Virus record (IMG/VR): IMGVR_UViG_3300046758_000491
Span: 1 to 28,060 of that record
From: a virus
Reading direction: 5' to 3' (one strand)
DNA: 28,060 bases
In this document: positions 1-28,060 of the stretch, piece by piece
How the letters are laid out: every line of letters begins with the position of its first letter
How positions within the stretch are numbered: the stretch's first letter is position 1
Notes under the pieces: generated by a model
Seen by the model: the letters and a program-made list of their open reading frames with translations, nothing else
What the model was told of the DNA's origin: nothing
Database searches by the model: none
Translations under genes and position numbers: made by a program

Positions 1-1141
1 CAATAATCAAGTAAGATGATTTAGTAAAGTTACCTACTGTTGCTACGATATTGTTTGTAATCGTTGTTTCATTTGTCAGGTTAATGATGTCATCTCTTGC
101 AGGAGATGTTACAACTACACAATCTTTACGAGCTACTGCAGTTGAAACAAGATCATTAACGATCGTTGTCTGTGTAGTAGAAGTTGTAAAGCTAGGAGCA
201 ATCAAGAAATCGATTTCTACCTGATCTTTATCTTCGAAAAGATCGTAACCAGTCAAGAACTCTGCAGCACGAATACCAGTAGCATCCGCTCCGGAATCGA
301 ACGTGTACATCTTTACATTTTCGCTGTTTCCAACGTAGTTCTTAGTAGTACCTGGAGTTAAAGCTACTCCAGCATTTCCAGCAGTTTGAAATGCTGAATC
401 CCAATCTACTTGGTGTACGTACTCAGATCTTTCATTGATGACGTTAATTGCGTAGTTGGTAGAACCATCATCGCCCTTAGCATCAGGTGCAACTGAAACA
501 TAAGGATATGTTTCAAGTACTGTTCCCTTAGTGCCTGAGAATACGCCGTTCTTATCAACAACTGCAATATGCATTTCATCGTTGAGTCCATCTCTAGCCG
601 CAGCATATGCTGATGTACCCGGTGCAGCATCAAAGTTTGACTTGTATGCCCAGTTATTAAATGCTGAATCGCTTGTGCTTTGCGGGCAAACATGTACAGC
701 AAGTGAGTTACCTAAAGCACCCGGATATCGAGCGACCCAAGTATGGCCGTCAGAGTCCAGTGCTGATGTTTGTGCTGTGAAATTTGATTTATTCTTTACA
801 ACTGGATTTGTGTATCCACCCACAGCGTAGGAAGATGTTTGACCAATTGTACATACTGCGTTGGATGCATCTGAGTCAAGAATACGTACGGTTTGCATTG
901 CGTTGGAGTATCTTGTAAAGTATGCAGCAGTATGGAAACTAATTGAATTAGATGTGTTCGGAGTAGCAAAGGTGTCAATTAATTGCTGTTCGTTAGCAAT
1001 CAACACTCTTTCCTCGACCGGACCCCATCTAAAATTACCAACGACTGCCCCAGTAGAAGTCTGAACATTTGGCACACCGCCAGTCAGATCTATTTCTTTG
1101 ACGACAACCGCAGGAGATTCGGATGGTGTAAATAGTGCCAT
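1..1141 (-). CDS. 18: Tail sheath protein gp18 (N-terminal 380 residues, cut by window edge)
   Basis: This is the contractile tail sheath subunit, which polymerises around the tail tube and shortens to drive the tube into the host. The reading frame is open from ATG at 1141 to the left edge of the window. T4 gp18 is about 659 residues, so the C-terminal part is missing here. The N-terminus (MALFTPSESPAVVVKEIDLT, then a GAVVGNFRWGP stretch near residues 31-41) is characteristic of T4-type sheath proteins. It directly follows the large terminase, as gene 18 follows gene 17 in T4. A TATAAATA late promoter lies about 60 bases upstream and an AAGGA ribosome site just before the ATG, so it probably heads its own abundant late transcript. 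Family assignment rests on the N-terminal motif plus gene order. Confidence 0.93.
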   Translation of the reverse strand, partial: MALFTPSESPAVVVKEIDLTGGVPNVQTSTGAVVGNFRWGPVEERVLIANEQQLIDTFATPNTSNSISFHTAAYFTRYSNAMQTVRILDSDASNAVCTIGQTSSYAVGGYTNPVVKNKSNFTAQTSALDSDGHTWVARYPGALGNSLAVHVCPQSTSDSAFNNWAYKSNFDAAPGTSAYAAARDGLNDEMHIAVVDKNGVFSGTKGTVLETYPYVSVAPDAKGDDGSTNYAINVINERSEYVHQVDWDSAFQTAGNAGVALTPGTTKNYVGNSENVKMYTFDSGADATGIRAAEFLTGYDLFEDKDQVEIDFLIAPSFTTSTTQTTIVNDLVSTAVARKDCVVVTSPARDDIINLTNETTITNNIVATVGNFTKSSYLII

Positions 1142-1203
1142 TTGTTTATCCTTCTCGGTTTACTTATATGGATCATAATACGATATTCATCAACTATCCA
1201 TAG

Positions 1204-1211
1204 TATTTATA
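1204..1211 (-). promoter_or_regulatory. T4-type late promoter for gp18
   Basis: The minus strand reads TATAAATA, an exact match to the T4 late promoter box recognised by the phage sigma factor gp55 with the gp45 clamp. It sits in the only gap (76 bases) between the terminase gene and the sheath gene, 62 bases before the sheath ATG. This is where a strong late promoter is expected, since sheath is needed in many copies. Confidence 0.75.
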
Positions 1212-1217
1212 ATTATT

Positions 1218-2801
1218 CTAATTTACGTCATATTCTACATACCACTCTGGTTTTTGAATCTCATCATTATATTGAGATCCATCATCTACAAACCCGAATG
1301 GTACTAAGTCGTCTTCAATTTCTTTCATCTTTTGATTAAACAGCATCTGTTTTAGATCAATATCCGTCATGTCTCCAAAGTATTGCGTAGAAGCAAAGTA
1401 ACCAAACATGACTAGATTCATCATTAAATCGTCATGGTTACCTTCACTTGCTTCGTATGATTGTCCTCTTGCTTCGAAAGTTGACATCTCTAAAATTGTA
1501 TGTTCATCTACAATAGTGAGTTTATTATTTTCTAAAAGATCTTTTGCAGCAGAACAGCCTAGCCGTTTTACTTTTCGATTCATTTCGATACCGATAGCAT
1601 TTGCTTTGATAGTAGACTGTACATGTACGTTTTCATACTCTAAATCATGATATAGACCATTACATACTACACTGCCTTGATCATTTGATTCTACAACTAC
1701 ATACGCGTTGTTGTAAACTTTCGCATACTTATATATAATATTAGGGAAGAGTATAGGCGAGATAGTGTTATTGCGATATACAGCAACCTGTTTAAACGGG
1801 CGAACGCTAATATCGATCAAATTAAAAGTAGAATAGTCCTGTCCTCTTCCCTTTGCAACATCGACTGTCATGATATAGTCGTTATCTTTTTTAGTTTCTT
1901 CATATACTAAAAGATCTCCGCCCTCCATAACTTTTTTTGGATTCTCGGCTCTTAGTCTCATGAGTGTTTCGGCATTGATAAGAGTATCGCCAGTGCCAAA
2001 AAACGTGTTACCGAATTCTTGATCAAACTGCAACTGACTGGTGTTAGCAATTGTTTCTTGCTTCCACTTAGCATCTCGCCCTGGAACATCCCACCAATCA
2101 ACTCGAAATGATTGAAACTGATTTACTTTCTGCTCAGCACCTTGCCAGATATTATAGAACATATTACCGATACCGTTAGCGGTTGAAGTAATAATGATCT
2201 TTGTATCCTTACCAGCAGAAACAACAGGATACGTAGAAGTATAGAATTCTGCAGCTCTTTCTACAAATGCAAACTCATCGAGATACAGTAAGTTTACAGA
2301 TAAGCCACGAATCGAGCTACCACTTGTAGCAGCTGCCAAAATCCTAGAATTATTAGAAAACTCAATGCTACCTTTGTTGAGAGCTTTACACCCCGGTTGA
2401 AGAAAGAAAGGTATGTTTTCCAGCATGAGTGTAATACGTGATAACATTTCACGAGCAGTGGCTCCTTTGTTTGCAAGAATTGCGACTGTTTTTTCTGGAT
2501 GGAATAAAGCAAACCAGAGAAGATAAGCACATGCTGAGATTGATTTGCCGGACTGGCGACAAGCAAGAACGATTGAGAAACGACTACTGTTAAAGTGACT
2601 AAACATTTCTCTTTGATATGGATATAGCTTAAAAGAAACTAGTCCAGAATCTAGAGAAATAACTTTTACGTACTGCTCGGCAAAGTACACCGGATCATCC
2701 ATGCACTTCTTATATTCATTTAATATATCAGGAGACCAGACTTGAAGAATTCCGTCTCGCTTTACATTAGGATTCCCTAAGTAGCTTTGTATCTGGTTCA
2801 T
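1218..2801 (-). CDS. 17: Terminase large subunit gp17 (packaging ATPase and nuclease)
   Basis: This is the DNA packaging motor: an N-terminal ATPase translocates DNA into the prohead and a C-terminal RNase H-fold nuclease cuts the concatemer. It has 527 residues against about 610 in T4. Walker A is RQSGKS (82-87), Walker B is LLYLDE (171-176, with D175 and E176) and a coupling motif TSTANG lies at 205-210. Nuclease acidic residues are D314 (in TVDVAKGRGQDYS), E371 (in VVVESNDQGS) and D457/D458 (in GNHDDLM). All key residues are present, so the protein should be active. The start overlaps the small terminase gene by 35 bases. The ribosome site is weak, which suggests translational coupling to gene 16. 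Confidence 0.97.
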   Translation of the reverse strand: MNQIQSYLGNPNVKRDGILQVWSPDILNEYKKCMDDPVYFAEQYVKVISLDSGLVSFKLYPYQREMFSHFNSSRFSIVLACRQSGKSISACAYLLWFALFHPEKTVAILANKGATAREMLSRITLMLENIPFFLQPGCKALNKGSIEFSNNSRILAAATSGSSIRGLSVNLLYLDEFAFVERAAEFYTSTYPVVSAGKDTKIIITSTANGIGNMFYNIWQGAEQKVNQFQSFRVDWWDVPGRDAKWKQETIANTSQLQFDQEFGNTFFGTGDTLINAETLMRLRAENPKKVMEGGDLLVYEETKKDNDYIMTVDVAKGRGQDYSTFNLIDISVRPFKQVAVYRNNTISPILFPNIIYKYAKVYNNAYVVVESNDQGSVVCNGLYHDLEYENVHVQSTIKANAIGIEMNRKVKRLGCSAAKDLLENNKLTIVDEHTILEMSTFEARGQSYEASEGNHDDLMMNLVMFGYFASTQYFGDMTDIDLKQMLFNQKMKEIEDDLVPFGFVDDGSQYNDEIQKPEWYVEYDVN

Positions 2802-3159
2802 CTACGTCTATCGCTTCACCTTGTGCCATCATCTTTTGCAATTCAGCCGTGCTAAGATAAAAATTATTCTGTTGATTTTCGATTTGCTTTACGTCTTCTT
2901 TCTTTTCAATGTCTTTCATCTTCTTGTTAAGATCCATAAGCCTATCATTCACATCAGACACATTCTTGATCATGCCGGATAAAACTTCGTACGCTCTTGG
3001 GTGCTCAGACTCTCGAGCAACTTCAATCATTGTTTCCAACGCGTCTTTACCTTTTTCAATTAACTCGTAATATGTTTCACGAGAATAATCGTAATCACTC
3101 TTTTGTTTATCTGTAGTCGCTATCTGCGTCGAAGAATGTTGTGGTGAATCCGAAGTCAC
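2767..3159 (-). CDS. 16: Terminase small subunit gp16
   Basis: This is the small terminase, a ring-forming DNA-recognition partner of gp17 that regulates its ATPase and nuclease. It has 130 residues against about 164 in T4. The conserved core runs from about residue 23 (DYDYSRETYYELIEKGKDAL) through VARESEHPRAYEVLSGMIKN to LMDLNKKMKDIEKK (about 76-89). It is predicted largely alpha-helical with a coiled-coil character, as expected for this family. The start codon is GTG, and the first 18 codons overlap the end of gene 15 in another frame (53 bases). The other end overlaps gene 17 by 35 bases. No in-frame ATG lies near the conserved core, so GTG at 3159 is the best start. Confidence 0.86.
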   Translation of the reverse strand: MTSDSPQHSSTQIATTDKQKSDYDYSRETYYELIEKGKDALETMIEVARESEHPRAYEVLSGMIKNVSDVNDRLMDLNKKMKDIEKKEDVKQIENQQNNFYLSTAELQKMMAQGEAIDVDEPDTKLLRES

Positions 3160-3901
3160 TGTCTGCTAATCCTATAGTTGATAATGGGTTAGGGTTAATT
3201 TGTATTGTTTCGAGTCTTACGTCTGAGTCAGCCAGTCCACTATTCATATTAAGAATTCGAGCATTTGACTGTCTAATAACATTCGATGTAGCGATTCCAC
3301 TATGATACTGAATTCTCATTTCGAAATCTATATTGTATATAATAGTTCTTCTTGCTCCAACTTCACCCTCAAGATCATCTTGAAATCCTACTGCCGCAAT
3401 GCTAATAGGTATGTCCTCTCTATAAGAAGGATAGTCCGTTCTTAACGGAATCATAGTTAGAGTGTATTGAGGATTGAATGATGGAAGAATCTGCTCAACA
3501 ATTTGCAATGCATCGTCTTGCGATTTAGCATATATGTTTAACTGAAATCCTAGAACATATGGAACTCCAGTAAATAATTTCTGCCTGTTTGAAGTAGCTG
3601 TACCTAGACCTTGAATATTGTTCAGTTTAGATAGCTGTCGAGTAGTATCATATGCTATACTCGTAATTTCAAATGACATCCGTGGAAGCTTAAGTGCAAC
3701 CTTTGTGTCTGTATCAAGGTCAGCATTTTCACGAATTCTATCGAGATACTTTATCTTTGGAGCATATGAAAGAGGAACCTTAAGCTGTGATATGCCTGCA
3801 CCACTGCTATTTGTACGAACAACATATATGTTGTTGAACAGCCGACCAAATGCTGCTACGCATTTTCTAGTCTTTTCATGATAGAAGTGTGTACCGAACA
3901 T
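3107..3901 (-). CDS. 15: Tail completion / sheath stabiliser gp15
   Basis: This is the T4 gp15-type tail terminator: a hexamer that caps the sheath and tube and joins the tail to the neck. Its 264 residues compare with about 272 in T4. The N-terminus MFGTHFYHEKTRKCVAAFGR and the following LFNNIYVVR are typical, and a central stretch (about 160-185) carries the conserved LTMIPLRTDYPSYRED... segment. It lies between the neck genes and the terminase genes as in T4. Its ATG overlaps the previous stop in a TAATG junction with a GAG-type ribosome site. The tail end is rich in DSD motifs. Its last 53 bases also encode the start of gp16. Confidence 0.88.
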   Translation of the reverse strand: MFGTHFYHEKTRKCVAAFGRLFNNIYVVRTNSSGAGISQLKVPLSYAPKIKYLDRIRENADLDTDTKVALKLPRMSFEITSIAYDTTRQLSKLNNIQGLGTATSNRQKLFTGVPYVLGFQLNIYAKSQDDALQIVEQILPSFNPQYTLTMIPLRTDYPSYREDIPISIAAVGFQDDLEGEVGARRTIIYNIDFEMRIQYHSGIATSNVIRQSNARILNMNSGLADSDVRLETIQINPNPLSTIGLADSDFGFTTTFFDADSDYR

Positions 3902-4164
3902 TAGCTCTTATAAATTCCTTGTAGGTGCGTTTCGAACTGCTCTACCTTTGACAGTCTATCAGGCCAGAGAATATAATCTTTCTCAGGATTCTTCTTTAGG
4001 TTATTTAACAAAGGTGTTATTGCATTATATAATTTATCCAGCTTTTCTTGCGCAGACTTAGCTTCAACCTCTACATCGCCGACTGCTTTCTGAGCATCTT
4101 GTACAGATTGTAGTTCATCTTCGTCTACTGCAGTAAAACCAAAATCAAAAAAATCTTCAGCCAT
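3901..4164 (-). CDS. Small protein of unknown function between neck and tail-terminator genes
   Basis: This 87-residue acidic protein begins MAEDFFDFGFTAVDEDELQ, followed by a helix-rich segment (about 20-60) with a heptad-like pattern suggesting a coiled coil, and ends HLQGIYKS. It sits between genes 14 and 15, overlapping both neighbours by a single base (TAATG junctions), so it belongs to the same late operon. T4 has no gene at this place. My recollection is that T4-like phages of marine bacteria often carry a small gene here. No domain is recognised. A minor neck or tail-completion component, or an assembly factor, is an inference from position only. Confidence 0.8.
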   Translation of the reverse strand: MAEDFFDFGFTAVDEDELQSVQDAQKAVGDVEVEAKSAQEKLDKLYNAITPLLNNLKKNPEKDYILWPDRLSKVEQFETHLQGIYKS

Positions 4165-5075
4165 TAATTATTCTCCGGATCGCCAAATGGATTATCTTCA
4201 GAGAAATCTAAGAAGTCATCTGATTCACTACTAAAGAATTCATTTTGTTCATTCTGTGATATGTTGTTTTCTTGATTAACTGCAAGAACTGTTAAATCAG
4301 AATCGATAGGAACACCACCTATTGTACTTCCTCGACCAGATATTTTAATCTTTCTTCCAGCTACAAAGTTATGATACTTGCCATCACTAGCACCTACATG
4401 GATCAGGCTAAGTAGGTTACTCGAATCGCTATAACTCAATACCTCACCAGTAACAATCACACCGTCTGACAGTGTCATCGATGCTGAATGGCCACGCTCT
4501 GTTGCTATTGAGTCGGAATCCAATGTTAGGATATATTGATATGCATAATCCTTTTCAATGTCATCAATCGCTGCCACACCCGTATCAAGATCTTCGCCAG
4601 TATATTCAAAGAGGTGAGCTCTTAGCTTATACACGTTTACGTTTCCAATCTGATAGAAAGGAATTTCGTGCTCTACGTGTGTGATTTGGAAAGCTTTATT
4701 TGTAAGAGGCAGATATATCAAGTCACCTTCACGAGGTCTTTCGCCAGTAATTTCATTATCATAACGTGATACTGTCTGAGACCACCTACGGCGAGCGACT
4801 ACAAACGTAGCTTCATCTCGTATCTCAACACCAAATCGAGTAAAGAGATCACCTTCTCCTTCGAAGCCTTCGATGTTGTCGATATACATTTCTACTTTAT
4901 ACGCAGAATTAAAAGATGACTCAGCGTCATCTCCGAAGATAGTGTCTTCGTTGACTAAGTCACGTGGAATATAGTAAACATCTTGACCATAGATCTTAAG
5001 TGATTCTATGACTATGTTTTCATATAGTTCGTGTTCCGATTTAACTTGGTCGGAGAAGTAAAGATTTCTAGCCAT
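4164..5075 (-). CDS. 14: Neck protein gp14
   Basis: This is the T4 gp14-type neck protein, which with gp13 closes the filled head and forms the docking site for the tail. It has 303 residues, longer than T4 gp14 (about 256). The family signature is the N-terminus MARNLYFSDQVKSEHELYEN, followed by IESLKIYGQDVYYIPRDLV (about 23-41). The middle (about 95-150) has RRRWSQTV, GDLIYLPLTNKAFQITHVEH and IPFYQIG. The C-terminus is acidic and serine-rich. It begins one base after the gp13 stop, with AGGAT of the gp13 end acting as ribosome site, and overlaps the 87-aa gene by one base. Order 13-14 supports the call. Confidence 0.9.
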   Translation of the reverse strand: MARNLYFSDQVKSEHELYENIVIESLKIYGQDVYYIPRDLVNEDTIFGDDAESSFNSAYKVEMYIDNIEGFEGEGDLFTRFGVEIRDEATFVVARRRWSQTVSRYDNEITGERPREGDLIYLPLTNKAFQITHVEHEIPFYQIGNVNVYKLRAHLFEYTGEDLDTGVAAIDDIEKDYAYQYILTLDSDSIATERGHSASMTLSDGVIVTGEVLSYSDSSNLLSLIHVGASDGKYHNFVAGRKIKISGRGSTIGGVPIDSDLTVLAVNQENNISQNEQNEFFSSESDDFLDFSEDNPFGDPENN

Positions 5076-5076
5076 A

Positions 5077-5832
5077 TCATCCTACAAAAAAGTCTGCAGG
5101 CATCTCGTGTTCAATTCTAATTTTCTCTTGCAGTTCTTGTAGTTCTGCTTGAGCATCATCAAAGAGTTGCCTACCGTTAATAATAACTCCTCCCGGCAAT
5201 TGCATTCCTTCAAACTTCATTAAGTTCATTCCCCATTGAAGTTTAATCAAGGCTGTTGCATATGCTTTAAGCCACATGTCATTATATATTGACGTATGAG
5301 TATCTGGGTCAATAATATTATATGATTCTAACACAATATAGTCATCGACTTTGATGTCTTGGTCTTCAATATTTCCATGTATGTATAATCTGTTCTGCCT
5401 GCGAACAAAGTCTACTATGGGTGCACCATTTAGTTTCATATCAAGAGTAGCCATATATTGCTGCAGCTGTTCATAGTAAGCCAAATCGCCAGCCCACCTT
5501 GAAAGATCCCAAATATCATTAAGAGCCATTTGGTACTTTATATCAAACATGTTTCCGCTTTGTGAAAAAGCAGAAGCAACTCTAAACATACGAGAAACAA
5601 AATGAATATCAGAAGATAGCGTAATATACTTGTTAGCGATGTCAGTCGCTGTCATCTTGTGCTTAAGATAACCTCTTGCTGTAGCATCGCTATGAAATTC
5701 TTGGTAGTATTGTAGCGCTTCATCAATACGATCTTCTACCTGATCTTCATCAACGTTAATCTCGATGACAGGATCTCCAAGCCTACGCTTGCAGTAATCG
5801 ATTAATGTAGCTCTTGAAGTTGGATTTGCCAT
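5077..5832 (-). CDS. 13: Neck protein gp13
   Basis: This is the T4 gp13-type head-completion/neck protein, 251 residues (T4 about 309). Diagnostic segments are CKRRLGDPVIEINVDEDQVE (about 14-33), then DRIDEALQYYQEFHSDA, and the central FDIKYQMALNDIWDL with IVDFVRRQNRLYIHG. The last helix, rich in Q and E (DDAQAELQELQEKIRIEHE), precedes the end FFVG. The GTAGGATGA encoding VG-stop doubles as the ribosome site of gp14. The start is TAATG-coupled to the upstream fibre-like gene, so it is translated from the late message that starts near 6765. Confidence 0.9.
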   Translation of the reverse strand: MANPTSRATLIDYCKRRLGDPVIEINVDEDQVEDRIDEALQYYQEFHSDATARGYLKHKMTATDIANKYITLSSDIHFVSRMFRVASAFSQSGNMFDIKYQMALNDIWDLSRWAGDLAYYEQLQQYMATLDMKLNGAPIVDFVRRQNRLYIHGNIEDQDIKVDDYIVLESYNIIDPDTHTSIYNDMWLKAYATALIKLQWGMNLMKFEGMQLPGGVIINGRQLFDDAQAELQELQEKIRIEHEMPADFFVG

Positions 5833-6740
5833 TATAGTGCTGAGTTCCCTGCGCCTCTAATAGTTTTTACTGTCGTTCCTGCAGAGTTTATAATAAGAAG
5901 AACATCTGCGGAATCTACACCAACCGTAGCGACGGTACCGTCTTCGGCTGGAAGTTTTACAGTAACGTTACCTGAATATTGTGAGTGGCCAGGTGATTGA
6001 ACTCTTACTTTATGCGCATTGCCAGTTTCGCAATAAAGATCAATGTAGGCTACTGAACCAGTACCAGTTCTGATTGATACCTGTCCGTCATCAAGAGTAA
6101 TACCACTCGATGATCCGTTTCCACCAAACACTGAAGAATCATTTGTTGTTATGCCTTTGTTGAAATCAAACCGGTGAGAGCTTGAATTGTAAAGCATTGT
6201 TGCGTTGGCGCCGTCAATGGTTATACCTGCTCCGTTAGCGGCCGCGGTGTTTCCACCCGATGATAGCACAATATTCTTATCATCCACAGTTAGTGTCGTA
6301 GAATTAATCGTAGTCGTCGTACCATTGACAGTTAAGTCGCCGCCAACTATGACATCGGTTGCAAGCGCAGCAGCAACTCGAGCATCTGCACGGGTATCTG
6401 CACGGGTATTTGTAAAGTAAAGATTTGTTGAACCTTCTGTCAGATTGTCTGTGGTATTAGCACCTAGACCTAGTGATGTGGTAGGACCAGAAGCAGAATC
6501 TTTCGTTACAAGCTGGCCTCCACTATCTTGTAGAAGAATAGTACCTAAATGAATAGTAGAACCTGATAGGTGTAAGTCTTTCCACTTCTTAGAGGAGTCA
6601 CCGAGATCATATACAGAGTTAGATGATGGTGTAAGATCACCACCAACAATAAGCTTATTACCGGTAAGATCTAGAGTATCACCATTGGCGATCTCTCTCA
6701 TCTTTTGATTTGCTACTACGAGTGGTACTCTATTTGCCAT
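5832..6740 (-). CDS. Fibre-like structural protein in the wac (fibritin) position
   Basis: This 302-residue, threonine/serine/glycine-rich beta protein has fibre signatures: VYDLGDSSKKWKDLHLSGST (43-62), module A TTDNLTEGSTNLYFTNTRAD (96-115), and module B starting GDLTVNGTTTTINSTTLTVD (134-153) and running to DFNKG near 196. Modules A and B also occur in the 479-residue protein at 22893-24332, in the opposite order. The gene lies directly upstream of gp13, the place T4 uses for wac, the neck whisker. A neck-attached fibre is therefore a reasonable positional guess, though no fibritin coiled coil is visible. A strong AGAGGT ribosome site and a TATAAATA promoter precede the ATG. Confidence 0.8.
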   Translation of the reverse strand: MANRVPLVVANQKMREIANGDTLDLTGNKLIVGGDLTPSSNSVYDLGDSSKKWKDLHLSGSTIHLGTILLQDSGGQLVTKDSASGPTTSLGLGANTTDNLTEGSTNLYFTNTRADTRADARVAAALATDVIVGGDLTVNGTTTTINSTTLTVDDKNIVLSSGGNTAAANGAGITIDGANATMLYNSSSHRFDFNKGITTNDSSVFGGNGSSSGITLDDGQVSIRTGTGSVAYIDLYCETGNAHKVRVQSPGHSQYSGNVTVKLPAEDGTVATVGVDSADVLLIINSAGTTVKTIRGAGNSAL

Positions 6741-6764
6741 CTTGACCTCTAAAAAACTTTATTC

Positions 6765-6772
6765 TATTTATA
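6765..6772 (-). promoter_or_regulatory. T4-type late promoter for the fibre-gp13-gp14-gp15-gp16-gp17 operon
   Basis: The minus strand reads TATAAATA, 24 bases before the ATG at 6740, in a 59-base gap that ends the fibre array. The 17 bases starting with this box are identical to those at the 16115-16131 promoter. Confidence 0.75.
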
Positions 6773-6799
6773 ATAAAATTATCCTTTAATTTCTTGTGC

Positions 6800-7270
6800 T
6801 CAGCCAGCGATTTCCATTAGGGTTATTGTGCTAACCGAAGTACCGCTAGTAGAAGTTTGAGCGTACATTGCACTGCCAGACAATAGCTCCATTGAACAAA
6901 AGTATCTGGTTGCAGAGGTTGTTGCGGGGCTGTCTTCATAGCACATTGGAATAGTGTTAACCGATTCGTCTGTTGTGTTCGTGTAACCCTCTGGGCTAGA
7001 CATAATTGCTAAAATTGTATTGCTTGCTATTGTGCCTTTTCTCAAAACTATTTGACCGTAACTCGACCCACTAACTTGGATGTTTTGGTTAGCTAAAATT
7101 ATAATTTTACTCGTACTAAATTTAGGAGTTATTGTAGCGGCCAAGCCTGTTTCAATTGCACTACCAGTGGAACTTAGAGTAACACCGTTGTTAAAAGTAA
7201 CATTTACAACTTGCAATACAGAACCTGTTGGCAAATCTGCAGCAATTAGTTTAGCTCTTTGAATAGGCAT
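6800..7270 (-). CDS. Fibre tip-like protein, ITPKF/EIA family
   Basis: This 156-residue predicted beta protein is the last gene of the fibre array. It carries the TITPKFSTSKIIILANQNI stretch (around 47-65) shared, with variation, with the proteins at 7270-7833, 7830-8429 and 12777-13295. It ends TLMEIAG, the family's C-terminal signature. Unlike most array members it lacks the usual SxLxVNxI leader and begins MPIQRAKLIAADLPTGSVLQ. Its ATG overlaps the previous stop (TAATG) and the codons for the preceding TEIAQ supply the GGAG ribosome site. The role is inferred: a short distal or decorating fibre component, perhaps receptor-binding. No enzyme motif is present. Confidence 0.78.
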   Translation of the reverse strand: MPIQRAKLIAADLPTGSVLQVVNVTFNNGVTLSSTGSAIETGLAATITPKFSTSKIIILANQNIQVSGSSYGQIVLRKGTIASNTILAIMSSPEGYTNTTDESVNTIPMCYEDSPATTSATRYFCSMELLSGSAMYAQTSTSGTSVSTITLMEIAG

Positions 7271-7833
7271 TACTGTGCGATCTCCGTAAGTACTATTTTA
7301 GATCTTCCACCTGTTGTTCCATTACTCCAGTTAATTTGGCTAGTGCCGGCATCATATAAATTATTCTCACTAACGGCAACAGAGTAATGTATTGTAGAGG
7401 TGCTGCCCGGGCTATGCTCATATTGAAATGACATATTCCCCATCAACTGGGTACCAACGTTAAGAAACATAGTATCTTCATCAGAAAATAACTGCGTAGC
7501 TGAAGCGACACTACTTCCATCATCAAATGTTGTTGACGGATGACTTACTAACTCGAGCCTAAGACCGCCTTGAGAGCCACCACCATTGATAAAGCCATGA
7601 ACAAATCCAGTTATGAGAATCTTTGAACTAGCAAACTTAGGCGTGATAGATGCGCCAATACATCCAAGTCGAGCTGCACCGTTAAAAGTAAACATAGTCG
7701 AAGTTCCAGTTCCTGATGTAGCAGTAACTGTTTGTATCGGCGTTCCAGGCGCATGAATACCTCCAGTAAACGCAACGGTATCTGCAGAATCCAGAGAATT
7801 TTTAATTGTATCTACGAGTAAAACGCTTGTCAT
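7270..7833 (-). CDS. Fibre tip-like protein, ITPKF/EIAQ family
   Basis: This 187-residue protein has three parts: a leader (MTSVLLVDTIKNSLDSADTV), a linker with GTPIQTVTATSGTGTSTMF, and a beta domain with ASITPKFASSKILITGFVHG (about 81-100) ending KIVLTEIAQ. The ITPKF..SK motif recurs in neighbouring array proteins, which look like diverged paralogs. It overlaps the previous gene by 4 bases (ATGA) and the next by one (TAATG), so it is translationally coupled. Function is inferred from family resemblance and location: a fibre tip or adhesin-like virion protein. The domain seems common in T4-like phages of marine bacteria as I recall them, without a proven receptor. Confidence 0.8.
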   Translation of the reverse strand: MTSVLLVDTIKNSLDSADTVAFTGGIHAPGTPIQTVTATSGTGTSTMFTFNGAARLGCIGASITPKFASSKILITGFVHGFINGGGSQGGLRLELVSHPSTTFDDGSSVASATQLFSDEDTMFLNVGTQLMGNMSFQYEHSPGSTSTIHYSVAVSENNLYDAGTSQINWSNGTTGGRSKIVLTEIAQ

Positions 7834-8429
7834 CCTGCAAGCTCCGTCGCTGTTATATTACTAATCATTCTTTCGTATCCACCACTTGTGGTACCCGCAA
7901 CAGTTCTGTTGATATGTACCGTACCAGCGCCATTACCAGAAAATAAACCTAGAAAATACGTGATTTGAGATGTAGTTGAAGGCTCATCAAAATATCTTCC
8001 GACCATTCGTTCAGGAGTACTGTCTGCATCTGCACTGGTATAACTTGTCGCTGCACTAAACATACCTTGAGGAATGGTGTTAGCAAGACCTGTTTCAGTG
8101 TTACCTTTGATTAGAGTGTCATCTCTGTACAACATAAACACACAACCCCATGCTGTCTCGACAGGAGTAAATTCTCCATTCCACATAACATCAATCATAA
8201 TTTTTGATGATGTGGATGTTGGTGTAATACTAACGCTAGGGAAATTAGTTAACTTTGTGTATGTAATATTCGAAAATGCATTAGATGCATGGCTCAATGA
8301 TTGAGCATACTGAATTTGAATAATACTACCAGATACAACAGGAATAACACGACCATCTGATCGGATAGACATCGCATCTGTACCGTTGGTATGCTGAATA
8401 GTTCTTACACCTAATACACTATTTGTCAT
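7830..8429 (-). CDS. Fibre tip-like protein, ITP.SSK/ELAG family
   Basis: This 199-residue protein starts with the common array leader (MTNSVLGVRTIQHTNGTDAM, then SIRSDGRVIPV). A beta domain follows with VSITPTSTSSKIMIDVMWNG (about 69-88) and YFLGLFSGNGAGTVHINRTV (about 156-175), ending NITATELAG. The ACGGAGCTTGCAGGATGA codons of TELAG-stop also provide the ribosome site and ATG of the next gene. Compared with the 187-residue neighbour, the leader plus ITP core is shared and the remainder has diverged. It is probably a fibre tip or decoration protein. The specific ligand cannot be read from the sequence. Confidence 0.8.
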   Translation of the reverse strand: MTNSVLGVRTIQHTNGTDAMSIRSDGRVIPVVSGSIIQIQYAQSLSHASNAFSNITYTKLTNFPSVSITPTSTSSKIMIDVMWNGEFTPVETAWGCVFMLYRDDTLIKGNTETGLANTIPQGMFSAATSYTSADADSTPERMVGRYFDEPSTTSQITYFLGLFSGNGAGTVHINRTVAGTTSGGYERMISNITATELAG

Positions 8430-8433
8430 ATTA

Positions 8434-8958
8434 TTATCCTATCAAAAAAATTGCCAAGTTGTTGTGATGGTTGGCATTACTATTCCCAGGACTGCTATAG
8501 TTATTCCAATACACTGCAGAAATCTTGTCATTTGCAACTGCATTAACTATACCCGACATGTGAATTGATAGATATGCCATATTTGCATCTGCTGGGTTTG
8601 CAGGTGGCTCCCATTGGTTTGCTATTCTATCATCATTATTATAGATACCTGCACCATACCACACGGTCGTATCATTTCGTCTACCTACTGTATGAGTTAC
8701 CAAATATAAACCAGCAACAGGACATGTGAACTCACCTACTGTGTTATTCCAACAATTATCAATGTCCACTACGACTTCATTGAACGTAAAGGATCTCAAC
8801 TCAGTGTCAGAAGAGTAAGTTTTTGATCCAGCAGACCCACTCCAATCACACCCATAAAAAGCAGGGATAAGATTTTTTGTGACTCTACCACTACCGTCAA
8901 TACTCATTGCTTGAGTACCGGCTTTATTATGAATGTTGTTTACATAAACTTTAGACAA
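8434..8958 (-). CDS. C1q-like fibre tip protein (probable TTG start)
   Basis: From TTG at 8958 the protein has 174 residues and begins (M)SKVYVNNIHNKAGTQAMSID, matching the array's leader. An ATG five codons upstream (8973) would add MEYLQ but has no ribosome site and overlaps the upstream gene, whereas GGAG lies nine bases before the TTG. After the leader comes a jelly-roll-like domain: YSSDTELRSFTFNEVVVDID, then FTCPVAGLYLVTHTVGRR, the G-x-Y-x-hydrophobic pattern of C1q/TNF-like domains. It ends NLAIFLIG. C1q-like heads form trimeric binding domains in many fibres, so a receptor-binding tip is likely. The assignment is by pattern only. Confidence 0.76.
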   Translation of the reverse strand: MSKVYVNNIHNKAGTQAMSIDGSGRVTKNLIPAFYGCDWSGSAGSKTYSSDTELRSFTFNEVVVDIDNCWNNTVGEFTCPVAGLYLVTHTVGRRNDTTVWYGAGIYNNDDRIANQWEPPANPADANMAYLSIHMSGIVNAVANDKISAVYWNNYSSPGNSNANHHNNLAIFLIG

Positions 8959-9676
8959 TTGTAAATACTCCATCCACTTTCAATGTTGCGGAAATCTTAA
9001 AGTCTCCTGCTACAGATGCTCGCTGGTTAACACCAATCGTTACATCTTCAGTTAATTCATTTGCATTTATTCGAATACCAGCTTTCGCCATAAGATCACT
9101 TGACATTTCTGTAACACCAACTGAGCCGGCTATTGGATTAGTTACACCGGATCTCATGCCGAGATGTATGATTCGCAATGCTGAGTCAGAATCAAGATTT
9201 GAATCAAATGTAAGTGTAGTTCCCGATAAAGAATAATTTGCTTCGGCTTGAACAATGCCATCTACTGTTACAAGGATAGAACTTTTAGAAGGAGGTGATT
9301 CTGTAAGTGTATAAGAGTTCGAGTCACCAGATGCTGTAAAGTAATCCTCGGTAAATGATTTAAGATTTGATGCTAGCTTTGCCGCAGTGATAGATGCATC
9401 CGGAGTTGATACTCCACCGACATCTCCATAGAGCATAGCAAAGCATGAATCGCCAGTTGCCGGTGCTGTGGTAAAGATAATATTACTGCCGCCGTTTGTA
9501 AGAAGGAAGTCTGCAGTCGGTTCTTGAATAACACCGTTGAGAGATACAACAAGCTGATTAACTTCGCCAGCTTGAAATCCAAGCGGAAATGAAGTCGAAG
9601 AATCGTTGAAGGTCCAAGACGATACGTCTACCTTTTTGAATTCTCCAGTTGTTGGTTCTCTACCTATGTACGCCAT
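8951..9676 (-). CDS. Fibre 'base' protein with two VxLNGVxQ modules and NAM-type C-terminal module
   Basis: This 241-residue protein begins MAYIGREPTTGEFKKVDVSS, an N-terminus I associate with marine phage fibre proteins. Two tandem copies of a fibre module follow: QLVVSLNGVIQEPTADFLL (about 42-60) ending IIFTTAPATGDSCFAML, and SILVTVDGIVQAEANYSLSG ending with LRIIHLGM. The C-terminal module (206-241, NELTEDVTIG to LKVDGVFTIV) is a diverged version of the beta module shared by six array proteins. It heads a set of four tip genes (8434, 7830, 7270 and 6800) and is coupled to the cysteine-rich gene by a TAATG junction. A fibre shaft or attachment segment is inferred. Confidence 0.83.
   Translation of the reverse strand: MAYIGREPTTGEFKKVDVSSWTFNDSSTSFPLGFQAGEVNQLVVSLNGVIQEPTADFLLTNGGSNIIFTTAPATGDSCFAMLYGDVGGVSTPDASITAAKLASNLKSFTEDYFTASGDSNSYTLTESPPSKSSILVTVDGIVQAEANYSLSGTTLTFDSNLDSDSALRIIHLGMRSGVTNPIAGSVGVTEMSSDLMAKAGIRINANELTEDVTIGVNQRASVAGDFKISATLKVDGVFTIV
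8968..8971 (-). promoter_or_regulatory. Ribosome binding site supporting the TTG start at 8958
   Basis: The minus strand reads GGAG, then nine bases, then TTG and SKVYVNNI, matching the leader of sister genes. The four bases lie inside the codons for the DGVFTIV end of the upstream base protein. Confidence 0.55.
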
Positions 9677-9813
9677 TAATCAGGATCCTGACACCCACAA
9701 ATCGGGCAATTATTTTTACATTCTTCAGCGTCATTTGAATAGCATGTTGGACATTCGCCAACATCGCAATGACAATCATGATTGCATCTCTTGCATGTAT
9801 CTCCATCAGCCAT
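9676..9813 (-). CDS. 45-residue cysteine-rich protein
   Basis: The frame from ATG at 9813 to TAA at 9676-9678 encodes 45 residues, ten of them cysteine: C7, C10, C14, C16, C21, C24, C32, C37, C40 and C42. They form pairs CKRC, CHC, CPTC and CPICGC, with H12 and H15 nearby. This fits a compact metal-binding (zinc ribbon or knuckle-like) fold, or a disulfide-rich peptide. Both ends are TAATG junctions with fibre genes, so the gene is a true member of the operon and not a chance frame. Every other cysteine-poor neighbour contrasts with it. No family is recognised. A metal-bound plug of a fibre joint, an assembly factor or a regulator are all possible. Confidence 0.8.
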   Translation of the reverse strand: MADGDTCKRCNHDCHCDVGECPTCYSNDAEECKNNCPICGCQDPD

Positions 9814-10502
9814 TAACCAATCTCTCCAATTTCAGTAACAGTAAAACTCATGACCATATAATTAGCGTGTAGAACATAGTTAGTTACTGCACTAGTATTA
9901 TAGCACACTATTCTATATTGAATTGTTGTTCCAACTGCTTGATTATGATCATGAAAATATCTTAGAAATCTTGGCCCCCAGGTCTCGGCATCATAAGCCC
10001 AGCCGTAAGCTGGTGAATGACCTTGAGATCCCATTAATGAAGTAGTAGTATCAGTCGTTGGATTCCCGACAGACTGAGAGCCATAGTTTGGTGTGCCACA
10101 AGTATTTGACCAATTTGAACCACCATCTATGCTACTCTGCAGATTCCAAATCATCGTTCCAGCTGCGCCATAAGACATTGAAGTCCAACAATCAACCATG
10201 TTAACACTTGTAGCAGCTTTCACAGTAATATCAACTCCGCCACTCGCTGGGTAACTTTGCCCACCTGCGATTGTTTGATTACCAGATACACCATAGTGGC
10301 CCCCACCGTTATAGTGTTGCCTTGCTGCAATCTGTAAAACACTACCACTCACCGCCAATGTCGTCCCGTCAGTGTTCAGGATAGCGTTACCACTAGCATC
10401 GGTTAGTGGTTTGTTCAGTGTAATTCCAGTATCGTGAAAAGTTAGACTATCACTATCTGAATTTACTTTTTGAATTCTGTCTACTTTGAGTGTTGCTACC
10501 AT
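9813..10502 (-). CDS. Fibre tip-like protein ending TEIGEIG
   Basis: This 229-residue protein has the array leader (MVATLKVDRIQKVNSDSDSL) and a linker to GSVLQIAARQHYNGG near residue 60. A large beta domain follows, containing SVNMVDCWTSMSYG, SSIDGGSNWSN and ETWGPRFLRYFHD (about 174-186). It ends SFTVTEIGEIG, recalling the EIAQ/EIAG ends of sister genes. The NYxLHANYMVMSF strand before the end resembles the last strands of the other EIA proteins. It is joined to the cysteine-rich gene by a one-base overlap. It is probably a fibre tip protein of the EIA superfamily, with no catalytic signature. Confidence 0.8.
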   Translation of the reverse strand: MVATLKVDRIQKVNSDSDSLTFHDTGITLNKPLTDASGNAILNTDGTTLAVSGSVLQIAARQHYNGGGHYGVSGNQTIAGGQSYPASGGVDITVKAATSVNMVDCWTSMSYGAAGTMIWNLQSSIDGGSNWSNTCGTPNYGSQSVGNPTTDTTTSLMGSQGHSPAYGWAYDAETWGPRFLRYFHDHNQAVGTTIQYRIVCYNTSAVTNYVLHANYMVMSFTVTEIGEIG

Positions 10503-10510
10503 ATCATCTT

Positions 10511-11017
10511 TTACCCTATCATGTAACCGTTAAAGGCACCATAAGTACCAAGATACCAGCTCGTGGCCGATTCGGTGGTAACATATATTGTATCGCCTGC
10601 GCTTAAATTAAACACACCTGAAACATTAACATCTCTACCATGATCGTAGCTTCGAGCTAAAATACCTAGAGTGCCATGACGTAACTGTATACCGCCAGGC
10701 CCTTCCGCTTGTTTTAACACATTTGCTTTGAAATAATACAGGCCATCTAATGGTGCAGTAAATGTATAAGTGCTAGTGTCATAGTGGCCACCAAGATTAT
10801 ACAGGCCACTATGGCTTGTAACGGAGTTGTATGCTAGAGTAGCAGCTTCGCTGTAAGCAACGTAACTAGTAGCTCCCATTACTCGAAATGCAGGAATATT
10901 CCGAGTTAACTTATTCGGAAACGAAGCTACACCACTGCTATTCAAAGTCATACCGGTCGTATCAGAATCATACTTGTATGTCTGTGCCTCGATAGTATTT
11001 ACGATTAGTTTACTCAT
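10511..11017 (-). CDS. C1q-like fibre tip protein
   Basis: Starting at ATG 11017 (TAATG-coupled to the previous stop) the protein has 168 residues and begins MSKLIVNTIEAQTYKYDSDT, the standard leader. An ATG twelve codons upstream (11053) lies inside the preceding gene and is less likely. The C-terminal domain has IPAFRVMGATSYVAYS, then TFTAPLDGLYYFKANVLK (the C1q-like G-x-Y-x-F pattern), VNVSGVFNLSAGDTIYVTTE and the end AFNGYMIG. The spacing of these strands matches C1q/TNF-like jelly rolls. The ends FLIG, FLVG and YMIG of the three C1q-like array members agree. A trimeric receptor-binding tip is the likely role. Confidence 0.8.
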   Translation of the reverse strand: MSKLIVNTIEAQTYKYDSDTTGMTLNSSGVASFPNKLTRNIPAFRVMGATSYVAYSEAATLAYNSVTSHSGLYNLGGHYDTSTYTFTAPLDGLYYFKANVLKQAEGPGGIQLRHGTLGILARSYDHGRDVNVSGVFNLSAGDTIYVTTESATSWYLGTYGAFNGYMIG

Positions 11018-11454
11018 TAGCCTGCCACCATAAATGTTACCGCACAAGAACACCAGCCGGTACCAGGGCCGCCGGTAATTTCGACAGCACCATCTTTCCG
11101 AATATCTAATCTACCTAAAACATTATTCATTTGTGCTGCAATAATGATTTGTTGCTCAGGTCTATATCCGACTGGTAATGTAAAAATAACTCCATTCGGG
11201 GCCTCATTCGTGATGCCTTGTATATTAACAATATTACCTATTTTTCTATATTCTACTGGCCCGTAAGGACTGCTGTAGGATGTATAGCCACTATTAAGAG
11301 TAGGTGTAATCCATCCACTGTCTGAAAGTATATTAGTAGGTGGGGTGGTAAAGGTTACATTTCCACTACCATTAATCGTCATAGCAGTGACGTCACTATC
11401 TTGACTTTTGATAGTGTTTGTTCTAAATATATCTGCTCTAACTATTCCAGCCAT
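11017..11454 (-). CDS. Fibre tip-like protein with W.TPTLN...YRKIGN domain
   Basis: This 145-residue protein has a leader (MAGIVRADIFRTNTIKSQDS) with DVTAMTINGSGNVTF. A C-terminal domain follows with SGWITPTLNSGYTSYSS, GPVEYRKIGNIVNIQGITNE (about 66-85) and VIFTLPVGYRPEQQIIIAA (about 89-107). The combination 'W.TPTL..G...Y.....V.YRK.GN.V...G' and 'F.LP.GYRP' is widespread in phage fibre tips and short tail proteins of diverse phages. It ends FMVAG. It is TAATG-coupled on both sides, between a base gene and a C1q-like tip. A receptor-binding or fibre-end role is inferred. Confidence 0.82.
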   Translation of the reverse strand: MAGIVRADIFRTNTIKSQDSDVTAMTINGSGNVTFTTPPTNILSDSGWITPTLNSGYTSYSSPYGPVEYRKIGNIVNIQGITNEAPNGVIFTLPVGYRPEQQIIIAAQMNNVLGRLDIRKDGAVEITGGPGTGWCSCAVTFMVAG

Positions 11455-11675
11455 TATACGATACTCAGGTTTCCGTTAAGTGTTAATGTTACGCCAGAGT
11501 CAACAGACACAGGCCCCGCAACCATTGCATTCTTGTCTGATGCAATTGTTACATTAGCCGCAAGGTTTTGATCATTCAATCTAAAAAGAACATTGCTTCC
11601 TGCTGGAAACGTCTTTTCAGTTACAAAACCAGCTTTTGCTGTTTCTCTAGCTCTAGTCATTATCTGCTCGGCCAA
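11454..11675 (-). CDS. Minimal fibre 'base' protein with NAM.GP..VDSGVT module
   Basis: This 73-residue protein starts MAEQIMTRARETAKAGFVTE, predicted helical, then has KTFPAGSNVLFRLNDQNLAA. Residues 38-73 are the array's shared beta module (NVTIASDKNAMVAGPVSVDS, then GVTLTLNGNLSIV). With the shortest N-terminal part of the six carriers, it shows the module is a self-standing unit. The stop overlaps the next ATG (TAATG). The start overlaps the assembly-chaperone-like gene by 16 bases. It heads the set 11017-10511-9813. Its role is unknown, perhaps a connector or tail-fibre adaptor, inferred from repeated position before tip genes. Confidence 0.8.
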   Translation of the reverse strand: MAEQIMTRARETAKAGFVTEKTFPAGSNVLFRLNDQNLAANVTIASDKNAMVAGPVSVDSGVTLTLNGNLSIV

Positions 11676-12052
11676 GTAACTGAAGAACTAATGAGCTCGC
11701 CTGAACTATCTGTTGACGGGCTTGAACCTGCAGGTAGATCTCTCAAAGCTTGCATATATGTAGCAAGGTCGGAATCAACGGCTACACCTTTTGAGTAAGC
11801 TGCAGTTACTTCCCAATCTACACTTGCTAATTTAGTATTTCTTTCTTGACGTAAAAGATTCATGCCTTCGGCCGAATCAAGTTCGTTGACCTTAGCAGTA
11901 CAAGAATCTTCTGTAGGTTTGCCACCCCACATTGTGTTGTTCTCTTGTCCACTCGAGTCTAGCCATTCTAGACCAGAATATGCATCACCCCGAAGCACCC
12001 ACTGTGCGCCTGGGCGAAGTTGCTGCAGTGCTGCAGGAATATCATACTTCAT
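11660..12052 (-). CDS. Tail-fibre assembly chaperone-like protein
   Basis: This is a 130-residue protein. The first half (MKYDIPAALQQLRPGAQWVL, then GLEWLDSSGQ) is not assigned. The second half has LLRQERNTKLASVDWEVTAA (about 76-95), then ATYMQALRDLPAG. That 'LR..RN..L...DW.......Y..ALRDLP' pattern is typical of small phage tail/fibre assembly chaperones (the Phage_tail_APC-like group as I remember it). Such proteins help fibres fold or trimerise and are usually encoded near the fibre gene. A strong AAGGAG site and an AATAAATA promoter-like box precede the ATG, in the only gap nearby. It is likely to serve the surrounding fibre set. Confidence 0.75.
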   Translation of the reverse strand: MKYDIPAALQQLRPGAQWVLRGDAYSGLEWLDSSGQENNTMWGGKPTEDSCTAKVNELDSAEGMNLLRQERNTKLASVDWEVTAAYSKGVAVDSDLATYMQALRDLPAGSSPSTDSSGELISSSVTWPSR

Positions 12053-12081
12053 TTAATTTCTCCTTACTGAAGTTATGTTAC

Positions 12082-12089
12082 TATTTATT
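12082..12089 (-). promoter_or_regulatory. Possible late promoter (AATAAATA variant)
   Basis: The minus strand reads AATAAATA, one mismatch from the T4 late box, 29 bases before the ATG of the chaperone-like gene and inside the only non-coding gap (35 bases) in that part of the array. Position and spacing match the exact late boxes elsewhere in the window, but a single mismatch in A+T-rich DNA can arise by chance. Confidence 0.45.
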
Positions 12090-12780
12090 ATGTAACTGGA
12101 ATCCACTCTTTAATAATCCAGTGCATCCAGTGTTGGTATCTATCGACAGTTGCTGAAGTATCTACGTAATTTGTGCTATAACCGGCACCACCGTTGATGT
12201 CGTGAGATGCGTTGATTTGATAAGTTCCACTGTAGCAGGAAAACCGCCACTTTATCTTTAAACTGTAATCTGTACTGGGAATTCTTGATGTTGCACTGTT
12301 ACTAATAAAATAATGATTATTATAACAAAGAATGCCGTAACCATTTTGTAGCATGATACCGCCATCATATCCGCATGTACCCATAGAGTAATAATTTGAA
12401 CCGTTGTCAAATGAAAGGTTAGGTTCAATATATCCGCCTGACCAAGATTCTGTGTCATTTCTAGCAGGATAGTGCATAAAAAATTCTAATGCACTGCCAC
12501 CAGTAAATCCAGTGTATTGAGAACTAGTCGTCATATCAGAAAGACTCTGCGATGTTGTTGAGAAACTACTACTGCTATAATCTGCGATAACTTTGCCAAG
12601 GCGATAGTTCGTAGGATCATTAAGACTTACACTCGGTCCGGTTACCTGACCTAAGATATTATTGCTGATAACGTCCGAATCAACAGAATCATCTGCAAGA
12701 TTTACGTTATGAACTATTCCAGAGTTCAAGTGAACGTTGTGAATAGCGTTATTGGAAATGCCTCTTACCTTTGTTGTCAT
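12088..12780 (-). CDS. Fibre tip-like protein
   Basis: This 230-residue protein starts MTTKVRGISNNAIHNVHLNS and contains SDVISNNILGQVTGPSVSLN. A beta-rich C-terminal domain follows, with FFMHYPARNDTESWSGGYIE (about 105-124), MGTCGYDGGIMLQNGYG and the end HWMHWIIKEWIPVT. The SSFSTTSQSLSDMTTSSQ segment resembles the S-T-S-x-Y-V-D-L segment of the EIAQ-family neighbour, suggesting distant kinship. It overlaps that neighbour by 4 bases (ATGA) and is followed by a gap with a promoter-like box, so it is the end of one fibre set. An adhesin-like role is inferred. No enzyme motif is seen. Confidence 0.78.
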   Translation of the reverse strand: MTTKVRGISNNAIHNVHLNSGIVHNVNLADDSVDSDVISNNILGQVTGPSVSLNDPTNYRLGKVIADYSSSSFSTTSQSLSDMTTSSQYTGFTGGSALEFFMHYPARNDTESWSGGYIEPNLSFDNGSNYYSMGTCGYDGGIMLQNGYGILCYNNHYFISNSATSRIPSTDYSLKIKWRFSCYSGTYQINASHDINGGAGYSTNYVDTSATVDRYQHWMHWIIKEWIPVT

Positions 12781-13295
12781 TGTGCAATCTCCATAACTGT
12801 AAAGTTACTTATTGTTGATCCACTAGTCTGTTCATTGATACCAGCATTATTGTCACCACTCGCGCTTCTAGCTCTATACTTTACGTGGTATGTAATAGAA
12901 TTACCTAAGGTATATGTTGGAGAATCATAATCTGTTACGCTAATCAATGCTCTCAATGAGTTACTATTCCATGCGCTTCCCTGGTTCATGCCCCACATAA
13001 CATATGGATCTGTACTATGTGAGTGTAATTGTGTTGAGTTTCTAAATAAATTCAAAACACCTTTACCCGACCAAGAAAAATTTGCAAGCAGAAAAAAACT
13101 ACTATTTGCAAATTTTGGTGTAATCACAATATTGCATAAATCTACATAGGATGTAGATGAAGTATTACTCGTAGTTCCGTAAGTAGTATGCTTTACTTGT
13201 ACTACAGAACCCGAACTTTTTAGATTTGCACCAGAGGCAATCTCAATAGTAGAGCCTGTTCTGGAATCAAGTTCATTTACTCTTAACTTACTCAT
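12777..13295 (-). CDS. Fibre tip-like protein, ITPKF/EIAQ family
   Basis: This 172-residue protein has the leader MSKLRVNELDSRTGSTIEIA with ASGANLKSSGSVVQVKHTTY. The beta domain contains SSTSYVDLCNIVITPKFANS (about 47-66) and SSFFLLANFSWSGKGVLNLF, and ends SNFTVMEIAQ. It is a clear paralog of the 7270-7833, 7830-8429 and 6800-7270 products. The final codons GTT ATG GAG ATT GCA CAA TGA hold a GGAG site and the next gene's ATG. The start overlaps the glycine-rich gene by 4 bases with GAGGTGA as ribosome site. A fibre tip is likely, with receptor unknown. Confidence 0.82.
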   Translation of the reverse strand: MSKLRVNELDSRTGSTIEIASGANLKSSGSVVQVKHTTYGTTSNTSSTSYVDLCNIVITPKFANSSFFLLANFSWSGKGVLNLFRNSTQLHSHSTDPYVMWGMNQGSAWNSNSLRALISVTDYDSPTYTLGNSITYHVKYRARSASGDNNAGINEQTSGSTISNFTVMEIAQ

Positions 13296-14386
13296 AGGCT
13301 CACCTCAACTTGACCAAAACTTCCGTGTGTACCATTGTCTGTAAAACTATCTGCTGCGCAATAACTTATTCCGCCCATAAGGTTTGTATCATCCGGTTGC
13401 GATGTGTTGGTTGTGTAACCAGAATTGCCACCGACCCAACCGCCGCCGCCGCCAGAAGCACCACCATCGATACCAGTTGCACCACCTCCGCCGAAACCAC
13501 CATGATAAGCAGTACCAGCTTCGTAATAACCTCCATGAGGACAATGCTCGCTTAATGCTCTACCGCCGGACATACCTTCAAATGGGCTTTTACCAATAGA
13601 GCCTCCACCACCGGGAGAGCCCCAGCCTCCGCCGCCTCCGCCTGGCCAGTGGTTAATAAAGGCATCATAAGTTGCGCTATACCATGAACCGTGGCCACCC
13701 ATACCGTCTCTACCAGAATAGTGACCTGAAGAATGACCTTGTGTGGCACCTTCACCATAATTTGTTTGCGGAGGTTTTGCATCGCGCTTTGCAGCCTGAT
13801 CGCTTTGAGCACTATTATTAGATAAACCCGCTCCACCAGCACCAATCAAAATAGGAATATGCATTCCTTGCCTAAATACGCTAATACACGATGCTCCATG
13901 TCCACCACTAAAGTTTGATCCATTTGTTTCACCTTGACCGCCACAAATAATTCTTAGCCATTCACCAGCATATAATTGATAGTCACATGTTACGCTACGA
14001 CCATATCCATCATAACTTGTAGCTCGCCCTGCACCTTTTGTGGTTAGTGTATATGTACCTGTGATAGGAACTCGCCATAATTGGCAACCAGCAATTACAT
14101 CAAATAATTGTCTATCCGCGCACCATGTTGATGCGTTAACGGATGCTACATTTAATCCGTGATCAGCTGCAGCAGTACCAGACGGTGGAAATGATCCTGA
14201 ACCAATATCTGCATACCTTTTAATATAACAATCATAGGTAGCAGGTTGATAATAACCATTGTTAACTGCTGTATCAAAATATGCAGTGCCACTAAAATTA
14301 TATAATTTTTCTGTGGATACAACTGCTGGTGTTTGAAGTGTTTTACCTGTTGGTGCCTGTAACTTTTCTACTACAACTCTACTCAT
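13292..14386 (-). CDS. Glycine-rich adhesin-like fibre tip protein
   Basis: The preferred start is ATG 14386 (364 residues): it gives the leader MSRVVVEKLQAPTGKTLQTP, forms an ATGA overlap with the upstream stop and has GGAG six bases before. ATG 14398 would only add MEYR. An N-terminal beta part (WCADRQLFDVIAGCQLWRVP, then ITGTYTLTTKGAGRAT) leads into a Gly-rich domain with GGQGETNGSNFSGGHGASCI, ILIGAGGAGLSNN, PGGGGGGWGSPGGGG and GGFGGGGATGIDGGASGGGG. The layout resembles the glycine-rich domains of ALK/LTK receptors and of some phage adhesins, which can pack as polyglycine helices with exposed loops. It is likely a host-binding tip. It ends GQVEVSL. Confidence 0.82.
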   Translation of the reverse strand: MSRVVVEKLQAPTGKTLQTPAVVSTEKLYNFSGTAYFDTAVNNGYYQPATYDCYIKRYADIGSGSFPPSGTAAADHGLNVASVNASTWCADRQLFDVIAGCQLWRVPITGTYTLTTKGAGRATSYDGYGRSVTCDYQLYAGEWLRIICGGQGETNGSNFSGGHGASCISVFRQGMHIPILIGAGGAGLSNNSAQSDQAAKRDAKPPQTNYGEGATQGHSSGHYSGRDGMGGHGSWYSATYDAFINHWPGGGGGGWGSPGGGGSIGKSPFEGMSGGRALSEHCPHGGYYEAGTAYHGGFGGGGATGIDGGASGGGGGWVGGNSGYTTNTSQPDDTNLMGGISYCAADSFTDNGTHGSFGQVEVSL

Positions 14387-14937
14387 ACGATACTCCATTC
14401 ACCATTTACTGTCACTGTAAAACCAGAATCAATTTCAATAGGACCTGCACTCATACCATTTGTACTCGAATCAATTGTAATATTTTCTGCAATATTATTT
14501 GCGTTTGTTCTAATAATAGAATTGGATCCAAGATATGGTGTTTCAGATCTCTTTACAACATCCGCATCCGCCGCTTGGCCAGCTCTGTTTGGTCTAAATG
14601 TAGGACCGGTCAAATTACCAGTAAGTGTATCGCCGGATCTCTTAACTGCGCCACCCGCGTCTGCGACTGTAACCTTTGTAATTTCTATAATTTCAAGAAT
14701 ATCATTGAGATATGCTGCAGTTGCTAGAACAACATTTGTACCATTTGTTGTAAAGTCACCATCCGGAGAAAGCTTAGCACCGTTTAAGAATACGTGGCTA
14801 GCGCTATCCATGCTAATGAGAGACGATCCATTTCCGTCTGCTCCAGTAAAAACAGTCTGTCCTTCTGTCGCAACATAGCGATACCGAGTATTTCTCAGTT
14901 CGACTACATCGTTATTTCCTACACCAAGATATGCCAT
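14383..14937 (-). CDS. Fibre 'base' protein with NAM-type C-terminal module
   Basis: This 184-residue protein begins MAYLGVGNNDVVELRNTRYR. A fibre module follows, with SHVFLNGAKLSPDGDFTTNG (about 54-73), NVVLATAAYLNDILEIIEI, and VKRSGDTLTGNLTGPTFRPN (about 108-127), a 'SGDTLTG' motif common in phage fibres just before receptor domains. Residues 147-184 are the shared module (NITIDSSTNGMSAGPIEIDS, GFTVTVNGEWSIV). It heads the set 13292, 12777 and 12088. It is TAATG-coupled to the upstream EIAQ tip. A shaft or connector segment of a fibre is inferred. Confidence 0.83.
   Translation of the reverse strand: MAYLGVGNNDVVELRNTRYRYVATEGQTVFTGADGNGSSLISMDSASHVFLNGAKLSPDGDFTTNGTNVVLATAAYLNDILEIIEITKVTVADAGGAVKRSGDTLTGNLTGPTFRPNRAGQAADADVVKRSETPYLGSNSIIRTNANNIAENITIDSSTNGMSAGPIEIDSGFTVTVNGEWSIV
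14393..14396 (-). promoter_or_regulatory. Ribosome binding site deciding the start at 14386
   Basis: The minus strand reads GGAG, six bases, then ATG. The site is formed by the TGGAGTATCGTATGA codons for the WSIV-stop end of the upstream base protein. It favours ATG 14386 over ATG 14398, which overlaps the site itself. Confidence 0.7.
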
Positions 14938-15596
14938 TACTGCGCGATCTCCGCGAATTGAAATGTACCATATTTGTTATAGCTGGTGTGCTGAATATAG
15001 GTTATGGTATCAGAGGTTTGCCAATTTCTCACTTCTATATAAAAATGTACATCACCGGTATAAGTTTGCAAATCAGATCTTACCGAAGAGTTATCATAAG
15101 TGCTCCATGTAAAGTTATTCATTGCACTGTGGTTTCCGCCGCCATATCCATGCCAACCCCAACCTTCTGCTGGACCATTACCGGTAATATCGACAATAGC
15201 TGCTGATTGGCCAGTTCTATAGTACTGTAATCTAATACCATGACCAGATCCGCCGGGACTATTATATGTAGGAAAATTTGTCGAGACCATTAACTGGCTA
15301 TTATTATATTTTTTATTGAATGTGATGACATTCGCAATAGTTTTCGAACAAGATCCAAATGCTGCAGCATTAGTTCCATCAATCTGTAAACTTTGCCATG
15401 AATCTGACGTTGATGATAGAGACGCCCCAGAGCCATAGCCTGTATTATACGAACCGAAGTTAATTACTTGACCCGGAGAAATTACTCCTCCAGTATCACT
15501 AGCAACGAGCTTATGACCGGCAGGAATCGTTACAGTAGTAGGATCTGTCGCACTTGCTAAACCTTGAATCTGTTGTACCGAAAGAGTACCAGCCAT
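14937..15596 (-). CDS. Fibre tip-like protein, EIAQ family
   Basis: This 219-residue protein has a leader variant MAGTLSVQQIQGLASATDPT with TVTIPAGHKLVASDTGGVIS. The domain has SDSWQSLQIDGTNAAAFGS, ITFNKKYNNSQLMVSTNFPT (about 89-108), GHGIRLQYYRTGQSA and the end GTFQFAEIAQ. The T-x-x-x-W-Q-x-x pattern and the EIAQ tail link it to the 16134-16700 product. It is joined by one-base overlaps to the genes on both sides. The GCG GAG ATC GCG CAG TAA end supplies the next ribosome site. A fibre tip is inferred, perhaps the terminal member of the set starting at 16093. Confidence 0.8.
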   Translation of the reverse strand: MAGTLSVQQIQGLASATDPTTVTIPAGHKLVASDTGGVISPGQVINFGSYNTGYGSGASLSSTSDSWQSLQIDGTNAAAFGSCSKTIANVITFNKKYNNSQLMVSTNFPTYNSPGGSGHGIRLQYYRTGQSAAIVDITGNGPAEGWGWHGYGGGNHSAMNNFTWSTYDNSSVRSDLQTYTGDVHFYIEVRNWQTSDTITYIQHTSYNKYGTFQFAEIAQ

Positions 15597-15925
15597 TAAG
15601 TGATCTCCAGAATGCTTAATGCTACGTCAACAGAAGACGCTGTGTCAGATGTTACTTTCAATACGTCACTCGCATTTAACACAACCTTTTGGTCTCCGCC
15701 GACTGCGACTAAAGAACTTCCAATTGGAATCGGTGCGGCTTTAACTAGATAGATGTTATCTCCGTCTGCGTTCTCGATCTGTACATCTACCTGTACGCTT
15801 GAAGTTACAATGTTTGCAAGATTCAAACCGATGATAGTTGTTTCTGTAGATGATGGACACGTATAAACTGTAGCAGCGCTTGTGCTTACAGCTGTGTCTG
15901 TGACTAGTTTAAATGCATTTGCCAT
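15596..15925 (-). CDS. Small structural protein (MANAFKLVT type)
   Basis: This 109-residue predicted beta-sandwich begins MANAFKLVTDTAVSTSAATV, continues YTCPSSTETTIIGLNLANI and VQVDVQIENADGDNIYLVKA (about 63-82), then PIPIGSSLVAV and VVLNASDVLKV, ending ALSILEIT. As I recall, small proteins of this type ('VYTCP..T.T.I.GL..AN') are encoded among tail/fibre genes of marine T4-like phages and are annotated only as virion structural. The ribosome site GGGGTAAG comes from the end of the 54-aa gene. A small decorating or connector subunit is possible. Confidence 0.8.
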   Translation of the reverse strand: MANAFKLVTDTAVSTSAATVYTCPSSTETTIIGLNLANIVTSSVQVDVQIENADGDNIYLVKAAPIPIGSSLVAVGGDQKVVLNASDVLKVTSDTASSVDVALSILEIT

Positions 15926-15928
15926 ATC

Positions 15929-16093
15929 TTACCCCAGTGCGATTGCCATAGCGATGCCGCCATCGCCAGTAGGGGCTAATGCCGTCACGTCAGATGAGTC
16001 TAGAATTCGTGAATGAGTTCTACCCGCTAATGTGATTGTATTGTTGATTATGATCCCGTTCTTCACGACGAAATCTTTGTGCTGTGCTGACAT
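15929..16093 (-). CDS. 54-residue small structural-type protein
   Basis: The frame from ATG 16093 to TAA at 15929-15931 encodes 54 residues: MSAQHKDFVVKNGIIINNTI, TLAGRTHSRILDSSDVTALA, and an end PTGDGGIAMAIALG. It has an AGGGAA ribosome site and a TATAAATA late promoter about 30 bases upstream, so it is the first gene of a late transcript. 'DFVVKNG' followed by repeated hydrophobic/asparagine residues occurs at the start of some phage fibre proteins, so it may be the N-terminal (attachment) remnant of one, or a small free subunit. Function unknown. Confidence 0.75.
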   Translation of the reverse strand: MSAQHKDFVVKNGIIINNTITLAGRTHSRILDSSDVTALAPTGDGGIAMAIALG

Positions 16094-16123
16094 CGGTTCC
16101 CTATCCCCGTGTTGACTTTATTC

Positions 16124-16131
16124 TATTTATA
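16124..16131 (-). promoter_or_regulatory. T4-type late promoter inside the fibre array
   Basis: The minus strand reads TATAAATA in a 40-base gap, 31 bases before ATG 16093 and directly after the stop of the upstream EIAQ gene. The box and the following nine bases are identical to those at the 6765-6772 promoter. Confidence 0.75.
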
Positions 16132-16133
16132 CT

Positions 16134-16700
16134 TTACTGCGCAATTTCTTGAATAATCATTGAAGTAGTATCAGTAGTGTAGGTACCGGTACTAGCAGTG
16201 GATCCTGTCCCGATATAATTAGCAGTGGAATTGCCAGGAAATTCGCAAAACTTCAAGTAAAATGTCGGATTCCCACCAGATATATCACTACTGACAATAG
16301 TGTGATTGCCACTACTTGTAAAATTGGCACCATTACCCGATGCAATCGTTCCGCTTCGGCCTTCAGCAAATGCAGTTGTATTGCCAACGCCAGCTGCTCC
16401 AGCAATATTTGTGCTGTTGATCCATAGCGATAATCCACCACCCCAGTTTGTATCAGTGCCACGACTACAAACTCCATGAGCTAAAACAACAATTAAGCTT
16501 CCGACTCTTGGTGTAGCGTCTAATTGACCAGACATATGAGTTTGCCAAGACGTACTAGTGGTCGAACTAATAGTATTTACTACTAGCCTTTTTACTTGAA
16601 TGACATGGCCCGGTGCAACTAACTTGTGTCCGCTTGGAACTACAATTACATTGTTAGTATCTGTGTGTGATAAGATTTTGTTTACGTATAATTCACTCAT
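16134..16700 (-). CDS. Fibre tip-like protein, EIAQ family
   Basis: This 188-residue protein has the leader MSELYVNKILSHTDTNNVIV with VPSGHKLVAPGHVIQVKRLV. The domain has TSTTSWQTHMSGQLDATPRV (about 49-68), GSLIVVLAHGVCSRG, LSLWINSTNIAGAAGVG and the end SMIIQEIAQ. VPSGHKLVAPG matches IPAGHKLVASD of the 14937-15596 product, so the two are paralogs. It is the last gene before the internal late promoter. The TAATG junction couples it to the upstream gene. A fibre tip protein is inferred, with no ligand or enzyme motif. Confidence 0.82.
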   Translation of the reverse strand: MSELYVNKILSHTDTNNVIVVPSGHKLVAPGHVIQVKRLVVNTISSTTSTSWQTHMSGQLDATPRVGSLIVVLAHGVCSRGTDTNWGGGLSLWINSTNIAGAAGVGNTTAFAEGRSGTIASGNGANFTSSGNHTIVSSDISGGNPTFYLKFCEFPGNSTANYIGTGSTASTGTYTTDTTSMIIQEIAQ

Positions 16701-17350
16701 TATGCTATCGCTCTTATTGTCATGTGTGGTATCATTAAATGCTGAGCATCACTTGCATATTCCCAAGTGTTATAGTGAAGTTTTGATTCGTATGAAGCAC
16801 TATGTTCTTTATACTGTACATCAAGTGTTTTTGCACTAGTCCATCCATTGAGTTTCCCGTTTGCAATATCATTAGAACTATGTGTCAAGTCAATAGAATA
16901 CTCTAATGATATTGGAAACCCAGCATGATGCCAGTTAGTAGATGCATAGTTTGATGAAATACTATGAGCCGAAGGATTAATGTCTGTTCCATCAAGTCGA
17001 ATTTTATGGCCCGAAATACCAGAGTTCTCTACGACATCCCAATGATAATAGAATCTAAAATAAACACACTTTGTACCAGTCGGTGGAGTATAAGACATAG
17101 TGCTACCGGTTATGGTTGTCCATGTTGTCGTACCATTTTGAACGGCTGTAACATTCTCCATAGTATAACTACCAGACTGAAGAGTTACAGTTCTACCATC
17201 CGCCTGAGCATTTAACTCTTCAAGTATCTGGCCAGCGGTAGAAGTTTGATTTGCCATGCCAACTGGAAATGTTAAACTACCATCGTTGTGAACCGTTACA
17301 GCTTCAATGCCTGTTTGAGATTTTAGTTTGTTTACTTTGATTTCACTCAT
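16700..17350 (-). CDS. Fibre tip-like protein ending TIRAIA
   Basis: This 216-residue protein has the leader MSEIKVNKLKSQTGIEAVTV with HNDGSLTFPVG. A segment QADGRTVTLQSGSYTMENVT (about 50-69) follows. The beta domain has STMSYTPPTGTKCVYFRFYY (about 83-102), ISGHKIRLDGTDINPSA and FPISLEYSIDLTHSS, ending MTIRAIA. The 'Y.PP.GTK.V.Y.F.Y' motif is one I associate with fibre proteins of T4-like marine phages. It begins nine bases after the C1q-like gene, whose GTAGGATAGGATAAG end supplies the ribosome site, and overlaps the next ATG by one base. Confidence 0.8.
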   Translation of the reverse strand: MSEIKVNKLKSQTGIEAVTVHNDGSLTFPVGMANQTSTAGQILEELNAQADGRTVTLQSGSYTMENVTAVQNGTTTWTTITGSTMSYTPPTGTKCVYFRFYYHWDVVENSGISGHKIRLDGTDINPSAHSISSNYASTNWHHAGFPISLEYSIDLTHSSNDIANGKLNGWTSAKTLDVQYKEHSASYESKLHYNTWEYASDAQHLMIPHMTIRAIA

Positions 17351-17358
17351 ATCTTATC

Positions 17359-17883
17359 CTATCCTACTAAAAAGCCACTGAAGCGACAGCCCGGCCGAAT
17401 TCGTGTAGACGTATCTGAACTTACATTAAACAACGGATTGACAGTTTGACTTGCAGTTAGATAGATTAACGCTGATGTTGTAAGTGTTAAATAAGAGGCG
17501 GCCTGTGGGTCTTCAAGATTACGATATACCTCGTTACCAGCCGCCTCTCCGTCTATTGCCAAATATGTGCTTACCCACTGCGCCGATTCTATGCTATCGA
17601 TACCAACTGAAAGATTAAATTGATAGTAGCCAGTTACCGAGGCTGTAAATGTTGCAACGTCTGAAGCAGATATTGCTATACAGCTACCAACATTAAAATC
17701 TATAGTATCAAAAGGAACATCAACGCCATCGCTCGCGGTGAAATCGGTTGTCGCGCTAATGGTAGATAAATATAGACTAAACTTTGGATTAGCCGGCATT
17801 TGAACACGTCCGCCAGTATCAATTGACATTGCATCTGTGCTGTTGGTATGTTGCGCTTTGTTAAATTTTAAAATGCTTGCCAT
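17359..17883 (-). CDS. C1q-like fibre tip protein
   Basis: This 174-residue protein has the leader MASILKFNKAQHTNSTDAMS with IDTGGRVQMPANPKFS. A C1q/TNF-like domain follows: LSTISATTDFTASDGVDVPF (about 39-58), FTASVTGYYQFNLSVGID (the G-x-Y-x-F strand, about 79-96), LTLTTSALIYLTASQTVNPL and the end RFSGFLVG. Its overall plan matches the 8434-8958 and 10511-11017 products. It starts immediately after the base gene at 17884-18126. A trimeric receptor-binding tip is inferred. Confidence 0.82.
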   Translation of the reverse strand: MASILKFNKAQHTNSTDAMSIDTGGRVQMPANPKFSLYLSTISATTDFTASDGVDVPFDTIDFNVGSCIAISASDVATFTASVTGYYQFNLSVGIDSIESAQWVSTYLAIDGEAAGNEVYRNLEDPQAASYLTLTTSALIYLTASQTVNPLFNVSSDTSTRIRPGCRFSGFLVG

Positions 17884-18126
17884 CTATATCACCGTTAATG
17901 CGCCATTGACTGTAATGGCTACTCCAGAGTCTACACTGATAGGACCAATTAATAATCCGTTAGTGCCTGAGTCAATTGTTAAATTGCTCGATACACTATT
18001 ACTCGACGTCTTAAGCGCAGGTCCGAACATAGTTGCATTACCTTCAATCACTAGCTCACCGCCTAATGTGATCTTTGTTCCTGCAGCGCCATTTTCTATT
18101 CTATCGACTTTAATAGTGCTTGTCAT
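17884..18126 (-). CDS. Short fibre 'base' protein with NAM-type C-terminal module
   Basis: This 80-residue protein joins a tip-style leader (MTSTIKVDRIENGAAGTKIT, then LGGELVIEGNATMFG) to the shared module at 43-80 (NSVSSNLTIDSGTNGLLIGP, ISVDSGVAITVNGALTVI). It therefore links the two halves of the array's grammar: the leader of the tip genes and the C-terminus of the base genes. It heads the set 17359, 16700 and 16134. The stop (TAG) touches the next ATG. Role unknown, probably a connector between a conserved site on the tail or fibre and the following tips. Confidence 0.8.
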   Translation of the reverse strand: MTSTIKVDRIENGAAGTKITLGGELVIEGNATMFGPALKTSSNSVSSNLTIDSGTNGLLIGPISVDSGVAITVNGALTVI

Positions 18127-18134
18127 AACTTATC

Positions 18135-18509
18135 CTATGCGTATGGACTTGTGCCGAGAAGATCAGAATCCCATGCCGCTTTCAATTCATCAATAGTAGA
18201 TGCATCTGTAATAGCACTAGCTGCAGGTGCATCTCTCAGCGCGGCCTTCTTATTTGCTGAAGCAGTCTTTGCTGATGTATCGTCTGCTTCTAAAGCTTTC
18301 ATGTAAACTACATCTTCAGCTTTCAATAATTCTTCTCTTACTTCTCGAAGCTTGTTCTTAAATAAATTTTTTGCTTCTGTCATATCTTCAGAAATGACTG
18401 ATCCACTCAAGGACCATGCATTTCGAAAGTGACGATTAGCCGGAATACTAGTTGCATCGGATCGATCAATAGTATTACCGTCTTTATCAGTAATATTAAT
18501 AGTAGCCAT
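18135..18509 (-). CDS. Fibre assembly chaperone-like protein with PANRxFRNAW motif
   Basis: This 124-residue protein begins MATINITDKDGNTIDRSDAT and has the motif IPANRHFRNAWSLSGSVISE (about 22-41). A charged helical region follows (EAKNLFKNKLREVREELLKA, about 45-64), then ANKKAALRDAPA and a tail with STIDELKAAWDSDL. The 'LR.VR..LL...D.........A...ALRD.PA' spacing resembles the C-terminal half of the chaperone-like protein at 11660-12052. The FRNAW motif also ends the adjacent 150-residue protein. A strong AGGAGA site precedes the ATG. A fibre folding/assembly helper is the best guess. Confidence 0.72.
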   Translation of the reverse strand: MATINITDKDGNTIDRSDATSIPANRHFRNAWSLSGSVISEDMTEAKNLFKNKLREVREELLKAEDVVYMKALEADDTSAKTASANKKAALRDAPAASAITDASTIDELKAAWDSDLLGTSPYA

Positions 18510-18519
18510 CTTTTATCTC

Positions 18520-18972
18520 CTATGCTACGTTAAGTTCTTCGGAAATGCGCCATGCATCTCTCCAAGTTCTATGCGACGGTAACTGTTCTTTTTTACAAAT
18601 TACCATTTTAGGTCTGTTACCTTTATTCCAGTTTTTCCACACTTCCTGTGGTACATCCTTCATAATCAAATATTCAATTGCTTCTTTCTCTGTCATCGGA
18701 TCCATGGGTTTTGTTTCATGCAAAAGATGACCTCTCGTATGTTTCTTAAAATCTGCCTTTGCTTCATCTGCCGCCAGTTCATGATAAACCCATACTGGCG
18801 GAAGAATACCACCGTGCATTGCGCACGCCATCCAGTTAGGATCTGGTGTCATGACTGATACTGGCCTATCAGGATCACGTTCATACACAATTCTGTAGTC
18901 AGTCTGAACAGGCTCAAGGTTTTCCTTGGCCCAACATAATCTATCAAATAATTTATAGTCACTTAGTTTCAT
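18520..18972 (-). CDS. Protein of unknown function ending in PSHRTWRDAW motif
   Basis: The preferred start is ATG 18972 (150 residues, MKLSDYKLFDRLCWAKENLE). It makes an ATGA overlap with the previous stop and has GGGGAG seven bases upstream. ATG 18990 lies inside that gene. The body has YRIVYERDPDRPVSVMTPDP, NWMACAMHGGILPPVWVYHE (about 47-66), a charged helix, and a C-terminal LPSHRTWRDAWRISEELNVA (131-150). The last motif matches IPANRHFRNAWSLS near the start of the next protein. It is unlike the beta-rich fibre genes around it. It may be the N-terminal half of a split chaperone-like protein. Confidence 0.75.
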   Translation of the reverse strand: MKLSDYKLFDRLCWAKENLEPVQTDYRIVYERDPDRPVSVMTPDPNWMACAMHGGILPPVWVYHELAADEAKADFKKHTRGHLLHETKPMDPMTEKEAIEYLIMKDVPQEVWKNWNKGNRPKMVICKKEQLPSHRTWRDAWRISEELNVA

Positions 18973-19346
18973 GCTAAATCTCCCCAACATCCCATTGCAT
19001 GCGCCGCATCGGCCACACTAAAAGACGAGTTCATACATTCAATATCCATAACAGATGTAGATGACTCTGCTGTTTTTATTCTAACAACATCTGCATATCC
19101 CAAAACAGTTCCTGAGCAATATTCCTGGGCTAAGTTTCTTGCCAAGTTGTTTGTTAAATTATATTTGTAGTCTCCAGTTCCTTCATCTACACCGCTAGTA
19201 ATATTAATTGATGAATTTGAATATATAGCTGCAGCGTCCGTCGCTGCTACTTTTGCTTTAACTGTGCCTTCAACAACGTACTCTGTCGGAACAGAACCTG
19301 CAGAATTATGCTCAATGAAGTTAGCTCTGATCTTACCATAACTCAT
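18969..19346 (-). CDS. Fibre tip-like protein, GDLA family
   Basis: The start at ATG 19346 (125 residues, MSYGKIRANFIEHNSAGSVP) is chosen because it gives the family leader (compare MSTLRANSIEHTNGG), an ATGA overlap and a GGGGAG site. ATG 19361 would add MGRLS. The domain has INITSGVDEGTGDYKYNLTN (about 44-63), TAESSTSVMDIECMNSS and the end MGCWGDLA. 'D.GTGDY...LTN' is a known fibre-tip pattern in marine phages. It is the third of three consecutive GDLA paralogs. Function inferred: small fibre tip or decoration protein. Confidence 0.8.
   Translation of the reverse strand: MSYGKIRANFIEHNSAGSVPTEYVVEGTVKAKVAATDAAAIYSNSSINITSGVDEGTGDYKYNLTNNLARNLAQEYCSGTVLGYADVVRIKTAESSTSVMDIECMNSSFSVADAAHAMGCWGDLA
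18980..18985 (-). promoter_or_regulatory. Ribosome binding site deciding the start at 18972
   Basis: The minus strand reads GGGGAG, seven bases, then ATGA. The site is made by the codons for the G-D-L-A-stop end of the upstream tip protein, and the upstream ATG at 18990 lies before it. Confidence 0.75.
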
Positions 19347-19768
19347 GCTAAGTCTCCCCATCCAGCGATATTCAAATCATCGTGGTCGTCTTGTGCACTG
19401 CTGCCATTACAGCCTCTAGTTGAGACTTTTGTTGTGCTTCTACCCGGATTGGAACCGCTACCACCCCAATCTAAACTATCTAACGACGCGTAACCTGAGC
19501 TAGTGCCACCGCCGGTACCACACGCCTGGGCCGACCAAATAGTATTAGCAAATGCATTTGTTGTATTAAACCGGTGGTAACCAGTCGCGTTATCTTCAAG
19601 TGAAGAAATGTTTAGTGAACCATAAATGTCATTTCCGGTATTGGTATCTGCTGTACCATACATCTTTGCAAGACCTTGACGAATTGTCATGGTCGTTGCG
19701 CCATCCTCAACAGTAACTGTATTCTTATTTGAATAGCCGGTTAACTTATCTGTTTTTATCTCACTCAT
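19343..19768 (-). CDS. Fibre tip-like protein, GDLA family
   Basis: This 141-residue protein has the leader MSEIKTDKLTGYSNKNTVTV with DGATTMTIRQGLAKMYG. The core is YGSLNISSLEDNATGYHRFN (about 49-68), TTNAFANTIWSAQACGTGGG and a glycine/serine-rich part, ending DDLNIAGWGDLA. It aligns in plan with its two neighbours: residue-type leader, 'S...D..TG....F.N....', and a GDLA end. The GGA TGG GGA GAC TTA GCA TGA end holds the next gene's ribosome site and start. A fibre tip role is inferred. Confidence 0.8.
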   Translation of the reverse strand: MSEIKTDKLTGYSNKNTVTVEDGATTMTIRQGLAKMYGTADTNTGNDIYGSLNISSLEDNATGYHRFNTTNAFANTIWSAQACGTGGGTSSGYASLDSLDWGGSGSNPGRSTTKVSTRGCNGSSAQDDHDDLNIAGWGDLA

Positions 19769-20157
19769 GCCAAATCTCCTGCAACCATACTTGCTGCGTA
19801 ATTTAGATCTCTATTAGCATTAGTATTCATGATCCGACAGTTGATACTAAAAGATGTGCTGGTATGTATCTGAGCAGTGGATGCTCTTCCTTCTACGCCA
19901 TAGGTACCACCGCTTTCGCTTTGAGGCTGGCCAGAACCCGCAATTGCATAATCAGCACCACTCATATTATTAGTAAAAAACTTTTGTGTTTGACCTGTAT
20001 TAACATCTGTCGTAGAAGATTGATTAAAACTCGAAACGGACGGGTGTCCTGTCGAATCTTGGTCAACTTCAGAAAACATTTTTAAAGCCGCCTGCTTTGT
20101 GAACGCAATAGGTCCACCATTGGTGTGTTCAATAGAATTTGCTCTTAGTGTACTCAT
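19765..20157 (-). CDS. Fibre tip-like protein, GDLA family
   Basis: This 130-residue protein has the leader MSTLRANSIEHTNGGPIAFT with KQAALKMFSEVDQDS. The core is SSTTDVNTGQTQKFFTNNMS (about 48-67) with GADYAIAGSGQPQSE, then STSFSINCRIMNTNA and the end AASMVAGDLA. 'TDVNTG....FTNNMS.ADYA' parallels 'TDGGTGRSTVTFTNNMNNSAYS' in two shorter pieces of the 20465-21175 product, making these paralogs. It is coupled by ATGA overlaps at both ends. Confidence 0.82.
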   Translation of the reverse strand: MSTLRANSIEHTNGGPIAFTKQAALKMFSEVDQDSTGHPSVSSFNQSSTTDVNTGQTQKFFTNNMSGADYAIAGSGQPQSESGGTYGVEGRASTAQIHTSTSFSINCRIMNTNANRDLNYAASMVAGDLA

Positions 20158-20468
20158 ATCGTTGTCAAGGTGCCTCCGCTTAATACTGTCAATATTACAC
20201 CGGAATCTACAGTCATAGGTCCAATCATCAATGCATTTGAATTACTATCTATTGTTACGTTTGCTGTAATATTCTTTGCTGTTACTTGAATTGGTTCGGT
20301 CACAGTTGTCTTTGTATTGATTGTCGAAAATTTACCTGCAGTAATAGTGTCAGCAATAATCGTACCGCTTAACTGCCCGCCAAATGTAATAGAGCCACTA
20401 CTATCCAATGTGATAGATGCAACACCACCATCAGGATACTGTAATTTTTTTACACCAATTGTACTCAT
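20154..20468 (-). CDS. Fibre 'base' protein with NAM-type C-terminal module
   Basis: The start is ATG 20468 (104 residues, MSTIGVKKLQYPDGGVASIT): ATGA overlap with the upstream stop and AGGAG seven bases before. ATG 20495 lies within the upstream gene. A leader with LDSSGSITFGGQLSG and TIIADTITAGKFSTINTKTT precedes the shared module at 64-104 (ITANVTIDSNSNALMIGPMT, VDSGVILTVLSGGTLTTI). It heads the set 19765, 19343 and 18969, all GDLA tips. 'G.I.ADTITAGKFST' is a fibre-type phrase. A connector or shaft role is inferred. Confidence 0.8.
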   Translation of the reverse strand: MSTIGVKKLQYPDGGVASITLDSSGSITFGGQLSGTIIADTITAGKFSTINTKTTVTEPIQVTAKNITANVTIDSNSNALMIGPMTVDSGVILTVLSGGTLTTI

Positions 20469-21175
20469 GCTAAATCTCCTGCAACCTGACACCATGCTGC
20501 AGTGCCAGCATCATTAGTCACTGTGGCAGAATGACAATAATAGCCGAACTGTGATGTGCTATATGCATCAGCATTATCAGAGTGCATACCGAAGTCGTCA
20601 TTGTAACCGCTGCCGTCTTTTTGAGTACAAGTAGCGGAATATGCAGAATTATTCATATTGTTAGTAAATGTTACTGTAGACCTGCCTGTACCACCATCCG
20701 TTGTGCTAGCGCAATTATAACTATCAAGAATAGCTTGTGTACCAGCTTGAACAATACTACTCCAATGTTTTATCGAACCAGCAGTAAGATTGACTTTGCC
20801 ATATGATCCACCTTCACTAGTACCAAATAATAGACCTGTGTGATATAATCTAAGATTGATATCACCGCTATCAGTCATAAAATATACATCACCATTGTTG
20901 TAATTTGAAATATTCGTGTGGCCGGCGTTAGACATGCCAATGCTTACTCGCTGATTCTGCTCATCAACAAGCATTAATGGTGCAGCTTCACCCTTTGACT
21001 GATTGCCGTAAGCCGTAATGCCAGCATTTGCCATAATCTTACCAGCGAATGTAGAAGAATCCGTAGATGCTGATACGAGCTTTTGATCAAGTGTAATCAC
21101 TCCAGCAGTATTAACTGTCAGAGCGTTTGTGCCATTCAAGTGTTTTATCTTTTTTACGCTAATTGCACTAGTCAT
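20465..21175 (-). CDS. Fibre tip-like protein, GDLA family with extra N-terminal module
   Basis: This 236-residue protein has the leader MTSAISVKKIKHLNGTNALT with VNTAGVITLDQKLVSAS. A middle module has LMLVDEQNQRVSIGMSNAGH (about 68-87), NNGDVYFMTDSGDINLRLYH and GTSEGGSYGKVNL. The tip core is CASTTDGGTGRSTVTFTNN with NSAYSATCTQKDG, ending AWCQVAGDLA. It is the longest of the four GDLA members. The middle part may be a shaft extension. It is TAATG-coupled to the base gene before it. Confidence 0.82.
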   Translation of the reverse strand: MTSAISVKKIKHLNGTNALTVNTAGVITLDQKLVSASTDSSTFAGKIMANAGITAYGNQSKGEAAPLMLVDEQNQRVSIGMSNAGHTNISNYNNGDVYFMTDSGDINLRLYHTGLLFGTSEGGSYGKVNLTAGSIKHWSSIVQAGTQAILDSYNCASTTDGGTGRSTVTFTNNMNNSAYSATCTQKDGSGYNDDFGMHSDNADAYSTSQFGYYCHSATVTNDAGTAAWCQVAGDLA

Positions 21176-21510
21176 TAGAATACCATAAACGTTCCATTGA
21201 TTGTTATTGTTACGCCAGAATCTACATCAATTGGTCCTACGACCATAGCGTTTTCGTTTGAGTCTACCGTCACATTAGAAGAAACCGAGTTAGGATTAAA
21301 CTTAAATCGACTATCCACAATTCCTATTACTGAAGCAGAATCTGCACCGCCACCGGCAGACCTTGCACCGACATAATCAGAGTCAACTAGATTTGTAATT
21401 GCTCGTCTAATCTTCACGTTACCGGGCTTAGATATACGAGCTTCTAAATTATTCTCAAGCTCATCAATAGCTGGTACACTTATATTTCCACCTTTAATTT
21501 TTGTTGCCAT
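21175..21510 (-). CDS. Fibre 'base' protein with NAM-type C-terminal module
   Basis: This 111-residue protein begins MATKIKGGNISVPAIDELEN, then LEARISKPGNVKIRRAITN. One copy of the VDSDYVGAR repeat lies at about 43-51 and a partial IGIVDSRFKF near 63-72, linking it to the 442-residue upstream protein. The shared module fills 73-111 (NSVSSNVTVDSNENAMVVGP, IDVDSGVTITINGTFMVF). One-base overlaps join both neighbours. It is the first of the six base proteins and is followed by one tip gene. Structural role inferred. Confidence 0.8.
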   Translation of the reverse strand: MATKIKGGNISVPAIDELENNLEARISKPGNVKIRRAITNLVDSDYVGARSAGGGADSASVIGIVDSRFKFNPNSVSSNVTVDSNENAMVVGPIDVDSGVTITINGTFMVF

Positions 21511-22838
21511 TATGCGCTAGTCCTAATTGCTCTAAGCTTTACACTAGTATTTGTATAAGTCGGTGTGAATTTTAATCTTACTAAACTTCCACTAATATCT
21601 GCATCAAATGAACCTAGATTCGAATCAAGCAACAGTTGAGCATACGTAGTCATAGCAACTGTAGTTCCATTGTGTGTAAGTAATATCTCTTCACTATGGT
21701 ATTTATTATTAGAATCATGCTCAATCTGCGCGATATATTTCGTAGTCCTATACAAAGTTTTAGTAAATGTATCAACAATCTGATTTGCTGTTGTTGTAGT
21801 AAAATCTGAGTCTACTGCTGATATTAAGTTCTGAGCAATAACATCGCTGTGAACTCTCATTTCAATTTCATCACCAGTTTCTGGTGCAGAATCAAGAATG
21901 ATATTCGATCCTGACAATGAATAACTATTAACGTGTTGCGCTACACCGTTGATCGTAACAATTACTGAATTTTCTGAACCGGAAGCTGGAGCTTCTGATA
22001 GAGTAAATGAAACAGTACTGCTATCACCGGTGTATGAATTAACTTTGATTTGATTGACTGCGCTACTTCCGCTACCGCCACCAGCGGCCGGCGCCCTTAG
22101 TGTAACATATGCGCTATCAACGGTCGAAGTAATTAAGGCGATAGTCGCCGCAGAATCTGTGCTCGGTGGAGTTCTTGCAGTTATGTAAGCGCTGTCAACT
22201 AGACTTATTACTTCGCCAGAATCCATAAAGCGATAGCCGGATAAAGCAGAGTCAATGAATATCTTTTGTCTAGACTGGACGTAAGCGTTATTTACAGTAC
22301 CAGTTATGATAGAAATAACGGCAGCAGAATCTGTAGCCGATACCCTGGCATTAACATAAGCCGAATCGATGAGACTTATTGCACTGGCCGAGTCAAGTGC
22401 AGGCGTGGTCAAATCAATGTTAGCTAGTAGAGACGTGCCAACAGAATCGAGATATGTCGCTTGAGGTTGAAGCCGCACGGCTCCATTCTGTGATACGACA
22501 GTAAACGTGAATTTCTGGTAGTGTGATAGACTCGAATCCTGATTTAAGATAGGAAACGATGAAGCAGTCCTATTTAAGACATAGTCAGAGTCAACAATAG
22601 AAGTTACTTGAGAGGAATCTAGGCTTGCGACTCTTGCATTAATATAGTCTGAGTCGATTGTAGTGGTGACTAAAGAGCTAGTACTCGCTGAATCAATAAA
22701 GGCTTTTATACCATTTGATGCATCTTTATAGAATAACCGGCCATCAGCATAGTTGATAGCCAGTTCGCCATAAGCCAGATCAGATGATCCAGGAACCCTC
22801 CCGACAACGGAGGATTTCTTGAGTTTAATATCTACCAT
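21510..22838 (-). CDS. Fibre-like structural protein with six DSAYVxAR repeats
   Basis: This is a 442-residue protein. The N-terminus (MVDIKLKKSSVVGRVPGSSD, then LAYGELAINYADGRLFYKD) resembles the N-terminal attachment domain of major-tropism-determinant-like fibre proteins. Six degenerate repeats follow: IDSDYINAR (61), VDSDYVLNR (82), IDSAYVNAR (157), VNNAYVQSR (182), VDSAYITAR (214) and VDSAYVTLR (240). Residues about 270-329 form a 'VTINGVAQ...IILDSAPETGD' fibre module. The C-terminal domain (about 352-440, QIVDTFTKTLYRTTKYIAQI to VRLKFTPTYTNTSVKL) is one I recall from structural proteins of marine T4-like phages. A long fibre or baseplate-proximal fibre segment is likely. Confidence 0.85.
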   Translation of the reverse strand: MVDIKLKKSSVVGRVPGSSDLAYGELAINYADGRLFYKDASNGIKAFIDSASTSSLVTTTIDSDYINARVASLDSSQVTSIVDSDYVLNRTASSFPILNQDSSLSHYQKFTFTVVSQNGAVRLQPQATYLDSVGTSLLANIDLTTPALDSASAISLIDSAYVNARVSATDSAAVISIITGTVNNAYVQSRQKIFIDSALSGYRFMDSGEVISLVDSAYITARTPPSTDSAATIALITSTVDSAYVTLRAPAAGGGSGSSAVNQIKVNSYTGDSSTVSFTLSEAPASGSENSVIVTINGVAQHVNSYSLSGSNIILDSAPETGDEIEMRVHSDVIAQNLISAVDSDFTTTTANQIVDTFTKTLYRTTKYIAQIEHDSNNKYHSEEILLTHNGTTVAMTTYAQLLLDSNLGSFDADISGSLVRLKFTPTYTNTSVKLRAIRTSA

Positions 22839-22892
22839 CTTTAGTCCTTAATAAAGGATGCCCTTCACGAGTAAAAACTCAGGCTAATATTC

Positions 22893-24332
22893 TTAGTATG
22901 TACCACCGTCTAGGTCAAATATCGATACCAGTCCAGCAGTAACTGTCATTTGATCAGAGTCAAAGTTAGCAGCACCACGATTTGTTACTGTTGCAACTTC
23001 AACATCTACTTGTAAAGTATTTGCAGCGTCATCATATGTCAAGTCAATAGCTTCACCGGCAAGTAAAAGATTACTTAGCCTGTCATCAACTCTCTCGTCT
23101 GTGTAGTATAGGTTTGTAGAACCTTCAGACAGATTATCGGTGGTGAAGTTGACTAGATGGTTTCTAATACTACCTAGAGGTTTGTTAAGATCCCATGTAT
23201 CGGTGACTGAATTGTAAATGATACTAGCATTAGCACCTTCTACAGAAATACCTGCGCCATTGGCCGCTGCAGAATCCGAAGCAGAGTCTGCCAGAGTAAT
23301 AAGCTTATCATTAACTGTAAGCTCTACCGAATTGATTGTCGTAGTTGTACCTTCAACAACCAAGTTGCCTAGAATAACTAGGTTGCCAGAATCACCGACA
23401 GGATATGGATTGATGTAGAGATAACCTGATGCATCAGTTGAGCTCAGAGTATTTCCATCCATCCTCAAATTATCTACTGTCAAGCTTGACAGACCGGTTA
23501 CATCCGAATCAAGGATAATCGCTACCTGATTGTCGGTAACGGCTGTTGTAATATTAGTTGATCCTTGAAGTGTTAGTGTATCTGATAGAAGAGATACAGT
23601 ATCTGTCCCGCCATCACCAGCGATTGAAAGGTTGGTAGCAACGGCTACAGAACCAGCAGAATCCAAAGTACCTTGTGAATTAACAGTAAAGACCGGAATC
23701 TGAGTGGTTGAACCATACGTGCCTGTCGCTACGCCCGTAGGATCGAGCTCGATAGTAACAGTAGTTCCAGCCCTGCGAGTACCAATTTGTGTACCGCCGT
23801 GAATAATAAGATCCGAATCAGCAAGATTAATTGTACGAGCTTGACCGGAATCGGTTTGAATTTCTATAGTTTTAGTAGCGCTGGCGTTATCTACATAGGC
23901 TTTAGTAGCAGCGTCTTGAGCGCCTGATGGATCTGTAACGTTTGAGATAAGAGATGTGCTAGCATTAATAAAACCAGCACCATTTGGATTGAGGATAATA
24001 TTTCCATCGGTGTTTGTAGACGAGATAGTATTACCATCGATAGTAATATTGTCAACATTTAATACATCAATTTTACTAGACGCATCTACAACAATAGCGC
24101 TTGATGCAGTAAGAGTACCAGCAACATGATCCAGCATATTGGCGAAATAAGCACCGCCAATGACTTCGATAGTAGTCGCGTTTCCGGAACCATCATCACC
24201 TTTACCAAAGTAAAGCCTGTCGCCTCCGTTTGCTTGGGTACCGGTACCAGCGGAGTAGGAAAGTTCTCCTGATTTTAATGACCCTGGAGCGCTGGCACTG
24301 GTCGATCTTTTAATTCTGATAATAGTGGCCAT
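22893..24332 (-). CDS. Large fibre-like structural protein with MTD-type N-terminus
   Basis: This is a 479-residue protein. The N-terminus MATIIRIKRSTSASAPGSLK, SGELSYSAGTG and GGDRLYFGKGDDGSG (36-50) resembles the attachment domain of major-tropism-determinant-like fibres. DGNTISSTNTDGNIILNPNG (99-118) is repeated as DGNTLSSTDASGYLYINPY (292-310). Also present are TDPSGAQDAATKAYVDN (133-149), a common fibre motif, and TQIPVFTVNSQGTLDSAGS (210-228). Module B lies at about 322-386 and module A (TTDNLSEGSTNLYYTDERVD) at 397-416, the reverse of their order in the 302-residue protein at 5832-6740. It ends DLDGGTY. A long fibre backbone is likely. Confidence 0.87.
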   Translation of the reverse strand: MATIIRIKRSTSASAPGSLKSGELSYSAGTGTQANGGDRLYFGKGDDGSGNATTIEVIGGAYFANMLDHVAGTLTASSAIVVDASSKIDVLNVDNITIDGNTISSTNTDGNIILNPNGAGFINASTSLISNVTDPSGAQDAATKAYVDNASATKTIEIQTDSGQARTINLADSDLIIHGGTQIGTRRAGTTVTIELDPTGVATGTYGSTTQIPVFTVNSQGTLDSAGSVAVATNLSIAGDGGTDTVSLLSDTLTLQGSTNITTAVTDNQVAIILDSDVTGLSSLTVDNLRMDGNTLSSTDASGYLYINPYPVGDSGNLVILGNLVVEGTTTTINSVELTVNDKLITLADSASDSAAANGAGISVEGANASIIYNSVTDTWDLNKPLGSIRNHLVNFTTDNLSEGSTNLYYTDERVDDRLSNLLLAGEAIDLTYDDAANTLQVDVEVATVTNRGAANFDSDQMTVTAGLVSIFDLDGGTY

Positions 24333-24592
24333 TAATAATTGCCTCCGTTGATGTCTTGTTTCTCAAGAAATATTGTAGCTTCAAAGTTTCCGGAAGTTGC
24401 GGAATATACTAACATCGATCCATCTACCTTTCCACTGGTATCTACTCCAAGTAGGTTGTTAATACTCGTCGATCCAGAGCTTACATTTCTAACTGGCCGA
24501 CCTACAACAACTCTTTTAACCTGCGTTGTTTGTCCTACACCCCTAACCGTTTTTACCTGAGTAGTCTGGCCAGTTCCAATTCTAATAGCCAT
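24332..24592 (-). CDS. Small structural-type protein with GQTTQVK repeat
   Basis: This 86-residue protein has a basic N-terminus with a tandem repeat (GTGQTTQVKTV, then GVGQTTQVKRV, residues 6-28). SSGSTSINNLLGVDTSGKVD (38-57), GSMLVYSATSGNFEATIFLE and an end KQDINGGNY follow. The second part ('LL.VDTS.KVDG..L.Y....G.FEA') is common in fibre-associated proteins of marine T4-like phages as I remember them. The end GGNY parallels GGTY of the next protein. It is TAATG-coupled downstream and starts three bases after the 116-residue gene. Function unknown. Confidence 0.8.
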   Translation of the reverse strand: MAIRIGTGQTTQVKTVRGVGQTTQVKRVVVGRPVRNVSSGSTSINNLLGVDTSGKVDGSMLVYSATSGNFEATIFLEKQDINGGNY

Positions 24593-24595
24593 ATC

Positions 24596-24946
24596 TTACC
24601 TCGTTACGGACGGAGTGACTGTAATCTTACCCTCTAAAATTCTCTCAATGATCGTGTCACCATCACTATCAGCAAAAGAAAGTTCAACATCATAAACATA
24701 CCGACCAGCTTTGAGAGCGTCTGTTTGAGCATTTGTCAATGTAATAGTGCAGATACCTCGAACCGCGTTTGCTATAGTAGTGACAAAGGATGTAGTATCT
24801 GCGCTGTCGCTACTATAAGTTTTCTTCAATTTTGCGGTGACTGTATGATTCGTCAAATTCTTGACTGTACCATCCGTATCAACTAGATGCAATTCAATAG
24901 ATGCATCAGCACCTTGATCTATCGTAATATCTTCGTATTGGGCCAT
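24596..24946 (-). CDS. Small Ig-like/baseplate-type structural protein
   Basis: This 116-residue protein is the first gene after the paired late promoters. It begins MAQYEDITIDQGADASIELH, has LVDTDGTVKNLTNHTVTAKL (about 22-41), and continues AVRGICTITLTNAQTDALKA (about 61-80) and GRYVYDVELSFADSDGDTII, then RILEGKITVTPSVTR. The pattern 'D.G.d....l...d..G...dLtg.t..a.lr......G......l...T..L..G.Y.YDv......G....l.G...V.p' fits the Ig-like N-terminal domain seen in baseplate upper (BppU-like) proteins of many phages. It may anchor the fibre complex to the tail. Confidence 0.82.
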   Translation of the reverse strand: MAQYEDITIDQGADASIELHLVDTDGTVKNLTNHTVTAKLKKTYSSDSADTTSFVTTIANAVRGICTITLTNAQTDALKAGRYVYDVELSFADSDGDTIIERILEGKITVTPSVTR

Positions 24947-24974
24947 TTACAAAATACTCTTAGATTGTTTTCTA

Positions 24975-24982
24975 TATTTATA
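24975..24982 (-). promoter_or_regulatory. T4-type late promoter (proximal) of the fibre array
   Basis: The minus strand reads TATAAATA, 28 bases before ATG 24946, in the 57-base gap after the radical SAM gene. The spacing is like that at the 6765 and 16124 promoters. Confidence 0.75.
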
Positions 24983-25000
24983 AAAATATAATATCAGATC

Positions 25001-25008
25001 TATTTATA
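25001..25008 (-). promoter_or_regulatory. T4-type late promoter (distal) of the fibre array
   Basis: The minus strand reads TATAAATA, 26 bases upstream of the proximal box and overlapping the stop codon of the radical SAM gene. Two exact boxes in tandem suggest strong or staggered late initiation of the roughly 8.8-kb segment down to the 16.1-kb promoter. Confidence 0.65.
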
Positions 25009-26110
25009 CTAATTTGCGCTTAGGAATCTTTGAATCTGCAGAAGAAACGCATGTTTCTGTAATGCACGGCATAGGTTTTTCAAATAATTTGAAACCTTTA
25101 TCAATGTATCCTAGTGGCTCGTCACTACAAGAATAAGATCTTTTGATACTGCCGTCAGGCTCTCGAATAATAATAGACCTATAACCGGACTCACAAGTCC
25201 AGCCACTAAACTTATTGAAATTAAAAGTATTGAAGCGTTCTGCTTGGTCCATATAGTATTTTTTTCCATCTGCATCTTCTAACTCTACTTGCATATGTTG
25301 AGGGATGCCAGTTTTTTCATAACGTAAATCAAGCTCCACTTTGGGTCTGGGTCTTCTGATGAGTTTTTTTGTGTCGGTAAAGCCTCGTTGAGGCATGCCG
25401 TTACGTAATCGTTCAAGCATGCTATCAGTATAGCCATCAACAATAAAACTAGCAGTAGGATCAGACTGAGGTTTAAGAGTGACATTGATTCCTCTTTCAT
25501 GGAAGTACAACGCGTCCTCCCAACATTGTTCAAACTTATCCGGCAGCATAACTTGATTGATTGTAACTTGAATGTCTTGGCTCTGGCAATATTCTAATTT
25601 GTCGGCAAACTCCGCAACTTTCTCTTGTGTATCTACATGTTCTCTATGACACGAGGCTGTGATACTCGACCTGTGAAACCTGCTACAAATCGCAGCGTAT
25701 TCTTCAAACCATTTCATCTTACGTGAAATATTAGAAGTCATATGTACTGAATGATAGTTACAGTTAGGAACATCATCGGCTAAGTATTCCATAATCTCTA
25801 GATAGTCTGGATGAAAAGTTGGCTCACCACCAGAGAATGAAAAATGAAATGAATTGTAATTATTAGCACGCGATTGACGTTTGATCTCATCGATAGTCAT
25901 TAGAATCAAGTCAATCGTACGGTGATCTTTCTTGCGGCTTGAAGCGTATGGCCAGCAATATGAACATGAGTAATTACAAAATCTTCCTAGTAACCAGCTG
26001 ACCGTAAACAAATCACGGTGCAGCATAGTCCTTTGTCCTACGCTTACAATATTGTCAAATGGTATTTGAGTAAAGTCATATTGGCTCCACTTCAAATCAG
26101 TCGTAGACAT
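25004..26110 (-). CDS. Radical SAM enzyme with SPASM-like C-terminal cysteines
   Basis: This 368-residue protein has the radical SAM 4Fe-4S motif C45-x3-C49-x2-C52 (FCNYSCSYCW) and the GGEPT-type SAM-binding loop FSGGEPTFHPDYL (92-104). It has a C-terminal set C306, C328, C349 and C354 around IIIREPDGSI, resembling SPASM/twitch domains that hold auxiliary clusters. Such enzymes make 5'-deoxyadenosyl radicals to modify peptides, sugars or other substrates. The substrate here cannot be read. It overlaps the SGNH gene upstream by 14 bases, so it belongs to the carbamoyltransferase-SGNH-SGNH group. Late promoters for the fibre array overlap its end. Glycan or protein tailoring are the leading options. 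Confidence 0.9.
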   Translation of the reverse strand: MSTTDLKWSQYDFTQIPFDNIVSVGQRTMLHRDLFTVSWLLGRFCNYSCSYCWPYASSRKKDHRTIDLILMTIDEIKRQSRANNYNSFHFSFSGGEPTFHPDYLEIMEYLADDVPNCNYHSVHMTSNISRKMKWFEEYAAICSRFHRSSITASCHREHVDTQEKVAEFADKLEYCQSQDIQVTINQVMLPDKFEQCWEDALYFHERGINVTLKPQSDPTASFIVDGYTDSMLERLRNGMPQRGFTDTKKLIRRPRPKVELDLRYEKTGIPQHMQVELEDADGKKYYMDQAERFNTFNFNKFSGWTCESGYRSIIIREPDGSIKRSYSCSDEPLGYIDKGFKLFEKPMPCITETCVSSADSKIPKRKLV

Positions 26111-26975
26111 AGCTTTGTTCAGACGCAGGCCTGTCCTTATTTAATTCGCGATGATATGCATTAATGAATTCAGCAGCAATGAGCTGATGCGCCTTTTGAT
26201 TAGGATGGTTGTCTTCTGCAGAAATAAACAAGTGCTCATACTTGTGATAGCCAGACTCACTATAATCAAAGAAATTTCTCTCAAGCTTATTTGTCATATT
26301 CTCAATGTACTGATAGTATTTTAGATCTTTACAAACTTCAAACAACTTCTCTCTTATTTTCATTGTTGTAGGTGATATTGCACCATCGGGTTTTGTTACG
26401 GCTTCAGCACCCATAATAGTATTTAATGCGGTACCGTGAATGATGGCAATTCCTTTCATTTTACAGTATTCATCAAGTAAATAAATTGTTCGCAATGATT
26501 CTAACACTACAGCTGCATATACATTCATTTCCGGATCTAAGTTAGGTATTACTGTATTGGCTTCAGGCCTGAACCCGGATGAAGAATACTCAATTTTCTT
26601 TTTAGATATAAAATTAAGTCTTTCAGAAATATACTTTTCCACTGAAGCTTTTGTCAATCTAGATTCATTGGGTTCTCTGGCCCAGTTACCGCTCTTTCCT
26701 AGAACAATGTTATCAAGCCCAAAGATGCTAGCTCGAGAAGCTTGTGACCAGTATACAAATACAATGATTTCTCTATCCAGATTTTCATTGATTGTATCAA
26801 AAACTTTATTAGCTATAAACTGATTGCCAGCTCCTCCAGTCCCTTGATTGATCAAATCCCAGTCCATAAAGTCGGCAACAATGGATGACCACACATTGAT
26901 ATTTTTTTCAGTGTATCCCGGTTCTATAGCGTCAGTCCAACTGCAACCTGAAGTAATAAGAAGAGGCTTAGTCAT
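26097..26975 (-). CDS. SGNH-type hydrolase-like protein
   Basis: Starting at ATG 26975 the protein has 292 residues (MTKPLLITSGCSWTDAIEPG). This start overlaps the upstream stop by 8 bases and puts the nucleophile block near the N-terminus as in the family. ATG 26999 would add eight residues and is possible. Block I is SGCSWTD (S12), the glycine block is NQGTGGAGNQF (43-53), a W-x-Q-x-x-R segment lies at VYWSQASR (74-81), and the C-terminal block is DNHPNQKAH (255-263). SGNH proteins add or remove acyl (often acetyl) groups on glycans. It ends SYVYD, like SFIYD of its upstream neighbour. Confidence 0.8.
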   Translation of the reverse strand: MTKPLLITSGCSWTDAIEPGYTEKNINVWSSIVADFMDWDLINQGTGGAGNQFIANKVFDTINENLDREIIVFVYWSQASRASIFGLDNIVLGKSGNWAREPNESRLTKASVEKYISERLNFISKKKIEYSSSGFRPEANTVIPNLDPEMNVYAAVVLESLRTIYLLDEYCKMKGIAIIHGTALNTIMGAEAVTKPDGAISPTTMKIREKLFEVCKDLKYYQYIENMTNKLERNFFDYSESGYHKYEHLFISAEDNHPNQKAHQLIAAEFINAYHRELNKDRPASEQSYVYD

Positions 26976-27918
26976 ATATAAAAGACTCTTCATATCCATC
27001 TACCTGAACTTTTTGCGATTTAAGTATTTCAGAAAGAATACCCCCCATCATGTCTGAGTTTTTAATATTCGGTTTAAGCTTAATTTGTTCAAGTATTCTT
27101 TTAGTGTCAACTTTATGCCAGTCAATAGGCTCGTTATTAAGTCTTTTTATGATAAGGTCAGCCATAAATTCATGGCCTTCTTTATCATCATGCGTATCAA
27201 AAGTTCCTATTTCTTTGTTGAATAAGGCTTTACTGCGAAATGGCCATTGCGTACTTTGTGTGCCGTGGCCGAAATGCCCTTGAGCTATCTTATATTTGTT
27301 TAGTGTCGTTTGCAAATCATTAAACATGTCATAGCTTTTTATTTCTTCTTCAATACTTGGATATATCTTTTTGTTATGTTTTACAAATTTTTCATCACCA
27401 GGCGAGTTAACTTTACAAGATTCCCAAACTCTATCAGACGTAAAGAATGTCTTTAGATTTATATCTTTAGATTTGCAGTATAGAATAAAATAATGTATCG
27501 CATGCATTTGATGTGTACGAATCCACTGCAAAGATAGATAATTACACACACATACTTGTTGTCTCATTGCTTCATCAAATATATCTTCGTATTCAAAATC
27601 ATACATCAAACTTCTATCTGGAGAAAATTTTCTATATGAATCCACTACAGGTTTTTTTTGTTTCTTAAAATCATGCCGTGGTATTTCAAATCTTGCAGTC
27701 TGAGGCCACGAACATAAAACCATGTCTGGCTTTTGGGAATTGTTTTCAAGCCAACTAATTGTAGTTTTTACAACAGAAGAAATGCTTGATCCACTCTCTG
27801 CTATATTAATTACTTCTTCACCTAATCTTTTTCCTAATACTGCTGGCCATGGGTCAATGCCATTTTCAACGCAGTACCAAGTTCCGTGTGTACGAGAACA
27901 ACCATTGACTAATATCAT
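26968..27918 (-). CDS. SGNH-type hydrolase-like protein
   Basis: This 316-residue protein begins MILVNGCSRTHGTWYCVENG, with a block I-like NGCSRTHG (S8), NIAESGSSISS (38-48) as the glycine/asparagine block, CSWPQTARFEIP (69-80, the W-x-Q-x-x-R match to its neighbour) and a C-terminal FDTHDDKEGHEFMADL (240-255) with candidate catalytic D/H. The family call is by pattern and somewhat weaker than for the neighbour. A TAATG junction couples it to the carbamoyltransferase. It ends ESFIYD. It may act on a glycan that is also carbamoylated. Substrate unknown. Confidence 0.74.
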   Translation of the reverse strand: MILVNGCSRTHGTWYCVENGIDPWPAVLGKRLGEEVINIAESGSSISSVVKTTISWLENNSQKPDMVLCSWPQTARFEIPRHDFKKQKKPVVDSYRKFSPDRSLMYDFEYEDIFDEAMRQQVCVCNYLSLQWIRTHQMHAIHYFILYCKSKDINLKTFFTSDRVWESCKVNSPGDEKFVKHNKKIYPSIEEEIKSYDMFNDLQTTLNKYKIAQGHFGHGTQSTQWPFRSKALFNKEIGTFDTHDDKEGHEFMADLIIKRLNNEPIDWHKVDTKRILEQIKLKPNIKNSDMMGGILSEILKSQKVQVDGYEESFIYD

Positions 27919-28060
27919 TAAAAAACCTTTACTTTATACGTCTCTTCAAATTTAAGAGCGTCTGTTAAATTATCAACCATCGGCATGCCCTTGATATTCA
28001 AACTAGTATTAAGAAGCATAGGACATCCAGTTTTCTCATACCACTCTTCTAGGATAGTTC
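27918..28060 (-). CDS. Carbamoyltransferase, C-terminal end (cut by window edge)
   Basis: Only the last 46 residues are in the window: EEWYEKTGCPMLLNTSLNIK, GMPMVDNLTDALKFEET and an end YKVKVF. The 'P.LLNTS.N..G.P.V....DAL' motif is the C-terminal hallmark of NodU/CmcH-type O-carbamoyltransferases, which move a carbamoyl group from carbamoyl phosphate to a hydroxyl of a sugar or other small substrate. Members encoded by phages have been linked to glycan and to modified-base chemistry. The upstream part, including catalytic motifs, lies outside the window. Its stop overlaps the next ATG (TAATG), so it is in one operon with the SGNH and radical SAM genes. Confidence 0.82.
   Translation of the reverse strand, partial: TILEEWYEKTGCPMLLNTSLNIKGMPMVDNLTDALKFEETYKVKVF

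Follow-up and report, generated by a model that had tools for sequence, protein, structure and literature searches.

NodU/TobZ-type O-carbamoyltransferases transfer a carbamoyl group onto a sugar hydroxyl. Among radical-SAM enzymes, SPASM denotes a seven-cysteine C-terminal motif for two auxiliary clusters, and twitch a shortened auxiliary-cluster domain. A host recognition cluster is known from pelagimyophages, and the sections of that report considered here describe the region as hypervariable (PMC7029224). Moreover, the T4-like environmental genome TARA_ERS488813_N000010 carries 12 radical-SAM genes (PMC5332604). Radical-SAM-rich phage islands are already known; the papers found do not describe the two modules, the bacterial relatives and the cassette junctions reported below.

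We analysed a stretch of 28,060 nucleotides (the window), positions 1 to 28,060 of the virus record IMGVR_UViG_3300046758_000491. The carrier is an uncultured T4-like marine myophage, and the operon studied here lies inside its host recognition cluster: the window encodes a head-tail adaptor Ad2, Hc2, a sheath stabilizer, terminase and sheath, which is the gp13/gp14-type neck side, and a VrlC homologue lies at the far side of the island in the relatives G009 and G003, as expected for such a cluster. Four minus-strand genes occupy 25004-28060, namely a truncated carbamoyltransferase, the SGNH-like P0003 and P0002, and the radical-SAM enzyme P0001. The original prediction that they overlap end to end was exact, with overlaps of 1 nt (27918), 8 nt (26975..26968) and 14 nt (26110..26097). 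Since the four reading frames are long, conserved and matched to families, a chance origin is excluded. Comparison with relatives placed these genes at the 3′ end of an operon of 12-23 genes; 7-11 of these are radical-SAM genes, whose partners are a PLP-type enzyme, a QueC-like ATP-dependent ligase and an oxygenase-like protein. The order carbamoyltransferase, SGNH (one to five genes), P0001 and fibre was found in every window-clade locus of sufficient length; in L009, L010 and L030 an additional gene, c45, follows the carbamoyltransferase. Marine phage records related to this one contain up to 23 radical-SAM genes apiece, many of them in a single island. This is an unusual Fe-S investment for a virus living in oxygenated sea water; 7 of 12 such records have a gene for an A-type Fe-S carrier.

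The carbamoyltransferase (27918..28060, minus strand) is of the NodU/TobZ type (Carbam_trans_C, 5.8e-10; phrog_1601 Nol-like carbamoyltransferase, 4.2e-11). Its frame leaves the contig at 28058, where the record stops, so the window copy consists of the last 46 residues only. A full-length relative is found at the same place in L014, and the full-length relatives carry both domains, PF02543 and PF16861. Mutated active sites in this enzyme had been named as evidence against a tailoring role; in the relatives the expected metal-binding histidines and other motifs were invariant (12/12), as read from full-length copies.

For P0002 (26097..26975, minus strand), the start is probably the ATG at 26975, and a longer frame of 300 aa begins at 26999. 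Its AF2 model (pLDDT 84, pTM 0.84) retrieved GDSL/SGNH hydrolases in Foldseek, with seven chains at E <1e-3 and a best value of 8.5e-5, and the family alignment identified G18, S20, W84, R89 and H265 as invariant. P0003 (26968..27918, minus strand, 316 aa) is a divergent SGNH-like protein assigned by profile only, through a 64-bit match to a family HMM built without it; it keeps the family-invariant G/S/W/R/H residues (G6-C7-S8, W71..R76 and H243). The block I serine and the block V histidine (S20 and H265 of P0002) were invariant in 31 aligned members, including P0003. The block III GxND asparagine is absent from this family, which has the invariant W84/R89 instead, and the canonical DxxH acid was not seen, the acid lying mostly at D/E-x-H. 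A tblastn search of annotated phage genomes returned no match for P0001, P0002 or P0003, and a close-relative scan with P0003 found no relative.

P0003 and P0002 are joined by the 8-nt start/stop overlap ATGACTAA (26968..26975, minus strand), and the same junction type follows most SGNH genes of the clade. Similarly, the 14-nt overlap ATGTCTACGACTGA between P0002 and P0001 (26097..26110, minus strand) recurs in L002, L003 and L014. In the comparison with L014, the P0003 gene was present or absent as a whole unit. As judged from such comparisons, which showed gene-precise gain and loss, the SGNH genes form a swappable cassette array, and the junction offers the phage a concrete route to exchange tailoring enzymes gene by gene. 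We also considered the conserved SGNH C-terminus, [YF][VI]YD, as a docking tag, an idea that was dropped because the constant overlap with the ATG of the following gene at least largely accounts for the motif.

P0001 (25004..26110, minus strand) matched PF04055 above the cut-off (4.3e-14), and its CxxxCxxC core (C45/C49/C52) and GGE are invariant. It had been described as a radical SAM-SPASM enzyme. However, the only conserved cysteines of its C-terminus are C306, C328, C349 and C354, the seven-cysteine motif is absent and no SPASM Pfam match was obtained for it, so the domain is not of the SPASM type and may be twitch-like. Core and auxiliary cysteines were invariant in 14 orthologues. The AF2 model is weak in the C-terminal third, with pLDDT <50 over the four-cysteine part; fold matches were BlsE, TigE and viperin. 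The family was found in at least 462 viral loci.

A T4-type late-promoter-like TATAAATA overlaps the P0001 stop codon (25001..25008, minus strand) and was seen at this position in 11 of 11 window-clade loci. A second TATAAATA (24975..24982, minus strand), also seen in L012 and L014, stands ahead of a fibre-assembly-like gene (24596..24946, minus strand; phrog_1084, 2.2e-24; phrog_3304 'L-shaped tail fiber protein assembly', 5.3e-20), the first gene of the adjoining late unit and outside the operon. The four genes do lie directly before the late fibre array, as had been noticed, but the fibres have their own TATAAATA sites and therefore look like a separate transcription unit. The idea that a late promoter serves the fibres only was overturned: in G009 and G003 a TATAAATA stands 35-40 bp ahead of the operon's first gene. 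The whole operon is probably late-expressed.

The original prediction placed all four genes in one operon acting on a shared substrate. The fixed order in the clade agrees with this, but a single pathway is weakened because relatives carry the genes apart. SGNH genes were present in 23 of 26 dereplicated carbamoyltransferase loci; 14 of these 23 lacked P0001, and 7 lacked any radical-SAM match. The P0001 family, in turn, is accompanied by neither SGNH nor carbamoyltransferase in the majority of 73 dereplicated viral loci. It is also found on Bdellovibrionota chromosomes, and in viruses and Bdellovibrionota alike it travels with two other radical-SAM families, c2 and c0. Taken together, gene content across loci indicates that the four genes are not a stand-alone pathway but two separable modules, carbamoyltransferase with SGNH and radical-SAM.

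Separation with unrelated partners would have spoken against joint tailoring. The modules are indeed separate, but the partners are not unrelated, both modules lying among sugar or glycosyltransferase genes. Glycos_transf_2 was the commonest neighbour of the Bdellovibrionota trio (11 of 86 non-radical-SAM neighbours, against 2 for the next distinct family). In minimal Bdellovibrionota loci the sole sugar-like partner is b2, which has no family match above cut-off; neither Pfam nor PDB profiles confirmed that it is a glycosyltransferase. In L171 and L173 the carbamoyltransferase-SGNH pair occurs with GT17, UDP-glucose/GDP-mannose dehydrogenase and phosphomannomutase, L173 additionally having an NDP-sugar epimerase/dehydratase; in L165 the neighbours include GT25 and a GT8-like gene; and in HTVC008M a UDP-glucose/GDP-mannose dehydrogenase lies two genes after the carbamoyltransferase. 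Nor is the pair tied to fibres: elsewhere it was found with replication genes or with nucleotide-sugar genes.

Based on these gene neighbours, we propose, with a probability of roughly 0.55, that the operon serves the late-expressed tailoring of a glycan or nucleotide sugar for the virion or the host surface, an unusual sugar or glycan being produced or altered inside the infected cell. The radical-SAM enzymes, together with the PLP-type enzyme, the QueC-like ligase and the oxygenase-like protein, would remodel the sugar or nucleotide sugar, and the carbamoyltransferase, with the reaction type of NodU/TobZ, would carbamoylate a hydroxyl of a putative sugar substrate. The SGNH proteins, given their fold and Ser/His pair, may introduce acyl or carbamoyl esters, or take them off, at various positions. 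GT8-like transferases of the flank would then transfer the product to progeny fibres or the host surface, so that receptors are masked or switched. The fixed start/stop overlap may allow single SGNH genes to be gained or lost with translational coupling intact, and this swapping could diversify the decoration beside the fibres. More tentatively, and with the odds against it, about ten radical-SAM enzymes, the carbamoyltransferase and the swappable SGNH array might make, for virions or the host surface, a phage-specified glycan of new chemistry; one-gene cassette exchange beside the fibres would diversify decoration and recognition together, and the core radical-SAM trio would be one that Bdellovibrionota have as well.

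The original prediction left a glycan, a modified base and a virion protein side by side as substrates. The glycan is the best supported, the virion protein is weaker and the DNA base is unsupported. Against a glycan stand the missing complete nucleotide-sugar pathway in the operon, the position of the GT8-like genes in a divergent flank with weak matches, and the fact that twitch/SPASM radical-SAM enzymes mostly act on peptides; no classical GT2 was found in window-clade records. The peptide preference, with peptide-modifying enzymes such as TigE among the structural neighbours of P0001, would fit radical-SAM modification of the neighbouring fibres, finished by SGNH and carbamoyltransferase, and window-clade islands always adjoin fibre genes and have late-promoter-like sites. 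We nevertheless consider this unlikely: Bdellovibrionota chromosomes have the same trio next to GT2 genes, where no fibre context was seen, and the carbamoyltransferase-SGNH pair is not confined to fibres. Somewhat less likely still, the four could be independent auxiliary genes with no shared product, since the modules occur apart and the region is hypervariable in the sections of the pelagimyophage report considered here (PMC7029224), a view that sits poorly with the fixed order and overlapping junctions of the window clade and with each module separately adjoining sugar genes.

Hypermodification of DNA bases, for example to 5-carbamoyloxymethylcytosine or 7-deazaguanine-type bases, appears improbable. 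In its favour, a phage NodU-type carbamoyltransferase can carbamoylate 5-hydroxymethylcytosine (5hmC) (PMC8670742), and the island encodes a QueC-like PP-loop protein with a conserved four-cysteine motif. However, all three readable thymidylate synthases (G012, G014 and G016) carry Asn177, the dUMP type, so the dCMP-type (Asp177) partner of the 5hmC set was not seen; the fragments G002, G005 and G009 gave no match, and the G003 match was unreadable at position 177. Moreover, only 3 of 12 related records had QueD/PTPS, and the carbamoyltransferase-SGNH pair accompanies nucleotide-sugar genes; outside the DNA-modification set, carbamoyltransferases are reported to lie between unrelated genes, glycosyltransferases for example (PMC8670742). 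Equally improbable is a diffusible small molecule or RiPP-like peptide, for example against competitors. The variety of tailoring enzymes gathered in a single operon, the structural match to TigE and the weak similarity of the radical-SAM families to peptide maturases, PapB for example, would speak for it. However, with known genes masked, no small ORF beyond the main genes was conserved in ten Bdellovibrionota loci, the overlapping window genes leave no room for a precursor between carbamoyltransferase and P0001, and no NRPS/PKS gene was seen.

Glycan tailoring thus remains the preferred reading; with the island divided into two modules, each having sugar-gene partners, what was an unexplained list of genes becomes a glycan hypothesis open to testing. 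Compared with known systems, the island carbamoyltransferases share the two-domain family and conserved motifs of NodU/TobZ enzymes and differ in being compact, about 440 aa. The 5hmC carbamoyltransferase (PMC8670742) is likewise a phage enzyme of this superfamily, but it is clearly divergent in sequence and is partnered by a thymidylate-synthase homologue rather than SGNH and radical-SAM proteins. One c0 enzyme of the island passes the N_Twi_rSAM family NF033640 (190 bits against a cut-off of 170), whereas P0001 is far below it (46 bits). TARA_ERS488813_N000010 (PMC5332604) is likewise T4-like, marine and rich in radical-SAM genes, and it too encodes an A-type Fe-S carrier; there the genes were read as Fe-S utilisation, without analysis of operon, partners or substrate. 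The pelagimyophage study (PMC7029224), in the sections considered here, does not resolve radical-SAM families, the carbamoyltransferase-SGNH module or start/stop cassette junctions. The cultured Pelagibacter phage Mosig EXVC030M (MT647606; PMC7892664) differs in gene order (SGNH, DegT sugar aminotransferase, radical-SAM, carbamoyltransferase, MTase, GT8-like), with the DegT gene in between, and a P0001 orthologue was not found in it. Nevertheless, Mosig has same-family SGNH, a c2-type and another radical-SAM enzyme, a carbamoyltransferase, and MTase, PLP, 2OG and fibre-assembly genes in one island, its host recognition cluster, and, having Pelagibacter HTCC1062 as host, provides a version open to assay.

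On the minus strand, the four genes overlap end to end by 1, 8 and 14 nt (5′ to 3′), as originally noted. The virus record is 28,060 bases in its entirety, with no sequence past the end of the window, and its end cuts the carbamoyltransferase to a 46-aa 3′ end (28058..27918, minus). P0003 (27918..26968, minus), a distant SGNH-family member, scored 64 bits against an SGNH HMM built without it, and the SGNH fold of P0002 (26999 or, better, 26975..26097, minus) was recognized from its AF2 model (pLDDT 84) and Foldseek, confirming the expected pair of SGNH proteins. Across the family alignment, the dyad residues Ser and His never vary, while the GxND block is absent and an invariant Trp/Arg pair stands in its place. 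P0001 (26110..25004, minus) matched Radical_SAM and kept C45/C49/C52; its SPASM label had to be dropped, since the C-terminus carries four conserved Cys and SPASM has seven.

When the same gene set was sought in other genomes, the order was conserved within the window clade, but the set separated into two modules. Of the dereplicated carbamoyltransferase loci, 26 had downstream sequence, and SGNH genes were found in 23 of them; among these 23, 14 lacked P0001 and seven lacked any radical-SAM match. The second module joins P0001-type genes to the radical-SAM families c2 and c0: within at most 21 kb, 68 of 73 dereplicated P0001-type viral loci carried c0 and 50 carried c2; SGNH and carbamoyltransferase genes were present in 17 and 16, respectively. 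The initial P0001 scan gave 33 virus loci, and a search with the orthologue alignment gave at least 462. The P0001-type/c2/c0 trio also occurs on Bdellovibrionota chromosomes, and in the tree one clade (99/96) held most viral sequences, separate from the bacterial ones, with two viral outliers (L029 and L031). Four MAG contigs (L055, L056, L070 and L073) resembled phage DNA assigned to bacterial bins and do not enter the bacterial counts. Beside the bacterial trio we observed a conserved family, b2 (motifs VHGVKG..AH... and VDGDN; loci L057, L060, L061, L063-L067, L069 and L075), which had no Pfam match over cut-off and was named a transferase from motifs or weak matches.

At the 3′ end of most SGNH genes lies TATGACT(A/G)A or a 14-nt variant, with the ATG of the following gene embedded inside. 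The window differs from L014, its closest relative, by exactly one additional gene, P0003, whose flanks are 92.5% and 94.7% identical; the switch point is the start codon, at which ...TTTTTTAATGA and ...TTTTATATATGA resemble each other. SGNH copies of one locus share 22-49% identity over aligned parts, and several have closer relatives at other array positions in other phages, such as the third of four in L011 and the last in L030 (96.7% identity). Taken together, these patterns fit an array that would evolve by swapping of single-gene cassettes.

The close relatives are metagenomic fragments. In the window clade, several c0 N-twitch radical-SAM genes come first, usually with c4 and c22, and are followed by a QueC-like PP-loop gene (c5), at least one c2 gene, the carbamoyltransferase, 1-5 SGNH genes, P0001, fibre assembly, fibres and neck; the names PLP-type (c4) and oxygenase-like (c22, likewise c16, c24, c26 and c35) come from motifs or weak matches. 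The operon comprised 12-23 genes, 7-11 of them radical-SAM, in the five records whose upstream sequence was read (G002, G003, G005, G008 and G009), and related records reached 23 (180 kb) and 22 (60 kb) radical-SAM matches. A-type Fe-S carrier genes were seen in 7 of 12 related records (G003, G012, G014, G015, G016, G020 and G022), consistent with high Fe-S cluster demand. A VrlC homologue bounds the island's other side in relatives; in G003 (45543-50766) it lies in two frames (1037 and 691 aa; 1,710 aa in G009), owing to a frameshift or to a genuine split. At the island's far end (G009 22529-25400; G003 56.6-57.7 kb), GT8-like proteins that contain DxD motifs are encoded in a short divergent operon together with c86, a conserved methyltransferase-like family. 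The window itself contains neck, sheath-stabilizer, terminase and sheath genes, and about 20 short tandem ORFs (6800-21510, minus; 109-368 aa), probably a fibre or receptor-binding array. Many share a start motif like M-S-x-[IL]-x-V-x-x-[IL] with varied C-termini; most other window-clade loci have a single long fibre protein (1,000-1,260 aa) instead. Several fibre-like proteins (window 5832-6740, minus; G009 26772-27206) share a C-terminal motif of the type LLxKNxAGTTLKTIxGxG that might serve in assembly or trimerisation.

The motif TATAAATA corresponds to the T4 late -10 consensus. It overlaps the stop codon of P0001 in all 11 window-clade loci and lies 35-40 bp upstream of the operon's first gene in G009 and G003, which suggests that the operon is late and that the fibres behind it form a late unit of their own. 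The window holds five copies, all on the coding strand, against 2.8 expected; as the motif is not rare in such AT-rich DNA, this promoter evidence is supportive, short of proof. Late timing would favour decoration of the virion or late envelope over early superinfection exclusion.

Neighbouring genes suggest a sugar as the probable substrate of both modules. The carbamoyltransferase-SGNH pair is flanked in L171 and L173 by GT17, UDP-glucose/GDP-mannose dehydrogenase and phosphomannomutase (in L173 also an NDP-sugar epimerase/dehydratase), and in L165 lies near GT25 and a GT8 match below cut-off. The cultured Pelagibacter phage Mosig consecutively encodes SGNH, DegT sugar aminotransferase, radical SAM, carbamoyltransferase, MTase and GT8-like proteins, and in HTVC008M a UDP-glucose/GDP-mannose dehydrogenase lies two genes downstream of the carbamoyltransferase. 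Around the Bdellovibrionota trio, Glycos_transf_2 accounts for 11 of 86 non-radical-SAM neighbours (next distinct family, 2). Mosig also has a c2-type protein annotated as two short overlapping CDS (locus L150, 10426-11392; 211 and 112 aa) that match one c2 profile and may be a frameshift or split gene. A less probable reading is protein modification: peptides are the usual substrates of twitch/SPASM enzymes, but no fibre context was seen for the Bdellovibrionota trio. The case for DNA-base modification is weaker still: a related carbamoyltransferase produces 5-carbamoyloxymethylcytosine (PMC8670742), but all three thymidylate synthases read have Asn177 and QueD occurs only sporadically in related records. 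A RiPP-type product is also a weaker explanation, with no conserved precursor among small ORFs outside the main genes of ten Bdellovibrionota loci.

A T4-like genome carrying 12 radical-SAM genes was reported earlier (PMC5332604). The island is the 'host recognition cluster' known from pelagimyophages (PMC7029224), whose radical-SAM cassettes are mentioned there without explanation.
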